Made by a program: the position numbers and the translations under genes. This document shows positions 1-64,000 of a stretch of 64,000 nt of DNA, piece after piece. The notes beneath the pieces are model-generated. The model searched no databases. It was not told the DNA's origin and worked only from the letters and a program-made list of their open reading frames with translations. Source of the DNA: Acidobacteriota bacterium (lineage in GTDB: Bacteria > Acidobacteriota > Blastocatellia > RBC074); the NCBI GenBank assembly GCA_016196035.1, contig JACPYM010000054.1:1-64000 (forward strand), read 5' to 3'. The number at the start of each line of letters is the position of its first letter. The stretch's first letter is position 1.

Positions 1-3000
1 GCGTTTGGGCGATGCGGTTGGCGCCCTCGCCATTGCTCAGGAGCAAGCGCCAGATGCCGTTGTTCGCGCGCAACACGAAGTCGCTCTTGCCGTCCCCATT
101 GTAATCGGCCATTTGCGCCTGAGCCGCAAAAGCCCCGAAGCCGATCACCAGCGTGTAGCTCCTTGAACCCGTACACGCGCCCTGCGTCGCACTGATCGTG
201 AAGCTGTAGCTCCCCGCCGCCGCCGGATAGCCGAACAGCAAAGCTGCGCTGCTGAAAAAGCTCACCCCCGGCGGCAGGCTGCCCGCTGTCAGCGCGTAGC
301 TGTAACTCCCCGCAGGTGTGGCGGTGACCGCATTGTTGTAAAGCCGCCCGACACTGCCGTTGGGCAGATCGGGCAACGTGATCGTCGGGCAAGTGCCGCT
401 GCCAATCGTAATCGAGTAAGACTTGTTGCCCGTGCAACTGCCAAACCCGGTGGCCGCCACCGTAAAGTTCGCGGTGCCATTCGTGGTTGGCGTCCCGCTC
501 AGCACACCCGTCGCCGCATTCAGCGACAAGCCGGCCGGCAACGCGCCGCTCGTCACGGCATAGGTGTAACTGCCGCCCGCCGGACTGGCGGAGAAAGTTT
601 GGCTGTAAGCCGTGCCGATTGCGCCATTCGGCAAACTGGCGGGCGCCAGCGTGACCGTCGGACAGTTGATGGTCAACGCATAGGTTTGCGTCGAAAGGCA
701 ACCGTTGGGGGTTTGCACTTTGACAATGAACGTCGCAGTGCCCGTCACCGTCGGCAGGCCGCTGATGACACCCGTCGTCGAACTCAAGAGCAACCCGCTC
801 GGCAGATTCCCTTGCGCCAGCGAGAAGGTGTAGTTGCCGGGCGGTGTAACAGTCAGTGTTTGCGTGTAAGGGATGCCCGCGTTCCCCGCAGGTAAGGGCG
901 AGCTTGTCGTGAAGGTCACGCCTGTACAGCCGATGGTCACAGTGTAACTGCGGCTGCCCGCACAAGTGCCGGCGGCGGCTCTGATCGTGAAGGTGAAAGT
1001 ACCTGTGGTGGTCGGCGTGCCCGTGATCGCGCCGGTCGCCGCATTGAGCGTCAAACCGCCCGGCAGCGCGCCGCTGCTCACCGTGTAGCCGTAGCTGCCC
1101 GCCGGCGCAGCCGCAACCGTCTGACTGTATGCCGCCCCGACAGTTCCGTTCGGCAACGTGGCCGGATCAAGCGTGATCGGCGTGCAATCAACTATCAATA
1201 CGTAATCCCGGAATCCGCTACAGGCGCCAAAGCCCGTCGCCGTGACGCGAAAATTGAACGTCCCGCCCTGCGCCGGCGCGCCGCTCAGCAAACCGCCAGC
1301 GCTGAGCGTCAACCCCGCTGGCAACGCCCCCGTGGTCACCGCAAAGGAATAACTCGCGCCCGTCGGTGCCCCGCTCAGCGCTTGATTGTAAGCCGTATTG
1401 ACGGTGGCGTTCGGCAACGTCGCCGGATTCACCGTGATGGTCGGACAGGTGATTGCCAGTGTGTATTCGCGCGCCCCTGTGCAACTGCCAAAGCCTGTTG
1501 CCGTAGCGGTGAACGTGAAACTGCCGCTGGTCGTCGGCGTGCCGGTCAACGCGCCACTTGCTGCCAGCGACAAGCCCGGCGGCAAGCTGCCTCCGGTGAC
1601 GGCGAATGTGTAACTGCCTCCGGCTGGTGAGGCCGTCAGCGTTTGGTTATAAGCCACGCTGGCCGTGCCGCCCGGCAACGCCGACAGCGTAATGGCTGGG
1701 CAGGTCGTCGTCAGTCTGTATTGACGGCTGCCCGTGCAATTGCCCCAGCCCGTCGCCGTCACCGTAAAGGTGAAGACACCGACCAAGTTCGTTGTCCCGC
1801 TGAGCACGCCGTTGGTGTTGAGCGTTAAACCGGTCGGCAACGCGCCCGCTGTCACGGCGTAACTGTACGTCGTACCGGCCGGCAACGCCGAGATCGTTTG
1901 GCTATACGCCACGCCTGCCTGTCCGCTCAGGTCGGTCGGTTGCGCAGCGCTGGTGGGATTGAGCGTGATCGCCGGGCAGGCAATGACCAGCGTGTAATTC
2001 GCCGTGCCCATACAGTTGTTGGCGTCGGTGGCCTTGACCGTCAGCGGGAACGTTCCGGCTTGGGTCGGCGTACCGCTCAAGCTGCCGTTTGCCGCGAGCG
2101 TCAAGCCTGGCGGCAATGTGCTCACGGTTGAAAACGTGGTCGCGCCGATGCCGCCCGCTTGCGTAAACGTCTGACTGAACGCCACGCTCGCCGTACCCGT
2201 CGTCACGGCGGGCGGCGTCACGGTGATCGTCGGGCAATTGATCGTCAACGTGTAATTCGACGAACCCGCGCAACCGCCGCTGCTGTTGGCCGCGACGGTG
2301 ATGACGAACACGCCGGTTTGCGTCGGCGTCCCCGACAGCAGGCCGCCGGAAGACAGCGTCAGGCCAGCCGGCAACGGCGAACTCGTGGTGAAAGTCGAAC
2401 CCGGCGTGCCGCCCGTTTGCGTGAAGGTCTGGCTGAACGCCGCGCCCGCCGTGCCCGTGTTGATGCCGGGCAGGTTCACGGTGATCGTCGGGCAACCGAA
2501 AGACAGCGTGTAATTGGTCATCCCCGTACAACCGTTCGAGTCGGTCACTTTGATCGTGAGCGGAAATGAACCGGTTTGCGTGGTCGTGCCGGCAAGCAAG
2601 CCACTCGCATTGAGCGTGATGCCAGTCGGCAAGGCGCTCGCGGTTGAGAACGTCACCGCGCCGATGCCGCCCGCTTGCGTGAATTGCTGGCTATACCCGA
2701 CGCCGGGATTGCCACTCGCAATCGAAACCGGCCCAACCGTAAGCGCCTGGCAATTGACGTTGAGGCGAATGGTGAAATCCGTCATCGAGCCGCAATTGTC
2801 CGTCGCGCGGATGGTGATGTCGTGCGCACCCATCGGCCCGGCGGCGGTGATGGAAACGACGCCTGACGTATTGACCGCCGGCGCGTTGTTCAAGGCAGGC
2901 GAGACGCTTTGCACAGAGTACGACACGCTGCCGTTGTCGGTCGCGGCAGTGGGCGTGATCGTCAGCGCATTGCCTGCCGTCACCGCTTGCGGCGTGATGT

Positions 3001-6000
3001 AGTTCAACACCGGCGCACTGTTCGCCGTCACTGTGACGTTGAGCGTCGCCGTTGTCATCGCGTTGCTGTTGTCGGTGACGAGCAGCGTGAAGCTCGCATT
3101 GGTCGCCGTACAAGTCGCCACAATGTCCGCCGTGATGGTGCCGCTCGTGTTGACGAGGTTCGAGACCGTCACGCCATTGACGGTCGCCGTGCCGTTGCCA
3201 TTGACCTTGACGGGCAGCGAACCCGCGCTTTGATCAATGTCGCTGACCGTCGCGATGGTCGAGTTCGAGACCGGACTGCCCTGCTGCCGTGCGTTAGCGA
3301 CCGCATTGATCGTGGGCGCGGTGTTGACCGTCAGCGTGAAGCTCTGCTGCACCGTCGCATTGCAATTGTCCGTCACCGTCACCGTGATCGTGTACGTCCC
3401 CGATGGCCCGGCGTTCATAACCGTCAACGCCCCGGTTGCCGTGTTGCCGGTGAATGTGCCGGTGAACGTATTTGGTGAAGCCGTCGCCGTCACGCTTTGA
3501 ATTGAGCCGTTGTCCAGTGGCGCGGCATTCGGCGTCACTGTCACGGTGCCGCCCACCGCGACGCCCGTGTTGGCATACGTCCCGACGCTCGGCGGAGTAT
3601 TGGACGTGACCGTGACGATGAAATTGGCCGTCGCCATTGCGCCGTTGCCGTCCGTCGCCGTCAGCACGACCGTGTTGTTGCCCGGCGTGGCATTGCACAA
3701 AGCTGTAACTGTCGCCGTGACGGTGCCGCCGCTGTTGTTGATGCTCGTCACCGTGATGCCTGTCGGCACAGTCGTTGGGATGACGGTGACGCTGCCCGCC
3801 GCCGTGAGGTCATCGCTGACGATGGCAATCGTCGCCGTGCTGCCCGCCGTGCCTTGTTGGCGCGTGACGGTTGCGCCTGCGGAGATCGTCGGCGGCAGGT
3901 TTGCGCCTGTGCCTTGAAGCGAGAAGTTATACGGGCCTTCGTCGCAATCGTCGTTTTCAATCGTGACGGTCGCCGTGCGTGTGCCGACGCCGCTCGGATC
4001 GAAGATGATGGTGAAAGTCGTCGTGCCATTGGTCACGGCGACCGGCGAGGTCGGTTGCACGCTGACCGTGAAGTCGCTGGCGTGCGTGCCGCTGATGGCG
4101 ACTTTTGGTGTACCGCTGAGCAGCAGTTGCCGCGTGCCGGTGTTGGCAATCGTGAAGGTGTGCGTGACGCTGCCGCTCGCCACGTTCGCGCTGCCGAAAT
4201 CGGTATCGTCCGTCGCGCTGGGCGTGCTGTCGCCGTCCGCGATGGAAGTGCTGTTGCCACGCACGTCAATTTCCGGCGCCAGGAAGACCGCGCAGGTCGT
4301 GCCCGTCGTCACGCCGCCCGGCGTCACCCAATTCGAAGTCGCGCCGCTGAGCGCGAAGTTGTTGAGCGTGCCGGTGAATCCGTTGGGGCCGGAGTCGGTG
4401 AGCGTATTGATGCCGGTGTTGGTGGTGCCCGCGAGACCCTGGTTGAATTTGTAGTACGCGACCAGACCGGTCTCATTGGTCATCAGTTCGCAGTTCATGT
4501 GCGCCTGAATTTCGTCCTGACAGAGAGCCCGGTTCCAGAGGCGGAATTCGTCCATCTGGCCCTGGAAAAAGTAGGGATCAAACCCGAGGCCGAGCAGCAG
4601 CGCGGAGGTGCTGGCAGAGAGAGCGCCGGTCGCCGCGTGCGAGTCTACCAGGACGCCATCCACATACAGCTTGGTGCTGCTGCCATCGTAGGTGCCAGCG
4701 AGATGATGCCAGGCGCCAGCGGTCAAAGGGGTCGAACTTTGAACGGCTCCATAAACAGAAATCTGCCATCTGGGATACAGATTGCCGCCCACAATCAACT
4801 GGCAGCTTTCGTTGTCGGCCACGCGGGCAAAAGCGCCGCTGCCCGTTTGCGGTCGCACCCATGCCTCCATCGTGATGGCATTACTGGGGTGCAAGGCCGC
4901 CGCATACGGAACCGACACATAATCATTCGCGCCATCGAAATCCAATGCCGCGCCCAGCGCCGACCCATTGCTCGTGACCGGCGCGCCGCAGCCCGCCGTT
5001 GGTGTATTCAACGCCGTGCAAGTCGCCGGGTCGGGCGCATTCGCCCCGCTCGTCGGATCAACCGAAACCTTGTTCGTCACGCTGCCCGTCGCCGTCGGAC
5101 ACACGACGACGCTGAGCGTGCTGGTGCCAGTGGTCGCCGCAATCGTCCCGCTGAAATTGCAAGTGATCGTGCCGACGTTCGGATTGCCCGAAGACGGCGT
5201 ACACGTCCAGCCCGAACCCGACGCGCTGATGAGCTTCATCCCAGCGGGGATGGCGTCTTTGACTTGCGCAGTTGTGGCCGCCGCGCCGCCGCTGTTGCTG
5301 ACGGTGATCGTGTAGGTCGAGTTTTGCCCGACCACCAACGCGGGCGCAGGCTGACTCTTGCTGACCGACAGCACAGGCACCGCCGCCACGACGATGTTGA
5401 ACGTGGTGTTGGCCGAAAGCATCGGCGAGCCATCATCCGTCGCCGTAACCTTGACCATCAACGTGCCCGCATCGGCGTTTGTCGGCGTGCCGGAAAAGGT
5501 GCGCGTGCCCGGCGTAAAGGTCAGCCACGCGGGCAGCGCGCTGCCGTCTGATTTCGTCGCGGTGTAAGTGAACGTCGTCGGCACATCCACATCGGCAAAC
5601 GTATTTGCCGCAAAGGTGAAATTGAACGCGCTGTTGGCCGTGGCGTTCTGATTCGGAATCGTGTTGGCGACGGTGGGCGCTTCGTTGACGTTGGTGATGT
5701 AAACCGTGAGCGGCGTTTCGTAAGTCAGGCCGCCAGCGTCGGTGACTTTGACGCGGATGCTGCACGTGGGCTTGGTTTCATAATCATAAACCGCGTTCGA
5801 TTTCAGTGTATTGCCCACGATAGTGAAACTGTTGTTGTCGGTGCTGCCTGTGCCGGTCACGAGCGCGAAAGTGAACGTATCGCCCGGATCAGGATCAGTC
5901 GCCGTGAGCGTGCCGACGGTCGTATTCACAGCGGAATTCTCAGCGATGCTGAGCGTCGTGCCCACCGGTATGGCCGACATGCGCAACCGATCCATCACGA

Positions 6001-9000
6001 CGCCGCTGCCGCCAAAGGTGTAGGTGAACAGGTTTGCCATATTGCTGACGACGTTCCCGGTCTGCGTGCCGCGTCCGGTGACTTGCGTCGCGCCGCTGCC
6101 GATGCTGGCGGCGTTGAGATCGGCGGCCAACAAGCCGCCTGGCGCAAAGTTGTCATATTGCGCAGCGGTCAGAATCCAGACGGTGATGGACGAATTGGCA
6201 TACGCAAAGCGGTACATATACGTCGTGTTCGGATCAAGCGCGCTGGGCGTCAGGTTGACGAAGCTCGCTCCGCCTTGCAACGCCACGACCGGCACCGTGC
6301 CGCCATTGCTGTCGTTGCTCGGCGCGAGCGCGATGGTGTACGCCTGATTATTGGAGCCGCCAAGGCCGAACATTTGCACTGGCCCCGCAACCGGACGGCG
6401 AAACAGGAAATCACCCGTAATCGGCCCTGCCGCCAGCAGGTTCGCGCTGAAGTTGCGGCTGCCGGAACCGCCATTCCAAGCGCCGCCCACCGTGTCCAGA
6501 TTGCTGAAGCTCAGACTTGTCGGCGTATAGCTGCCACTGCTCCAAGCCGTCGAGAAGCCCGTGCCGCCATTACCGGAGAGCGTCCCGGCACTGTTGCCGT
6601 AGTTGAAATCTTCGGTGATGAGCAATGGCCCATTGATCGCCGTCGGGGCGGAATTCATGCCCGTGCCTTGAATGGCGAAGTCATAAGGATTGCGTGGGCA
6701 ATCGTCATTGGCGATATTGATGGTCGCCGTGCGCACACTTACGGCGCTGGGATCGAAGGTGACGGTGAACGTCGTCGAGCCGTTGATCGCGATGGTCGCC
6801 GGGAAGGTGGGCAAACCGCCCAGTGTGAACTCGGCGGCATTGGTCCCGCTCACGGTGATGCCGGTGACGGTCAGTGACGCCGTGCCGTTGTTTTCAATGG
6901 TGAAGGTGCGCGTGATCGCGCCGTTCGTATAACTGACGCTGCCAAAATCAGTGTGATCCGCCGTGTCCGGCATCGTATCGCCATCCGTGATGGAAACGCT
7001 GTTGCCTTTGACGTTCGCCAGCGGTGCGCCCGGCGGTGTGCCGCCCGGCGTGAAAATGAAGTTGGGGCCGAAGCAGGATTTCTCCGCCAGTCCCGTGGCC
7101 GTCGCGTCCAGGCTGGGATACGTCAGCGAAGCCACGCCATTGTTGATCTTGCCGCGCACAAACGTGACGATTGGATCAGTCGCCACGGTTGTCACAGCGT
7201 GTAGAAAGGCATCATTGCCGCCGCCATTGAAGACCACGGCGCCGATGCGATAGGTGCCCGCACCCAGCACGATGGGCGTGATCGCCACATAACGATAGCC
7301 GTTGGTCAACGTGGCGGTTGTGCTTGATGCCACGGTGCCAGAAGCCAGCAGCGTGCCGCACAAATTGAAGATGCCGACATTGTGTGCCGTCGCCAGTCCG
7401 TCATTGCCTACGTCGTAAAAGCCCAGGCTACTGACCGTGATGGCTTGGTTGGTGGTGAATTCATAACCAACGGTGAAGCCTTGATTGTTAAAGACGAACG
7501 GCGAACCACCCGTGAGTGCAGTCACGGCGGCCTGTACCGATGTGGTGAACATCAGGTCGCTGCCATTGCGGCTGCCGACGCTGTTCGTGCCGGTGACGCG
7601 GAAGTGATAGGTCGTCCCCTGCATCAAGCCGGTCAGATTCGCGCTGACGGTTTGACCGGTCGTGCCGTTGTTCGGTGACAAGGTAATACTGGCCGTACTG
7701 CCGTAACTGGTGTTCAAGCCGTATTCAAATTGCGCCGTCGTCACCGCGCCGCCGGGATTGACGGTGGCATTGAGCGTCGCGGTCGTGGACATCACGCTCG
7801 TCGCGGCGCTGGTGGTCACGCCCGGCGGTTCGTTGATGGGCGTGCCCACGGTGCTTGCGCCGAAGGTGAGGTTGTCGTAGCTGGGCCCGCCGCTGAATTT
7901 CGCAAGGCGCACGGATTTGGCCGTACCGGTGAAGGTCACGCTGCCAGTGATGTTGCCATTCAGATTGTAGCTTTGACTCGCCAATTGCGTGCCAGTGGCG
8001 TTCTCACCATCAAAAATGGCGATATTGAAGCCGATGGCGACGTTGATGGCATCAACCGCAAAACCAGTCGTAAAGCCGTTGGGTACGCTGATGACTGGAT
8101 TACTGTTGCCGTCGAGCACGCCACCACTGGCGGCGTTGGTGGTATTGAAGGAAATGCCGGAGTTCGTGCCCGTGTTCCCTGCCGCATCTGTGCCGCCGTT
8201 GTAATAGTTGCCAAGCGCGCCGCTGGCCGTGTGGAAGCCGATAGTCGTGGTGGGAATCGTCACGGCGATGGTTTTGGTTCCGGCACTGGCAAACGTGCCA
8301 TCTTCGTCCGTCAACGAAACTGTTATCGCTTTGTCGCCGCCCGTGGTGTAAAGGTGCGTCTTGCTGGTGCTGGCCGGATTGCCGCTGAACGGCTCAGTCA
8401 CACCGTCGCCCCAGTTGATGCTGTAGCTCGTCACCGTGTCCGTGCCCGGATCGGTGATCGCGCCCAGATTCAACGTGTAGCTCGCATTCACTACAACACT
8501 GCTGTTGCCAGTCAGCGCAATTGTCGGCGCGACGTTGTTGACGTCGAACGTAAAGGTTGTCGTGCTGCTCAAAGCAGGCGTGCCGTTGTCGGTGGCGGTG
8601 ATGGTCACCGTCGTTGGGCCAGCCGGGCCATCGGGTGGCGTGTAACTCCAACTCCAGGTGCCTGCGCCATTGTTCGGCGTGACGGTGCCGACGCTGGCCG
8701 TGAGGGTGGCGGTGGCGTTGCCATCGGGGTCGCTAAAGGTGCCGGTGTTGCTCGCCAGGCTGCCTTCGTTGGCGGTGACGGTGGCGTTGTCGCGCGCGAC
8801 GGTTGGCGCGGTGTTTAAGGCGACGCCGCCGCGCACGGGGAAATCAAACGGGTTCTCGACCGGATCGCCGACGACGGCCAATTGCAAGGTCGCGGTGCGG
8901 ATGCCGGTCGTGGCACCGCGATTCCAGGTCACGGTAAACGTGGTCGTGCCGCCGGGATCAAGGCAGGAAGGCAAACCGCTGGTGTTGGCCGTGAAATCGC

Positions 9001-12000
9001 CGGGATTCGTGCCAGTGAAGGTGACCGCCCCGAACGCCAGCGGGGCGCTACCGGCGTTGCGCAGCGTGAAGGTGCGGGTCGCGGTCACGGTGCCGAAGTC
9101 CACGTTGGTCGCTTGGCCATCGGTGACTTCGGGGTCGGTGATCAGCGTGCCGTTGTGCAGTTCGACATCGCCATAAGCGATCTGCGCAAGCGCCTGTGCG
9201 CCCAAGCGGACGCCGTCACCGCTGTTCCAAAGCTCCTGCACCTCGGTGGAAGTCAGCGGGCGGTTCCAGAACGCGAGGTCGTCATGTTCGCCGCCGAACA
9301 GTTGCGTCACCATCCCCGAGTCAAACGTGCCGGCGGGGAAGCTGCCCGAAGTGGAACTGATGGAACCGCCGCCGCCGGTGCCCGTCCAGTAAGTCGCCGT
9401 GAGCGTTGCTTGGTTCACGGTGATCACGCGCAGGTCCCAGATGGCCGTGAAGTAGTCTATGCCGCCGCTGAGGATGAGCCTTCCCCCGGCCGTCGCGCCA
9501 CTGCTCACCAGTACGGCGGGAACGTTGAGGTTGGCGGTGTCGGAAATCGTCCACGAAGTGTTCGGCGCCCCGCTGTTCGAGGTTGAATTGCCGAGCAGCA
9601 TGCCACCGCCGGAGCCGAGAATCTTGCGCGTCCAGACGGCGACGCTGAAAGAGTTGGTCCCAAAGGTCAGCTCCGCAGGCTTGCAGAGACTGCATCCCCC
9701 TGTGGTGTAGCTGCCGAATTTGCCGCCGGGGTTGCCTGGCGTGCCGCCGACGCCGTGGTTGCCGTGGCCCGAGGTGTCGTTGGGACTGGTTTCAAAGGGA
9801 TAGTAGCCGATCAAGCCCGCCTTCAGCCCCGCCGAGGCATCCGGCGTGTTGACCACGGTGAGACTCACCGTGGCTTCGGCGCTGTCCACCGTGCCGTCGT
9901 TGACCTTGAATTTGAAGCTGTCCGCCCCGGTGTAATTCGCGTTTGGCGTGTAAGTCACATTCGGCGCGGTGCCAGTGAGCACGCCGTTCGCGGGATTTTG
10001 CGTCACCGTGTAGGTGAGCACCGTGCCCGCGTCGGCATCCGATCCTGTGAGCGTGATGGAGACAACCGTGTTGATGTTCGTTCTCTTGCTCTGTGCATTG
10101 GCGACGGGCGGGGTGTTGGCGTTCGCCACCGCAATCTGCACCGCTGTACTGGTGTAATTGGTGGTAAACGTCAGCCCGGAAACAGGCGGAATCGTCACAC
10201 TGGCGAACGTGCCCGTGCGGCTGGCGAAAGTCATCACCGTATAGGTCTGGCCTGCCGTGGGCGTGAACGCGCCCCAATTCACCACGAGCTTCGCATTGGT
10301 CAGCGTGGCGTTGTTGCTCACCGCCAGCCAGTCATAGCCCGTGCCTTGCACCGTGCCGTTGATTTCGCAGTTATAGGTACCGCTGCCGAGATCGAGATCG
10401 CCCGTCACCGTAAGCTTGCCGGGTGAGAGGCCAGGCTCGATGCTGGCGGTGGCGCTGTTGGTCAGCGTGCCGCTCTGCACGATAGTTCCCTTGCCCTTGA
10501 TGGTCGCGTTGTTGGTCAGCGTGCCGCCCGCATTTATGTTGAGGAAGTTATCTGAGTTGCCCAGCGTGATCGTGCCGCCATTGGTGAACATGCCGCCACT
10601 CAGCACGGTGAAATTGCAGGTCGCGGGCATCGAAAGCTGCCCTGTCGAGTAGTTGGTAAACAGCCCCGCTGTTTTGGCGATGCGGCTGACCAGCGAGCCG
10701 TAGTTGTTGACGGTCGAGTTGACGCCGAAAGTGAGTTGCGAACCATTGCCGCCGTCGGTGATCACGCCCGTCGCGTTGTTGTTGACCGTGCTTTGCCAGG
10801 TGCTGGGTGTGCCGGTGTTCATCGTACCGTCGTTGTTGATGGTACTGCCTGCGTTCATGGCTTCCGCGCAGGACGGGCAAGAGTACGAACCGCCCGACTT
10901 GATATTCAGCATGCCGCCCGAATTATTGGTCATGAAATAGGCGGTGTAGCTGCCATAAATATCCATCGTCCCGGCGTTGGTGATACGTCCTTGGCTGAGC
11001 GAACCGCTGGCATTGACCGTCAACATCGCCCCGGCATTGATGGTGATGAAGGTATTGAGGCTGGGACTCAGGGCTTTCGCACTATTGACGGTCAAGGAAG
11101 TGCCGGACGGAAACGCAATCGTCACGTCGTTCATCACGCAATTGGCCGCGATGATGACGGCGTCCCCGCTGGCTAACAGCGCCGTGGTGGGCACGACGCC
11201 GGTGCTCCAATTCGACGCGACAGCCCAATCCGTGTTGGTCGTGCCGTTGAAGGTGTAGACAGCCGGAGCCTTGCCCGTCAGCGCAAAGTCGTAATTGCTC
11301 TCATCGCAATCGTCATTGACGATGTTGATCGTCGCCGTGCGCGTGCCGCCTGCTGTGGGCGTGAAGGTGACATTGAAAGTCGTGCTGCCGCTGGCTGCCA
11401 CAGTCGCGGGCAGCGTGATGCCGGAACACACGAATTCACCGGCATTCGTCCCACTGAATGAAATGGCCGAAACCGTCAGTGGCCCACTGCCCGTGTTCTC
11501 AATCGTGAAGCTCTTGCTGACGCCCACGCCGACGGGCGTCGTGCCGAAATCGGTGTTGTTCGTGGCGCTGGTCGCCGTCGTGCCATCAGGGATGTTGTTG
11601 CCGTTGCCTTTGAGGTTGATGTCGGGAATGTTCGTGACGTAAGCCGAAGCCGTCTGCGTAATGCCTGCGCCGCTCGTCCAGTTGCTGCTCGTGCCCGTGA
11701 GCGCGAAGTTCGTCAGCGTGCCGGTTTCCAGCGTGTTGTCCGCCGTGTCGGTCAACGAAATCACGCCTGCATTCGTGCCATCCGCCGTGCCCTGATTGAA
11801 TTTGTAATAGGCGATCAGGCAATTCGGCATGCTGGCGATTTCAGTGTTCATGAACGTCTGAATCTCGCTTTGCGTGCGCGCACTCGCCCAGATGCGAAAC
11901 TCGTCAATCGTGCCGTGGAAGGGCCTGCCACTTCCTTCCCAATAACCGATCAGGAACGGGCTGGTGTTGTTGGCCGGCCCGGTCACCGTCCCCGAAGTTT

Positions 12001-15000
12001 GCGAGACCCCGTTTTTATAAAGCGTGCCCGTCGTGCCGTCGAAAGTCAGCGCCACGTGTGTCCAGGTGTTTTCGCTGATGTTGCCGAGCGGGCTGGTAAG
12101 CTGCGTGCCGCCGATGCGCGCGCAGAGCCGCCAGGCTGCCGCCGAGTTGTCTTGCAACCACATCACCAGGTTGTTGCTGTTCTTGCTGAAGACCGTGGGG
12201 AACTGCTCGCCCGTGGGCTGGACATAAATCCAAGTCTCGACCGTGAAGGCTGAAATCAACGGCATGTTGCCGCTGTGCGGAATGGTGACGTAATCATTGC
12301 TGCCGTCGAAATTCAACGCCTCGCCCGGCGCATTGGCAACCGCGCTGGTTACTGGCGCGCCGCAACCCGCGCTCGGCGTATTCAATGCCGTACACGTCGT
12401 TGGGTCAGGCGCGCCCGTGCCGCCCGCCGGTTCGACTGAAACTTTGTTGGTCTTCACGCCGGCTGAGGTCGGACACGCGATCACGCTGATTGTGCTCGTA
12501 CCGCCGCCCGTCGCAATCGAACCGGCGAAAGTGCAAGTGATCGTACCCACGGGCGAATTGCCGGAGCTTGGATTGCACGTCCAGCCCGTGCCCGTCGCAC
12601 TGACGAGTTTCATGCCGACAGGCAGTGCATCTTTGACCGTAGCCGCAGTCGCCGCCGCATTGCCGTTGTTGGTGACCGTGATCGTATAGGTCGCGTTTTG
12701 GTTATAGGTCAGCGCCGGATTGCTCTTGCTCACCGATAGGTTGGGCGAATTGGGAATCGAACTGCTGACCGGCGCGGCGCATCCGGCGGGCGTGTTGGCC
12801 GCCGTGCAAGTGGTCGGCGTGGGCGGATTCGCGCCGCCCGACTGATCTACCGAAGCGTAGTTGATGACCGTGTTGCCGCCATACGGCGCGGTCGGTTTGA
12901 CGACGACGCTGATCGTGCTGGTGCCGCCGCCCGTGGCGATGGAGCCGCCGCTGAAGTTGCAAGTGATCGTGCCGACGGGCGTGGCGGTCGCGCCGCTCGG
13001 CGTACACGTCCAATTCGTGCCCGTCGCGCTGACCAGATCGAGGCCGATGGGCAAGCCGTCTTTGACCGTTGCGGTCGTCGCCGCCGCGCTGCCGTTGTTG
13101 GTCACAGTCAGCGTGTAGGTTGAATTCGCGCCTGCCACCAATGAAGGCGAGGGCGCGCTTTTCGCCAGCGTCAAACTGGGCGAGGCGGCGCAAGCCGAAA
13201 CCGTCGCCATCGCCGAAGTCGCCACGAGGTTGGTGTTGATCGTATCGGTGTAACTGGCCGCGCTGCCCGCGCACGTCACCTGTGTCTGGTAGCAGAACTG
13301 CACCGGCGTGCTGTTGGTAAAGGTCAGCGTCGCCTTGGGCGCAACGTTGTCATCCCAGGCGACCGTGGCGACGGGCGTCTCATCAATTTGCAGCCGCAGG
13401 TTGCGAATGGACGAAGAGACCGACGAGATGTCAATCAGGCCCGAACCGCCGACGGCTTCGACCGGGCCGAAGACCGTCGCGCCCGTGTCAACATTGATCA
13501 GCGAAACCTGCAACGAAGTGAACTCGACGCCCGAAGTCAGGTTGATGTCGGACAAAATCACCTTGTCCCAGGTCGCGGCGACTTGCGAACCCGAACCGCA
13601 GTAGAAGCTGTCAATGTTGACCGTCGCGGTCGTTGCGGCGCGCGTCGAAGGCGAGATGCCTGAGATCGGATTCCACGACCGCAACACCGCCGCGTCGCCA
13701 TACGAGTAAACCGACACGCCATCCGTGCCCAGGCCGTATGGCCGATTGGCGTCCACGGTGTAGCCGCTGGTGAACCCAGCGCCGGTGCAGGGCAATTGCG
13801 TTGACCAATCAAAGCAACTCAGCTTGTTGAAGTCAGCGTAATTTGGAAAGAAGACACGGCTGCCCAGATAGACATCCGCATTGGCATTGATGCCTGGATA
13901 CATCCCGTGGACGCCGCCCAGATTGACGACGGTCGGGTTGCTGCTGTTGAGGTCGTAACAAGTGGCGTTGGTGTTGCGGCCCGCGATACAGATGCCCGTG
14001 ACCGCGCCACCCGCGCTCAAGCGCGGGAAAAGATTGCTGCCTTCGCTCGCCGGCGTTGCCGGTGTGAGGACGGTGGGCAGCGCGGGCCAGCCCGTGCAAG
14101 TGGTATTCGTCGCCACGTCAAAGCAGGTCAGCTTGCGCTCGTAGTTGGCGATGTAAAGTTTCGAGCCGACCGCAAAGATGTCGTCGCCAAAGTTGTTCCA
14201 TTGCCCTGCCGCGCCACGCGCGGGCAGGCCCAGGTTCACCGGCGTAAAACCGGCGCAGTTGTTGAGGCTGTTGCCGGGATCGAAACAGCGCAATTCGCCG
14301 CTCTGATTGAGCGTAAACAATTTGCCGCTGGCAACCGTCAGCACCGCACTCTTGCCCGTCGTCGCGGCGCTCTGCCCGCAGGTGCTATCGGTCGTGGCGT
14401 CCCAGCAATAAATGCGATCCAGCCCAGGCGCGCCGCAACATTGCTGATCGTAGGAGTCGGGATTCATATACACGCGATTGCCGATAGCAATGGTGTAATT
14501 GTTCGTGCCGGTAAGAATGCCGGAAGATTTGGGATAGCCGGTGCAAGGCGCAGAGGTGTTCAAGTCATAGCACCAAACCTGCGCCGGATTGACGTGATGG
14601 TTGACCCCGATCACTTTGCCGTTGGCCGTGACTGCCGGATTGAATCCATCGCCCGTCCCGCTCAGGTTGATATTGCCACCGAGCGGACGCGGGAAAGCCT
14701 GCGCCACGCCCTTGGCATTCTTCGCCAACAGCGCGTTGGTGAAATTGAGCGCGGTCGCATTGGGCTGGCTCGAAGTCCAGTTGCTGCCCGGCGTCTGCAC
14801 ACTGCCCGCCACCAGCGTCTGCCCGCTGTTCCACGTATCGTTGAGCGTCACGTTCGCCAACGGCACATCACCGCTGGTCAGGTCGTAATTGATCTTCCAG
14901 TTGATTGTCGCCGTGCCGGTGCCCGACGGCGGCGTCGCGCCTGCCACGCCACTCTTCGTCACGGTTTCGGTATTGCCCCCGAAAACCGCTGCCCAGACCG

Positions 15001-15157
15001 ACGCGGGCGTGCTCTTTAGTTTGGTGAGCCAGTCGCCATTGGCATTGGCGGCGCTCGCACTGCCGCGCCAACCGGCAAAACTCAAAACACACACGACGGC
15101 CAGCGCGAGGGCGAACCGCAAGGAACGAACGACGAGGTGAGATTGCTGCGAGAACAT
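1..15157 (-). CDS. Giant secreted multidomain (choice-of-anchor D / LamG / He_PIG) protein, C-terminus beyond the left edge
   Basis: A single open frame runs from an ATG at 15157 to the left edge, so 5,052 residues are visible. Frame and sense were spot-checked near 15100, 12000, 7000, 1450 and 100. Residues 1-37 are a signal peptide (hydrophobic FALALAVVCVLSFAG). Then come a DUF11-like segment and, at about 150-490, a propeller-like region with repeated aromatic-Cys-aromatic-Asp units. DUF11 repeats follow at about 655-905 and again near 5370-5050 on the DNA. LamG-like modules lie near 12340-11800, 9830-9190 and 4950-4450. Four choice-of-anchor-D (HYDIN-like) modules lie near 11640-11280, 9190-8830, 7000-6670 and 4280-3900. 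There are also a beta-helix-like Asn/Gly-rich stretch, a PKD domain near 8550-8290 and an fn3-like domain near 7830-7560. Ten He_PIG repeats of about 85 residues (2750-150) precede an FG-GAP/VCBS unit (DYNGDGKSDFVL). This is a cell-surface or extracellular protein; adhesion or polymer binding is inferred, not shown. Confidence 0.9.
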   Translation of the reverse strand, partial: MFSQQSHLVVRSLRFALALAVVCVLSFAGWRGSASAANANGDWLTKLKSTPASVWAAVFGGNTETVTKSGVAGATPPSGTGTATINWKINYDLTSGDVPLANVTLNDTWNSGQTLVAGSVQTPGSNWTSSQPNATALNFTNALLAKNAKGVAQAFPRPLGGNINLSGTGDGFNPAVTANGKVIGVNHHVNPAQVWCYDLNTSAPCTGYPKSSGILTGTNNYTIAIGNRVYMNPDSYDQQCCGAPGLDRIYCWDATTDSTCGQSAATTGKSAVLTVASGKLFTLNQSGELRCFDPGNSLNNCAGFTPVNLGLPARGAAGQWNNFGDDIFAVGSKLYIANYERKLTCFDVATNTTCTGWPALPTVLTPATPASEGSNLFPRLSAGGAVTGICIAGRNTNATCYDLNSSNPTVVNLGGVHGMYPGINANADVYLGSRVFFPNYADFNKLSCFDWSTQLPCTGAGFTSGYTVDANRPYGLGTDGVSVYSYGDAAVLRSWNPISGISPSTRAATTATVNIDSFYCGSGSQVAATWDKVILSDINLTSGVEFTSLQVSLINVDTGATVFGPVEAVGGSGLIDISSVSSSIRNLRLQIDETPVATVAWDDNVAPKATLTFTNSTPVQFCYQTQVTCAGSAASYTDTINTNLVATSAMATVSACAASPSLTLAKSAPSPSLVAGANSTYTLTVTNNGSAAATTATVKDGLPIGLDLVSATGTNWTCTPSGATATPVGTITCNFSGGSIATGGGTSTISVVVKPTAPYGGNTVINYASVDQSGGANPPTPTTCTAANTPAGCAAPVSSSIPNSPNLSVSKSNPALTYNQNATYTITVTNNGNAAATAATVKDALPVGMKLVSATGTGWTCNPSSGNSPVGTITCTFAGSIATGGGTSTISVIACPTSAGVKTNKVSVEPAGGTGAPDPTTCTALNTPSAGCGAPVTSAVANAPGEALNFDGSNDYVTIPHSGNMPLISAFTVETWIYVQPTGEQFPTVFSKNSNNLVMWLQDNSAAAWRLCARIGGTQLTSPLGNISENTWTHVALTFDGTTGTLYKNGVSQTSGTVTGPANNTSPFLIGYWEGSGRPFHGTIDEFRIWASARTQSEIQTFMNTEIASMPNCLIAYYKFNQGTADGTNAGVISLTDTADNTLETGTLTNFALTGTSSNWTSGAGITQTASAYVTNIPDINLKGNGNNIPDGTTATSATNNTDFGTTPVGVGVSKSFTIENTGSGPLTVSAISFSGTNAGEFVCSGITLPATVAASGSTTFNVTFTPTAGGTRTATINIVNDDCDESNYDFALTGKAPAVYTFNGTTNTDWAVASNWSTGVVPTTALLASGDAVIIAANCVMNDVTIAFPSGTSLTVNSAKALSPSLNTFITINAGAMLTVNASGSLSQGRITNAGTMDIYGSYTAYFMTNNSGGMLNIKSGGSYSCPSCAEAMNAGSTINNDGTMNTGTPSTWQSTVNNNATGVITDGGNGSQLTFGVNSTVNNYGSLVSRIAKTAGLFTNYSTGQLSMPATCNFTVLSGGMFTNGGTITLGNSDNFLNINAGGTLTNNATIKGKGTIVQSGTLTNSATASIEPGLSPGKLTVTGDLDLGSGTYNCEINGTVQGTGYDWLAVSNNATLTNAKLVVNWGAFTPTAGQTYTVMTFASRTGTFASVTIPPVSGLTFTTNYTSTAVQIAVANANTPPVANAQSKRTNINTVVSITLTGSDADAGTVLTYTVTQNPANGVLTGTAPNVTYTPNANYTGADSFKFKVNDGTVDSAEATVSLTVVNTPDASAGLKAGLIGYYPFETSPNDTSGHGNHGVGGTPGNPGGKFGSYTTGGCSLCKPAELTFGTNSFSVAVWTRKILGSGGGMLLGNSTSNSGAPNTSWTISDTANLNVPAVLVSSGATAGGRLILSGGIDYFTAIWDLRVITVNQATLTATYWTGTGGGGSISSTSGSFPAGTFDSGMVTQLFGGEHDDLAFWNRPLTSTEVQELWNSGDGVRLGAQALAQIAYGDVELHNGTLITDPEVTDGQATNVDFGTVTATRTFTLRNAGSAPLAFGAVTFTGTNPGDFTANTSGLPSCLDPGGTTTFTVTWNRGATTGIRTATLQLAVVGDPVENPFDFPVRGGVALNTAPTVARDNATVTANEGSLASNTGTFSDPDGNATATLTASVGTVTPNNGAGTWSWSYTPPDGPAGPTTVTITATDNGTPALSSTTTFTFDVNNVAPTIALTGNSSVVVNASYTLNLGAITDPGTDTVTSYSINWGDGVTEPFSGNPASTSKTHLYTTGGDKAITVSLTDEDGTFASAGTKTIAVTIPTTTIGFHTASGALGNYYNGGTDAAGNTGTNSGISFNTTNAASGGVLDGNSNPVISVPNGFTTGFAVDAINVAIGFNIAIFDGENATGTQLASQSYNLNGNITGSVTFTGTAKSVRLAKFSGGPSYDNLTFGASTVGTPINEPPGVTTSAATSVMSTTATLNATVNPGGAVTTAQFEYGLNTSYGSTASITLSPNNGTTGQTVSANLTGLMQGTTYHFRVTGTNSVGSRNGSDLMFTTSVQAAVTALTGGSPFVFNNQGFTVGYEFTTNQAITVSSLGFYDVGNDGLATAHNVGIFNLCGTLLASGTVASSTTATLTNGYRYVAITPIVLGAGTYRIGAVVFNGGGNDAFLHAVTTVATDPIVTFVRGKINNGVASLTYPSLDATATGLAEKSCFGPNFIFTPGGTPPGAPLANVKGNSVSITDGDTMPDTADHTDFGSVSYTNGAITRTFTIENNGTASLTVTGITVSGTNAAEFTLGGLPTFPATIAINGSTTFTVTFDPSAVSVRTATINIANDDCPRNPYDFAIQGTGMNSAPTAINGPLLITEDFNYGNSAGTLSGNGGTGFSTAWSSGSYTPTSLSFSNLDTVGGAWNGGSGSRNFSANLLAAGPITGDFLFRRPVAGPVQMFGLGGSNNQAYTIALAPSNDSNGGTVPVVALQGGASFVNLTPSALDPNTTYMYRFAYANSSITVWILTAAQYDNFAPGGLLAADLNAASIGSGATQVTGRGTQTGNVVSNMANLFTYTFGGSGVVMDRLRMSAIPVGTTLSIAENSAVNTTVGTLTATDPDPGDTFTFALVTGTGSTDNNSFTIVGNTLKSNAVYDYETKPTCSIRVKVTDAGGLTYETPLTVYITNVNEAPTVANTIPNQNATANSAFNFTFAANTFADVDVPTTFTYTATKSDGSALPAWLTFTPGTRTFSGTPTNADAGTLMVKVTATDDGSPMLSANTTFNIVVAAVPVLSVSKSQPAPALVVGQNSTYTITVSNSGGAAATTAQVKDAIPAGMKLISASGSGWTCTPSSGNPNVGTITCNFSGTIAATTGTSTLSVVVCPTATGSVTNKVSVDPTSGANAPDPATCTALNTPTAGCGAPVTSNGSALGAALDFDGANDYVSVPYAAALHPSNAITMEAWVRPQTGSGAFARVADNESCQLIVGGNLYPRWQISVYGAVQSSTPLTAGAWHHLAGTYDGSSTKLYVDGVLVDSHAATGALSASTSALLLGLGFDPYFFQGQMDEFRLWNRALCQDEIQAHMNCELMTNETGLVAYYKFNQGLAGTTNTGINTLTDSGPNGFTGTLNNFALSGATSNWVTPGGVTTGTTCAVFLAPEIDVRGNSTSIADGDSTPSATDDTDFGSANVASGSVTHTFTIANTGTRQLLLSGTPKVAISGTHASDFTVSVQPTSPVAVTNGTTTFTIIFDPSGVGTRTATVTIENDDCDEGPYNFSLQGTGANLPPTISAGATVTRQQGTAGSTATIAIVSDDLTAAGSVTVIPTTVPTGITVTSINNSGGTVTATVTALCNATPGNNTVVLTATDGNGAMATANFIVTVTSNTPPSVGTYANTGVAVGGTVTVTPNAAPLDNGSIQSVTATASPNTFTGTFTGNTATGALTVMNAGPSGTYTITVTVTDNCNATVQQSFTLTVNTAPTINAVANARQQGSPVSNSTIATVSDIDQSAGSLPVKVNGNGTATVNGVTVSNLVNTSGTITADIVATCTATNASFTLLVTDNSNAMTTATLNVTVTANSAPVLNYITPQAVTAGNALTITPTAATDNGSVSYSVQSVSPALNNAPAVNTSGVVSITAAGPMGAHDITIRATDNCGSMTDFTIRLNVNCQALTVGPVSIASGNPGVGYSQQFTQAGGIGAVTFSTASALPTGITLNASGLLAGTTTQTGSFPLTIKVTDSNGCTGMTNYTLSFGCPTITVNLPGINTGTAGAAFSQTFTQTGGTPGSTFTTSSPLPAGLTLSSGGLLSGTPTQTGVFVITVAANSSGGCAGSSNYTLTINCPTITVTPPAVTTGTASVAFSQTFTQAGGIGATTFSTVSTLPPGLTLAANGSLSGTPTQAGTFPLTVKATDANNCMGTANYTLVIACPAITLNPTSAAQPTDLSGQAGVAYSQTISALPAGTTYSYAVTAGALPTGLTLNTNGVLSGTTNLVGVFTFTVTATGWGNCTGSRQYRLTTTCPAITLSALPGGTASVAYNQTLTASPAGGSYTFAVTGGSLPPGLSLAASGALTGTPTTSGSFTFTATATGFGSCTGAREYTLAITCPTITVNPATLPNATVNTAYNQALSGAPTGASYSFAVTTGALPAGLTLSAGGLLSGAPAQGGTFNFRVTATGFGACSGFRDYVLIVDCTPITLDPATLPNGTVGAAYSQTVAAAPAGSYGYTVSSGALPGGLTLNAATGAITGTPTTTGTFTFTIRAAAGTCAGSRSYTVTIGCTGVTFTTSSPLPAGNAGIPYTQTLTVTPPGNYTFSLAQGNLPSGLLLSSTTGVISGLPTVTGTATFIVKVQTPNGCLSTQTYALTINCPTVTLAPASLPNGAIGTAYSQTFSASPAGGSYTYAVTSGALPAGLSLNAATGVLSGTPTTNGTANFTVAATGFGSCTGNKSYSITIGSGTCPTITLPDLPNGSVGRLYNNAVTATPAGSYSYALTAGSLPPGVSFFSSAALLFGYPAAAGSYSFTISATQGACTGSRSYTLVIGFGAFAAQAQMADYNGDGKSDFVLRANNGIWRLLLSNGEGANRIAQT

Positions 15158-15293
15158 TGGGGGAAACTCCTGTTTCTTTAACGGCATTGAAGGGTGTCAA
15201 ACGATTCGGTTAAAACATTGCGCCGCGCACGAGCGAACGCGCGCTGGCGCTGAACTCTTGCGTCAGTCCTCACCCCTGTGCCAGCATTGGGTT

Positions 15294-15707
15294 ATGGGTG
15301 AAGTCAAAGTGAACGTGAAGTTGAGCAACGGCATGGATCAGGGCATGTTTCGCCGGGGTCTCATCACCCGTGATCAAGTCCGCTCCATCAACGTGGAAGC
15401 CATTGTTGACACCGGCGCGGTGCGTTCGTGCATGCCGATAGACCTGATGGAGAAGCTGGGCCTGCAAGTCGTGCGTCACATGAATGCCCAGATGGCGAAT
15501 GACCAAACCCAGAGTGTGGCTGTCACCGAAGGCGTGGACATGGAAATCCTCGACCGCCTGGTCACAGAGGCCTTCCTGGTGCTGGGCAGCGAAGTGCTGA
15601 TCGGCCAGACCGCACTCGAAGCCACCGACTTGCTGGTGGATTGCACCCGGCAACAAGTCATCCCCAATCCCGCCCATCCCAACTCCGCCGTGATCCGCAT
15701 TCGTTGA
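15294..15707 (+). CDS. Retropepsin-like (clan AA) aspartic protease
   Basis: This is a 137-residue protein starting MGEVKVNVKL; the start was chosen because the paralogue at 62641 begins in the same way. The catalytic motif is VDTGAV, about 38 residues in, preceded by the usual beta-strand INVEAI. A second conserved block, LIGQTALEATDLLVD, lies near the C-terminus. Length and single DTG motif fit the family of small single-lobe aspartic proteases that act as dimers. No signal peptide is visible, so it is probably cytoplasmic. It is divergent from the giant secreted-protein gene. Its 3' end abuts, on the other strand, a truncated copy of that gene's signal-peptide region (15700-15812). No strong Shine-Dalgarno sequence is visible. 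The substrate is unknown. Confidence 0.75.
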   Translation: MGEVKVNVKLSNGMDQGMFRRGLITRDQVRSINVEAIVDTGAVRSCMPIDLMEKLGLQVVRHMNAQMANDQTQSVAVTEGVDMEILDRLVTEAFLVLGSEVLIGQTALEATDLLVDCTRQQVIPNPAHPNSAVIRIR

Positions 15708-15812
15708 ACTCACACCGGCGCAACTCAGTCCACACACGACGGCCAGCGCGAAGGCGAACCGCAAGGAACGAATCAGCAGGGCTTGGTTTTTCATGAACAT
15801 TTGGGGGAATAC
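15700..15812 (-). pseudogene. Orphan signal-peptide remnant, duplicate of the 5' end of the giant secreted-protein gene
   Basis: On the minus strand an ATG at 15800 opens a signal peptide (MFMKNQALLIRSLRFAFALA) that closely matches the start of the giant protein at 15157. The DNA match includes the shared block encoding RSLRFA and ALAVVC and the GGGGGA-like leader just upstream. After about 34 codons the similarity ends, near the stop codon of the aspartic protease gene. The frame then continues only as antisense of that protease. I read it as the 5' end of a former secreted-protein gene, or a partial duplication of its neighbour. Expression is unknown. Confidence 0.6.
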
Positions 15813-15907
15813 TCCAATTCTTACCACGTGATGTGGGCGGCGACCGCCGCCCACAGACAGGCCAGCCGGCGTCCCTGGCTGGCCCCTTGATCTCGCTGAA
15901 AACGGCG

Positions 15908-16258
15908 TTACATGCCTTCGAGCGCGTTGTCGCGGTTTTCTCGGATGTCGAATAGTTTGTTTAGGCGCGTAATCGCGAATACTTCGTAGATGTCAGGCCG
16001 GATCGAACAGAGCCGCAATTTGCCCTTCGCGGTTTTAACCTTCTTGTCGAGCGTGATGAGCTTGCCCAGCGCGGCGCTACTGAAGTATTCGACGTTGCTG
16101 AAATCCACGATGATTTTCCGGCGGCCATCCGTGTCAACCAGCGCGAACAGTTCGTTGCCGATGATTTGGATATTGCCTTCATCCAGGATTTTCTTATCCA
16201 CAAAACGCGCGACCGTGACGCCGCCGATTTCTTCCAGGTCTAGTCTTTTTATTGCCAT
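15908..16258 (-). CDS. STAS-domain anti-sigma factor antagonist
   Basis: This 116-residue protein starts MAIKRLDLEE, with GAGGAA just upstream of the ATG. It is a single STAS domain. The conserved loop before the phosphorylatable serine reads VDFSNVEYFSSAALGKL, matching the DxSxxxxxSSxxGxL pattern of SpoIIAA/RsbV-type antagonists, with the acceptor Ser at about residue 63. Such proteins are phosphorylated by a HATPase_c anti-sigma kinase and bind it in the dephosphorylated state, or they act in stressosome-like partner-switching. No kinase or phosphatase partner lies next to it. Family assignment is firm; the controlled pathway is unknown. Confidence 0.9.
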   Translation of the reverse strand: MAIKRLDLEEIGGVTVARFVDKKILDEGNIQIIGNELFALVDTDGRRKIIVDFSNVEYFSSAALGKLITLDKKVKTAKGKLRLCSIRPDIYEVFAITRLNKLFDIRENRDNALEGM

Positions 16259-16326
16259 GATTTCCTCTTCACAGTGGGGACGGTTGTGCGCACGCTTACA
16301 GCAGTGTCGCTTTGCGTACTCAGGTG

Positions 16327-16367
16327 GCAAGCTGTAGGGCAGGTTCAGAACCTGCCCTACAGCTTGC
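16327..16367. repeat. Perfect 41-bp palindrome (20-bp arms, 1-nt loop)
   Basis: The left arm 16327-16346 and right arm 16348-16367 are exact reverse complements. The core GTAGGGCAGGTTC is related to the GTAGGGCGGGAT core of the element at 42378-42486. It lies between the STAS and cold-shock genes, both on the minus strand, and has no adjacent U-run on that strand. It therefore looks like a dispersed REP/MITE-type element rather than a classic terminator. Confidence 0.8.
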
Positions 16368-16550
16368 GGCGGCACTGAACCTCCAAAGCGAAAACGCTAC
16401 GCGCAGCTTGCAGCGCCGGTCTGTGGGACAAAACCAGCCAGTCACGCGCGACGGACGCTGAAGTGGGGAGAAGGAACGCCGCGCATCTTTTTGTTCGGCT
16501 TGTTACGGCAGGTAGGAACGCCTGCACCAAGCTTGCTGCCCGGTTGGGTG

Positions 16551-16745
16551 TTAGGTGGCGAGCCGCACATTCACGGCATTCGCGCCTTTCTTACCCTGTT
16601 GAATCTCGAAGACCACTTGGTCGTTCTCTCTGACCTGATCTACCAGGCCAGTCACGTGCACAAAGATTTCAAGGCCCGACCCTTCTTCTTTGATAAAGCC
16701 AAAACCTTTGGCCTCGTTGAAAAACTTCACTGTCCCTTTTTTCAT
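16551..16745 (-). CDS. Cold-shock domain protein (CspA family)
   Basis: This 64-residue single cold-shock domain starts MKKGTVKFFN, with AGGAGG 6-7 nt upstream deciding the start. RNP1 is visible as KGFGFI and RNP2 as IFVHV, the nucleic-acid-binding signatures of the family. Such proteins bind single-stranded RNA or DNA as chaperones and may or may not be cold-induced. The length is typical. It is preceded on the same strand by the tail-collar genes, 46 nt away, but is probably an independent unit. The family call is very secure. Confidence 0.95.
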   Translation of the reverse strand: MKKGTVKFFNEAKGFGFIKEEGSGLEIFVHVTGLVDQVRENDQVVFEIQQGKKGANAVNVRLAT

Positions 16746-16791
16746 AAACGCCTCCTTTTTTGCTCGGATGAACCACTGCATCGAAGCGCCA

Positions 16792-17319
16792 CTAGCTACG
16801 CGCGGGGAACTGCCCTTCCAACGCGATGACAAAACCGACGCATTGATAGGGCGACAAATTGTTATGCGGCTTGCCCGCACCGGCGAACGCCAGCGCGTCG
16901 GCTTTCATTTGGGCATTGGGCGCGGCGTTGGAATAAGCGGGCGCACCATCGGCAGTCGCCGCCCAGACACGGCCCGCCGGACTTTTTTGATTGCCTTTGG
17001 CTTCGCTCGAAGCGGCGAGGTGGCTGTGTTGCGGCATCTGTTGCACAGTCAGCGCCACCGCCGCCTGCCCGCCGCGCTGGCCCAGCGTCCGATTGCTCAA
17101 ACCACTGCCTTGCCCCGCGCCCACCGGCACGGTGGCGGGCAGGTTGGGCAGGGCGAACGTAGTGATGCCATCGCCGCCATAGGTTGTCCCAATCACCATA
17201 AACAACGACTGATACTGAGCAATGGGCAACGACTGCCCGTTGCAAAACGCCCAACCGCTTGGCGCGAAATCGCTCGCAAACATTCTGATCTCGCCTAGAA
17301 AGTGCATTCCTTGTTGCAT
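16792..17319 (-). CDS. Tail-collar domain protein (MdpB/Tail_collar family), copy 3
   Basis: This 175-residue protein starts MQQGMHFLGEIRMF behind AAGGAGG. It has the signature of bacterial phage-tail-collar proteins: an N-terminal GEIRMF strand, the GWAFCNGQ loop, and the YGGDGITTFALPNL repeat-like turn of the collar domain. A variable middle carries QMPQHSHL and a conserved C-terminus reads LSPYQCVGFVIALEGQFP. Relatives occur in many bacterial genomes outside prophages, often in tandem sets, as here (three copies at 16792-18433). A role as a trimeric fibre tip or surface protein is inferred. It has no signal peptide. Confidence 0.88.
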   Translation of the reverse strand: MQQGMHFLGEIRMFASDFAPSGWAFCNGQSLPIAQYQSLFMVIGTTYGGDGITTFALPNLPATVPVGAGQGSGLSNRTLGQRGGQAAVALTVQQMPQHSHLAASSEAKGNQKSPAGRVWAATADGAPAYSNAAPNAQMKADALAFAGAGKPHNNLSPYQCVGFVIALEGQFPARS

Positions 17320-17350
17320 CAGGTCTCCTCCTTGTCAGCCGCCGCGCGCG

Positions 17351-17851
17351 TTAGTAGGCGCGGGTCGGGAAAGCGCCATTCACACAAATCGCCAAGTTGA
17401 GCGTCAGATAGGGCGCCATGTTTTCATGCGGTTGAAAACCACCCTGCGGTTGAATGGCTGCTGCCGACATCGGGCCGGTGGCGCTTGGCGCATAGGCGCC
17501 GGGAGCGGCGGCCCACAAATCCTGCGCCGGTGCGGGTTGATTGGGCGCGCCGGGCGCTACGGCTTGCACGGCGTGCGTATGCCTGGGCAGTTCTTCCAGC
17601 GTCAACGTGTGCTCGGCTTCCCCGCCGTTGCTGCCCCGCGGAAATTTGTCGTTCCAGTGCATGGGCACGCGCCCGCGCAAATCCGGCACCGCAAAAGTCT
17701 TGATACCGTCGCCACCATAAGTTGTGCCCAGGAGGGAGAACAGGGCCGTGTTCTCCTGTATGGGTAACAGGCGGCCATCGCACGCGACCCACCCTCTGGG
17801 TATGCGCCCGAAGCCGAACATCCTGATTTCACCGTAGGTTGCATCTGACAT
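17351..17851 (-). CDS. Tail-collar domain protein, copy 2
   Basis: This 166-residue paralogue starts MSDATYGEIRMF; AAGGAGC upstream of the ATG at 17851 decides the start over a longer frame. The collar signature reads GWVACDGRLLPI, then YGGDGIKTFAVPDLRGRVP, with LPRHTHAV in the middle and YLTLNLAICVNGAFP at the end. It differs from its neighbours mainly in the His-containing central loop and the Ala/Pro-rich segment, consistent with a diversified tip region. It sits between two homologues in one orientation, with short gaps (31 and 63 nt), so co-transcription is likely. Confidence 0.88.
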   Translation of the reverse strand: MSDATYGEIRMFGFGRIPRGWVACDGRLLPIQENTALFSLLGTTYGGDGIKTFAVPDLRGRVPMHWNDKFPRGSNGGEAEHTLTLEELPRHTHAVQAVAPGAPNQPAPAQDLWAAAPGAYAPSATGPMSAAAIQPQGGFQPHENMAPYLTLNLAICVNGAFPTRAY

Positions 17852-17914
17852 GATTTTTGCTCCTTCCGCCCAAACGCCGCACAAAGGTTTGTGTCCCTAC
17901 GCGCGCCTTTCTGA

Positions 17915-18433
17915 TTACTGCAACTCGGGGTAAATGCCCGAGACAGCAATGATGAAATTGACGGCTTGAAATGGCGGCATGTTGTCGTGCGGTTGACTGC
18001 CGCCCGCCGGATTGAGCGCGCGATAATCCAGGGCCGCGCCCGGCTGCTGGTCGCTGTAACGCGCGACAGCCGCCGCTGCCCAGACATTGTTGGCGGGCGT
18101 CGGACTCGTGCCCGGATTGGCATTCATCTGCGGCGCGTGCGTGTGCACCGGCATCTCGTTGCGATTAAGCGTAACGGTTTCAGCGCCGCCCAAATCGCCC
18201 AGCCGGAACTCGCGGCCTTCGACGGACTGGCCCTGCGACACCGGCGCGCGCCCGCGCAAGTCGGGCAAGGCGAACGTTCGAATGCCGTCGCCGCCATACG
18301 CGGTGCCGAGCAGGCTAAAAAGTGCGCCGCCATCATTGTTGTTGATGGACAACAGTTGCCCGTGGCAAAACAGCCAGCCTTTGGGCGCATAATTGCCACT
18401 GAACATGCGAATCTCACCTAGATACGGCTCCAT
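17915..18433 (-). CDS. Tail-collar domain protein, copy 1
   Basis: This 172-residue paralogue starts MEPYLGEIRMFSG with AAAGGAG 9 nt upstream. The same signatures appear: GWLFCHGQLLSI, YGGDGIRTFALPDLRGRAP, MPVHTHAPQ and PPFQAVNFIIAVSGIYP. It is the most upstream of the three collar genes and lies 57 nt downstream of the MbtH gene. No tail tube, sheath, baseplate or lysis genes are nearby, so a complete prophage or contractile injection system is not supported in this window. Confidence 0.88.
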   Translation of the reverse strand: MEPYLGEIRMFSGNYAPKGWLFCHGQLLSINNNDGGALFSLLGTAYGGDGIRTFALPDLRGRAPVSQGQSVEGREFRLGDLGGAETVTLNRNEMPVHTHAPQMNANPGTSPTPANNVWAAAAVARYSDQQPGAALDYRALNPAGGSQPHDNMPPFQAVNFIIAVSGIYPELQ

Positions 18434-18490
18434 TGGAGGATACTCCTTTGCTTGGGTTGGTGGTGATTGCGCGGTGAATGGCGCAACCGT

Positions 18491-18712
18491 TTAATGGCGC
18501 TGTGCCTCCTCCATCTTTTTGCGCAAGCTCAGCGGGCGCATATCCGTCCAGACCTCTTTGATGTAATCCAGACATTCCGCTTTTTTGCCTTGCTTGCCTG
18601 CATCCCGCCAGCCAGGCGCATTCGGGCGATCAGCAGGCCAAATGGAATACTGCTCTTCGTGGTTGACGACGACTTTGTAAAGGGTGGTGTCCTCCATTTC
18701 TTCGCGACTCAT
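18491..18712 (-). CDS. MbtH-like protein (NRPS adenylation-domain partner), orphan
   Basis: This 73-residue protein matches the MbtH family end to end. It carries [25 protein letters not shown], the [18 protein letters not shown] block and the conserved tryptophans. The start at 18712 has AAGGAG in position; an internal Met at residue 6 is possible. MbtH proteins bind and activate or solubilise adenylation domains of non-ribosomal peptide synthetases. No NRPS, PKS or siderophore gene lies within the window, so this copy is orphan here. It would have to act on an NRPS encoded elsewhere, or have another role. It is embedded between a zinc-ribbon gene and the tail-collar genes. Confidence 0.93.
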
Positions 18713-18742
18713 AAGCTCTCCTTTAAGCGTATTGCCAAACAG

Positions 18743-18991
18743 TCATTCGCCTTTGTCTTTGCGCCGTGGTTCGCGTGAGCGGAACCACGGCAACTGATCA
18801 ATCACATCGGCTTGCGCTGCCGCGACCGCCAGCCGGCCCTGCCAGCCGCAATGCGCACATGCATAAGGGCGGCGGCCCGTCAGCCACGCCCGCCAACGCG
18901 CCCACCGCCCGCGCAACGTCAAACGGTAAACCGCTTGACGGCAAGCCGGACAGCACACCACATGCGGTTTTGCACCACCCAATCCGGTCAT
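18743..18991 (-). CDS. Small CxxC/CxxC zinc-ribbon-like hypothetical protein
   Basis: From the ATG at 18991 the product is 82 residues; an in-frame upstream extension is possible. It carries VCCPACRQAVYRL and, about 30 residues later, YACAHCGWQGRL: two CxxC knuckles spaced as in a zinc ribbon, separated by a basic RGRWARWRAWLTGRR segment. The family is not recognised. It ends 30 nt before the MbtH start on the same strand, so it is probably the first gene of the zinc-ribbon/MbtH/collar unit. The start codon is uncertain because the upstream Shine-Dalgarno sequence is weak. Confidence 0.55.
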   Translation of the reverse strand: MTGLGGAKPHVVCCPACRQAVYRLTLRGRWARWRAWLTGRRPYACAHCGWQGRLAVAAAQADVIDQLPWFRSREPRRKDKGE

Positions 18992-19198
18992 TGTTTTTCC
19001 CAGTGCGATGCTCACGTCTAAGCCTGTTCCTCTCGCGTCCGCGCGCACCTCTCCCATCCAGCCCAAGGCTGTTGCCTCTCAGTGCCAACTGGGAATGTGA
19101 GGTTGCGGCAGGCGCAATCAACGCTGTGGCAGTACCCAGACTGAAGCAGCGACGGTGTGGAGTTTAGAGTTCGCGGGTCAAGCTGTACATCCCCGCTG

Positions 19199-19256
19199 CC
19201 GGGTATTTTGCCTACCCAAAGCCGGGTATTTCGCCTACCTGGAACCGGGTAGGCGC
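19199..19256. promoter_or_regulatory. Three 23-bp-spaced direct repeats, possible operator
   Basis: The units CCGGGTATTTTGCCTACC, CCGGGTATTTCGCCTACC and a shortened CCGGGTAGGCG start at 19199, 19222 and 19245, an exact 23-bp period. They lie about 210 bp upstream of the zinc-ribbon/MbtH/collar unit. A regulator-binding site array is one reading; a degenerate tandem repeat is the other. Confidence 0.45.
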
Positions 19257-19314
19257 AGCGCAAACTGGTCGCTAGAGCGGTTTGCAATTGCGTTTATCGG
19301 AGCGCGTTGTGCCG

Positions 19315-19408
19315 GGACGGTACCGCGCGCGTGAGCAAGCGGCGCCTCAAACTTGCGGCATTGGCTGAATCGCCCAGTCTCCGCTTGCACGCGCGCGCGG
19401 TACCGTCC
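19315..19408. repeat. Inverted-repeat element with 28-bp near-perfect arms
   Basis: The arms 19315-19342 and 19381-19408 match at 26 of 28 positions as reverse complements, with the core GGACGGTACCGCGCGCG. The 38-nt spacer has no coding features. It resembles a dispersed non-autonomous repeat, and could also fold as a long hairpin downstream of the response-regulator gene. Confidence 0.75.
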
Positions 19409-19458
19409 TGCTGCCCGGCTTTTCCCATCCTCTGATGTAAAAACCGATCTAGGCAGAG

Positions 19459-20124
19459 CTATTCGGCCCGCAACTCAGTTTGATGGGCGAGGGCGAATTT
19501 GATGAGCGCGTGGCTGCCGCGCAAGGCGAGTTTGCGGCAGATGTTTTTGCGATGCGTCTCGACCGTCAGCGGGCTGATGTATAGCGCCTCGGCGATTTCG
19601 CGCGTGGATTTGTATTCGGCAATCAGCCGCAGCACGTAACGCTCACTGGCCGTCAGTTGCGACAGGCCGTTAGCAATAACAGGTGCGGGCGGCGCGGGCG
19701 CGTTGACCAGATAGCTGGTCATCAATGGGCTGAGATAGGTTTGTCCTTGCTGCACGGCGCGCAAGGCGGCGACGATGTCGGTGACTGCGCTGTCTTTGAG
19801 CACGTAACCACGCGCGCCCAGGCTGAGCGCCTGCTGCAAATATGTCTCTTCGCGGTGGACGGTCAGAAAGATCAGCTTGATGTTCCAGCCGCGTTCACGC
19901 ACGGCACGCGCGACGCCAAAGCCATCGAGCACTGGCATGTCTACGTCAAGCACGGCAATGGGTGGTTGCAGCCGCTCCAGCAAGGTCAATGCCGCTTGCC
20001 CGTCGCCCGCTTCGGCAATCACGCGGAACTCGGCGGCTTCGCCACCTGCTTCGATGGTTTGGCGCAAGCCCTGGCGCACGATGGGATGATCGTCGGCGAT
20101 CAGAATTTGAATCTCGGTGCTCAT
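19459..20124 (-). CDS. NarL/LuxR-family response regulator
   Basis: This 221-residue protein has an N-terminal receiver domain (about 5-125), with acidic pair DD at 11-12, phosphoacceptor Asp at about 60 (VLDVDMP), the Thr in FLTVH and the Lys in VLKDS. It has a C-terminal LuxR-type HTH (about 155-215: LTASERYVLRLIAEYKSTRE, TVETHRKNI). It starts only 5 nt after the end of the kinase gene at 20130, so the two are an operon and very probably a cognate pair. Targets are not indicated by the sequence. Confidence 0.95.
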   Translation of the reverse strand: MSTEIQILIADDHPIVRQGLRQTIEAGGEAAEFRVIAEAGDGQAALTLLERLQPPIAVLDVDMPVLDGFGVARAVRERGWNIKLIFLTVHREETYLQQALSLGARGYVLKDSAVTDIVAALRAVQQGQTYLSPLMTSYLVNAPAPPAPVIANGLSQLTASERYVLRLIAEYKSTREIAEALYISPLTVETHRKNICRKLALRGSHALIKFALAHQTELRAE

Positions 20125-20129
20125 CAGAA

Positions 20130-23100
20130 TTAATCAGGTAAGGGGAATTGCAAAGTAATCGTGGTGCCTTGTTGCGGCGCCGATTCGACCAGCAAATCAC
20201 CGCGCAACAAGCGCGCGCGTTCGTGAATACCGGTCAGTCCCAAGCCGCTGCCCGCCACCCAATCGCGCGAGGCGTCGGGGATAAACCCGCAACCGTCATC
20301 GGCGACGATGAGCCGCAAGAGGCCGGGTTCGCGTTTGAGTTTGACGCTGGCGTGGGTGGCGCGCGCGTGGCGCACGATGTTGTTGATTGCTTCCTGCACG
20401 ATGCGGTAGAGGCTGTTTTCAGCTTCTTTGGGCAAGCGGCCTTCCAGTTCATCCAACTCCTGTTTGATTTCCAAACCGTGCGCCTGCCCGACTTTGTTGA
20501 GCATTTCGCGCAACGAATTGGTCAGCCCCAGCCGATCCAGTTGCACGGGGCGCAGGTCGTAAATGATCTCGCGCACCTCGTCAATCACGGCGGTGGCTGC
20601 TTCGGCAATCTCTTCCATTTGTTCCTGCTGGCGTTTGGGATCGTCCTGGGCTTGCAAACAGATGGTCGCACGTTGGCGAATGATCGCCAGACTTTGGCTC
20701 AGACCATCGTGCAATTCGGCGGCGATGCGCTGGCGTTCGCCTTCGTGGGCATTGATCAGGCGACGCGAAAACGCCTGTTGCGCGGCATTCGCCCGTTCCA
20801 ATTGCCGCACGCGCAATTGGTAACTGGCCAATGCCAGAGCGGTGAGGCCCAAAACAACCAGACCGCGAAACCACCAGGTGCGATAAAACGGCGGAATGAC
20901 GACGAGCGTCATGCTCGCGCCCGTTTCGTTCCAAACGCCTTCGCCATTATCGGCGCTGACGCGAAACGTATAACTGCCTGGCGGCAGATGCGGAAAATAC
21001 GCGATGCGCCGCGTGCCAGCCTGCTGCCACGTCTGATCGAAACCAATCAGTTGGTATCTGAATTTCAGTTGTTGCGGGCGGTTCCAACTAAGCGCGGTGT
21101 ATTGAATCTCTATATTTTCCTGCCCGGAACGAATGCGCGCCGTCTGTCCCGCCGGTAAAGATTCGCCATCCAGCCGGACGCTCTCGATGGCGACGCGCGG
21201 CGGTTCCAGGTTGAGGCGCTGCGGATCAACCGCCACAACGCCTTTGATCGTCGGAAACCACAAGCGGCCATCGGCGGTCTTCCACCCGCCGGGACTCGCG
21301 CCGTTGCATTCGCGACTGAGCATGCCGTCCACCGCGCCGTAAGCGAACGACATCACCACTTTGCTGCGGCCCTCGGCGAAATCGTTCAGCTCTTTCAGGC
21401 TCGCGCGATAGATGCCCTTGTTGCCGCTCAGCCACAGGTTGCCGCTGTCGTCTGCGAGAATTTGAAAGGCGAGGTTGTCGTAAAGGCCGTCTTTGACCGT
21501 GATCGCTTTGAAGACGCCGTCCTTGAAGCGCAACAGCCCGTTGCCATCCGTGCCCATCCAGATTTGCCCGGCGCGGTCTTCGTAAAACGCAAGCATGTGC
21601 CGACCAGGATAGCCGTCCTTGTGCGCCCAGGTCGTGACGCGCCCCGCGCTGATACGGCTGACGCCGCTGCCCGTGCCGACCCACAGACTGCCGGCGCGGT
21701 CTTCATACAACGCGGTGATGTAATTCTCGGCCAGCCCTTCGCGTGTGGTGTAAGTGGTAATGGTGCCGTTATGAAAGCAATGCACGCCATCAAATGAAGT
21801 GCCTGCCCAGAGCCGCCCCGCGCGGTCTTCCAGAATTTCCGCAGCCGCCAAGCCGTCTTTGCTGACGTAAGGGCTGAAGCGTCCGTCTTTGTAACGCAAC
21901 ACCTGACCGGGCGCGCTCGCCAGCAAATTGCCCGCGCGGTCGGTCGCCAACGCTCTGCCGCCTCCGGCAGGCAAACCATCGCGTTCCGTGAAGGTTTGAA
22001 AGAGGCCATCCTTGAATCTGCTCAAACCGCCGCGCGTTTTCACCCACAGATGCCCCGCGCCATCGCCGCGCACTGAGCCGATGATGTCATCCGGCAAACC
22101 ATCCTGGGTGGTGTAAACGCTGAAGCGCCCTTCTTTGAGCAGCGCTAGCCCACCGCCATTCGTGCCCAGCCAAAGGTCGCCATTCGCCGTGGCATAGACA
22201 GATTGCACCGCATTATTGGCCAACCCCTCCTGCTCGGTGCAAACGTCGAAGCGGCCGTCTTTGAAGCGGTATAACCCGCCGCCAATAGTACCCAGCCAGA
22301 GCGTGCCTTCGCGATCTTCGACAATCGCCTGAACAATGTGATGCTGCAAACCGGCGGGCACGCCTGCCATGCTGAACCGGCCTGCTTGCCAGCGGGTCAG
22401 CCCACTGTTAGCCGCGCCAATCCATAACGCGCCTACGCGATCAAAGCAGAGCGCGAGCACTTGATTCGACGCCAAACCGTCGCGCGTCGTATAGATCGTG
22501 AATTTGCCGTCTTTGAAGCGCGTCAAACCACCCAGCGTGCCGATCCACACAGCGCCCTCAGCGTCTTCGGCAAACGCCGAAATGCGATTGTCTGGCAATC
22601 CTTCTTGTGTGGTGTAAGTGGCAAACCGCCCAGCCTGCAAAACATGCACTCCGCCTTGCGTGCCGATCCAAAGATTGCCTGCGCGATCTTCAAACAATGC
22701 GCTGACGCGGGGAGTGTTTGGCAATCCTTGCGCCGCGCCATAAAACGTAAACTCCCCCTGGTGATAGCGCGTCAGCCCGCTGCCGTACCCCGCCCATAAC
22801 GCCCCGTCGCGCGTCACCCGTAAGACGGCAACGTTGTTGCTTTTCAAGCTTGGCGTATTCGCCGTGTCAAACGCCGTGAAGCGCACGCCGTCAAAGCGCA
22901 CTACGCCCTCCGCCGTCGCCAACCAGAGATAGCCGTCGGGCGTTTGCGCCACAGTGCTGATGCCGTTTTGCGGCAAGCCATGCTGATCGTTCCAGATAAA
23001 TTGCTGATAGCGGCCAAAGATGCGTTGCGGGCCAATGGTTTGCGCCGTGATTATTGAAGCTGCGCTGACCAACAGAAAGATCAGCCCAAGCCAATGGCGA

Positions 23101-23180
23101 AAGCCAAACCAGCTTGGCCCAAACCGTGGCCGGTTACTTAAGAGGGATTGTTTAGAAGTAACGATTCCGCGCGCGTTCAC
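20130..23180 (-). CDS. Two-component propeller sensor histidine kinase (Reg_prop, Y_Y_Y, HisKA_3, HATPase_c)
   Basis: The protein has 1,016 residues. A hydrophobic segment at about 28-46 is a signal anchor (WLGLIFLLVSAASIITAQ). Then come about thirteen Reg_prop repeats, with the recurring D-G-L-x-x-x-x-I...G-x-L-W-x-G-T pattern, forming two periplasmic beta-propellers. A Y_Y_Y domain follows, then a transmembrane helix (WWFRGLVVLGLTALALASY) near 770. HisKA_3 has the phosphoacceptor in IAAELHDGLSQS near residue 823, and HATPase_c has EAINNIVRHA, GCGF and GSGLGLTGI. This is the HTCS-like layout without a fused regulator, and the NarL regulator follows 5 nt away. In related bacteria such sensors often detect oligosaccharides, but no ligand can be inferred here. 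Confidence 0.95.
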   Translation of the reverse strand: MNARGIVTSKQSLLSNRPRFGPSWFGFRHWLGLIFLLVSAASIITAQTIGPQRIFGRYQQFIWNDQHGLPQNGISTVAQTPDGYLWLATAEGVVRFDGVRFTAFDTANTPSLKSNNVAVLRVTRDGALWAGYGSGLTRYHQGEFTFYGAAQGLPNTPRVSALFEDRAGNLWIGTQGGVHVLQAGRFATYTTQEGLPDNRISAFAEDAEGAVWIGTLGGLTRFKDGKFTIYTTRDGLASNQVLALCFDRVGALWIGAANSGLTRWQAGRFSMAGVPAGLQHHIVQAIVEDREGTLWLGTIGGGLYRFKDGRFDVCTEQEGLANNAVQSVYATANGDLWLGTNGGGLALLKEGRFSVYTTQDGLPDDIIGSVRGDGAGHLWVKTRGGLSRFKDGLFQTFTERDGLPAGGGRALATDRAGNLLASAPGQVLRYKDGRFSPYVSKDGLAAAEILEDRAGRLWAGTSFDGVHCFHNGTITTYTTREGLAENYITALYEDRAGSLWVGTGSGVSRISAGRVTTWAHKDGYPGRHMLAFYEDRAGQIWMGTDGNGLLRFKDGVFKAITVKDGLYDNLAFQILADDSGNLWLSGNKGIYRASLKELNDFAEGRSKVVMSFAYGAVDGMLSRECNGASPGGWKTADGRLWFPTIKGVVAVDPQRLNLEPPRVAIESVRLDGESLPAGQTARIRSGQENIEIQYTALSWNRPQQLKFRYQLIGFDQTWQQAGTRRIAYFPHLPPGSYTFRVSADNGEGVWNETGASMTLVVIPPFYRTWWFRGLVVLGLTALALASYQLRVRQLERANAAQQAFSRRLINAHEGERQRIAAELHDGLSQSLAIIRQRATICLQAQDDPKRQQEQMEEIAEAATAVIDEVREIIYDLRPVQLDRLGLTNSLREMLNKVGQAHGLEIKQELDELEGRLPKEAENSLYRIVQEAINNIVRHARATHASVKLKREPGLLRLIVADDGCGFIPDASRDWVAGSGLGLTGIHERARLLRGDLLVESAPQQGTTITLQFPLPD

Positions 23181-23388
23181 AGCGGCGCATTATAAGCGCC
23201 ACGCAGATTTTGAAAAGCAACCAGGCGTCAATTACAAATTAATTGCAGCCTGGGTTGTGATGAGGCCGCGTTTGTAAATTTAGGCAAAGCCACGTTCTTG
23301 CCACCAGTTTCCGCGTCGTGAGGCCTATAGTAAACTGCCCGCGCGGCTGGCAACTACGCGGCTGCGGCTCCTGCACGAAAGCGAATTC

Positions 23389-24237
23389 ATGACCAAACAA
23401 TCAGCGGCGCCTCAAGTGCTCGCCTTGCTCGACAATCTTTTTTTCGTCGCCAAACTCGACGCCGCCGCCACACAGACCGGCTGTCAACTGGTAACGGCGC
23501 GCACGCCTGAAAAGGCGCTGAGCCTGGCGCAAGCCGCCGCGCCCGCGCTCATCGTGCTCGATCTGGATGCGCAAGCCTGCCGCCCCTTCGAGTTCATTCA
23601 AACCGTGAAAGCAGACCCCGCGTTGCGCACGATTCCCTTGCTCGGCTTCGTCGCGCACGTCAACACCGGCGTGCAGGCACAGGCCCGTCAGGCCGGGTGC
23701 GACCGCGTATTGGCGCGTTCGGCCTTTGCGCGCGACTTACCGGCTCTCTTGCAAAACGCCGCCAACGCCGCCACCCAGAAGGAGCTTCCGATGGCAAACC
23801 TACGCAACGAAAAGGTTGATTTCAAAACGCTGATCCGTGTCGCGTCCGAACGCTGTTTCGATGCGCTGGCGACCGGGCCGGGTCTGGACGAATGGTTCAC
23901 CCAGGGCGCGACCGTAGATTTGCGCCCCGGCGGCGCGATTCAATACCGCTGGCGCGATTGGGGCTTGGAAAAATACAGCGGCGAAATCCCCGGTCAGGTG
24001 ATCGCGGTGCAACGCCCCGCGCGTTATGTCTTTCAATGGCGCGCCGACAGCGGCAGCTATGACACCACGGTTGAAATCACCTTCACGCCGGTGGCCGGGG
24101 GCACTATCGTTCATCTGGTCGAGACGGGTTACGAAGACACGCCCGCCGGGATGCAGGACCTGCTCAATCGCGTGTCGGGTTGGGCGCAGGTGCTGACGCT
24201 GTTGAAATTCTATTTGGAACACGGCCTGCACTATTGA
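23389..24237 (+). CDS. REC-like / SRPBCC (AHSA1-type) fusion protein
   Basis: The 282 residues form two domains. Residues 1-130 look like a degenerate response-regulator receiver (VLALLDNLFFVAKLDAA, then LIVLDLDAQACRPFEF, then TIPLLGFVAH), lacking the usual acidic pair. Residues 134-282 are an SRPBCC/AHSA1 domain (FKTLIRVASERCFDALATGP, WFTQGATVDLRPGG, TPVAGGTIVHLVETGYED, GWAQVLTLLKFYLEHG). An AAGGAG sits 6 nt before an in-frame ATG at 23791, exactly at the junction, so a separate 148-residue SRPBCC protein may also be made. SRPBCC domains bind hydrophobic ligands or chaperone clients. The AraC gene follows 29 nt downstream on the same strand. Confidence 0.8.
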   Translation: MTKQSAAPQVLALLDNLFFVAKLDAAATQTGCQLVTARTPEKALSLAQAAAPALIVLDLDAQACRPFEFIQTVKADPALRTIPLLGFVAHVNTGVQAQARQAGCDRVLARSAFARDLPALLQNAANAATQKELPMANLRNEKVDFKTLIRVASERCFDALATGPGLDEWFTQGATVDLRPGGAIQYRWRDWGLEKYSGEIPGQVIAVQRPARYVFQWRADSGSYDTTVEITFTPVAGGTIVHLVETGYEDTPAGMQDLLNRVSGWAQVLTLLKFYLEHGLHY

Positions 24238-24265
24238 GTGACAAACTGGCGGGCGGCGGGCCACA

Positions 24266-25183
24266 ATGCGCGCCGTTATGTCCGTCGTGCTCAAACCCAG
24301 ATTGTTGCGTCCACAACCAGCGCCTCAGCCCAACGCGCTGGGCGAATGCAGCTTCATCATTGACGGCAGCAACCGGCAATATCATTGGCAAGGCACCGGC
24401 TGTCTTTCGATAAAAACTTTCGCCGGGGGCGCGGCGCTTTATAACGTCGGGCGTGGCCGCTTTCGCGTGGCTGAGCATTCTTACCTGTTGCTCAATCAAA
24501 ATCAGCCGTATGAAATCATTGTGGACGCGCAACAGCCGCTGGCTTCGTTCTGCCTGTTTTTCGAGAATGGTTTGGTGGAAGAAGTACAACGCAGCCTAAC
24601 CGCCCCCACCGCCAAATTGCTGGACGAACCGCAAACCGTCAAAGATCAGCCGTTGTACTTTTTTGAAAAAACCTATCCGCACGATGACCTGCTCTCGCCC
24701 GCGCTCTTTCGCTTGCGCACCGAATTGCCGCAACGCCAAGACGACGAAGTCTGGCTCAACGAACATCTGCATCAGATTCTGCGGCGGCTGTTGACCGCGC
24801 AACAATTGGTGCAGCGGGAAGTCGAAAGCTTCCCTGCCCTGCGCGCCACCACACGCGCCGAACTATACCGCCGCCTGCATCGCGACAAGGAATTCATCGC
24901 GGCCTCGTTCGAGCAAAGCCTCACGCTGGATGAGATCGCGCGCATCGCCTGCCTTTCGCCCAGCCATTTCCTGCGCACCTTTCAACAAGCCTTCCGGCAA
25001 ACGCCACATCAGTTTCTGACCACCCAACGGCTGGCGCGCGCACAATACCTGCTGAGGCACACCGGCTTGCCCGTGACCGAAATCTGTTTTGCCGTCGGCT
25101 TTGAAAGCCTGGGTTCTTTCAGCACCTTATTCCGCCGTCATCTGGGCCGTTCGCCCGCCCAGTTCCGCCAGGCAAAAAGGTGA
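24266..25183 (+). CDS. AraC-family transcriptional regulator
   Basis: The product has 305 residues. The N-terminal half is a cupin-like sensing domain (YLLLNQNQPYEIIVDAQQPL and FCLFFENGLVEE). The C-terminal part (about 205-300) is the two-HTH AraC domain, with LDEIARIACLSPSHFLRTF and the signature FAVGFESLGSFSTLFRRHLG. The start could also be the second Met (24278); no strong Shine-Dalgarno sequence distinguishes them. It follows the REC/SRPBCC gene and precedes the VOC gene on the same strand, so regulation of that small cluster is plausible but unproven. Confidence 0.93.
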   Translation: MRAVMSVVLKPRLLRPQPAPQPNALGECSFIIDGSNRQYHWQGTGCLSIKTFAGGAALYNVGRGRFRVAEHSYLLLNQNQPYEIIVDAQQPLASFCLFFENGLVEEVQRSLTAPTAKLLDEPQTVKDQPLYFFEKTYPHDDLLSPALFRLRTELPQRQDDEVWLNEHLHQILRRLLTAQQLVQREVESFPALRATTRAELYRRLHRDKEFIAASFEQSLTLDEIARIACLSPSHFLRTFQQAFRQTPHQFLTTQRLARAQYLLRHTGLPVTEICFAVGFESLGSFSTLFRRHLGRSPAQFRQAKR

Positions 25184-25280
25184 TTTTCGAGAAGCGCGGC
25201 GGACGCTCACTCGGCATACTGCGCGGCGTAGACCTGATTTCCCGCTTAAAGCAACGGACAAAGCAATGGAGGAACAACGC

Positions 25281-25760
25281 ATGAAACTGCTTGGATTGAA
25301 GCTGAGCGCGCTCTTGCTATGCACGCTGGCCGTGCCTGTGGGAGCGCAACAAAACAAAGAGAGGAATCAACCAATGCCTGAAACACCCGTCATCAAAAAG
25401 GTCGGCCAGATCGCCGTGCGCGTCAAAGACGTCGCCCGCGCCGTCGCCTTTTACCGCGACAAGCTGGGCTTGAAAGTGCTGCTGCAACAGCCCAACCTGG
25501 CCGTGGTCGAATGCGGCGGCCTGAATCTTTTCCTCACGCTGCCCGAAAAGGCTGAAGATGCCGGGCACAATTCGATCATTTATTTCGACGTGGATGACAT
25601 TCAGCAAACGGCCAAAATCCTGACCACGCACAGTGTCACCATCGTCGAAGCGCCCAACAAAGTCGGCAATCTCGGCGCCGTCGAAGTTTGGATTGCGATC
25701 TTGCGCGATTCCGAAGACAACTTGCTGGGACTGAGAAGTATGGTGCCCCTGAAGAAGTAG
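25281..25760 (+). CDS. VOC (glyoxalase/bleomycin-resistance fold) protein with signal peptide
   Basis: From the ATG at 25281 (GGAGGA 7 nt upstream) the protein has 159 residues. Residues 1-23 form a signal peptide (MKLLGLKLSALLLCTLAVPV) and the rest is a VOC domain. Typical elements are IAVRVKDVARAVAFYRDKLG, an N-terminal half ending LNLFLTL, and SIIYFDVDDI for the second half. A second in-frame ATG at 25374, behind GAGAGG, would give a cytoplasmic form starting MPETPVIKKV. The reaction is not predictable. A metal-binding His/Glu set is not clear, so a binding rather than catalytic role is possible. Confidence 0.82.
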   Translation: MKLLGLKLSALLLCTLAVPVGAQQNKERNQPMPETPVIKKVGQIAVRVKDVARAVAFYRDKLGLKVLLQQPNLAVVECGGLNLFLTLPEKAEDAGHNSIIYFDVDDIQQTAKILTTHSVTIVEAPNKVGNLGAVEVWIAILRDSEDNLLGLRSMVPLKK

Positions 25761-25898
25761 TCAGTACGGGGTAGTCGGTAGGGGCATTGACAATTTACGT
25801 TGCACAGGCCGACTGAAATAAATCCTTCAGGGTGAATGCAGCAGCTTGGAGCCGCCGGCGCAACCTAGTTTGTCAATACACCTACTGACTACCGCCTA
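25757..25898. repeat. Inverted array of short units between convergent genes
   Basis: The left part (25757-25793, GTAGTCAGTA...GTAGTCGGTAGG, ATTGACAA) pairs imperfectly with the right part (25869-25898, TTGTCAAT, CCTACTGACTACC). It fills the space between the convergent VOC and permease genes and overlaps the VOC stop codon. It belongs to the same kind of head-to-head short-unit repeats as 57761-57900. Confidence 0.65.
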
Positions 25899-28400
25899 TT
25901 ATTCACATCGCAAAGCAATCAACGGATCAACCTTTGTCGCCCGTCGCGCCGGAATCCAACAGGCCAACAAGGCCACCAGCGCCAGCAGCAACGCGAGCCC
26001 GCCAAATGTCAGCGGATCGGTCGCGCTGACACCGAATAACAGCGCCGTCAGCAACCGCGTGAGCGCGAATGAGCCAGCCAGTCCGACTCCGACGCCCAAG
26101 AGTGCCGTTACCATGCCCTGCCACACGATCATCTTCAGTAGGTCGCCCAAACTTGCGCCGAGCGCCAGCCGGATGCCGATCTCGTGCGTGCGCTGTGTGA
26201 CGGAATAAGCCGTCACGCCATAAACGCCCACCGCCGCCAGCGCGAGCGCGAGCAGCGCAAAGAGTGCCAGCAACCAAGTGTTCAGCCGCGCTTGCGAGAG
26301 CGAGGTTGCAACTAACTGCTCCATCGTCGCGATGTCGGCGATGGGTTGCTCCTTGTCAAGTTCGAGCACGGCGTGGCGGATCGCGTTGATCAAACTGAGC
26401 GGGTCAGTGGTGGTGCGCAAGGCTAAATACATGCTGCGCGACGTGTCAGGGAATTTGCCGATAACGCTCTGTGTGTGCGGCGTGTAAATCTCCGGCCTGC
26501 CGTTCTGGAGCAAGCTGTTGTGCCGCACATCGCCGACGATGCCGACGATGGTAAAGCGCGGGAAGCGGAAGTTCTTGGCGTCAAAGTTCGGCGGCATCAG
26601 GTCGGGCGGGATCAGGTCTTCGGGCGGGCCAAACCAGACGCGCTTGCCGAGCGGGTCTTCGTTGGGCCAGTAGCGCCGCGCCAGCGCTTCGTTGATGACG
26701 GCCACAGACAAGGTGTCGCGCGTGTCGCGTTCGTTGAGCAAGCGCCCCTTGCGCAGCGCGAAGCCCAGCGTGTTGAAGTAATCGCCACTCACTTGCCGGT
26801 ATTGCACGACCGGCACTTTATCGAGCGCTTTCGGCGCGGGGCGATCTTCGATGGAAAAGAGTTTGCCCCAACCGCTGTTGGTCAGCGGCAAAGCCGAACT
26901 GACCCCGGCTGCTTGCACGCCGGGCAGCGCCTTGACGCGCTCAACCAATTGTTGAAAGAAGCCTGCCGCCAGTTCTAAATGACCGGGATCATCCGGGTAT
27001 TTGGTCAGCGGCAACGAAATTTGCAGGGTCAGAATGTGATCGGTGCGGAAGCCCGGATTGACGCGCTGCATGCGCAACAGGCTGTTGACCATCAGCCCCG
27101 CGCTCACCAACAGGATCAACGACAAAGCCAGCTCCGCCGCCACCAGTACGTTGCGCACACGACGGCTGCGCGCGCTGCCCGCCGTCCCGCGACCACCTTC
27201 TTTGAGCGCTTCGTTCAAATCCGGCTTGGCTGCCTGCGCCGCCGGCGCCAGCCCGAAGAGCAGGCTCGTCAACAGCGCCAGCCCACAGGTAAAGGCCAAC
27301 ACGCGCCCATCCACCCGCACCTCGGCCAGCCGCGGCAGCTTGGGCGCCAGACCGATCAGCGCATCCACGCCCCACCAGGCCAGCGTCAAGCCGCACACGC
27401 CGCCGAGCAGGCTGAGCAACAAACTTTCCGTCAGCAGTTGCCGCACAATCCGTAAGCGTGTCGCGCCCAGCGTCGTGCGAATCGCGACTTCACGCTGGCG
27501 TGCCGCCGCGCGCGCCAGCAACAGGTTCGTCACGTTCGCACAGGCGATCAACAGCACGCAGGCAACGGCGCAAAGCAACACCAGCAGCGCCCGTTGCACG
27601 TTGCCGACCGTCGCCTCGTGCAGCGAGACCAAGCTCGCGCCGAAATCGCCCACGCTTTTGACCTCGTGGGCAATCTGATGCTGGATGCCATCCACGTCCT
27701 GCTGCGCTTGCGTGATGCTCATACCCGGTTTGAGCCGTGCCACGACGCTCAGCCAATAATTGCCGCGCGTGTTGTATTCGCTGTCATCCGCCACCGCGAG
27801 CGGCAGCCAGAGCTTGACGGTCTGATCCGGGAACTGGAAGTTGCGCGGCGCGACGCCGACGACAGTGAATAGCTCGCCGTTAAGTTTCAGCGTCTGCCCG
27901 TTGGGCTGCGCATTGTCGCCAAAGCGCCGCCGCCACAATTCATCGCTCAGGATTGCCACGCGATGCTTGCCGTACCGCTCTTCCGCGCTGGCAAACCCGC
28001 GCCCCTGCGCCACGCCTACGCCGAGCGTCGGGAAGAGGTCGGCAGAAACTTGCGCGCCCACCACACGCTCAGGCGCTTCCGCGCCAGCGATGTTGTAGCT
28101 GTTCGTGCTATAAGCCGCCATCCGCTCAAACGACTGATTGCGCCGCGCCCATTCGCGGAAGTCCGGCAGCGCGACGCCGAAGTTGGTGATGCCGCGCGCC
28201 AGGTTGGTCGTATTGACCATCATCAGCCGCTCGGCCTGTGGATACGGCAATGGGCGCAACAGCACGGCATTGACCACACTAAAAATCGCCGTGTTCGCGC
28301 CGATGCCTAGTGCCAGTGTCAGGACGGCAATCAGCGTGAAGCCGGGGTTTTTAAGTAACATTCGCGCGCCATAGCGCATATCTTGCCAAAGTATTCGCAT
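25899..28400 (-). CDS. ADOP-type ABC transporter permease (MacB_PCD/FtsX, duplicated)
   Basis: The product has 833 residues; the start [15 protein letters not shown] was chosen because AAGGAG lies 8 nt upstream. The N-terminus matches acidobacterial duplicated orphan permeases ([20 protein letters not shown], then [19 protein letters not shown]). A MacB-like periplasmic domain follows, then an FtsX block near 280-420 ([19 protein letters not shown]), a second periplasmic domain, and a second FtsX block at the C-terminus ([14 protein letters not shown]). There is no MacB ATPase gene beside it, as is normal for this family. It probably acts in envelope mechanotransmission or export; the substrate is unknown. 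It ends opposite the VOC gene. Confidence 0.93.
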
Positions 28401-28598
28401 CGTCATCACTCCTTTGAATTATGGGTAGGAGAACGGCCCGCGCAGGCAAACCGTTCTAACAGGCTAACCAAGTCGCGTGCCGCCCGGGCGTAGTGGATAA
28501 GTCATTGCGCCGTTTACGGTCTGCTGACAGGGCGTGTAGCCAGTTGTTCGAATGCGGGAAAGGATGATCCCAAAAGTGAAGCGGGCGGAGTGGTGAAG

Positions 28599-29999
28599 CT
28601 ATGAGTGCGGTACCGCCTGTGGCAGCAGGTGGTACTGCTCCAATGATGAAGACCCCAGCAAGCCTTTGATCTCACCGACCAAATACAACGAGCCGCACGC
28701 GCAAATCACGCCGTTGGCGGGCGTCGTCTCTTGGGCCAGTTGCAGCGCGGCGCGCACGCTCTCGGCCTGCAAGACGTGGTATCCCAGCGCTTCGGCGCGT
28801 TGGGCCAGTTCAGTTGGATCAGCGGCCCGCGGGTTATCCACCTTGGCAGCAATGATTGTGGTCGCGGCGGGAAAAAGAATTTCTTCCATTTCACCGAAGG
28901 GCTTGTCGGTCATCACACCAAACACCATGGTGACCGGCACGTGCGCGCAAAACTCTTGCAAGAAGTCACGCAGGACTTGCGCGCCCGCCGGATTATGGGC
29001 ACCGTCCAATAGCAACGGCACCTTTGCGCCAGGCAAGGTCGCCAATTCCAGGCGGCCCGGCCATTCGGCCTGTTGCAGACCAGTATTGATGCTGGCGGAT
29101 GTGATGGGCAGACCGGCGCGGCGGAGCGCTTCGCCAATGTGAATGGCCAGCAGCGCGTTGGTGACTTGATATCGCCCCCGCAAACCCAAGCGCACGTCGT
29201 ACTCGCCTTGCCGATGGGTGTAGCGCAAGCGGCATAGCCCCAACAATGGCGAAACGGCGTCTTCGTGTTCAACAACAGTTTCTAAAAACAGCGCGGCGGA
29301 AAGTTCCTCTTCCAGCGAAAGCAGCGGCGCGCGCAGTTCATTCGCGCGCGCGGCGATCACCTGCATTACAGCGGACGATTGCGGGGCGACGATGACGGGC
29401 GTGCCGGGTTTGATGATGCCCGCTTTTTCGCCCGCGATTTCGGGCAAGGTGTAGCCGAGATGCCGCTGATGATCGTAATCAATCGGCGTAATCGCCGTCA
29501 CCAGCGGCGCGCTGACATTGGTGGCGTCGAGCCTGCCGCCCAACCCCACTTCGAGGACGGCCAAATCCACTTTTTGCGCGGCGAAATAAAGAAAGGCCAG
29601 CAGCGTGAGTTGTTCAAACAGACTCGGCACGGTGCTGAGTTCGCCCGCCGCCAGCAAGCGTTCGCCCAACCGGCGCACTTCGGTCGCGTAATGCGCGAAC
29701 TCGTCCTGACTGATGTCGCGCACCTCGGCCCCGTCGGCAATCCGCATGCGTTCGGTGATTTCAACCAGATGCGGCGAGGTGTACAGCCCCACGCGCAACC
29801 CGGCGGCGCGTGCGATGGCAAAGGTCATCGCGGCGGTCGAACCTTTGCCGTTCGTCCCGGCGATCAACACCGATGGATATTGCAATTGCGGCTGACCACA
29901 GGCGGCCGTCAACGCCAGGATGCGCGATAGGCCGAGATTCATCGTCTCCATCTCGTGGCCGCGCGCATACAGATATTCAATCGCTTGGGTGTAGTTCAT
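28599..29999 (-). CDS. folC: Bifunctional folylpolyglutamate synthase / dihydrofolate synthase
   Basis: This 466-residue Mur-ligase-family enzyme adds glutamate to folates and may make dihydrofolate from dihydropteroate. Visible signatures are the P-loop GTNGKGSTAA near residue 50, YTSPHLVEITERMRI, LEVGLGGRLDATN near 155, HQRHLGYTLPEIAGEKAGII and the C-terminal LLDGAHNPAGAQVLRDFL. The start MNYTQAIEYL (ATG at 29999) fits the family better than the 15-residue extension upstream. It lies alone, downstream of the TPR gene on the same strand, across a 254-nt gap holding the 30092-30138 palindrome. Confidence 0.95.
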   Translation of the reverse strand: MNYTQAIEYLYARGHEMETMNLGLSRILALTAACGQPQLQYPSVLIAGTNGKGSTAAMTFAIARAAGLRVGLYTSPHLVEITERMRIADGAEVRDISQDEFAHYATEVRRLGERLLAAGELSTVPSLFEQLTLLAFLYFAAQKVDLAVLEVGLGGRLDATNVSAPLVTAITPIDYDHQRHLGYTLPEIAGEKAGIIKPGTPVIVAPQSSAVMQVIAARANELRAPLLSLEEELSAALFLETVVEHEDAVSPLLGLCRLRYTHRQGEYDVRLGLRGRYQVTNALLAIHIGEALRRAGLPITSASINTGLQQAEWPGRLELATLPGAKVPLLLDGAHNPAGAQVLRDFLQEFCAHVPVTMVFGVMTDKPFGEMEEILFPAATTIIAAKVDNPRAADPTELAQRAEALGYHVLQAESVRAALQLAQETTPANGVICACGSLYLVGEIKGLLGSSSLEQYHLLPQAVPHS

Positions 30000-30091
30000 A
30001 ACGTCAGATGCGGCGATGATAAGGGCCAGGGCGAAACGCGGCAAACGCTAAGGCATGGGCATGCGCCGACTGAAACCGCTCCGCTGAACTG

Positions 30092-30138
30092 AAACTCTGG
30101 CCGACGCCTGAGTCGGACTCAGGCGTCGGCCAGAGTTT
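30092..30138. terminator. Perfect 47-bp palindrome, terminator-like on the plus strand
   Basis: Arms of 23 bp (30092-30114 and 30116-30138) around a single base, followed by six T residues through 30141. On the minus strand, which carries both flanking genes, only three U residues follow. It is therefore a weak intrinsic terminator for the TPR gene, and may rather be a palindromic repeat. Confidence 0.6.
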
Positions 30139-30298
30139 TTTGCCGGTAAAGCGTAGTGGTTCGAAGGGGAAGGCTTTCGCCGCAGATGAACGCTGTAAAA
30201 CGCGGCTTAAACCGATGACTCAAGGGATTGATCTGCCTGACCGGCGCCGCTCTATGGCTTGGCGCTCTCCTTTGTCACACGCTCCTCCGAAGTGCCGA

Positions 30299-33200
30299 CT
30301 ATCGCCCAAACACTCCATGCCATCCAGCCAGTAAAGTCAGCCGCAAACCGGCCCACAATTGCAACCACCAACTGCCGCTCTGCCGCGCTACTTGCCAAAC
30401 GGCGCGGCGATGCAGTTCGCGCAGGATGGGACTGGTTTCGACAAAGGCGGCGGCGCGGCGCGTGTCGAAGAGGTTTTCGAGGATTGAGCGATGCGAGACT
30501 TGCAACGCATTGCGCTGGTGGTCGGCGTCAAGCAACGCCGTAGCGAGGTCAAAGACGAAACGATCCCATTCGCGCAGCGCGCCAATGTTGATGTGCGCCA
30601 GGCGTTGCTGGCTGCTCTCATATTCGCCGCGCAACAGATCATCCACGGCCAGCAACAGCAAATGCGGATCGGTCATGTGATCGGGCGGCAAGGTAAGCGC
30701 GTGTTGGCTGACTTCGCGGCTTTCGCGCTCGCGTTTGAGTTGGCGCAAAGCCAGCGCCAGGTTCCAGAGCATCCAAGGTTCCAGCTTGGCGCGTTTGTGC
30801 CAATCACTCATCCAGCCCGCCGCCGCGCGCAAATCGCCAATCTCATAGAGGTTGTAACCGACTTGCGCCCACGCGGTATCGTCGGCACGCAAGGCTTCGT
30901 GGTAGACATCAACATAGCTGCGCAGCCGGTGTTTTTGCCGCCCTTCGGCCAGCGTGCCGATCCAGGCAATAGACGCCTTGCGCCAACGCTCTTCCAGCTC
31001 CGGCCCTGCGCCCTTGAGCGCTTCCAACCAACCCTGGCAACGATCCCATTGCTTGCGGCTGGCGCAGCGTTCGATCCAGAGGATGGCGGCGTTGGTGTTG
31101 GCTTGGGACGTGTCGAGAAAGGTCTCCAACACTTCGTCAACGATCTGTTGCCAGCGCGCGACATCGCTGGCGTCAACCGCTTGATCCAATTCACGGCGGC
31201 TGTCGCTCTCTGACAAACACAGTTCGCGCAAGCGTTGGCGCGCCGTGTCGTAATCCTCGCGGGCCAGCGCCAGTTTCAACTCGCGCACGGTCGTCTCATC
31301 GCCGCCCAGGTATTGGCGCAGGCGCTTGGCGGTCGCTTCCGCCGCGTCGAGTTCGCGGTCTTCCAACTGCAAATCAAACAGCGTGGTGGCCGCGTATTCA
31401 TAATTCGGATCGAGTTGCAGCGCGCGTTGCAGGCTTTGTTTTGCGCCGTCGCGGTCTTGCGTGCGCAAGCGCGCTTCGGACAAATAGCCCAGCGCCAGCG
31501 GATAGTGCGGCATCAGCTTCGCCATCGCTTCGGCAGCTTCCAGATAGGCGCGGTGCTCGTCGGTGGTGCGATACCAGTCGGCCAGTTGATACCAGGCGGG
31601 AAAATAGTTCGGCTCGTCTTTGACCAGTGCGCGCAAGATTTTGACGGCTTCGATGACTTCGCCGCGCTCGGCCTCAACATTGGCAGCCATGATGCGCAAA
31701 TCGGCGGGCGGTTGTTCGCCAAAGATCGCGGGGCGGCAAGCGGCGCGCGCTTCGTCAAAGCGTTTGGCTTCAGTCAGCACACGCACACGCAGGCGATAGG
31801 CTTCGACCGAATGCGGTTGCAAGCGCAAGGCTTCATCAATAGCAGTCAGACGTTCGTTCAGCGCGCGCGGATCGGTGATCGTATTCGCCAGCGTCAGCCA
31901 GGCTTGCGGCGAACCGGGGCGCTGTTTGGTCAGCGTGCGCGCGCATTCGACGGCGAGTTCGGGCCTCTTCAATTCCTGCGCCCAATCGCGCAAGACGCGC
32001 CAGCCCCAGTCGTAGCCCGGTTCGAGCGTGATGGCGCGTTGAATGCGTTTGAGCGCTTCTTCTTTTTCGCCCAGATGCCAGAGCAGATCGGCCAGACAGC
32101 CGTGGTTGAAATGATCGAGCGGCGTCAGGGCACAGGCGCGCTCCAAAACCTCCTTGCCCTTTTGCCGGTCGCCGGCGCGTTCGTAGGCTTCGGCCAATTG
32201 CTGGGCCGCCGCGCCCCAACTCGGATTAATGCGCAGCGCTTGTTGCAAGGCTTCAATCTCGCCCGGCGTGTTCAGCCGCACGCGCTGCACCTGCGCCAAA
32301 TCGAGCCAGAGGCGCGGCATCAGCGGAAACCGTTGCGACGCTTGCTCGGCCAGTTGCAAGGCTTCGTCGAGGCGCTGCAAATCCACCAACTGTTCGATCA
32401 CCGCCGACCAAGCCAGGGCCAGATCAGGGCGCGCCTCAAGCGCCGTTTGCAAAAAGCGCAAGACTTCTTCCGCATCCAGCGTGTCTTTGGCTTGCTGGCG
32501 ATAGGCCAGCAGGCCGTCGCCGAAGGTGACTTGGTTGATCAATTCTTGCTGAATCAGGTCGAACGTCGCGCGCCGTTCAGCAGGCGTATGCGAAAGCGCC
32601 GCCAATTCGGTGATCGCATAATCGGTGTCCACTGACAATTTGATTGACTGGCGAAAATCGGCTTTGGCCGCTTCGACGCGGCCTGCGGCGGCGTGCACAG
32701 AACCGCGTGTGCAATAGCTGTACGGGTTTTCGGGTTCGAGTTGAAAGGCCTGTTCCGCCGTTTGTGTGGCTTCGTCGTATTGCTGCAATTGCGCCAGCCG
32801 GAAGGCCAGTTCACGTTGCGCCCAGGCATCCATCGGATCAATCTCGACGACGTGACGCAACGTCTTGACGGCCTCTTCCGGCTGTTCGCGCAACCATTCG
32901 ACCAGCATCTGGTGTAGCGGCAAGCTGTGCGGGAAGCGTTGCGTGACGCCGCGCAGAAATTCAATCGCGGTTGTCTCGCCAGCGGTTTCAGCCAGCAAGC
33001 GCGCCGTGTGGCGATTGGCATCGGGCGCGAGCGGTTCGACTTCCAACACCGCGCGCCAGAGTTCCAACGCCTGCGGCAACTGACCCTGATAAACCGCAAT
33101 CAGCGCCGCGCAACGCAACCACGACGTGCGCGAGGCTTTGCCTTCGGCCTGTGCGAGCAGCGTTCGGGCTTGCTCGAAATTGCCGTAACGCGAATGCGCG

Positions 33201-35437
33201 TCTGCCGCATACAGCAACAGGTCGCCATCCTCCGGACGCATCTGCAAGCCGGTCGCCAGCACTTGCAACGCGCGCGTCTCGTCGTCCACCTGTTCGTAAG
33301 CATTCGACAGCGTGCGCGCGGGCAAGCCGGAGCGTTTGCCGAACCGTTGGACGCGGTCTTCCAACAGCTTCAGCGCCGCCTGCGTCTGGCGTTGCTGGCG
33401 CGCGGCGATGAAATAGCCATGCACGTATTGCTCGCTGGTGTCTTTCAAGCAGGCGGCAATGCGATATAGCTCGCAAGCCTCGGCAAAGCGGCGCTGCGAC
33501 CAAAAAATGCCTGCCGTCAGGTAAATGCTATGCGGGTCGGTGGGCCGGTAGCGCAGCACCCGTTGCAAAAACCGCAGCGCGCGCTTTTGCGTGCGCGCAT
33601 CGTCGCTCAGCTCTTCGGCATATTGCTGCCAGAACAACGGATCGAAAAAACGGCTGGGGTCTTTTTTACGGCGCGCTTCGTCTTCTTCTTCATCATCGCT
33701 GTCTGTATCAGCCTCGGCATTGCTTGATTCATCCACAGGTTGAGCATCAGCCCCATCAGCGGGTTTCTCTTCTTTCCCGCGCCACTGACAAAGCTCTTCC
33801 AGATAGGCCAGGCGTTCGCTACGCCGCGCCAGCACGCGCAGGCTGTAAATCTTGCTCATCTTCAGATTGGCGTCTTCGGGAAAGAGTTCGAGCAGCTTTT
33901 CGACGCAGGCCAGAATCTGCGCGTGGTCTTCGTCGTACCAGGCCATCACCAGTCGCGCCCAATGCGTCAGCCGATGTTCGGGGTACGCCGCCTTCAGTCG
34001 TTGCCAAACGGTTTCCGCCGCCGCGCGTTGATGTTTTTCCAGCGCGTCCTGAATTGCGTACAACTCGTCATACAGCCCAGCCTCGCGCAAATCCAAACCC
34101 TCCAGCAAGGCTGCTTGTTCGCGCGGCGCCAGGGCCATCCCGCGCGGGCCGCTGGAACGATAGTGTTTGAGCAAACCTTCGCCCAACGCTTCGCCCAGAC
34201 TGCTGATGTATGGATCGCGCAGCAGCAACGTGCCGCGTCGCTGGTCATAGCCAATGACCGCCTGCAAATGCGCATTGCCGGGATCAACCGTCGCCAGTGT
34301 GAACGGCACACCGCGCTCGATGAGTTTGACCGCGTCATCCAGATTGACGCAAAACTCGCGCGTGACATAGCCGTTGTCGGCGGCCCATTTGCGTTCGCTG
34401 TAATCGGTCGTGCCGCCATAGCAAATCTGTTCGGCGACGCTCAGGTGTTCGGCAGGCCGCTGCCAATACCGGCTGAGCATCGTCAGCGTCGCGGGCGCGC
34501 AGGTCAGGTGATGCTGGCGAATGAAATTGACCGGCAAGATGCGGCGCGGTGCGGCGCCGTCTGCCTTTTTCATGTGCTTCGCCACTTGTTTGAAAAAATG
34601 GCTGTCGGTCTTTTCGGCCAGCGTCTGCGCCTCGGCAAAATCGCCGCACATATACGCGGCATCCGAACGCCGCCCGTTCAGCCACTTCCAATCGTCTTCC
34701 TCCAACAGCGGCGACAGTTCGATGAAGCGCTCCCAGTTGGTGCGCGCGGCGCGGTGCAATTCCAAGTCGGATTGCAGTTGCGCCAATTGAGCGACGATGG
34801 CGGCGCTTTCCAGTTGCCGACTGGCTTCGCCGAGCAGCATCAAAGCGTCCTGCTCGCGATCCAGCAGGACAAACAATTGCGCCGCCGCCTGCACCGCCGG
34901 GCGATACCAGGGACGCAACGCCAGCGCGTGCTGGGCCGCCTGCAACGATTCTTCGTAGCGGTCTTGCAATTCCAGCAGCGAAGATTTTTCGACCCAGACA
35001 TAAGCCTCGGTCGGATCAGCAGCCGCAGCTTTGGCTAACCACTGCTCAGCTTCTTCAAAGTCGCGCAAACTCCCCAGCACCAGCGCGCGCAAGCCGTACC
35101 AATCGGCCAGCAACGCAGGCGTCGCAGCGGGAAGTTCAGGATGTTGTTTCAGAAAATGCCAGGCGCGGAACGGCCCGTGCCGGTCAAGAATGACGCGCGC
35201 ATAAAAGTATTGCGCCTCGGCGTGCGTGCGATCTTTGCGCCACGCGCTCAGATGATGGCGATACGCCAGCTTACTGGAACCGAGCACATACGCCATACGC
35301 CCCGCCAGCACCCTGGCATCGGTGCCCTGCCATTCAGCCAGCGGCGCAAGCTGTTCGGCGGCACGATAGGCCTGCAAATACAGGCCGCGCTCGTAGAGAT
35401 CGAGAATGGGGGCGAGTTGTTCAGCCGAGATATGCAT
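30299..35437 (-). CDS. Large TPR protein with an embedded C39-like cysteine peptidase domain
   Basis: The protein has 1,712 residues from the ATG at 35437; a TTG ten codons upstream would overlap the cupin gene. Residues 1-300 and about 560-1600 are TPR arrays (for example AEQALALRP-like helices and many A-x-x-A-x-P turns). At about 300-420 lies a papain-like C39 domain: Cys in LTCAPATLTML (about 312), His in HLQAVIGYD (about 391) and Asp in LLLRDPYI (about 409). An acidic linker (DADSDDEEEDEARRKK-like) lies near 580. The C39 fold processes double-glycine leaders in bacteriocin exporters; here it has no transporter. It has no signal peptide and is encoded 14 nt after a WbuC cupin. Substrate unknown. 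Confidence 0.85.
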   Translation of the reverse strand: MHISAEQLAPILDLYERGLYLQAYRAAEQLAPLAEWQGTDARVLAGRMAYVLGSSKLAYRHHLSAWRKDRTHAEAQYFYARVILDRHGPFRAWHFLKQHPELPAATPALLADWYGLRALVLGSLRDFEEAEQWLAKAAAADPTEAYVWVEKSSLLELQDRYEESLQAAQHALALRPWYRPAVQAAAQLFVLLDREQDALMLLGEASRQLESAAIVAQLAQLQSDLELHRAARTNWERFIELSPLLEEDDWKWLNGRRSDAAYMCGDFAEAQTLAEKTDSHFFKQVAKHMKKADGAAPRRILPVNFIRQHHLTCAPATLTMLSRYWQRPAEHLSVAEQICYGGTTDYSERKWAADNGYVTREFCVNLDDAVKLIERGVPFTLATVDPGNAHLQAVIGYDQRRGTLLLRDPYISSLGEALGEGLLKHYRSSGPRGMALAPREQAALLEGLDLREAGLYDELYAIQDALEKHQRAAAETVWQRLKAAYPEHRLTHWARLVMAWYDEDHAQILACVEKLLELFPEDANLKMSKIYSLRVLARRSERLAYLEELCQWRGKEEKPADGADAQPVDESSNAEADTDSDDEEEDEARRKKDPSRFFDPLFWQQYAEELSDDARTQKRALRFLQRVLRYRPTDPHSIYLTAGIFWSQRRFAEACELYRIAACLKDTSEQYVHGYFIAARQQRQTQAALKLLEDRVQRFGKRSGLPARTLSNAYEQVDDETRALQVLATGLQMRPEDGDLLLYAADAHSRYGNFEQARTLLAQAEGKASRTSWLRCAALIAVYQGQLPQALELWRAVLEVEPLAPDANRHTARLLAETAGETTAIEFLRGVTQRFPHSLPLHQMLVEWLREQPEEAVKTLRHVVEIDPMDAWAQRELAFRLAQLQQYDEATQTAEQAFQLEPENPYSYCTRGSVHAAAGRVEAAKADFRQSIKLSVDTDYAITELAALSHTPAERRATFDLIQQELINQVTFGDGLLAYRQQAKDTLDAEEVLRFLQTALEARPDLALAWSAVIEQLVDLQRLDEALQLAEQASQRFPLMPRLWLDLAQVQRVRLNTPGEIEALQQALRINPSWGAAAQQLAEAYERAGDRQKGKEVLERACALTPLDHFNHGCLADLLWHLGEKEEALKRIQRAITLEPGYDWGWRVLRDWAQELKRPELAVECARTLTKQRPGSPQAWLTLANTITDPRALNERLTAIDEALRLQPHSVEAYRLRVRVLTEAKRFDEARAACRPAIFGEQPPADLRIMAANVEAERGEVIEAVKILRALVKDEPNYFPAWYQLADWYRTTDEHRAYLEAAEAMAKLMPHYPLALGYLSEARLRTQDRDGAKQSLQRALQLDPNYEYAATTLFDLQLEDRELDAAEATAKRLRQYLGGDETTVRELKLALAREDYDTARQRLRELCLSESDSRRELDQAVDASDVARWQQIVDEVLETFLDTSQANTNAAILWIERCASRKQWDRCQGWLEALKGAGPELEERWRKASIAWIGTLAEGRQKHRLRSYVDVYHEALRADDTAWAQVGYNLYEIGDLRAAAGWMSDWHKRAKLEPWMLWNLALALRQLKRERESREVSQHALTLPPDHMTDPHLLLLAVDDLLRGEYESSQQRLAHINIGALREWDRFVFDLATALLDADHQRNALQVSHRSILENLFDTRRAAAFVETSPILRELHRRAVWQVARQSGSWWLQLWAGLRLTLLAGWHGVFGR

Positions 35438-35451
35438 GCTGGATTTGAGAT

Positions 35452-35970
35452 TCAATTGGTCAAGCAACGCGCCAGCGCTTCCAATTCACGGCAAAACGCT
35501 GCCGCTTCGGGCGCTCCCTCAGCGGGCGACCACGGCGCGAAGTCTTTGTCTGAATCTTGCACATACCCGCCCGCCGGCTGGCCTTTGACTTCGTAAATCA
35601 CCGCGTCGGTCAACGCCACCAGGCTGTGCCAAACGCCGGGCGGAATATCCATGCCCAGACAGCCCGTCGCGTGCGCCAGCAACCGGCTGTGCGCCCAATC
35701 CACTGTGCCGTCTGGCGTGCCATCGTCATTGAAAATCAAGACTGCCAGTTGGCCGCGCAACAAAATGAAACCTTCGCCTTTGTATTTATCGGGATGGCGA
35801 TGCGGGCGGACGTAGGTGCCGGGCGTCAGCGCATTCAACATGCGATGGCAATGTTCCCAATCATCGTCGTGCAAGCGTTGAATGGCGCGTTTGCGCGGAT
35901 GCTGGCGCGCCTGCGCGAGCAATTCGTCAAGCGTGGTTTGTTGAATGGATTGAATCGGTCGTCGGTTCAT
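35452..35970 (-). CDS. WbuC-family cupin-fold metalloprotein
   Basis: The protein has 172 residues. The cupin core shows [20 protein letters not shown] (metal-ligand histidines and the acidic residue of cupin motif 1), then [13 protein letters not shown] (motif 2). The N-terminal [20 protein letters not shown] is typical of WbuC proteins, which are found in surface-polysaccharide clusters and other settings. It lacks a recognisable glycan cluster here and instead precedes the TPR/C39 gene by 14 nt, suggesting co-translation. Enzymatic activity is not established for the family as far as I know. Confidence 0.87.
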
Positions 35971-36081
35971 GAGTGTTTCCGTCTGCGGCTGTTCAAGGAG
36001 GACTGCGCGTTGCCGGGCGAATGTAGCCTAATTCAAAAATTTGCGCTACCGTGCGGCACGCTTATCAAAGAACCCGGTATC

Positions 36082-36194
36082 TTTGCCACAGAGGCACAGA
36101 GACACAGAGCAATGCACCTGAACCAATCGGCTGTTTTCCGCATTTTCTGGCCTCTCACGTCCTTCTCTCTGTGCCTCTGTGCCTCTGTGGCAAA
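36082..36194. repeat. Head-to-head array of CACAGAG-type units
   Basis: The left arm 36082-36109 (TTTGCCACAGAGGCACAGAG and onward) and right arm 36167-36194 are reverse complements at 27 of 28 positions. Each is built of 7-8 nt units (GCACAGA / ACACAGA). It lies between the divergently oriented WbuC and AlkZ-related genes, ending 29 bp before the latter's start. Confidence 0.8.
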
Positions 36195-36222
36195 CTTTCT
36201 TGAAAGGAATAACTCTCAGACC

Positions 36223-37038
36223 ATGAAAGTCAGTCTGCCTCCCGCTATCGAAGAATACCGCGATGAACATTGGCAACGCGAAGGCACGTCTCAAATCGAG
36301 ACCGTGACCGAAGCCGAGCGCTTTATCGAGAAAGTCGGTTTCGCCAATTGCCTGACCGATACGCGCAAACCGGGGCCGTCGCTTTACGTCGCCGTCTGTG
36401 GGCGGCGTGATGCCGTCATGCCGCGCAACGTCCAGAAAGACCCCGAAGCCTCGCACACCTGGTTGTTGAAAGATGACTTGGTGCGACGCGGCAAGGTCTA
36501 TTACGGCAAATTGACCAAAGCGCGCACGCTCTTTCTGGCCCCGCGCATGGTGCCGTTTTTCAACGCCGTCTGGGGCGTGCCGAAAGCGCAAGAGAAGAAG
36601 CGTCTGAGCGCCAATGCCCAAGCGGTGTTGAAAGTGCTGCGCAAAGAGTGGGAGATGGCGACCAGCGATCTGCGCGAGGAAACCGGCATCGCCGACCGTA
36701 AGGCGCTGACCGCCGCCATTGATGAATTGCAAGCCGCGCTGCTCGTCGTGCCCAGCGAAGTCGTTTACAAACCGAAATTCACCTATATCTGGACGCTGGC
36801 GCTGGCGCGCTTCCCCGAACAGTTGGCCGAGAAAGTCGAACGTTCAATTGCCGTGCGCGAGCTGGCGCGCTGCTTTTTGCAAAGCGCCGGGCTGACTTTG
36901 CCCGGTGAGATGGCGCGCGTCACCGGTTTGGCGCGGCCCGAAGCGGGTTTGGGCAATCGGGCGTTGGTGAAAGAAGGCTTTGCCGTTTCGCCCGCGCAAG
37001 GCGTTTACGTGCTGACGCAGTTGCAACACCTGCGCTGA
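36223..37038 (+). CDS. AlkZ-related / winged-helix DNA glycosylase-like protein
   Basis: The protein has 271 residues starting [12 protein letters not shown], with AAAGGA upstream. The N-terminal block ([29 protein letters not shown], then [20 protein letters not shown]) matches proteins annotated as AlkZ-related. The middle contains winged-helix-like segments ([38 protein letters not shown]). The catalytic QxQ/QxD motif of true AlkZ/YcaQ crosslink glycosylases was not seen, so glycosylase activity is doubtful. The gene stands alone, followed 105 nt later by the kinase gene. Confidence 0.65.
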
Positions 37039-37143
37039 GTGGCGTCTAAACCTCTTTCGATCTTAACCAAATCCTCACACAACCGGACGCGCCGCCAGCT
37101 AAAATCCCGGCCACATTTCATAAACGAAGGTTGCGATCACACG

Positions 37144-39096
37144 ATGCGTCATCTCGCGGCTGCGCTCAAATTCGGCTGGACTTGGTGGTGGGGTTTCGGC
37201 CTGCTCATCGCAGTGCCAGCGCTGGCGCTCGCGCTCTTGGGCTTGCGCGCCGTGCGGGCCGAGCGCATCGAACGCGAGCAGCAAATCCGCGAACAGCAAA
37301 CCCAGATTGCCCGCTTGGCTGACGCGGCGCTGGCCGGCGCATTGTCAGAATTGGAGAATGCAACGCAACGCGCGGTTGAGCCTGTGACCGGGAATGACGT
37401 TGTCTTTACATTCGAGCCGCCGGGGCTGTTGATCTTTCAGCGCGACCGGATCTGGTTTGGCGAAACCGACGCCGCAGCCAAGCTGCGCGCGGCGGATTGG
37501 CTGCCGGCCACGCAACGGCTGATCGAACAGGCGCAGGCGGCAGAAGCGCAAGGCAGTTTGCCCGCGGCGTCGAGCCTTTATCATCGTCTCAGCAATGTTG
37601 AACCGAAGCTGCGCGGCTGGGCGGAACTCTGTTTGGCTCGTTTGGAACAACAACGCGGTACGGTGGGGACGCTGGCCTTGTTGAACGATCCGCTGTGGAG
37701 CCGCGTTGACGAACTCAGCCCGACCGGCTTGCCGTTGGCGCTGCTCATCTGTCCTCACGTTGAGCGCCTGCCAAAAGAAGAGCGCCAACGTTTCGCGGCG
37801 CTGCTGACCCAAACATTGGAGCATTTGCGCGGCGGGCGTTGGTGGTTGAGCTATGATGAGCGCCATTTCTATGATGAAGAGCTACGCCGCTTGCTCGCCA
37901 GTGTGGAAGCCCAGCCGCGTGTGGCTGACGCGCGGCTCAGCGAACTGGCGGCGCTCGAACGCTTCATCCGCGTAGCGCCGCCCAACAAGTACAACACCGC
38001 CACGCGCAGCTTTGAGCGAAACGGGCAGAGCGCCTTTCTGGTGTTGTGGACGCCCCCAACCGGCGACGCCTGGCGCGGCCTGGCCCTCGCGCCAGCGCGC
38101 GCCGCCGCCTTGAGCGAACCCGCGCTTGCGCCGCTGCTGGCAGGCCAACCGTTCACCGCCGCGCTGCGTGATGCGCACGGCGAACTGCTTTGGGGCAAGT
38201 TGCCGCACGCTTCGCCGAATGCTTTCACCGCCCCCTTGCGTGCGGTGCGCGGGTTGGAGTTGGTCTTCAGCGGCGCGGCGCAACGTGGCTGGCTGCAGCG
38301 GCGCGCGTGGCTATGGTACGGCTTCATCCTGCTGTTGTTGCTGATGCTGACGGTGGGCCTGGCGCTGACGGCGCGCGTGGTGCGCCGCGAAGTCGAATTG
38401 GGCCGGCTGCAAAACGAATTCATCGCGGCGGTCAGCCACGAATTCAAAAGCCCCATCACCAGCATCCGCCTGTTAATGGAGCGTCTCACGAGCGGGCGCG
38501 TGCACAGCGTCACGGCGACCGGCGAGTATCACGCCGCCATCAACCGCGAAACCGACCGGCTGGAACGACTGGTCAACCGCTTGCTCGAAACGCAGCAGAT
38601 TCAGGCCGGGCACCGGCAATACAATTTCGCGCCAACTGCGCTGGGCGCAATCATCGAAACGGCCGTCGAAGAATTGCACCCGCATGCCGCAGCAAAAAGC
38701 ATCCGGCTGGAAACGAGGATTGCAGCGGGGCTGCCTGAACTGCCGCTCGACAAGCTGGCACTGACCGACGCGCTGGAAAACCTGCTCGACAACGCAATCA
38801 AATATTCGCCCACAGGCACGCGCGTCACGGTGACGGCGCAAGCCGTGGATCACACCGTGCACATTGAAGTGTGCGACGAAGGCATCGGCATTGCGCCCGA
38901 CGATTTGCCGCACATCTTCGACCGTTTTTATCGCGCGCGGCAGGGCGACCAGCACAGCGTCAAAGGCACGGGCCTCGGTCTCGCGCTGGTCAAAGCCGCT
39001 GTCGAAGCGCACGGCGGCACGGTCACGGTTGTAAGCCAGCCGGGAGAAGGCAGCCGCTTCTCATTGAGGATACCAACCAATGAGCAAAAGCATTGA
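37144..39096 (+). CDS. Membrane sensor histidine kinase (HisKA/HATPase_c)
   Basis: The protein has 650 residues from the ATG at 37144. TM1 is WWWGFGLLIAVPALALALLG and a charged coiled coil follows (RAERIEREQQIREQQTQIAR). An unassigned periplasmic domain of about 330 residues precedes TM2 (WYGFILLLLLMLTVGLALTA, about 395-415). HisKA has the phosphoacceptor in FIAAVSHEFKSPITSIRLL, near residue 435. HATPase_c follows with N-box LLDNAIKYSPTGT, VCDEGIGIAPDDL and GTGLGLALVKAAVEAHGG. No HAMP domain is obvious. The cognate PhoB-type regulator follows, separated by an inverted-repeat element (39118-39243). Confidence 0.93.
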   Translation: MRHLAAALKFGWTWWWGFGLLIAVPALALALLGLRAVRAERIEREQQIREQQTQIARLADAALAGALSELENATQRAVEPVTGNDVVFTFEPPGLLIFQRDRIWFGETDAAAKLRAADWLPATQRLIEQAQAAEAQGSLPAASSLYHRLSNVEPKLRGWAELCLARLEQQRGTVGTLALLNDPLWSRVDELSPTGLPLALLICPHVERLPKEERQRFAALLTQTLEHLRGGRWWLSYDERHFYDEELRRLLASVEAQPRVADARLSELAALERFIRVAPPNKYNTATRSFERNGQSAFLVLWTPPTGDAWRGLALAPARAAALSEPALAPLLAGQPFTAALRDAHGELLWGKLPHASPNAFTAPLRAVRGLELVFSGAAQRGWLQRRAWLWYGFILLLLLMLTVGLALTARVVRREVELGRLQNEFIAAVSHEFKSPITSIRLLMERLTSGRVHSVTATGEYHAAINRETDRLERLVNRLLETQQIQAGHRQYNFAPTALGAIIETAVEELHPHAAAKSIRLETRIAAGLPELPLDKLALTDALENLLDNAIKYSPTGTRVTVTAQAVDHTVHIEVCDEGIGIAPDDLPHIFDRFYRARQGDQHSVKGTGLGLALVKAAVEAHGGTVTVVSQPGEGSRFSLRIPTNEQKH

Positions 39097-39117
39097 ATCA
39101 GAACCGGTGATTTTTCC

Positions 39118-39243
39118 CCTGGGTACGCAGCGCTTCCAGCGTGCGGGCTCAGCAGTGGACGCATTGATGCCGATAGGGTTTCCCTCCGGTATTCATTCGT
39201 TCGCTGCCAAGCCCGCACGCTGGAAGCGCTGCGTACCCAGGCT
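39118..39243. repeat. 126-bp inverted-repeat element with perfect 32-bp ends, inside a two-component operon
   Basis: The arms 39118-39149 and 39212-39243 are exact reverse complements; a 62-nt core separates them. No open frame of note is inside. The right end abuts the Shine-Dalgarno sequence (GGAGG, 39246-39250) of the response-regulator gene. The layout fits a MITE-like insertion between kinase and regulator genes. Confidence 0.85.
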
Positions 39244-39257
39244 GGAGGCCACTCACA

Positions 39258-39941
39258 ATGGCGCGCATTCTGGTAGTTGATGATGAACCATCCATCGTCC
39301 TCGCGGTCAAAGACGAATTGCTCTTCGAGGGTTATGAAGTGGACGCGGCGGCGGACGGTCACGCGGCGCTCAGCAAAGCGCGCGCGCTGCGGCCCGATGT
39401 GTTGCTGCTCGACCTGATGCTGCCGGGGCTGAACGGCTTCCAGATTTGCCGGCAACTGCGCCCGGAGATGCCCGACATGTGGATCATCATCTTCACCGTG
39501 CGCGGCCAGGAAGCGGATCGCATCACGGGTTTTGCGGCGGGCGCGGATGATTACGTCACCAAGCCGTTTTCGCTGCGCGAACTGGTCGCCCGCGTCAAGG
39601 TGGGCTTGCGCCGCCAACGCGGCAATGGCGCGCAGCCGATTGCCGCCTTCGGCGAGATTGAGCTTGACCGCCAAGCCTATCGCGTGACGAAGCGCGGCGC
39701 GGAGGTGGCCTTGACGCGCAAGGAGTTTGAAATCCTCGATCTGCTGGCGCGGCATCCCGGCGCGGTCATCACGCGCGATGACTTTCTCGACCAGCTTTGG
39801 GGCGCGGAGGTTTACATCACGCACCGCGTGATTGACACGCACGTCGCCGCGCTGCGCAAGAAGATCGAAGACGATCCGAACCAGCCGAAGTATGTTTTGA
39901 GCGTGCGCGGGATTGGTTACAAGCTGGGGCTGTTGTCTTAG
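39258..39941 (+). CDS. OmpR/PhoB-family response regulator
   Basis: The product has 227 residues. The receiver domain (1-120) shows DDEPS, phosphoacceptor Asp in LLDLMLPGLNG (about residue 52), the Thr in IIFTVRGQEADR and the Lys in YVTKPFSLREL. The C-terminal winged helix (about 130-225) shows LTRKEFEILDLLARHPG, RVIDTHVAALRKKIEDDP and VRGIGYKL. GGAGG lies 9 nt upstream of the start. It is the presumed partner of the kinase at 37144, despite the 161-nt gap filled by an inverted-repeat element. Confidence 0.95.
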   Translation: MARILVVDDEPSIVLAVKDELLFEGYEVDAAADGHAALSKARALRPDVLLLDLMLPGLNGFQICRQLRPEMPDMWIIIFTVRGQEADRITGFAAGADDYVTKPFSLRELVARVKVGLRRQRGNGAQPIAAFGEIELDRQAYRVTKRGAEVALTRKEFEILDLLARHPGAVITRDDFLDQLWGAEVYITHRVIDTHVAALRKKIEDDPNQPKYVLSVRGIGYKLGLLS

Positions 39942-39943
39942 AG

Positions 39944-40010
39944 GCTGTTTGAAAGTTGCGGAACGTTTTAGCTCCGTAGGAGCTAAAGAACCAGCAACCT
40001 TTCAAACAGC
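39944..40010. terminator. Nested stem-loop after the response-regulator gene
   Basis: The outer arms 39944-39959 and 39994-40010 (GCTGTTTGAAAGTTGC against its complement with one extra base) enclose an inner 8-bp stem around GTA (39968-39986). It begins 3 nt after the stop codon. There is no clear T-run, so a transcript-end hairpin or a small repeat are both possible. Confidence 0.5.
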
Positions 40011-40138
40011 TTCTTATCCAAGACTGAATCTGATCTTGACCGAACCTTAACCCGCTTCACCGTGCGCCTCTTTAGATTCCGTATCGTCCGAGCTAAACCG
40101 AGACGGACAAAGATCAACACTACAAGGAGGCTAATACC

Positions 40139-42253
40139 ATGCAACGTTCTCGAATTCACCTCATCATCGCCATCGTCTCCGCCAGCATCGCGCTGACCGT
40201 CTTCACCACGTTTGCCCAGCAGCAGAATCCGCGCCAACTGTTTGAACACGCGCGCATGCTGGACGAAAGCAATCAGAACCTGACCGAAGCCATCAAGCTT
40301 TACGGCCAGGTCGTCAAACAGGCACAGGAGCAGCGGGCATTGGCGGCGCGGGCGCAGTTGCGCGTCGGGCTGCTCTATGAACGGCTGGGGCGTAAGGCCG
40401 AAGCGCAGCGGGCGTTTCAAGCAGTGGTCAGCCAGTATGCCGATCAAGCTGATGTCGTGCGGCAGGCGCAGGCGAAGTTACCGAAAGGCACGAATGCCGT
40501 AGCGAGTATGAATCATAAAGCTGCGACCGGTCTTACAGTCCGACGGGTTCCAATCGAGACTGGCATGAACCCTTCTGCCGTTTCCCCTGACGGTCGTTAT
40601 CTCATCGGCGAGAATGACGAGACTAAAGACTTAATCGTTCAGGATTTGATTACCGGCGAAAAACGCCGTCTGATGAATAAGCCATCTAATAAGGACGAAT
40701 GGTTCGAAGACGCCATCCTTTCGCCCGAGGGTAAGCAAATTGCCACTGTCTGGGGGACTAACGAGGATAGATTCCACGAACTGCGCATCATGGGAATTGA
40801 TGGGAGCGGCAGTCGCCTGCTCTATCGCAAGGATACTTATCTTTGGCCTGGTAATTGGTCGCCGGATGGGAAATACATCCTGACGGAATTCGATGAAGAA
40901 AAGAAAGAAAGTATGGCGCTGATCTCCGTGGCTGACGGCTCCGCACGCTTGCTCAAATCGGTGAGTTTTGAAAAGCGTCCGGGTGGCATCAGCGGAATGT
41001 ATTTTTCACCTGATGGACGTTACATCGCCTATGGATATTACCCGCCGAATGGTTCTGACCAACATGACATTGCTGTCATCGCCAGCGACGGAAGCCGCGA
41101 TGTCCCGCTCGTGCAATCACCGGCGGATGACCAACTGCTGGGCTGGACGCCGGATGGGAAGGGCATTCTTTTCTCCAGCGACCGTTCTGGAACCATAGAC
41201 GCCTGGGTGATTCCGGTGGCTGATGGAAAGCTCCAGGGGTCGCCGGAGTTAGTAAAGCATGATCTGGGAAAGATTTGGCCGATGGGAATTACCAGCAATG
41301 GCGCTTTCTACTACGGCCTCGGTCGAAGAACGATAGAAAGAGACATGTATACGGCCACGCTTGCTCCTGAGACAGGCAAGCTCGTCGGCTCTCCAGTGCT
41401 GGCGAAAACGCGCTACATCGGCTTCAGCGGTGGACATGATTGGTCTCCTGATGGTCGCTACTTAGCCTACAGATCGCAGTTGTGGTTAAGGGAAGGCAAC
41501 CCGGGAGTAGATAAGCTTATTATTCTGAATCCTGAAACGGGCGAGGAGCGAGCGGTGCAGACTAAACTCAGGCGATTTAGCCCGCCACGCTGGTTCCCTG
41601 ACGGGAAATCCATCCTCGTGCGCGATCAAGCAGAAGGTGCAGGCCTCTTCAAAATTGACGCCGAAACGGGTAACACCACGCTCCTCGTTCCCGAGAAGCC
41701 AGGATCAGAGTTGTTTGGGCCAGTGCTATCACGCGATGAGAAAGAGGTCTTCTATCAGAACAAGAACATCTTATGGAAGCGCAATATTGAAACCGGTGAA
41801 GAGAAAGAGCTCTATCGCGCAACAACGCCAACTAAGAATCCGGCCCTCACAGGAAACATTGCACTCTCGCCAGACGGCCGACGATTCGCTGTCAAATTCG
41901 GGCAATCCTTAATCGTGATTCCTGTTGCCGGAGGGGATACCCGCGAATTATTGAAGCTGCGGGAACATGAACCATTCACAAGCTATGGCACAGTCGCCTG
42001 GACGCCAGATGGACGGAACCTGCTGTTTATTGATGGCGGTGACAAGCAGCCTGAGTTATGGCGCATCCCCGCCGGCGGTGGTGAGCCACAGCAACTTGGA
42101 CAGCTTATGGAAGGAGCCTTTGATTTGCGTATCCATCCCGCCGGACGGCGCATCGCTTTCTCGGCCTCGCAGAAGAAAAATGCCGAAGTCTGGGTGATGG
42201 AGAACTTCCTGCCAGCAACGCAAGCTCAGAAAGCATCCGTGTCACGGCGCTAG
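40139..42253 (+). CDS. Secreted PD40/WD40-like (TolB-type propeller) protein with N-terminal TPR-like segment
   Basis: The protein has 704 residues with AAGGAGG 8 nt upstream. The signal peptide is about 1-26 (LIIAIVSASIALTVFTTFAQ). Residues 30-115 form a TPR-like helical pair (LTEAIKLYGQVVKQ, RAQLRVGLLYERLGRKAEAQ). The remainder is a beta-propeller of PD40 repeats, recognisable by repeated SPDGRYLIG, SPDGKYILTEF, TPDGKGILFSSD, SPDGRYLAYRS, FPDGKSILVRD and TPDGRNLLFIDG. From about 40500 on, the DNA is visibly poorer in GC than the neighbouring genes, which may indicate separate ancestry. There is no peptidase domain. It follows the two-component genes, but its start has its own leader. Confidence 0.88.
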   Translation: MQRSRIHLIIAIVSASIALTVFTTFAQQQNPRQLFEHARMLDESNQNLTEAIKLYGQVVKQAQEQRALAARAQLRVGLLYERLGRKAEAQRAFQAVVSQYADQADVVRQAQAKLPKGTNAVASMNHKAATGLTVRRVPIETGMNPSAVSPDGRYLIGENDETKDLIVQDLITGEKRRLMNKPSNKDEWFEDAILSPEGKQIATVWGTNEDRFHELRIMGIDGSGSRLLYRKDTYLWPGNWSPDGKYILTEFDEEKKESMALISVADGSARLLKSVSFEKRPGGISGMYFSPDGRYIAYGYYPPNGSDQHDIAVIASDGSRDVPLVQSPADDQLLGWTPDGKGILFSSDRSGTIDAWVIPVADGKLQGSPELVKHDLGKIWPMGITSNGAFYYGLGRRTIERDMYTATLAPETGKLVGSPVLAKTRYIGFSGGHDWSPDGRYLAYRSQLWLREGNPGVDKLIILNPETGEERAVQTKLRRFSPPRWFPDGKSILVRDQAEGAGLFKIDAETGNTTLLVPEKPGSELFGPVLSRDEKEVFYQNKNILWKRNIETGEEKELYRATTPTKNPALTGNIALSPDGRRFAVKFGQSLIVIPVAGGDTRELLKLREHEPFTSYGTVAWTPDGRNLLFIDGGDKQPELWRIPAGGGEPQQLGQLMEGAFDLRIHPAGRRIAFSASQKKNAEVWVMENFLPATQAQKASVSRR

Positions 42254-42377
42254 TTCAGTGCCTATTCGGTGTCCGAAAAATCGTGCCACGCAGTGAAGCG
42301 ATCAAGTGGAAACAGGCGCGGCGTCATCACAACGCTGCGCCTGTTTCGCTGTGCCAACGCGCCTGTGGAAAAGGATG

Positions 42378-42486
42378 CTAGTACTCCATCAAGCTGTAAG
42401 TGATGGATGCTGAGAGCGCATCCGGGATGTAGGGCGGGATTAAATCCCGCCCTACATCCCTCATTTTCAGCTTGATGGAGTACTAG
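42378..42486. repeat. 109-bp nested palindromic element
   Basis: The outer arms 42378-42396 and 42468-42486 are perfect 19-bp reverse complements (starting CTAGTACTCCATCAAGC). Inside, a 17-bp perfect stem with a 3-nt loop (GGGATGTAGGGCGGGAT and its complement, 42424-42460) shares its GTAGGGC core with the palindrome at 16327. The element lies between the convergent propeller and HMA-thioredoxin genes. It could serve as a bidirectional transcript end or be a MITE. Confidence 0.8.
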
Positions 42487-42497
42487 GCAAAGCTCGC

Positions 42498-43244
42498 TTA
42501 CTTGCGGGAGACTTTTTGCAGCAGTTGCTCGAGTTCGAGGGCAAAGGACGCGGCGCTTTGGAAGCTGCGCAATTGGCGAATGATGACGCCATCGGGCAAG
42601 ACAAACCGAATGTCCGGCAAGCCTGCGACACCCAGCCGTTGCGCGATGTCCGGATATTTGTCCGTATCAATCCTGAGAAAAACGGTCTGTTCCAATAGCG
42701 CTTTTACTTGCGGGTCTGGAAACGTCAGCCGTTCCAGTTGCCGGCAGGGCGCGCACCACTCGGCATTCAGATCAAGCACGAGGGGTTTGTTTTCGGCCTT
42801 TGCCACGGCCAGCGCTTCGTCCAGCAAGGCGAAGCCGGTTGGCAATGTCGTGGTGACCGGCGCGCTGGTTTTGGTTGCGTCCGTCACCACCTGGGCCGTG
42901 TAACCAGCACCTTTCACCGTCGCCAGCAACAGCTTCACATCGGCTTTGGCCGGATCGAACGTCACCAGGAACTCATCCCGGTCGAGCAGCATTTCAATCT
43001 TTTTGACTGCGGCAAGCCCGTCCAGGGCCTGTTTGACCGTTTCCGGTCAGGCCATTCAGACCGCGCCGCTTTTGCTTTTGCTGAAGCCATCAATATGCAG
43101 CCGGATGGTTTTCAGCTTGGCTTGTCCGCTGGTTGGCAGTTTGTTTGACTGTGCTAGCGCCGCCCCACCGAGCAGCAGTAGCGACAGAAGTAAGTTGAAT
43201 GTTTTGGTCATCACAATGGTTGGGAAATTGCCGCGCGTATTCAT
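42498..43244 (-). CDS. Candidate selenoprotein: secreted HMA (UxxU) - thioredoxin fusion, read through two in-frame UGA codons
   Basis: One frame runs from the ATG at 43244 to the stop at 42498, interrupted only by TGA at 43058-43056 and 43049-43047. The ATG overlaps the upstream peptidase stop as ATGA; an internal Met at 43211 is an alternative start. Read through, the protein has 248 residues. Order: signal peptide (FNLLLSLLLLGGAALAQ); HMA-like domain (LKTIRLHIDG ... GAV-U-MA-U-PETVKQALDG ... LVTFDPAKADV ... GAGYTA); thioredoxin domain with NAEWCAPCRQLE and cis-Pro in AGLPDIRF. The two UGAs fall exactly where the HMA CxxC cysteines belong (C-x2-C-x3-V spacing kept). A SECIS-like hairpin lies at 43013-43031. 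The alternative is a pseudogene with two nonsense mutations. No sel genes are visible in the window. Confidence 0.7.
43013..43031 (-). promoter_or_regulatory. Candidate bacterial SECIS stem-loop for the UGA pair
   Basis: On the mRNA strand a 7-bp stem (CAGGCCC with GGGCUUG, one G-U pair) closes a 5-nt loop UGGAC. From the loop start, the second UGA is 22 nt and the first UGA 31 nt upstream. Both lie inside the 16-37 nt window known for bacterial SECIS elements, and a G is at loop position 2 as expected. A second small hairpin with a GAAA tetraloop (GACCG/CGGUC) overlaps the second UGA. Confidence 0.5.
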
Positions 43245-44425
43245 TGCGCCAGCCGGTTGTACTTTTTCAAGACCTCGCGCAAACGGTCGTGCGGCAGCGC
43301 GTAAACCATGTTGCCGTTGACGCCCGTCATCGTTTCCGCCGCGATCATGGCATTGACGATGGCTTCCTCGGTGGCATCCGCAGTGGCGCGGAAGAGCGGG
43401 TTGATACGTTCGTTGGGCAGCATCGTCAATTGGGCCACGCCGTTGCTCTTGGCGATGTCGGCATTGGCGGTGGAAAAGGCGATGAAAATGTCGCCCGAAG
43501 AATTCTCGCCCCGGCCACCCATCACGCCGATGCCCAGCGCCACACGCCGGATCACACGTTTTAATTGATGCGGCAGCAGCGGCGCATCGGTCGCCACGAC
43601 GACGATGATCGAACCCTGGCCTTCTTCTTTCTTGCCGGGCGCGGGTCTGAGGTCATTGATTTCTTTGCCGACCGGGACGCCGGCAATGCGCAACAAATCG
43701 CGCGCGCCATAGTTCGCCTGCACCAGCACGCCGACGGTGTAGCCGCCCTCCTGTGCGCTGAGCATCCGCGACGACGTGCCGATGCCGCCTTTGAAACCAT
43801 GCGCAACCATGCCTGTGCCGCCACCGACATTGCCTTCGGCGACGAGGCCGGACTTCGCATTTTCAATCGCCGCGAAGACGTGCTCCTTTTTGACGTGAAA
43901 GCCGTTGATGTCGTTCAGAAAGCCATCGTAAGTCTCGGCCACGACGGGCAAGCTAAAATCGCCCGAATAGCCTTCATTCATCCCGCGCCGCGCATTCCAT
44001 TCAATCACCGCATCGCGCACGACGCCGACGCTGTGAGTGTTGGTAATCAGGATCGGCGTGCCCAGACAGCCGGATTCTTCCAGCCAGGTCGTGCCCGTCA
44101 TCTCGCCATTTCCGTTGAGCGAGAACCACGCGGCAAACACACGGTCGCGAAAGTTTTTGCCTTGCGGAAAGATGGCTGTCACGCCGGTTCTGACCGGCCC
44201 TTTGCCGACGACCAGCTTGCCTTCGCCGGAGATCAGTGTGGTGTGTCCGACTTCTACGCCTTTGACATCGGTGATCGCGTTGAATGGCCCAGGCGTGCCG
44301 TCAAAGGGAACGCCCAGCGCGCGGGCACGCGGTTTAGATTGTGCTTGGCTTTTTAGCTGAGAGTAAAACAGGCTGAAGCTGGCAAGAGATATTGTCAGCA
44401 ACAAGATAATGAAATTCCGCTGCAT
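43241..44425 (-). CDS. P1/S58-family peptidase (DmpA-like aminopeptidase), exported
   Basis: The protein has 394 residues from the ATG at 44425 (AAAGGAG about 8 nt upstream). The signal peptide is FIILLLTISLASFSLFYSQL, at about 4-24. The body matches the DmpA/L-aminopeptidase-D-esterase fold: NAITDVKGVEVGHTTL, NGNGEMTGTTWLEESG, ITNTHSVGVVRDAV, EGNVGGGTGMVAHGFKGGIG, and the autoprocessing and catalytic region GQGSIIVVVATDAPLLPHQL, with the N-terminal-nucleophile Ser near residue 271. It overlaps the downstream HMA-thioredoxin start by 4 nt (ATGA) and begins 14 nt after the DUF1501 gene. It is thus part of the DUF1549-DUF1501 operon. Confidence 0.93.
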   Translation of the reverse strand: MQRNFIILLLTISLASFSLFYSQLKSQAQSKPRARALGVPFDGTPGPFNAITDVKGVEVGHTTLISGEGKLVVGKGPVRTGVTAIFPQGKNFRDRVFAAWFSLNGNGEMTGTTWLEESGCLGTPILITNTHSVGVVRDAVIEWNARRGMNEGYSGDFSLPVVAETYDGFLNDINGFHVKKEHVFAAIENAKSGLVAEGNVGGGTGMVAHGFKGGIGTSSRMLSAQEGGYTVGVLVQANYGARDLLRIAGVPVGKEINDLRPAPGKKEEGQGSIIVVVATDAPLLPHQLKRVIRRVALGIGVMGGRGENSSGDIFIAFSTANADIAKSNGVAQLTMLPNERINPLFRATADATEEAIVNAMIAAETMTGVNGNMVYALPHDRLREVLKKYNRLAQ

Positions 44426-44438
44426 CGGCATATCTCCT

Positions 44439-45863
44439 TTATGCAATCAATTCAGGAATCACACGCCCCTCAACCACTGTCGGCACTTCCAAGCGCCCGT
44501 TGTGCTTATACGCCGTCTTGAATTGATTGAGGCCCATCAAATGCAAAATCGTGGCGTGCAAATCGTGCACGTGGGCGCGCTTCTCGATGGCTTTCAAGCC
44601 GATTTCATCCGTCGTGCCGATAAGCTGGCCGCCCTTGATGCCCGCGCCCGCCATCCACATGGTGAAGCCCCACGGATTGTGATCGCGCCCATCGCCTTTC
44701 TCGTTAAACGGCGTGCGCCCGAATTCCCCGCCCCAGACGACCAGCGTCGTGTCGAGCAAGCCGCGTGCTTTCAGATCGGTCAACAACCCGGCAATCGGCT
44801 GGTCGCTGGACGCGCACATCTTCGAGTGATTGCCCTCAATGTTGTTGTGCGCATCCCACGCGCTACCCGAACCGGAGTAAAGCTGAATGAAGCGCACGTC
44901 GCGTTCGACCAGCCGGCGCGCCAGCAAACACATCGTGCCGTATTTGTCGGTCACGGGATTGCCGATGCCATAGAGCTTCTTGGTCGCCTCGGTCTCTTTG
45001 CTCAAATCAACGGCTTCGGGCGCGGCAGCTTGCATGCGGTAGGCGAGTTCATACGAATTCAAACGCGCCAGCAATTCGCTGTCATCGGGTTTGTCGGCGG
45101 AATAACGGCGATTGAGTTGTGCCAGAAAATCAATCTTGCCGCGTTGCTGTGCGTCGCTGACGGTTTCGGGCGGCGTGACGTAATAAACCGGATTGGCGCT
45201 GGCGCGGAACTGCGTGCCCTGATACACGGCGGGCAGAAATCCGGCGCTCCAATTCTTCGTACCGCCCAACACCTCTGCGCCATCGGCCATCACGACAAAG
45301 GTCGGCAGATTCTGATTCGCTGTGCCCAGGCCATACGTCGCCCACGCCCCCAACGAAGGCCGCCCGGCCAGGATCGAACCCGTATTCATCTGGCAAACCG
45401 AACCGACGTGGTTCAAGCCATCGGCCCAGCACGAACGAATGATCGCCAAATCGTCGGCGTGCTCGGCGGTGTGCGGCAGCCAATCGCTGACCGGGATGCC
45501 GCTCTGCCCGTAGTTTTTGAACACACGCTTGCTCGGCATAATCGTATTCGACGCCGTGCCCATCGCGGTGATCGGACGCCCAAACGATTCCGGCATCGGC
45601 TGGCCGGCGAGTTTCAGCAACTCCGGTTTGGGGTCGAAGGTGTCCAGGTGCGAAGGCCCACCTTCCATAAACAAGAAGATCACTGATTTGGCGCGCGCGC
45701 GGTGATGCGGTGGTTTGGGCGCGAGCGGGTCAAGCGGCTGCTTTTGTTCAAGCGCAAAGCCATCTTCGGCCAGCATTGAGGTCAGCGCGAGCGAGCAGAG
45801 ACCAGCGCTGGATTGCAGCAGGAAGTTACGGCGGGCGCGCAGCCCATTCGAAGTGTCATTCAT
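44439..45863 (-). CDS. DUF1501 (sulfatase-fold-like) Tat-exported protein
   Basis: The protein has 474 residues. A Tat signal is visible at 10-35 (RARRNFLLQSSAGLCSLALT). The DUF1501 body shows KSVIFLFMEGGPSHLDTFDP, SCWADGLNHVGSVCQMNTG, GRPSLGAWATYGLG, LLARRLVERDVRFIQLYSG, WDAHNNIEGNH, LDTTLVVWGGEFGRTPF, GRDHNPWGFTMWMAGAGIKGG and HDLHATILHLMGL. DUF1501 proteins have an alkaline-phosphatase-like fold and are nearly always paired with DUF1549/DUF1553 proteins, as here (46874-49132). Their chemistry is not settled; periplasmic substrate handling in plant- or algae-polymer degraders is a common proposal. Confidence 0.93.
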   Translation of the reverse strand: MNDTSNGLRARRNFLLQSSAGLCSLALTSMLAEDGFALEQKQPLDPLAPKPPHHRARAKSVIFLFMEGGPSHLDTFDPKPELLKLAGQPMPESFGRPITAMGTASNTIMPSKRVFKNYGQSGIPVSDWLPHTAEHADDLAIIRSCWADGLNHVGSVCQMNTGSILAGRPSLGAWATYGLGTANQNLPTFVVMADGAEVLGGTKNWSAGFLPAVYQGTQFRASANPVYYVTPPETVSDAQQRGKIDFLAQLNRRYSADKPDDSELLARLNSYELAYRMQAAAPEAVDLSKETEATKKLYGIGNPVTDKYGTMCLLARRLVERDVRFIQLYSGSGSAWDAHNNIEGNHSKMCASSDQPIAGLLTDLKARGLLDTTLVVWGGEFGRTPFNEKGDGRDHNPWGFTMWMAGAGIKGGQLIGTTDEIGLKAIEKRAHVHDLHATILHLMGLNQFKTAYKHNGRLEVPTVVEGRVIPELIA

Positions 45864-45887
45864 TTTCTGTTTCCTCGGCCAGGCGCG

Positions 45888-46874
45888 TTAGTTGGGCAGC
45901 GCGCGCTCGAACTCGTCCACTGATACGCACGTGGCGGCAATCTCCGCCAGCCGCTCCAGCACGGTTGGGCTATCAATGCGTGCGACTGCTTCTTTCACTT
46001 GATGCGGTGGCTCTCCAAATCGTGCTGACAGGACTTTTAGCAACAGTTTGATCTCGCCCGTGATCTCGCCTTTGTCAAACCCTATCTGTTCTCTATAAGA
46101 CATAAACTCCATCGCAGCTTCTCCATATTGGACGTTGAACTCGTCCTCGAATTTGATTTCTAAATCGGACGGCAAGCGCATGACCCACTCAATGAATCTC
46201 AGCACGCCATCCCAGTAAACAACCATTTTTCCGCGCTTGCCTTGATCCGCAATCGTCCTGATTTCCTCGGTCACCTCCGCTTGCAGCGCCATCCGCAGGT
46301 CATAACGCTTTTGCGGTTTGCCTTTGCTGGCCTGCGCCCGGCGATGCGCGCGCGTGACCAGCGAAAACGGATTCGTTTACCGCGCCAACTCCGGCGTGTC
46401 GAAATCCAGCAGCTTGGCGACCGGAAATTCGAGCAACAGTTTACAGCCCAGCGTCACGCGCTCAAATTTGTGGGGACGCCACTCACGCCGCGCATCCGTC
46501 AACAACACCAGGCTCGCCACCGGGCGCTTCAGCTTTTCGTAGATGCGGTAGTGATATTCAAAGACGCGCTCTTCCAGGTTCAGGATCGGCTCGTTCTACG
46601 CTTCGAGGTGCACGGCGATCAAACATTCGTGGCCGTCGAGTGCATAGGCTTCAAACAGCTTGTCCACTACGCCCTTCCGCACCAAACCGCGCGGCACGAT
46701 CTTTTGCAGTTCCTTGTCAAGAAAACGCACCGGCCGCGTCCAGTCAATGCCCGCGCTGGCGGCGGGGAAGAAGTAATCCATGAACTCGCGCAGATAGCGT
46801 TCGATCACCTCTTTCCACGCGCCGTCAAAATCGTCGCGCGCCTTATCGGCCGGAGTTGTGCGTTGGCGTGCCAT
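45888..46874 (-). pseudogene. Rpn-family (PD-(D/E)XK nuclease / DUF4351-type) gene broken by two stop codons
   Basis: One frame encodes 328 residue-equivalents but is interrupted by TAG at 46598-46596 and TAA at 46379-46377. Pieces in order: GAWKEVIERYLREFMDYFFP, a middle with YALDGHECLIAVHLEA then NEPILNLEERVFEYHYRIYE and KRPVASLVLLTD (the nuclease core typical of Rpn recombination-promoting proteins), then VTRAHRRAQASKG, and a C-terminal third with FGEPPHQVKEAVARIDSPT. The ATG at 46874 overlaps the stop of the DUF1549 gene (TGATG). The C-terminal part alone (45888-46292) could still be translated. It interrupts the usual DUF1549-DUF1501 adjacency. Confidence 0.85.
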
Positions 46875-49132
46875 CAGTTGACATAGACAAACTCATTCGC
46901 ATTGAACAGCACGTGGCAAAAATCAATCAACGCCGCCGCCTTTGCCGCCTCAAGTCCAGTTGGGGTATTGCGCGGCAATGCGACCGCCTGCTTTGCCTCA
47001 AGCCGCGTTTGGATGAGCGCGGCCTGCTGCTGCAAAAAGCTCAACGCCGCAGCGATCTCATCCGCCGCAGGTTGGCGGGCGAAGGCCAAACGATACGCCG
47101 CCGCAATCTGGGCATTCACATCCGCGCCCGCCGTCTGCAACACGCGTCCGGCGAAGGCTTGGGCGGCGCTCAAGGTCACTTTGTCATTGAGCAGGTTCAG
47201 CGCCTGGGGCGCCGTCGTCGTGACATTGCGACGCGCGCAACTCTCGTGCGAATCCGGCAAGTCGAAGGCTTGAAACATGGGGTAACGCGAATTGCGCCGC
47301 ATAAACACGTAGATGCTGCGGCGGTTGCGCGCTTCCGCACTCTCCTTGCGATTCCAGCCGCCGCGCACGTCCATCTCTTTGGGGATTTCGGGGAAGACGC
47401 TCGGCCCGCCCATCTGCCGGTTCAGTTGCCCGCTGATCGCCAGGATGGCGTCGCGAATCTCCTCACCGCTCAACCGCTGCCGCCGGAAGCGCCAGAGCAA
47501 TTTGTTATCAGGATCAGTTTGCGCCGCCTGCTCATTGAACGTCGTCGCCTGTTGATAGGCATTCGAGAGCATCAACAGCCGGTGCATTTTTTTCATGCTC
47601 CAGCCTTGCTCGACAAAGGTCGAGGCGAGCCAATCCAGCAATTCGCGGTGCGTCTCAACCTCGCGCATCTGGCCAAAATCGTTGGGCGTGCCGACGATGC
47701 CGCGCCCAAAGTGGTAATGCCACAGGCGATTGACCAGCACACGCGCCACCAGCGGGTTGTTTGGATCGGTCAGCCAGTTCGCCAAGGTCGTGCGGCGGCC
47801 CGTTGAGGTGACCTTGTCGCAAGGCTCAATTTTGGCATCGTGGCGATCAATCACCGACAAGTACCCCGGCTGGACTTCCGCACCGTAGTTGTCATAGCCG
47901 CCGCCTTTCAGCAAGAAATGCTTGGGCGCTTCCGGCCCGACGTCGGTGATGCCTGAACCAATGGGCAGCGGTTGCGGCTTGATGTTGTCAAAGGCGGCCA
48001 GTTGTTCGCGCAAGGTTTCCCATTGCTTCTTCTGCTCGCCTTTCAGTTTGTTGGCGATGCCGTTGCCGTCTTCATCAAAGCCATAATGCAGTTGCCATTG
48101 CGCCTTGTGGTACATCAGCCATTGCATCGTGTCGCGCTTTTCGGGCGGCATGGTGATCGCGGTTTGAATTTCAGCCGGATACTTTTCGAAGCTGTCGTCA
48201 TAGAGCGCCTGTTTCGCGGGCGCTTCCAACTTCTCGATTTGCTCGCGCAAGTCTTTGGTCTGCGCTTCCCAGTTGGCGCGTTTGCGGGCGTATTCGGCTT
48301 GTTCGGCGCGCGAGACAAGCACGTAATCGTCTTTGGCGCGCGTCGCAGCGAAGAAGGCTTGCAGCTTGTAATAATCCTTCTGCAAGACCGGATCGAACTT
48401 ATGATCGTGGCAGCGCGCACAGCCATACGTCGTGCCAAGGAAAACCGCGCCGACCGTGTCCGTGATGTCGTTGAGAATTTCTTGCCGCCGCTGCATCAGG
48501 TTGCGCGCGTTGTATTCGTCGGGATAGTGGCGATTGAAACCAGTTGCAACCAGCGCGTCGGGGTCATCCGGCCACAATTCATCGCCAGCGATTTGCTCTT
48601 TGATAAAGCGGTCGTAGGGCTTGTCGCTGTTGAACGACTTGATGACGTAATCGCGGTAGCGCCAGATATTCGGGCGCGTGTCGTCGGCCTTGAACCCATC
48701 GCTCTCGGCATAGCGCGCCAGGTCGAGCCAGTGCCGCGCCCATTTCTCGCCGTAACGCGGACTCGCTAACAGCCGGTCAACTACTTTTTCAAACGCGCGC
48801 GGCGAACGGTCAGCCACGAAGGCGTTGACCTCTTCTGGCGTCGGCGGCAGACCCGTCAAATCAAAAGTCGCACGGCGCAGCAAGGTAATTTTGTCGGCGC
48901 GCGCTGAGGGCGTGAGGCCACTCGCTTCCAGCTTCTGCAAGATGAATGCATCCACCGGCGTCTTGATCCAGGCGCGATTTTTGATGGCAGGCACGGCAGG
49001 CTTCTGCACCTTTTGATAAGCCCAGTGGTTCAAAAGCTCCGCCTTAAATGGCAAGTCATCGGCCATTGCCAAGGCACCGCCAGTCAGCGCCAGCGCGACG
49101 AGTACAGCCTTAAAACGAGTGAAGCTGCCCAT
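46874..49132 (-). CDS. DUF1549/DUF1553 protein with CxxCH (PSCyt2-type)
   Basis: The protein has 752 residues with a signal peptide (AVLVALALTGGALAMADD). DUF1549 spans about 45-260: IKTPVDAFILQKLEASGLTP, RRATFDLTGLPPTPEEV, YGEKWARHWLDLARYAESDG, and a c-type haem-like GCARCHDHKFDPV near 237. A coiled-coil-rich middle (about 280-400) precedes DUF1553 (about 440-720), which has RTTLANWLTDPNNPLVARVL, NRLWHYHFGRGIVGTPNDFG, RRQRLSGEEIRDAILAISGQ and ARRNVTTTAPQALNLLN. Such proteins pair with DUF1501 proteins in Planctomycetota, Verrucomicrobiota and Acidobacteriota. It is the first gene of the minus-strand operon ending with the candidate selenoprotein. Confidence 0.93.
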   Translation of the reverse strand: MGSFTRFKAVLVALALTGGALAMADDLPFKAELLNHWAYQKVQKPAVPAIKNRAWIKTPVDAFILQKLEASGLTPSARADKITLLRRATFDLTGLPPTPEEVNAFVADRSPRAFEKVVDRLLASPRYGEKWARHWLDLARYAESDGFKADDTRPNIWRYRDYVIKSFNSDKPYDRFIKEQIAGDELWPDDPDALVATGFNRHYPDEYNARNLMQRRQEILNDITDTVGAVFLGTTYGCARCHDHKFDPVLQKDYYKLQAFFAATRAKDDYVLVSRAEQAEYARKRANWEAQTKDLREQIEKLEAPAKQALYDDSFEKYPAEIQTAITMPPEKRDTMQWLMYHKAQWQLHYGFDEDGNGIANKLKGEQKKQWETLREQLAAFDNIKPQPLPIGSGITDVGPEAPKHFLLKGGGYDNYGAEVQPGYLSVIDRHDAKIEPCDKVTSTGRRTTLANWLTDPNNPLVARVLVNRLWHYHFGRGIVGTPNDFGQMREVETHRELLDWLASTFVEQGWSMKKMHRLLMLSNAYQQATTFNEQAAQTDPDNKLLWRFRRQRLSGEEIRDAILAISGQLNRQMGGPSVFPEIPKEMDVRGGWNRKESAEARNRRSIYVFMRRNSRYPMFQAFDLPDSHESCARRNVTTTAPQALNLLNDKVTLSAAQAFAGRVLQTAGADVNAQIAAAYRLAFARQPAADEIAAALSFLQQQAALIQTRLEAKQAVALPRNTPTGLEAAKAAALIDFCHVLFNANEFVYVN

Positions 49133-49250
49133 AACTTTTTTCTCCAGAGTAGCAGGGAGGTTTTACCAATTGACGAGCACGTGTATTCTTCAGTCAGTAT
49201 CGGCTGAAGTCAATCAGTTTGGAGGTTTTGAGGGCGTGCCACACAACTAC

Positions 49251-50426
49251 ATGCATTCAGAGATATTCAACCACGAAGAAACGAAGAGCACGAAGCAAAA
49301 TACAGAAAGTGTCCAGGCTTCTCGTCTTTTCCTTCGTGCTCTTCGTCTCTTCGTGGTGAATTCGCTTTTCGCCAGCTTGACTGTGGCGATTTACGCGCAA
49401 CCGCGCATCAGCAACTTCGCGGGTACAGGCCAGGCCGGGTATGCCGGTGATGGCGGCCCCGCCAAAGAGGCGCAACTCAACCAACCCTTCGGTCTCGTGC
49501 GCGGCCCCGACGGCGCGTTGTATGTTTGCGACACCAATAATCACGTCATCCGCCGTATAGACCGCAAAGGTATCACCACTGTCGTGGGCACGGGCCAGAA
49601 AGGTTACAGCGGCGACGGCGGCCCGGCCTTGCAAGCGCAACTCAATGAACCTTACGAAGTACGCTTCGACAAAGCAGGTAATCTCTATTTTGTCGAACGG
49701 CTCAACCACACCGTGCGCCGCGTAGATGCCAAAACCAAAATTATCACCACCGTCGCGGGCACAGGCCAACCGGGTTTTTCGGGTGATGGCGGCCCGGCGA
49801 ACAAGGCACAGTTGAATCAGCCGCACAGCATCCAATTCGACCGCTTTGGCGATCTGTACATCTGCGACATCCTCAACCACCGCATTCGCAAGGTGCTGCT
49901 GAAAGAGGGCCTCATCCTGACCGTGGCGGGCACGGGTGAAAAGAAGCCTACGCCCGAGGGCGCCCCCATCGCGGGCACGCCGCTCAATGGCCCGCGCGCG
50001 CTCGATTTCGACCGTAACGGCGACCTCTGGCTGGCGCTGCGCGAAGGCAATGCGGTCTATCGCTTCGACATGAAAACCCACACCATTCATCACGTCGCGG
50101 GCACCGGCAAGCAAGACTTCACCGGCGGCTTCATAAAAAGTGGGGGACCAGCCAAAGAAGCGACGCTTTCCGGCCCCAAAGGCTTGAGCATCGCGCCCAA
50201 CGGCAATGTCTACTTAGCCGACACCGAAAGCCATTCGATCAGGATGATTGATGTGCGCAAAGGCACGCTCGAACTGATTGCGGGCACGGGCGCAAAAGGC
50301 GATGGAGCCGATGGCAATCCGCTGGAATGCAAGCTGGCGCGGCCCCACGGCGTATTTGTGGATAAGGATGGCGCGATTTATATCGGCGATAGCGAAGCGC
50401 ACCGGGTACGCGTGATCAACCGCTAA
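49251..50426 (+). CDS. NHL-repeat beta-propeller protein, exported
   Basis: From the ATG at 49251 the protein has 391 residues, though a GTG near 49352, just before a signal-peptide-like segment (NSLFASLTVAIYAQPR), is at least as likely. The rest is a propeller with near-identical NHL-type blades of GTGQAGYAGDGGPAKEAQLN form, each followed by D-x-x-G-x-L-Y-x-x-D-x-x-N-H-x-x-R-R. There are about six blades. The codons between 49266 and 49360 fall inside a head-to-head short-unit repeat and encode a low-complexity NHEETKSTKQN / LFLRALRLF stretch. Function unknown; such propellers usually mediate binding. Confidence 0.85.
   Translation: MHSEIFNHEETKSTKQNTESVQASRLFLRALRLFVVNSLFASLTVAIYAQPRISNFAGTGQAGYAGDGGPAKEAQLNQPFGLVRGPDGALYVCDTNNHVIRRIDRKGITTVVGTGQKGYSGDGGPALQAQLNEPYEVRFDKAGNLYFVERLNHTVRRVDAKTKIITTVAGTGQPGFSGDGGPANKAQLNQPHSIQFDRFGDLYICDILNHRIRKVLLKEGLILTVAGTGEKKPTPEGAPIAGTPLNGPRALDFDRNGDLWLALREGNAVYRFDMKTHTIHHVAGTGKQDFTGGFIKSGGPAKEATLSGPKGLSIAPNGNVYLADTESHSIRMIDVRKGTLELIAGTGAKGDGADGNPLECKLARPHGVFVDKDGAIYIGDSEAHRVRVINR
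49266..49360. repeat. Head-to-head array of ACGAAGA-type units overlapping a gene start
   Basis: The left arm 49266-49295 and right arm 49332-49360 are reverse complements with one mismatch and one indel, each made of ACGAAGA/CACGAAG units. It lies in the 5' part of the NHL-repeat gene, close to or inside the coding region, and so makes the true start uncertain. Confidence 0.75.
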
Positions 50427-50453
50427 AGCGACAACCAATACGTGGAAGAATCT

Positions 50454-50936
50454 ATGCTGAATGATTTGCCTTTTCGCCAAGCTGCGCCAACTGACGCCGA
50501 GGCCATCGCTGCCCTCGTCAATGCCGCCTTCCGTGTCGAGCGCTTCTTTATAGACGGCGACCGCACGAATCCTGACCACATCCGCACACAGTTACAAGCC
50601 GGTGTCTTTTTGCTGGCGGAAGAGCGCAGCCAACTCATCGGTTGTGTCTATGTTGAGTTGCGTGGCGAACAAGGTAAGCAAGGCTACTTCGGCTTGTTGG
50701 CGATTGATCCGGCGCGGCAAAAGACGGGGCTGGGCAAACGTTTGGTGATGGCAGCCGAAGATTACTGCCGCGCGGCGGGCTGTCGTGAGATGGAATTGCA
50801 AATCGTGAATGTGCGGGAGGAATTGCCGGGTTTTTACCAGCGGCTGGGCTATCACGAGACGGGCACGGCGCCGTTCAGGGCCAATCATGAACCGCTGCTT
50901 CCCTGTCACTTCGTCAAGATGTCGAAGCTGCTTTAG
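50454..50936 (+). CDS. GNAT-family N-acetyltransferase
   Basis: The product has 160 residues from the ATG at 50454 (GGAAGA upstream); a GTG at 50442 is an alternative. The GNAT fold is visible as FRQAAPTDAEAIAALVNAAF, FLLAEERSQLIGCVYVEL, YFGLLAIDPARQKTGLGKRL (acetyl-CoA-binding motif A with the R-x-x-G-x-G/A pattern) and LPGFYQRLGYHETGTAPF. The substrate is unknown. It follows the NHL gene by 27 nt and precedes the DUF1460 gene across a 328-nt repeat-bearing gap. Confidence 0.92.
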   Translation: MLNDLPFRQAAPTDAEAIAALVNAAFRVERFFIDGDRTNPDHIRTQLQAGVFLLAEERSQLIGCVYVELRGEQGKQGYFGLLAIDPARQKTGLGKRLVMAAEDYCRAAGCREMELQIVNVREELPGFYQRLGYHETGTAPFRANHEPLLPCHFVKMSKLL

Positions 50937-51264
50937 CGCGCCACATGCTCACGGTTCCCGATCACAAAGGGCGTGCGTCAGAGTTTTGCACAAAGGCAAA
51001 ACGGGCGGCGGCGGTGCGCGTAGCGCAACCTGCCGAGGTTGCGCCGCTTGACAGCTACGGCCAAGGCTTCACTTGCGACACCGCACAACCTCGGCAGGTT
51101 GCGCCACTTGCGCTGCAACGTTCGTTTCCGCCTGCGCAAAACTTTGACGCGCACCCGATCACAAACTTGCGGTATCCAGTCCGCTCGTTTCCGGGTAAAC
51201 TTGGCCGACTGCCGGGCAGCGATCAAGCCCAAGCTGACGACTGAAGCAAGCACACGAGGTAAGC
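50937..51264. repeat. Gap with an inverted-repeat element (arms 51023-51041 and 51086-51104)
   Basis: The region has no convincing gene. It contains two perfect 19-bp reverse-complement arms (GCGCAACCTGCCGAGGTTG and its complement) 44 nt apart; each arm is itself partly palindromic (CAACCTCGGCAGGTTG). This is typical of dispersed palindromic elements. The sequence near 51240-51264 carries the GAGG Shine-Dalgarno of the next gene. Confidence 0.7.
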
Positions 51265-52098
51265 ATGCGGTTCAAACAGAGTTTGTTTTTCACGGCTGGT
51301 TTTTTGGCGCTCAGTTTCAGCGCCGCCGGCCAGCAGCACACCGCGCGGCCACGCACGGTGGTGCATTCGCCCGCCCCAGTTACTACGATGGATGCGGGGA
51401 ATCTGAACACCGCGCGCACCTTGCTGGCGGCAGCGCGAGCCACCGCGACGCTTGGTGACCGGGCGCAAAGCATCTCGGCGCACTTGATCGGCGCGCCTTA
51501 TCTGCTCAATCCGCTGATTGGTTCACCGACTGAGCCCGAACAACTGGTCACGCGCTTCGATGGGTTCGATTGCGTGACGTTTGTCGAGACGGTCTTGGCG
51601 CTGGCGGTTTCGCATAGGGCCGAAGAGTTCCCCGCCAAGCTGCGCGAAATCAGGTATGAAAATGGCCGCGTGGATTACCGCGCGCGATTGCATTATATGA
51701 CCGCTTGGTCGCGCTATCAGGTGCAACGCGGCTTTTTGCATGACCTCACCAGCGGGCCGGGCACGCTGGAAAGAACTGTCACCTTGAGCGTTGTGCCGGG
51801 CATTCCGCCCAAACAGATAAGCTTTCGCTATTTTCCCAAACAGGAACTTGACCGCGTCAGCAAATGGCTGGCGAATGGCGATCTGATTTTTTTTGTTGCG
51901 CCGCACCAAGACCTCGACGTTTATCACGTCGGACTGGTTTTTCGTGAAGGCGGCAAATTGCTGGTGCGGCACGCGCGGCAACAGCGCGGCCAGGTGATTG
52001 AGCAACCGCTGGCGGGCTTTATCAGGCTGATGCAAGGGACGGGGTTTATGATTTACCGCCCGGTTGAAAATACAGCCGACCTCAGACCAACACATTGA
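51265..52098 (+). CDS. DUF1460 / N-acetylmuramoyl-L-alanine amidase-like protein
   Basis: The protein has 277 residues, with a signal peptide at about 1-22 (SLFFTAGFLALSFSAAG) and GAGG upstream of the start. The NlpC/P60-superfamily core has the catalytic Cys in FDGFDCVTFVETVLALA (about residue 104) and the His in DLDVYHVGLVFREGG (about 221), with MTAWSRYQVQRGFLHDLT between. DUF1460 proteins cleave or bind peptidoglycan peptides in the periplasm; the exact bond is not deducible. The gene is flanked by palindrome-bearing gaps and does not appear to be in an operon. Confidence 0.9.
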   Translation: MRFKQSLFFTAGFLALSFSAAGQQHTARPRTVVHSPAPVTTMDAGNLNTARTLLAAARATATLGDRAQSISAHLIGAPYLLNPLIGSPTEPEQLVTRFDGFDCVTFVETVLALAVSHRAEEFPAKLREIRYENGRVDYRARLHYMTAWSRYQVQRGFLHDLTSGPGTLERTVTLSVVPGIPPKQISFRYFPKQELDRVSKWLANGDLIFFVAPHQDLDVYHVGLVFREGGKLLVRHARQQRGQVIEQPLAGFIRLMQGTGFMIYRPVENTADLRPTH

Positions 52099-52244
52099 CA
52101 CCTGGCAATGCGCTACGAGACGACGCCACGCACGTACTGCGGTGCTGGCCGCTTGGTGCCAGTGCGCAGTAAGGTGCAAAGATTTTTTTCGACAACGGCT
52201 TTGCTGTGCCAGTAACAAGCACGGCGGCAACTCACTCAACAATG

Positions 52245-52281
52245 GCTGAGTTGCGCGCCATTCGGGCGCGCACAACTCAGC
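52245..52281. terminator. Stem-loop between the DUF1460 and GH9 genes
   Basis: GCTGAGTTGCGCGCC (52245-52259) pairs with the downstream GGGCGCGCACAACTCAGC (52264-52281), with a short CA bulge and a 4-nt loop. It lies in the 249-nt gap between two plus-strand genes. There is no T-run, so it is either a Rho-independent-like hairpin without a strong tail or a small repeat. Confidence 0.45.
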
Positions 52282-52347
52282 GCTGATTCCCCCTCGCAAC
52301 AACAATCCAACTCCCCCTCCGGATGAAATTCAGCAGGAGCAGAAACG

Positions 52348-54234
52348 ATGCTGCGTGCTTGGCGTGTGCTGGGGGGATTCCTTTGTTTGTGGCTGGCAGC
52401 GAATGCGTATGCCGCGCCGCTCGGTCAACCATCCGTGCAAATTCACGTTGATCAATTCGGCTATTTGCCCGCGCTGAAGAAAGTCGCGGTGATTGCCGAA
52501 GCAGCGCTGAACAATGCGAACGCAAGCGGCTATCAGCCAGGCACGATGTTTGAAATCCGCCGCAGCGTCGATAACCGCGTGGTGTTGCGCAGCCAGCCAA
52601 GCGTCTGGCGGCAAGGTGCGGTGCACGCGCAATCGGGCGACCGCGTTTGGTGGTTCGATTTTTCGGCGCTGACGCAAACGGGCGAGTATTACGTTTATGA
52701 TCCGTCGAATGCGTTGCGCTCCGACAGCTTTCGCATCGGCGTGGATGTTTATCGGTCGGTCTTGCAACAGGCGACGCGCATGTTTTTTTATCAACGTTGC
52801 GGTCACGCCAAACAACAGCCCTTTGCTGATGCGCGTTGGGCCGATAGCGCCTGCCATTTGGCTGACCGACGCGCCCGTGACGTGCACGCCCCCCACGACG
52901 CCGCGACCGAACGCGATTTGAGCGGCGGCTGGCACGATGCGGGTGATTACAACAAATACACCATCCTCACGGCAGAGACACTGTCAGATTTGCTCTTCGC
53001 CTTCAGCAACAATCGCGCTATCTGGGCAGACGATTTCAATCTGCCCGAATCCGGCAACGGCGTGCCCGATTTGCTGGACGAGATCAAATGGGAATTGGAT
53101 TGGCTGTTGCGGATGCAAAACCGCGACGGGTCGGTGCTGACCAAACTCTCCGCCGCCGATTTTCAAAGCGCTGCGCCGCCCAGCGCCGATGCGACGGTGC
53201 GCTATTACGGCGCAGCCAGCACCTCGGCCACGTTGGCGGCGGCGGTCTCGTTTGCACACGCGGCGCTGGTCTATCGCGAATACATGCCAGCCTATGCTGA
53301 ACGGCTGGAATCGGCGGCAGGCCGTGCGTGGCGTTGGGCTGCGGCACATCCTGACATGCTTTTTGACAACGCCGGATTCGGCAGCGAGAGCACCGAGGTC
53401 AACGCCTATCAACGCGCGATGTTCAAACTGGCCGCCGCCATTTATCTATCGGCCTTGACTGGCGCGGCGGACTACGGCGTTTACGTCGAGGCTCATCTGC
53501 GCACGACCCATGCGTTGCAATGGGATTACTGGCATTGTTACGAAGCGCTGCTGCAAGATGCGCTTTGGTTTTATGCGGACTTGCCGAACGCGCCTGCCAA
53601 GACGGCGCAAACGCTGCGCGCGAGTCACGCCAGCGCCTTGCGCGGGCCAGACTTTCTGGCGGCGTTTCAGCAAGGGACGGACGCCTATCGCGCGTATCTG
53701 AAAGACGATTGTTACACCTGGGGCAGCAACCGCTTGAAAAGCCATCTCGGTCTGCTCTTTTTCCAACAAGCGACTCAATCAGCAACAGACGCGGCGCTGT
53801 ATCGCGAAGCGGGCGCGCAGTATTTGCATTACCTGCACGGCGTCAATCCGCTGGGGCTGGTTTATCTGACGAATATGCGCGAGTACGGCGCGGCCAACTC
53901 GCTCAATGAAATCTTTCATCGTTGGTTCCGCAATGGCAGCGTGTGGGACAACGCCGCGACTTCGCCGCGCGGCCCCGCGCCCGGCTTTCTGTCGGGCGGG
54001 CCGCATCGCACGTTTGCGCCTTCGCCGGAATACCAAGGCACACTCCTAACCAATTTGCATCATCAGCCGCCCCAACGCGCCTATCTGGATTGGAACGGCG
54101 ACTGGCCGGAAAATTCGTGGGAGCTGACCGAACCGGCGATCTATTATCAGGCCGCTTATCTGCATCTGCTGGCCACCACGCTCACGCAATACCAGGCGGC
54201 TCCGCCCAGCACCGCGCTCATTTCGCAGCGTTGA
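52348..54234 (+). CDS. Glycoside hydrolase family 9 with N-terminal Ig-like (CelD_N) domain
   Basis: The protein has 628 residues; CAGGAGC lies 7 nt upstream. The signal peptide is about 1-23. The CelD_N beta-sandwich is about 30-130 (VQIHVDQFGYLPALKKVAVI, FDFSALTQTGEYYVYDP). The GH9 catalytic (alpha/alpha)6 barrel begins at about 140, with the nucleophile-activating Asp pair in SGGWHDAGDYNKYT (about 191-204), NGVPDLLDEIKWELDWLLRM, HYLHGVNPLGLVYLTNM, and the acid Glu in NSWELTEPAIYYQAAYL near 590. GH9 enzymes hydrolyse beta-1,4-glucans such as cellulose, or related beta-glycosides. It is the only glycosidase in the window. Confidence 0.94.
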   Translation: MLRAWRVLGGFLCLWLAANAYAAPLGQPSVQIHVDQFGYLPALKKVAVIAEAALNNANASGYQPGTMFEIRRSVDNRVVLRSQPSVWRQGAVHAQSGDRVWWFDFSALTQTGEYYVYDPSNALRSDSFRIGVDVYRSVLQQATRMFFYQRCGHAKQQPFADARWADSACHLADRRARDVHAPHDAATERDLSGGWHDAGDYNKYTILTAETLSDLLFAFSNNRAIWADDFNLPESGNGVPDLLDEIKWELDWLLRMQNRDGSVLTKLSAADFQSAAPPSADATVRYYGAASTSATLAAAVSFAHAALVYREYMPAYAERLESAAGRAWRWAAAHPDMLFDNAGFGSESTEVNAYQRAMFKLAAAIYLSALTGAADYGVYVEAHLRTTHALQWDYWHCYEALLQDALWFYADLPNAPAKTAQTLRASHASALRGPDFLAAFQQGTDAYRAYLKDDCYTWGSNRLKSHLGLLFFQQATQSATDAALYREAGAQYLHYLHGVNPLGLVYLTNMREYGAANSLNEIFHRWFRNGSVWDNAATSPRGPAPGFLSGGPHRTFAPSPEYQGTLLTNLHHQPPQRAYLDWNGDWPENSWELTEPAIYYQAAYLHLLATTLTQYQAAPPSTALISQR

Positions 54235-54281
54235 GTTGGCCCGTGGCTCTGGCAAAGTCCTCAAAACATCTGGCAAAGACC

Positions 54282-54394
54282 TTTGGCTGACTCCTGATTC
54301 CTGACTCCTGACTCCTGATTCCTGACAAAGTGAAAATCAGCCGAGATTTTTAGGTAGGCAGGAATCAGGAGTCAGGAATCAGGAGTCAGCCAAA
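54282..54394. repeat. Head-to-head array of ACTCCTG/ATTCCTG heptamers
   Basis: The left array (54282-54325) and right array (54359-54394) are reverse complements built of alternating GACTCCT and GATTCCT heptamers; the left has one extra unit. It lies in the 298-nt gap between the GH9 and isomerase genes. No gene is visible in that gap. Confidence 0.8.
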
Positions 54395-54532
54395 CCGTTC
54401 GAGCGCTCGCGCTGGCGACTTTGCAAGAGCACTGGTTGAGTTGGAGGATTCTGGCGCAAGCGCGCGCTCATCGGCCATAATGCGTTTGCAGTTCGCATTC
54501 ACATCACTTCATTCCCGGAGGCTTCACCAACG

Positions 54533-55468
54533 ATGACCGCTCGACGCGACTTTCTCAAACTTGCCAGCAGCGCGGCTGTGAGCAGCGCTATTCTCACAGA
54601 CCGGACCACCCAAGCAGCCGTCACTGAGACTGGTTTCAAAGGCCAAGTCATTCTCTTTTCCAAGCACCTGCCACAACTCGATTGCGCGCAATTGGCGCAT
54701 GCGGTCAAAACGCTGGGCTTCGCGGGCGTAGACCTGACCGTGCGGCCCGGCGGCCACGTCTTGCCCGAACGTGTGACGGAGGACTTGCCCAAGGCCGTGG
54801 CAACGATTCGTGCTGCCGAATTGAGCGTGCCGATGATCACGACCGGTCTGGTGTCGGCCAGCGAGCCGACGGCCAAACCGATCTTGAGCGCGGCGGGCAA
54901 GGCGGGCATTCCCTTTCTCAAACCGGGTTACTGGAAATATCAGTTCAGCGACGTCCGGCAGGAGTTGGCGAAATTCGCCGCTGAATTTCGCGGTCTGGTG
55001 GAGTTGGCGAAACAGAACGGTGTGCAACTCGGCTTCCACAATCACGAAGGCAATCTGGGCGGGCCGCTGTTGGACGTAGTCAACACAATAGACACCCTGG
55101 ATGCCAAGAGCGCTGGATATTACTTCGACGTGCGGCACGCCGTCGTCGAAGGCGGCGGCGCGGGCTGGAAGATCGCCTTCAACCTGATCGCCCCGCGTTT
55201 GAAGATGATCGCGGTCAAGGATTTTTACTGGGAGAAAACCGCCAAGGGCTGGAAGATCATCAACTGTCCGCTCGGCGCAGGCATGGTGGATTGGCAGGCG
55301 TATTTCAAACTGCTGCAACAAGCCAATTTCGCCGGGCCAATCTCGCTGCATTTGGAATACGAAATCGGCGGCGCGACTAAAGCAGCGGTAGAGGAGAATA
55401 CGCTCGCGGCGGCGCAGCGGGATTTGGCGTTTGTGCAGGCGCGGTTGAAGGAGGCTTACTTGAGTTGA
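54533..55468 (+). CDS. Tat-exported sugar phosphate isomerase/epimerase-like TIM-barrel protein
   Basis: The protein has 311 residues with a Tat signal at the start (TARRDFLKLASSAAVSSAIL). The AP-endonuclease-2-like TIM barrel shows AVKTLGFAGVDLTVRPGGH, FRGLVELAKQNGVQLGFHNH (metal-ligand His region), GYYFDVRHAVVEGG, LKMIAVKDFYWEK and FAGPISLHLEYEIGG (acidic ligand). Members of this export-tagged subgroup are common in Acidobacteriota and Planctomycetota and act on sugars in the periplasm or are uncharacterised. A link with the upstream GH9 enzyme is possible, but a repeat-filled gap separates them. Confidence 0.9.
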   Translation: MTARRDFLKLASSAAVSSAILTDRTTQAAVTETGFKGQVILFSKHLPQLDCAQLAHAVKTLGFAGVDLTVRPGGHVLPERVTEDLPKAVATIRAAELSVPMITTGLVSASEPTAKPILSAAGKAGIPFLKPGYWKYQFSDVRQELAKFAAEFRGLVELAKQNGVQLGFHNHEGNLGGPLLDVVNTIDTLDAKSAGYYFDVRHAVVEGGGAGWKIAFNLIAPRLKMIAVKDFYWEKTAKGWKIINCPLGAGMVDWQAYFKLLQQANFAGPISLHLEYEIGGATKAAVEENTLAAAQRDLAFVQARLKEAYLS

Positions 55469-55517
55469 GGTTGCGCACTCTGGCGCGCCTGTTGAGCATC
55501 AAAGATAACGGCAGGCA

Positions 55518-55566
55518 AAAAGCCGACGCCGCCAGCTTGACAAGCAAGCTGGCGGCGTCGGCTTTT
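55518..55566. terminator. Bidirectional intrinsic terminator
   Basis: Perfect 21-bp arms (55518-55538 and 55546-55566) with a 7-nt loop and A/T runs at both outer ends. It sits between the convergent isomerase (plus) and SdrD_B (minus) genes, the expected place for a shared terminator. Confidence 0.85.
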
Positions 55567-55592
55567 GATGGATGGAATGCGAGGCCGTTGGG

Positions 55593-57740
55593 TTAATAGC
55601 CGCAGCGTCCATTGAGTAAGGACCACATGTTAGCCAACTCATCGTAATCCTGCTGCCGGTTTTCGCGAATGGCCAGCACCGTTTGGTTCATCAACGTGTC
55701 GAGCAAGCTTTCGGGCGTGAAAACCATGCTGTTGCTCAGCGCCACCGAGGAGAAGCTGACTTGCGAACAGCGCAGCGGACTCCAGAAGACATTGAAGACG
55801 ACCGGCGAACCCGGCCCGCCCGCGAGCGAAAGGCTCAGTTGCGCCGTCACGAATTCACGATTGAGCCGCTGTTGCGCGCTCGGCCCACCCTGCAAAATAC
55901 CGCGAATCGCGGTGAGACTGTTCTGAATCCCCATCGGATTGTTGCTGTTATAACCCGCCGCCAGCACCGTGCCGCCCGGCCAATAGCGGAAGTTGTTCAG
56001 CAGGTATTGCGTCGAGCGCCAGCACACCGTGTCGCACTTCACGTTGTTCGGCGTGGGGGTTGGTGTCGGCGTGGGCGTGGGTGTCGGGCCAGTGCATTGC
56101 TCGCCAAAGTTGTAATTGGCGCCTTGCCCCAACGAGGCCAGGGGAATGTTGGCGAACATATCGTTCGTGGTAATGCCGCCCAGTGTGCCGACGGTGTCTT
56201 TGCCATCCGTCGCGCCCGCCGGTTGCGTTTCGGTGATCTTGAAGACGCCCGGCATCAGGTTGGGGAAGATGTAAAAGCCATTGGCATCGGTGGCGGTCGT
56301 TTTGTTGACCACGCCATTGATGTCATTACCGGTCAGCGTGATTGGCACGCCGCTCAAGGCCGGTTCGCCAGCCTCTTTGAGACCGTTGTCGTTGAGGTCG
56401 CAATAGACGAAGCCGGAAAGGCTGCCGGGCAAGGGTTGCACGGGCGGCGGCGGCAGGCAGGCATCGCAGACCAGCGCGCACATGCGGCCCGTCGGATACC
56501 AGCCGAAATCGCCGATGGTGATGCTTTCGCCATCACCATGATTGGCATCGAAGAGTTCACCGACGCGTTTCACGACCGCCGCGATATGCACGATGGAAAT
56601 CGTGCCGGGCCAGCCCGCGCGCTTGAGTTCGACGACGTATTGCAAACAATCCATCAGGCGTGACGAGTTCATTGAGAAAATCGCCGTGATGGTCTGCGTC
56701 GTGCGGCCGCTCACCGCGTCGCCGGTAAACGGAATGAACGATCCCACATGAAGTTGCCCCTGCCCCTGCGCGTAAAGCTGCACGTCGGGGGCGAGTTGAT
56801 TCAGGATCACGCCCTTCGCTTCGGCGGCGACGGTGAACATGGCGACCACAAAGGAACCGCTGCCATCGGGCTTTTGCAGCGAGAGCGTGATCATGTCATC
56901 CACCACGTCACCGCTGGAGCGAATCTGGAAGAACAGGTCCCAGAGGCTCTCGGCGCAGGTCGCCGCCCGCACCGAACTATTCGGGGTCGAGTAAGAGAAG
57001 GCGTAAATACTATTATTTTTGAAGCCGGGGTAAGGCGTATAGAAATAGCCGCTGGCCTGCGTCACTGCCGCCGTCGCGGGAGCAGGCGGTTGCACATTCA
57101 ACACCAGCGGCGTTGGGAGTTGGAACACGTCGTCCGCCGATTCATTGTTGTACGGATGGCCGTGCACAAGTGCGGGAATGCGTAGGGACAAGCTGCCGGG
57201 CGCCTCTGCCACCGAACTGCCAAAAGTCAGCAAACCGGAACCGTCGTAAACCGGCGTTAAGCAAACATTGACGCCCAGCGCGATGATCGTTTGTCCCTGA
57301 ATCCAGGTGCCGCTCACCAGCCTCAATTTCGCGCCGCCAATCTGGATGGACTCGTAAGGGGCGAAGGCGCTCACGATGCCGCAAATTTGCGGCGCGCCCG
57401 CGTTGGCGGCGACCCCCTCGGCGCTGGCGATCTGGCCCGCCGTGTTCAAACAGAAGGTCGCGCAAACATTGGCGCTCACGGCAAAACCGTTCAATGACGC
57501 GCCCGTCGCGATGATGAAGCGTGCGCCACCGATGGTCACGACGCCGCTGCTCACAGCCGTGGCGGCTTGAAATTCGGTGACCGTTCCACAGACTTTGGTT
57601 TGGGGTGGTGGAAAGTCCTTTGCGCCGTTTTGAACGGCTGAGGCTGCGCCGACTGACGATGTCTTGAAACCTGGGGCCAAAGCCAGCAAGGTTAAGCATA
57701 GCGCCAGCGCGGCGGTGAAGAGTGTAGTTTGTGCTTTCAT
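55593..57740 (-). CDS. Secreted SdrD_B-domain protein with conserved C-terminal domain
   Basis: The protein has 715 residues with a signal peptide (LFTAALALCLTLLALAPGF). Residues 50-190 contain two repeats of about 70 residues of the form VCGTVTEFQ...GGARFIIATG. At about 190-430 lies a beta-rich segment ending WYPTGRMCALVCDACLPPP. One SdrD_B domain spans about 440-548 (GSLSGFVYCDLNDNGLKEAG, ETQPAG, NYNFGEQC). A TP-repeat linker lies near 552-565. A C-terminal domain of about 145 residues starts KCDTVCWRSTQYLL and ends LANMWSLLNGRC. The latter is shared with the neighbour at 57906. Extracellular; the function is unknown. Confidence 0.9.
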   Translation of the reverse strand: MKAQTTLFTAALALCLTLLALAPGFKTSSVGAASAVQNGAKDFPPPQTKVCGTVTEFQAATAVSSGVVTIGGARFIIATGASLNGFAVSANVCATFCLNTAGQIASAEGVAANAGAPQICGIVSAFAPYESIQIGGAKLRLVSGTWIQGQTIIALGVNVCLTPVYDGSGLLTFGSSVAEAPGSLSLRIPALVHGHPYNNESADDVFQLPTPLVLNVQPPAPATAAVTQASGYFYTPYPGFKNNSIYAFSYSTPNSSVRAATCAESLWDLFFQIRSSGDVVDDMITLSLQKPDGSGSFVVAMFTVAAEAKGVILNQLAPDVQLYAQGQGQLHVGSFIPFTGDAVSGRTTQTITAIFSMNSSRLMDCLQYVVELKRAGWPGTISIVHIAAVVKRVGELFDANHGDGESITIGDFGWYPTGRMCALVCDACLPPPPVQPLPGSLSGFVYCDLNDNGLKEAGEPALSGVPITLTGNDINGVVNKTTATDANGFYIFPNLMPGVFKITETQPAGATDGKDTVGTLGGITTNDMFANIPLASLGQGANYNFGEQCTGPTPTPTPTPTPTPNNVKCDTVCWRSTQYLLNNFRYWPGGTVLAAGYNSNNPMGIQNSLTAIRGILQGGPSAQQRLNREFVTAQLSLSLAGGPGSPVVFNVFWSPLRCSQVSFSSVALSNSMVFTPESLLDTLMNQTVLAIRENRQQDYDELANMWSLLNGRCGY

Positions 57741-57760
57741 TTAATTCTTAACTCCTGTAA

Positions 57761-57900
57761 GTCGGTAGTCGGTTGTCGGTTGTCAGTAGTCAGTAGTCAG
57801 TAGTCAGCCTTAGACATTTGGGTTAGCCGCCATTGCCACAATTTTTACTTTGGCGCTTTGACAACCGACAACCGACAACCGACAACCGACAACCAACAAC
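57761..57900. repeat. Head-to-head heptamer arrays (GTAGTCA / GGTTGTC versus GACAACC)
   Basis: The left part (57761-57808) has about seven 7-nt units of GTAGTCA and GGTTGTC type; the right part (57860-57900) has about six GACAACC units in inverse orientation. It fills the gap between the two SdrD_B genes, upstream of the smaller one. It could form a long slipped hairpin in the transcript. Confidence 0.8.
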
Positions 57901-57905
57901 TTTTC

Positions 57906-60900
57906 TCAGCATCTGCCATTCAATTGAGCGAGTAGATTGGCCAGCGCTTGAAAATCGGCTGACCGGTTTTCCCGGATGGCGGCCTGGACTTGTAACATCA
58001 AGTCATTGAGCAGCGTTTCCGGGGTGAAGACAAAGCCATTAGTTAATGTTACCGGGGTAAAATTCAAACCGGAGCAGCGCAACGGACTCCAATACGAATT
58101 GAACACCACCGGCGAACTGGTGCCGCCCGCATTGGCCAAATTCAATTGCACGGCGATGAATTCGCGGTTGAGCTGCTGCATCGGCGTAATGCCGCTTTGC
58201 AAAGCATTTTGAATTGCCTGCACGTTGCGTTGAATGCTGACAGGGTTGTTGAAATTGAAGCCCATGATGATGAGCGTGCCGTTGGGCAAACGATTCAGCC
58301 GGAAGAGCCAATCGCGGGCATCGCGGAAACAGATCGTGTCGCATTTGATCGGCATGCACTGCTCGCCAAAGTTGTAATCAACGCCGATATTCGCGTTGAC
58401 ATTGATGTTGGCGATCATATCGTTCGTCACCACGCCGCCCAGTGAACCCGCCATGTCCGCGCCATCCACATTGCCCGGCGGTTGCGTTTCGGTCAGCTTG
58501 TAAGTGCCGGGCAACAAATTGGGGAAGGTGTAAGCCCCAGTCGCATTGCTGATCGCCAGGCGATTGACCGCGCCATTGGCATCAGTGCCAGTCAGCGTGA
58601 TCGCCACACCCGCAATGCCGTTTTCGTTGCCCTGTTTGAGGCCATCGCCGTTGTAATCGCAATACACAAACCCGCTCAGGCTACCCAAACAGCCTTCGCC
58701 GAAGTTGTAATTCACGCCCACGCCATTTTGCGGCAGGGTGATATTTGAGATTTGATCGTTCGCCAGCGTGCCGCCCAAACTGCCGACAGCGTCGAGTCCG
58801 TCGGTGAAACCTGCCGGTTGCAGTTCTTTGATGGTGTACGTGCCCGGACGCAGATTTGAGAAGCTGTACGAGCCGCTGGCGTCGGTCGCGGTCGAGAGAT
58901 TGACCGGCCCTTGCGAATCCGTGCCCATCAATTGAATCGTGACACCCGGCACGCCGCCTTCGCCCGCCTGTTTGACGCCGTCATTGTTGGTGTCGCAGTA
59001 AACGAAGCCGGATAAGCCGCCGTTGCAGCCTTCGCCGAAGTTATAGTTGATGCCGTTGCCGTTGTTGTTGAGCACGATGGCCGAGATGGCATCGTTCGCC
59101 AGCGTGCCGCCCAGCGAACCCACGGCATCGAGGCCATCGGCATAACCGGCGGGCTGGGTTTCTGTCAGGGTGTATGTGCCGGGTTGCAGATTGATAAAGC
59201 TGTACGCACCGTTCGCGTCGGTCGTCGCCATTGCGTTGACGGGGCCTTGCGCATTCGTGCCGGTCAGCGTGACCTTGACGCCTGCAATGCCCGGCTCGCC
59301 CGCTTGTTTGAGGCCGTCGCCATTGCCGTCGCAATACACAAAGCCGGATAAACCGCCGTTGCAGCCTTCGCCAAAGTTGTAATTCTGGCCGACGGCGTTA
59401 TTCACATTGATGGCCGAGATGGCATCATTCGCCAGCGTGCCACCCAGCGTGCCCACGGCATCCTTGCCATCGGCGTAACCAGCCGGCTGGGTTTCGGTGA
59501 CCGTGTAAGTGCCCGGTTGCAGATTGCCGAAGACGAACGCGCCGTTGCCATCGGTCGCCATCGTCAAGTTGACATTGCCTTGCGCGGTCGTACCGGTGAG
59601 CGTGATCGTCACACCCTGAAGGCCCGCTTCGCCCGCCTGTTTCACGCCATCGTTATTGCCGTCGCAGTACACAAACCCGCTCAGACTGCCGTTGCAGCTT
59701 TCGCCGAAGTTGTAATCAGCGCCGCTCGTGGTGCTGACCTGGATATTGGAAATCACGTCATTGCCCAACGTTCCGCCCAGAGTGCCGACCGCGTCCAAAC
59801 CGTCTACGTACCCGGCCGGTTGCGTTTCGGTGATGGCATAGGTTCCAGGCTTGAGCGTATTGAAGCTGTAGGCGCCGTTGGCATCCGTGGTAGTCGTCAA
59901 GCTGACGGCGCCATTCGTATCGGTGCCAGTCAATTTGACCGTGACGCCCGCGAGTCCAACTTCGCCTGCCTGCTTGATGCCGTCGTTGTTGCTGTCGCAA
60001 TACGCAAAGCCAGCCAAGCTGACGGGCGGCGGCAATTGATTGCAAGGGGTGCAAACCGCGCCGCAGGGTTTGCCGGTGGGATAGACGCCCAAGCCGCCCG
60101 TTTGCATGCCTGTGCCATCCGCAACCGTGTTGGGCAGGCGTTTGACCACGGTTTGCAGCGGCACGAAACTCAGCATGCCCGCGCCGCCCGTCCGTTTCAG
60201 GTCAATGCCAAGTTGGAAACAGCCGTCCAGCGGCGTGCGGCGATCCATCGAAAAGATGATCGTGATCGGCGGCGTGAAAATGCCGGCATTGCCCAGGGAC
60301 AGCAATGAAGGAATGAAATAACCCGGCGACAACCCATTCCCCGAGACGTAAAGCGACACAAACGGATTGACGGAGTTGATGACAAAGCCGCCGTTTTGCA
60401 CTGTGAACATCGCGATCACTTGCGGGTTGGCGCTGTTCGGGCTTTGCAAATACAGCTTAACCATGTCGCCGTCCGTCGCTCCCTTGGCCGACAGCGCAAA
60501 GATGAAATCCCAAAAACTGTCTGAGCAAGAAAGCGCTGTGACCGTGGTATTGGGCGCCGAGGCCGTCAGACCTTTGACATTGCTCAGACCGAATTGATTG
60601 AGCACGCCGCTCAACGGCAACACCCCGACGCCGCTGGCATTGGAGGCCGAAACCGTAAAGACCGACAGTTGCGGCAAGAAAAAGGTGTCATCCTCATTCG
60701 TATCGTTAATCGTCCCGTGCACAACGGTCGGCACGGTAATTTGCGGGCATTCGCCAATGCCGTTTTTGACCGCCGACCCATTAGCGATTTGGCCGTTGAC
60801 CAGCACCAATTCAAGACAGGCGTCTACGCCGGGTTGAATCAGATTTCCGTCTGTGATGATGTTGTTTGCGGCAATGGGGAAAGCGGCGCCGGCGATGCGG

Positions 60901-61772
60901 ATAAACCCGGCGTTGGATAAATCGCTCTTGCGGTATTCGCTGACCACGCCGCACACGCGCAATTTTCCATCACCATTTGGCGCGGCAGAGGCCGGGTTGA
61001 TCACGCGCCCAAAGGCATCCTGAAAGAGCAGCATACATTGATTCTGCCCAACGCTTAACCCGCCAATGGTCGTGCCAGGTGCAGTCGTTAGGAAGATGCC
61101 ACCGAGATTAAGCAAACCCTGCGTGTTACTGGTGGCCGCCGTATAAGCATTGACATTGCCACAGACAGCGAGTTGTTTCGGCAAATTGACGATGGCCGCG
61201 CTCGGCGTCACGATTTGGCCCTGGGCATTACGCGTGGCGGTCAAACAGATGTTCGCGCCGGCAACCAGGCTGGCTTCGCTTTTAATGGTCGTGTCAGTCA
61301 TGATTTGAAAGGACTGTCCCGCGATCTTCAACACCCCCGGCGCGTTGAACGTGGCGGCTTGATACTCTTCCAGACCGCCGCACAGCGTGACGACAGAGCC
61401 CGTCACCGCACTCGGCAACGTCACCTGCCCGGCATTGTCGAACGTGAGATCGAAACAGAGCACCGCATTGACGGCGATCAGAGCTTGCCCGCCGATCACG
61501 ATGCCGGGCGCGAGAGCATAAGTGGTGTTATTGATGCGTAACGAACCTGGCGTGGTGGAAGTGGCCGGTGTATAGCTGAGAATCTGTCCGCACACATTGA
61601 CTGCGGTTTCACGCGGTTTTTTCTTCCCGGTGGCGCTGCCAGCACTAGCGGATTGCGAGGATTGCTGAAAGGCAAAAATCAACAGGGCGCATGCAAACAA
61701 CAAGGCGCCACGCCACAGACGGGCCGGTAAGGGACGCGGTTGAAACAAACTGGAAAATAACCTGACGGCCAT
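57906..61772 (-). CDS. Large secreted protein with five tandem SdrD_B domains
   Basis: The protein has 1,288 residues from the ATG at 61772; an in-frame extension to 61835 lacks support. The signal region is GALLFACALLIFAFQQS. Residues 50-370 contain about five beta-type repeats carrying VCGQI, LCGGLEE, VCGNVNAY, VCGVVSEY and similar. At about 380-580 lies a beta-rich domain ending VYPTGKPCGAVCTPC. Five SdrD_B repeats of about 111 residues follow (about 582-1140), each GFVYCDxNxDGxKQAGE ... ETQPAGY ... YNFGExC. The C-terminal 145-residue domain (IKCDTICFRDARDWL ... LANLLAQLNGRC) is shared with the 55593 protein. Paired genes suggest duplication with different SdrD_B copy numbers. A surface or matrix stalk role is inferred. 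Confidence 0.92.
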   Translation of the reverse strand: MAVRLFSSLFQPRPLPARLWRGALLFACALLIFAFQQSSQSASAGSATGKKKPRETAVNVCGQILSYTPATSTTPGSLRINNTTYALAPGIVIGGQALIAVNAVLCFDLTFDNAGQVTLPSAVTGSVVTLCGGLEEYQAATFNAPGVLKIAGQSFQIMTDTTIKSEASLVAGANICLTATRNAQGQIVTPSAAIVNLPKQLAVCGNVNAYTAATSNTQGLLNLGGIFLTTAPGTTIGGLSVGQNQCMLLFQDAFGRVINPASAAPNGDGKLRVCGVVSEYRKSDLSNAGFIRIAGAAFPIAANNIITDGNLIQPGVDACLELVLVNGQIANGSAVKNGIGECPQITVPTVVHGTINDTNEDDTFFLPQLSVFTVSASNASGVGVLPLSGVLNQFGLSNVKGLTASAPNTTVTALSCSDSFWDFIFALSAKGATDGDMVKLYLQSPNSANPQVIAMFTVQNGGFVINSVNPFVSLYVSGNGLSPGYFIPSLLSLGNAGIFTPPITIIFSMDRRTPLDGCFQLGIDLKRTGGAGMLSFVPLQTVVKRLPNTVADGTGMQTGGLGVYPTGKPCGAVCTPCNQLPPPVSLAGFAYCDSNNDGIKQAGEVGLAGVTVKLTGTDTNGAVSLTTTTDANGAYSFNTLKPGTYAITETQPAGYVDGLDAVGTLGGTLGNDVISNIQVSTTSGADYNFGESCNGSLSGFVYCDGNNDGVKQAGEAGLQGVTITLTGTTAQGNVNLTMATDGNGAFVFGNLQPGTYTVTETQPAGYADGKDAVGTLGGTLANDAISAINVNNAVGQNYNFGEGCNGGLSGFVYCDGNGDGLKQAGEPGIAGVKVTLTGTNAQGPVNAMATTDANGAYSFINLQPGTYTLTETQPAGYADGLDAVGSLGGTLANDAISAIVLNNNGNGINYNFGEGCNGGLSGFVYCDTNNDGVKQAGEGGVPGVTIQLMGTDSQGPVNLSTATDASGSYSFSNLRPGTYTIKELQPAGFTDGLDAVGSLGGTLANDQISNITLPQNGVGVNYNFGEGCLGSLSGFVYCDYNGDGLKQGNENGIAGVAITLTGTDANGAVNRLAISNATGAYTFPNLLPGTYKLTETQPPGNVDGADMAGSLGGVVTNDMIANINVNANIGVDYNFGEQCMPIKCDTICFRDARDWLFRLNRLPNGTLIIMGFNFNNPVSIQRNVQAIQNALQSGITPMQQLNREFIAVQLNLANAGGTSSPVVFNSYWSPLRCSGLNFTPVTLTNGFVFTPETLLNDLMLQVQAAIRENRSADFQALANLLAQLNGRC

Positions 61773-61835
61773 CACGTAATGATCTCCCTGAAGCACAAAC
61801 ACGTGCCGAGCCAGGCGCACGCACTCCCCTGCCAC

Positions 61836-62282
61836 GAACAGTGAGGCAGCGCGCTGACAATTCGCTAGCGTTGAGTTATCAATTGATACGGGGTTGTTAC
61901 TAAAGCACTGAGGGGCACGGCTGATACGGGGGAACCCAGCCGACCGCGATCCACAAGCACGCTCAAATAGCTGTTGAGCCTGAAATTAGCTGCCGGAATA
62001 AAAGGGATCGCGGGAATTACGTCGCGAGCCGTAGTCTACGGATTTCATCCTAAAGCGTCTACACATTTCAGCTTGGAACGGGGATTTTAATGTGCTGAAG
62101 GCATTGATTTTAATCTTCTTGCAGAGGATTGGCGTGCCGCTTGTGCCGGGGGTGGGCTGCGATTATGATGCTCTCCGCATTGATTCAGCTTCATCACAAT
62201 TCAGAGGCAATTCAAGAGGCAATTCAAGTAACTCGCTATTCCCGCGAAAACATCTTCGCGGCTACTTTCCGAAGGAGTCACC
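61836..62282. other. Divergent intergenic region before the microcompartment genes
   Basis: No gene is supported. It should hold the promoters of the SdrD_B gene (minus) and the BMC gene (plus). Visible items are three direct copies of a CAATTCA(A)GAGG unit at 62197-62228 and a small hairpin CGCGAA/TTCGCG near 62243-62260. The AAGGAG of the BMC gene precedes 62283. No recognised operator motif was identified. Confidence 0.5.
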
Positions 62283-62627
62283 ATGAGTATGGAAGCGCTC
62301 GGCATGGTCGAGACAAAAGGATTTGTTGGCGCGGTCGAAGCCGCCGACGCAATGGTTAAAGCCGCCAATGTCGTCTTGATTGGCAAAGAATACATCGGGG
62401 CAGGCTTCGTCACGATTTTTGTGCGCGGCGATGTCGGCGCCGTCAAAGCGGCCACCGATGCGGGCGCGGCGGCGGCCCGGCGCGTCGGCGAACTCGTCTC
62501 GGTGCACGTCATTCCGCGCCCGCATATCGAAGTCGAGCGCGTATTGCCGGGCGGTTACAAAGCCGGTTCGCAATTGGCGGGCGGCGAACCGAAAGCGCTC
62601 GGCGATGGCGGCGCGGGCAAGCAGTAG
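62283..62627 (+). CDS. Bacterial microcompartment shell protein (BMC-H)
   Basis: The protein has 114 residues with AAGGAG 5 nt upstream. The single BMC domain matches the PduA/CcmK type: [40 protein letters not shown] (pore-loop region), [35 protein letters not shown]-terminal tail of about 25 Gly-rich residues follows. Six such subunits form a hexameric tile of a protein shell enclosing an enzyme pathway. The aldehyde dehydrogenase 440 nt downstream indicates an aldehyde-handling (metabolosome) compartment. The rest of the locus should lie beyond the right edge. Confidence 0.95.
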
Positions 62628-62640
62628 TCAGGAGGTTTCT

Positions 62641-63060
62641 ATGGGCGAAGTGGTCGTGCAGTTGCACCTCGAAAATGCGGTGGATCGGGAGTTAGCTAGA
62701 CGAGGTCTAATCAAAGAAGAGGAAGTACGTGAGTTGGAGACCCCCGCTATTGCTGATTCAGGAGCGCGAATGCTGCTGCTACCGCAAGAGCAAGTGGAAG
62801 CACTTGGTTTGCGAGAAATGCGCAAAGCTATTGTGAAGTATGCGGATGAGCGTAAAGAAGAACGTCTCGTGGCAGGCATCGTCACCGTGACGGTCAATAA
62901 CCGCCAGGCAAACGTGGAATGCGTGATACGCCCGCTAGCTTGCGAAGCTTTATTGGGACAAGTTCCCCTTGAGGTAATGGATTTGCTGGTGGATTGCGCT
63001 GAACAGAAACTCGTTCCGCGCCCGGAATCACCCATCTTGCCTTTGCTCAAATTTTACTAG
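62641..63060 (+). CDS. Retropepsin-like aspartic protease paralogue within the microcompartment locus
   Basis: The protein has 139 residues with AGGAGG 5-6 nt upstream, 13 nt after the BMC-H stop. It starts MGEVVVQLHLENAV and is homologous over its full length to the 15294 protein. Both share an N-terminal R-R-G-L-I turn, the catalytic motif (here ADSGARMLLLP, DSG in place of DTG), and the terminal block LLGQVPLEVMDLLVD followed by a short E/Q-rich tail. It is cytoplasmic by lack of a signal. It lies between shell and dehydrogenase genes and is followed 6 nt later by the dehydrogenase ATG, so it is almost certainly co-transcribed with the compartment genes. A role in processing shell or cargo is inference only. 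Confidence 0.85.
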   Translation: MGEVVVQLHLENAVDRELARRGLIKEEEVRELETPAIADSGARMLLLPQEQVEALGLREMRKAIVKYADERKEERLVAGIVTVTVNNRQANVECVIRPLACEALLGQVPLEVMDLLVDCAEQKLVPRPESPILPLLKFY

Positions 63061-63066
63061 ACGCGC

Positions 63067-64000
63067 ATGCCCGACAAAGACCTGCAATCCATTCAAGCCG
63101 CCCGCGATCTGGTCGAAGCAGCACACCGCGCGCAAGCCGTTGTCGCCACCTTTGACCAAGCCCGCATTGACGCGATTTGCGAAGTCATGGCGCAAGCGGC
63201 GCAACGCGAATCCATGCGGCTGGCGCAACTGGCGCACGATGAAACCGGCTATGGCAACGCGGCGGACAAGCACGTCAAGAATCTCTTTTCCGCCGTCAAC
63301 GTCCACAACTATTTCAAAGGGCTGAAAACCGTCGGCGTCGTGCGCGATAACGGCTCCGTGGTTGAAATCGCGGCCCCGCGCGGCGTGGTGGCGGCGATCA
63401 TTCCTTCGACCAATCCGACCTCGACGGCGATCTTCAAAATCCTGATTTCGATCAAATCGCGCAACGCGGTCGTGCTCAGTCCGCACCCTTCGGCCACGCG
63501 CTGCGTTGTCGAAGTCGCCCACGTGATGCGCGCCGCCGGGGTACAAGCCGGGCTGCCAGCCGAAGCCATCGGCTGTATCGAACTCACCACGCTCGAAGGC
63601 ACCGAAACGCTGATGAAGCACAAACACACCGCCGTCATTCTGGCGACCGGTGGGTTAGGGCTGGTGCGCGCGGCCTATTCGTCCGGCAAACCGGCCTTTG
63701 GCGTCGGCCCCGGCAATGTGCCCGCGCTGATCGAACGCACGGCGGACGCGGCCAAGGCTGTGCGCGATATTCTGGCCGGGACGTGTTTTGATTTCGGCAC
63801 GATCTGTGCTTCTGAGCAAGCGATGGTGGTGGACGCGCCGCTCGATGCGGAAGTGCGCGCCCAACTCGCCGCACAAGGCGCTTGTTTCTTGAATGCCACG
63901 CAGGCTGACGCGCTGGCCAAACTCGTGGTTGGCCCAAATCGCCATCTCAATCCGAAGATTGTCGGCAAACCGGCGACCTTGTTGGCCGAGTGGGCGGGCA
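63067..64000 (+). CDS. CoA-acylating aldehyde dehydrogenase (EutE/PduP-like), partial
   Basis: The first 311 codons are present and the gene runs off the right edge. The sequence matches microcompartment-type acylating aldehyde dehydrogenases, which turn aldehydes plus CoA and NAD+ into acyl-Co[78 protein letters not shown] and the catalytic Cys in [15 protein letters not shown] clear N-terminal encapsulation peptide was not seen, although residues 5-20 could form an amphipathic helix. With the BMC-H gene it marks a metabolosome operon. The signature substrate-generating enzyme, lying beyond the edge, would name the compartment type. Confidence 0.93.

Follow-up and report, generated by a model that had tools for sequence, protein, structure and literature searches.

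A Verrucomicrobiota-type aspartic protease gene between two copies of a leader in an Acidobacteriota genome: a candidate insertion with long target duplication

In an Acidobacteriota genome (GenBank assembly GCA_016196035.1), a gene for a clan AA aspartic protease lies between two copies of the leader-encoding 5′ end of a giant secreted-protein gene. The locus falls within a stretch of 64,000 nucleotides (contig JACPYM010000054.1, positions 1 to 64,000), hereafter referred to as the window. The protease is placed phylogenetically with proteins of another phylum, the outer leader copy joins its gene close to the stop codon, and loci elsewhere show the same layout. The explanation that we favor, and consider somewhat probable, is that a nearly bare protease gene inserted into the 5′ end of the giant gene with a long target duplication.

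Results

The leader repeat

The inner (T) and outer (T′) leader copies are homologous and constitute a direct repeat of host sequence on the order of 100 bp, 108 and 109 nt in length, respectively (Table 1). A sequence-only reading of this DNA had described two leader copies in the same orientation with the protease gene running the opposite way between them, and the alignment bears this out, with 87 identities over 113 columns and a score of 55.5, compared to a maximum of 21 in 500 shuffles. A core of 59 nt is 90% identical (E = 6e-16 against the whole 9.59-Mb genome). The repeat is a little longer than first delineated (15160-15069 and 15812-15718): it begins 21 nt ahead of the start codon, so that the GGAG box is included, and ends near codon 29. 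In a comparison of 666 pairs of 5′ ends, drawn from 35 called window genes, the outer leader, and a leader on a second contig (C57), the next best unrelated pair after T/T′ scored 19.5; the exceptions above that value were other leader-family pairs (34 and 36) and one pair of tail-collar genes (32).

Table 1. Features of the protease locus and of the paralogous protease gene in the window
Feature	Position	Strand	Description
Giant secreted-protein gene	2..15157	-	DUF11, LamG-like, Ig-like, and He_PIG domains; runs off the contig start
Inner leader copy T	15071..15178	-	GGAG box, start codon, signal peptide; continuous with the giant gene
Spacer, T to protease start	15179..15293		Now the divergent intergenic region of the giant gene and protease
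Putative inserted segment	15179..15713	+	115 nt upstream, protease ORF, and 6 nt; flanked by T and T′
Clan AA (retropepsin-like) aspartic protease gene	15294..15707	+	137 aa; DTGA active-site motif
Outer leader copy T′	15714..15822	-	GGAG box, start codon, signal peptide; no body; ends 6 nt from the protease stop codon
STAS-domain gene	15908..16258	-	Beyond the outer leader, on its far side
Paralogous clan AA protease gene	62641..63039	+	Flanked by genes for a BMC shell protein and an aldehyde dehydrogenase-family protein

Matches to the leader were confined to three sites in the genome (C54:14939, C54:15705, and C57:48235), plus one chance-level match (E 0.73). Shorter DNA matches genome-wide (19-43 nt) are not leaders but parts of other reading frames, in some cases encoding apparent membrane helices. 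At C57, a third gene bears this leader, which continues into an N-terminal segment common to the giant protein. Because the C57 leader runs on into that shared segment, the leader–protease joint at the outer copy is a novel joint. The description of the outer copy as lacking a body also held: T′ gives way to the protease gene (Table 1). The frame of the outer leader does continue, antisense and without a stop, across the protease gene; the view that this is a genuine antisense gene was rejected, given the lack of any Pfam match, an open frame in just 2 of 12 relatives, and a probability of 0.34 that codon usage produces such openness.

Searches of 10 other genomes of the family returned no match to the leader at E 0.001, hence no syntenic empty site was seen, and the adjacent STAS gene, used as a check on synteny, had no match in them at E 1e-15. 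An order-level search for the leader at E 0.01 covered the same 11 genomes. Across 161 other genomes of the class, two weak matches were retrieved, both in another family and resembling unrelated proteins or generic signal peptides. Scanning GTDB r220 genomes with two peptide patterns, followed by tblastn, yielded no relative at E 1e-3.

The giant-gene reading frame spans 5,052 codons. Within the 535-nt segment bounded by T and T′, the protease is the sole gene called, there is no transposase or integrase, and no sigma-70-like promoter was found in the spacer. The gap between the STAS gene and the outer leader was considered as a repeat element and rejected, as its hairpin (15835-15852) is not repeated in the window; the segment 15812-15907 has one weak match elsewhere in the genome.

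Identity and origin of the protease

The gene encodes a predicted retropepsin-fold clan AA aspartic protease. Its IVDTGAV motif, with D39 of the ORF as the predicted active-site residue, fits D(T/S)G, and two Pfam models match above their curated cutoffs (PF13975, 29.3 bits versus 28.2; PF13650, 25.1 bits versus 24.3). The best NCBIfam model is TIGR03698 (clan_AA_DTGF; E 3e-12), with a score of 46.7 bits that is below the curated cutoff of 57.35, so the protease is not a member by that rule. The DTGA motif is the one in the name of the other model, TIGR02281, which is a weaker match. The predicted structure (mean pLDDT, 90.9) best matched the retroviral-protease-like domains of DDI1 in the PDB (E 4e-5), followed by the XMRV and HIV-1 proteases. 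No PADLOC defense-system match was obtained at E 0.01.

From its sequence relationships, the protease gene was apparently acquired from another bacterial phylum and is of Verrucomicrobiota type. The protein is 82% identical to a protease on a Verrucomicrobia contig and falls in a Verrucomicrobiota clade (support 100/99 and 99/88), apart from sequences of its own genome and family; in the 10 other genomes of the family, identity reaches 49% at best. Compared to the protease at locus L054, dN is 0.113 and dS is 0.90, and the absence of shared flanks there is therefore uninformative.

Eight other protease matches occur in the genome. None is near a leader or on C57, and the nearest is ~47 kb from a leader. 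The proposal that the protease moved as a unit with the leader is thus not supported, nor is the expectation that other protease genes would adjoin the same leader (0/8). Since the genome has three leader sites and none of the eight other proteases is near one, the leader looks like duplicated target rather than cargo. The sequence-only reading had also assigned the protease a second home in a microcompartment locus. A protease gene is indeed encoded there (Table 1), but it is a separate paralogue, 36% identical to the window protease and on another branch of the family tree.

The idea of a mobile protease fared better, gaining support from the foreign tree placement, the many copies in varied contexts, and the recurring flanking direct repeats described below. 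One Ignavibacteria genome contains 24 protease matches and another genome 16, in varied contexts. A fixed partner gene was considered and rejected, as the ORFs that precede the proteases on the same strand are of many kinds; such an ORF of at least 50 aa lies within 200 nt of 99 of 126 proteases, some surely being spurious. Phage carriage was likewise rejected, with no record in the phage collection matching at E 0.001. Plasmid relatives were found on seven Synechocystis plasmids at 24-28% identity.

Direct repeats at other protease loci

The layout of a protease between direct repeats recurs around other host genes in other phyla, and the repeated host pieces include the tail of an enolase and that of a TPR protein. 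(The gene upstream of the L098 protease, taken from its translation to be kinase-like, is instead assigned TPR repeats by Pfam.) Strong flanking direct repeats (score ≥40) were present at 8 of 125 tested protease ORFs, and in seven of these, the downstream copy begins 0-9 nt past the stop codon. The combination was found at none of 835 control ORFs on the same loci (Fisher p = 5e-7; 3e-5 when the three enolase loci count as one; 0.002 when the tandem protease pairs are dropped as well), with the caveat that the score and gap thresholds were chosen after the data were seen and that the control ORFs come from loci picked for the protease. For the latter reason, a comparison with lone blocks was an unfair control. 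An offset control was of no use as a count because long repeats span several offsets.

Two of the seven positives (L084 and the second copy at L078) belong to pairs of proteases in tandem, which a simpler event would explain. Among the three enolase loci, the T′ copies of L101 and L087 resemble their own T more (0.90 and 0.87) than one another (0.84), and the start of the repeat falls at different enolase positions; repeated events or gene conversion are therefore needed. Two pairs of close relatives delimit what is shared: the L072 and L090 proteases are 95% identical, with a match spanning from position -17 to just past the stop codon, and those of L178 and L184 are 90% identical, with a match from -5 to the stop codon and no flanking similarity in up to 1 kb. 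No strong flanking repeat was present at the remaining 117 of 125 protease ORFs, so most copies moved otherwise or lost the repeat.

Discussion

On the favored explanation, a Verrucomicrobiota-type clan AA protease gene would have entered the genome nearly bare, with ~115 nt of upstream sequence and 6 nt beyond the ORF, and would have inserted within the giant gene's 5′ end, duplicating ~108 bp of the target. A single event could suffice, for example, the joining of a foreign fragment between staggered nicks ~110 nt apart and subsequent fill-in. Since the ribosome-binding site, start codon, and signal peptide all lie in the duplicated piece, the giant gene still has a start from which it can be translated; its former promoter was probably left with the orphan outer leader. 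Recombination between T and T′ would excise a 643-bp circle carrying the protease.

Because the empty site was not found, some probability stays with two other histories. In one, which we regard as rather unlikely, a unit of leader, spacer, and protease underwent tandem duplication, the breakpoint falling immediately after the stop codon, and the second protease copy was subsequently deleted. Tandem protease pairs of this form do exist, with units that end 5 nt (L084; 104 nt, ORF, and 5 nt) or 45 nt (L078) past the stop. However, no second-protease remnant was detected: when five proteases were compared by tblastn with L087, L098, L101, L108, and window positions 14001-18000, the matches at E < 0.1 were the proteases themselves. 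The STAS-side flank of the outer leader also bears no similarity to the spacer, and the foreign origin of the protease is left unexplained, though the duplication could have come after acquisition.

The other history, in which the outer leader formerly belonged to a second giant gene whose body was deleted up to the protease, develops the lost-gene alternative of the sequence-only reading. We judge this improbable. It accords with the GGAG box, in-frame start, and signal peptide retained by the outer leader, with gaps in the coding part of the leader alignment that are all multiples of three, and with the third gene bearing the leader on C57. Against these points, a search of the genome at E 1e-5 with the 596 residues following the leader matched, outside the giant gene itself, just 34 residues in C57, and a joint 6 nt past the stop codon would have to be a coincidence, yet such joints (≤10 nt from the stop) recur at other loci.

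An assembly or binning artifact is very unlikely. The genome is a draft of 139 contigs, and this contig begins inside the giant gene. Nevertheless, T and T′ are not identical, and each flank bears the leader, which was found in none of the other family genomes (nor in the class genomes searched, save for the two weak, unrelated-looking matches), so neither junction looks joined to foreign DNA; the G+C content of the protease gene is also close to that of the window (0.589 versus 0.598). Generic signal-peptide coding sequence as the source of the leader similarity can be dismissed almost entirely: some short matches elsewhere do include apparent membrane-helix codons, but the T/T′ pair far outscores the next unrelated pair (55.5 versus 19.5) at the E value given above, and its likeness reaches upstream of the start codon.

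Insertion with long target duplication is reportedly a known behavior of restriction-modification genes, with accounts attributed to Nobusato et al. 2000 and Furuta et al. 2010. The protease site resembles that case, as far as the passages drawn on describe it, in that a gene without a known mobile element lies between direct repeats of host sequence; tandem amplification via the repeats is expected there, and tandem pairs are seen in the protease family. In the restriction-modification case, the target duplications can be long and variable, on the order of 100 bp (PMC3874152, PMC3031569); insertion of this type is also treated in PMC2749054 and in the Discussion of PMC2869330, and the passages cited give no mechanism for the long duplications. 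In contrast, the cargo here comprises a retropepsin-like protease and neither a nuclease nor a methyltransferase, the second repeat begins 0-9 nt past the stop codon, and no empty site was seen. The protease site is thus a variant rather than the described form, its cargo being an aspartic protease gene and not a restriction-modification gene.

Single genes of Arabidopsis have been transposed to new sites where they are flanked by direct repeats of genic host sequence; such mobile genes are often in or near tandem arrays, and circles arising from tandem repeats have been proposed (PMC2869330). The shared features are a single gene at a new site between direct repeats of genic host sequence and the link of mobile genes to tandem arrays; unlike the present case, the host is a eukaryote, and the protease described here is of cross-phylum origin. 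RimB and Rlo of Pseudomonas, described as bacterial retropepsin-like peptidases with a DTG motif, can be likened to the window protease in these respects, with the difference that Rlo proteins carry signal peptides (PMC12239564). The word "horizontal" is absent from the text of that paper. Among the papers listed by the literature searches, none dealt with the insertion of aspartic protease genes with long target duplication.

The recurrence of this layout in unrelated bacteria suggests that protease genes of this clan AA family move as nearly bare genes. A stronger proposition, which we consider distinctly unlikely, is that the family is a lineage of mobile elements that are bare genes, each consisting of one 137-codon gene and lacking a transposase or integrase. 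Such elements would spread from phylum to phylum, multiply within genomes, and insert into or beside host genes, duplicating ~50-190 bp of target; their mobile end would lie at the stop codon, and their own product may help them move.

The loci allow comparison across several sites and pose a well-defined question, namely, why the joint lies at the stop codon. Insertion of this kind would also be a route by which a host gene gains a new upstream region, with an orphan start left behind. The signature known from restriction-modification genes, seen here around a single-gene family unrelated to them and in several phyla, would point to a more general way in which bare genes become established in bacterial chromosomes.

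The giant gene and its repeated leader

The window, positions 1-64000 of contig C54 in a 9.59-Mb draft genome, carries the 5' portion of a giant gene for a secreted protein whose domains are of the DUF11, laminin-G-like, Ig-like, and He_PIG types. A reading from sequence alone had described two same-oriented copies of the leader, meaning the secreted-protein 5' end, around an oppositely read protease gene. This arrangement is real, with coordinates slightly wider than first noted. The inner (T) and outer (T') copies share 87 identities over 113 columns at a score of 55.5 (maximum of 500 shuffles, 21); their central 59 nt are 90% identical, and T' ceases to match 6 nt short of where the protease gene stops. 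Nearby, a perfect 20-nt inverted repeat with a 1-nt loop (16327-16367; single copy within the window) lies between a STAS gene and a same-strand small gene (16551-16745), and three phage-tail-collar-domain genes, two with similar 5' ends, follow in succession (16792-18433).

Features of the leader repeat and of the BMC locus in the window
Feature	Position	Strand	Description
Giant gene	start 15157; continues past contig start	-	5052 codons visible
T (inner leader)	15071-15178	-	21 nt upstream of giant start codon to ~codon 29
Protease gene	15294-15707	+ (opposite to leaders)	137 aa; between T and T'
T' (outer leader)	15714-15822	-	direct repeat of T
Aldehyde dehydrogenase-family gene	63067-64806		579 aa; beside BMC-locus protease

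The sequence-only reading had proposed aligning the leaders against the chance of generic signal-peptide codons. Among 666 pairs of 37 5' ends (those of 35 genes called in the window, T', and a leader on contig C57), T/T' scored 55.5, and once the leader family and two tail-collar genes were set aside the top score was 19.5, ruling out generic codons as the source of the likeness. A whole-genome search found the sole further leader at C57:48235, where it opens the gene for an FG-GAP protein of 1366 aa. After the signal peptide, this protein and the giant one have ~40 more residues in common (NGxWLxxLKxxPAxVWAAVF). Because the C57 gene shares this post-leader segment, we regard leader-to-body as the ancestral order and the T'-protease joint as the novel one. 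The segment (window 14948-15049; L030:4218-4430) connects two large secreted proteins whose bodies differ; a search of the other class genomes did not find it. Over the 18-codon core, leader copies 1 and 2 differ at four codons (one synonymous) and each differs from C57 at 10; on these small counts the first two copies are closest to each other.

The protease and its relatives

The window protease matches gag-asp_proteas and Asp_protease_2 above Pfam cut-offs; TIGR03698 is its top NCBIfam model, at a score under the model cut-off. The predicted structure (mean pLDDT 90.9, from an alignment of 36 sequences) best matched DDI1 retroviral-protease-like domains in the PDB, followed by XMRV and HIV-1 proteases. 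With dN 0.113 and dS 0.90 against L054, one of the compared protease loci, the gene is under purifying selection relative to that locus.

An alignment of four sequences, used to scan the GTDB r220 genomes, retrieved 69 loci, for which taxonomic names are those given in the records. The four closest are Verrucomicrobiota records (82%, 74%, 74%, and 61%), two titled Akkermansia muciniphila MAGs. Loci in records titled Acidobacteria or its subgroups reached at most 53% identity to the window protease, and the best match in 10 other family genomes reached 49%. A 55-row tree took in the window protease, 45 of these loci, six family rows, and three further own-genome copies, but not the own copies C99b, C75, and C7. 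In it the window protease groups with those four Verrucomicrobiota records (100/99 and 99/88), separate from own-genome and family rows, a placement that points to a foreign origin of the gene.

The genome itself holds nine protease matches with E <= 1, of which seven reach 3e-13 or better, both counts including the query. The six other strong copies occupy varied settings, such as a putative suf operon on contig C63, where the preceding gene encodes an ABC-transporter ATPase (Pfam). At 62283-64806, running on into L053, a clan AA protease is flanked by a EutM-like BMC shell-protein gene and an aldehyde dehydrogenase-family gene. The sequence-only reading had raised, as one of two possibilities, that protease and leader moved together, and that protease genes elsewhere in the genome might adjoin the same leader. 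This did not recur: no leader lies near any of the eight other matches (0 of 8), the closest being C54:62641, ~47 kb off, with none on C57.

Direct repeats flanking other protease genes

A first flank test covered 68 of the 69 loci at 1 kb per side, with a null of 191 pairs of 1-kb segments drawn at random from the window. Seven loci scored above 50; the 95% level of the null was 15, yet its maximum was 53. The L096 repeat is part of Uma2-family gene copies on either side of the protease (Thiomargarita MAG, L096:4560-7334; Pfam run on one), with a further copy at 10673-11317. That of L084 is a separate 66-nt repeat.

For the final set, 141 sources gave 126 distinct protease ORFs (two from the window, 11 from own and family genome stretches, 64 from the scan loci, and 49 from stretches of ten of the genomes searched). 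Of these 125 were testable, by comparison of 600 nt upstream with 300 nt downstream. Eight of 125 scored at least 40, and in seven the downstream copy begins 0-9 nt past the stop codon (L101, 4; L084, 5; L087, 0; L108, 9; L098, 3; window, 6; second copy of L078, 0); the eighth, the first L078 copy, has a gap of 98 nt. The repeated piece is an enolase 3' tail in L101, L087, and L108, all Verrucomicrobiota records (identified by Pfam for L087 and L108, by similarity for L101). In L098 (Gemmataceae), a TPR-repeat gene has its tail repeated instead. At L084 and L078, two proteases lie in tandem. Among 835 other ORFs from the same sources, seven scored at least 40 and none had a gap of 10 nt or less; an earlier control of 589 ORFs held two hits with such gaps, both at protease paralogues. 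Fisher p was 5e-7 on the full seven, 3e-5 when the enolase trio counts as one, and 0.002 with tandem pairs dropped too, for thresholds chosen after data inspection and control ORFs from loci picked for the protease.

Extent of the shared DNA

Two non-syntenic copy pairs delimit the shared DNA. L072 and L090, from two cyanobacteria, share 95% identity over a stretch that begins at -17 and ends just beyond the stop codon; the L090 stop comes earlier, and the match extends to the L072 stop position. L178 and L184, from two genomes reached via Verrucomicrobia loci, share 90% identity between -5 and the stop codon, and up to 1 kb on each side (in L184, 650 nt upstream) shows no flank similarity. 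When the window is compared with L054, absent shared flanks are uninformative because dS is 0.90. In Chlorogloeopsis (L090:5864-5998), the protease is adjoined by part of a small gene (MRAYKLNAT...), namely its upstream region and first codons; Brasilonema (L072) has a fuller 94-aa homologue (MKAYKLNATIDESG...) further upstream.

The tandem proteases at L084:5478-6414 are 88% identical in a patchy fashion: the first ~120 nt are diverged, the next ~180 nt almost identical, and the 104-nt upstream regions nearly identical. This patchiness suggests that gene conversion occurs in the protease family. Ignavibacteria CoA_1_bin.73 has 24 clan AA protease matches and DBS2-1.bin101 has 16, several in tandem and a few partial or with an internal stop codon.

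Origin of the window layout

Several results count against a simple history of insertion. No strong flanking repeat was present at 117 of 125 protease ORFs, and no empty site (a single leader without protease) was found among the genomes searched. Within the enolase trio, T' is 0.90 (L101) and 0.87 (L087) identical to its own T, and the two T' copies are 0.84 identical to each other; for L108, the identity of T' is 0.93 with its own T and nearly as high, 0.92, with that of L087. The starting points of the repeats lie ~183-186 (L108), ~154 (L087), and ~144 nt (L101) before the enolase stop. A single old duplication does not fit the trio unless gene conversion acted. L108 also holds a third, longer enolase-tail fragment (2584-2958), ~1.35 kb past the second.

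Insertion with a long target duplication would tie the observations together and is probably how the window layout arose. According to passages of PMC3874152 and PMC3031569, which credit Nobusato et al. 2000 and Furuta et al. 2010, such insertion is open to restriction-modification systems, with long, variable target duplications that one of the two puts on the order of 100 bp. PMC2869330 refers to the Helicobacter case and describes a comparable pattern in Arabidopsis, which it explains by circles from tandem repeats. For the window, tandem duplication followed by loss is unlikely, and loss of a giant gene from behind the outer leader, raised by the sequence-only reading, is quite improbable.

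Under insertion with target duplication, a nearly bare protease gene would insert and duplicate ~100 bp of target. The giant gene would retain its ribosome-binding site, start, and signal peptide, and would lose its former upstream region to the orphan copy. Neither the spacer nor the DNA upstream of the outer leader yielded a sigma-70-like promoter. The mobility that the sequence-only reading suggested for the protease is supported, without the leader as its passenger: the protease appears to be the mobile part, and the leader looks like target rather than cargo.
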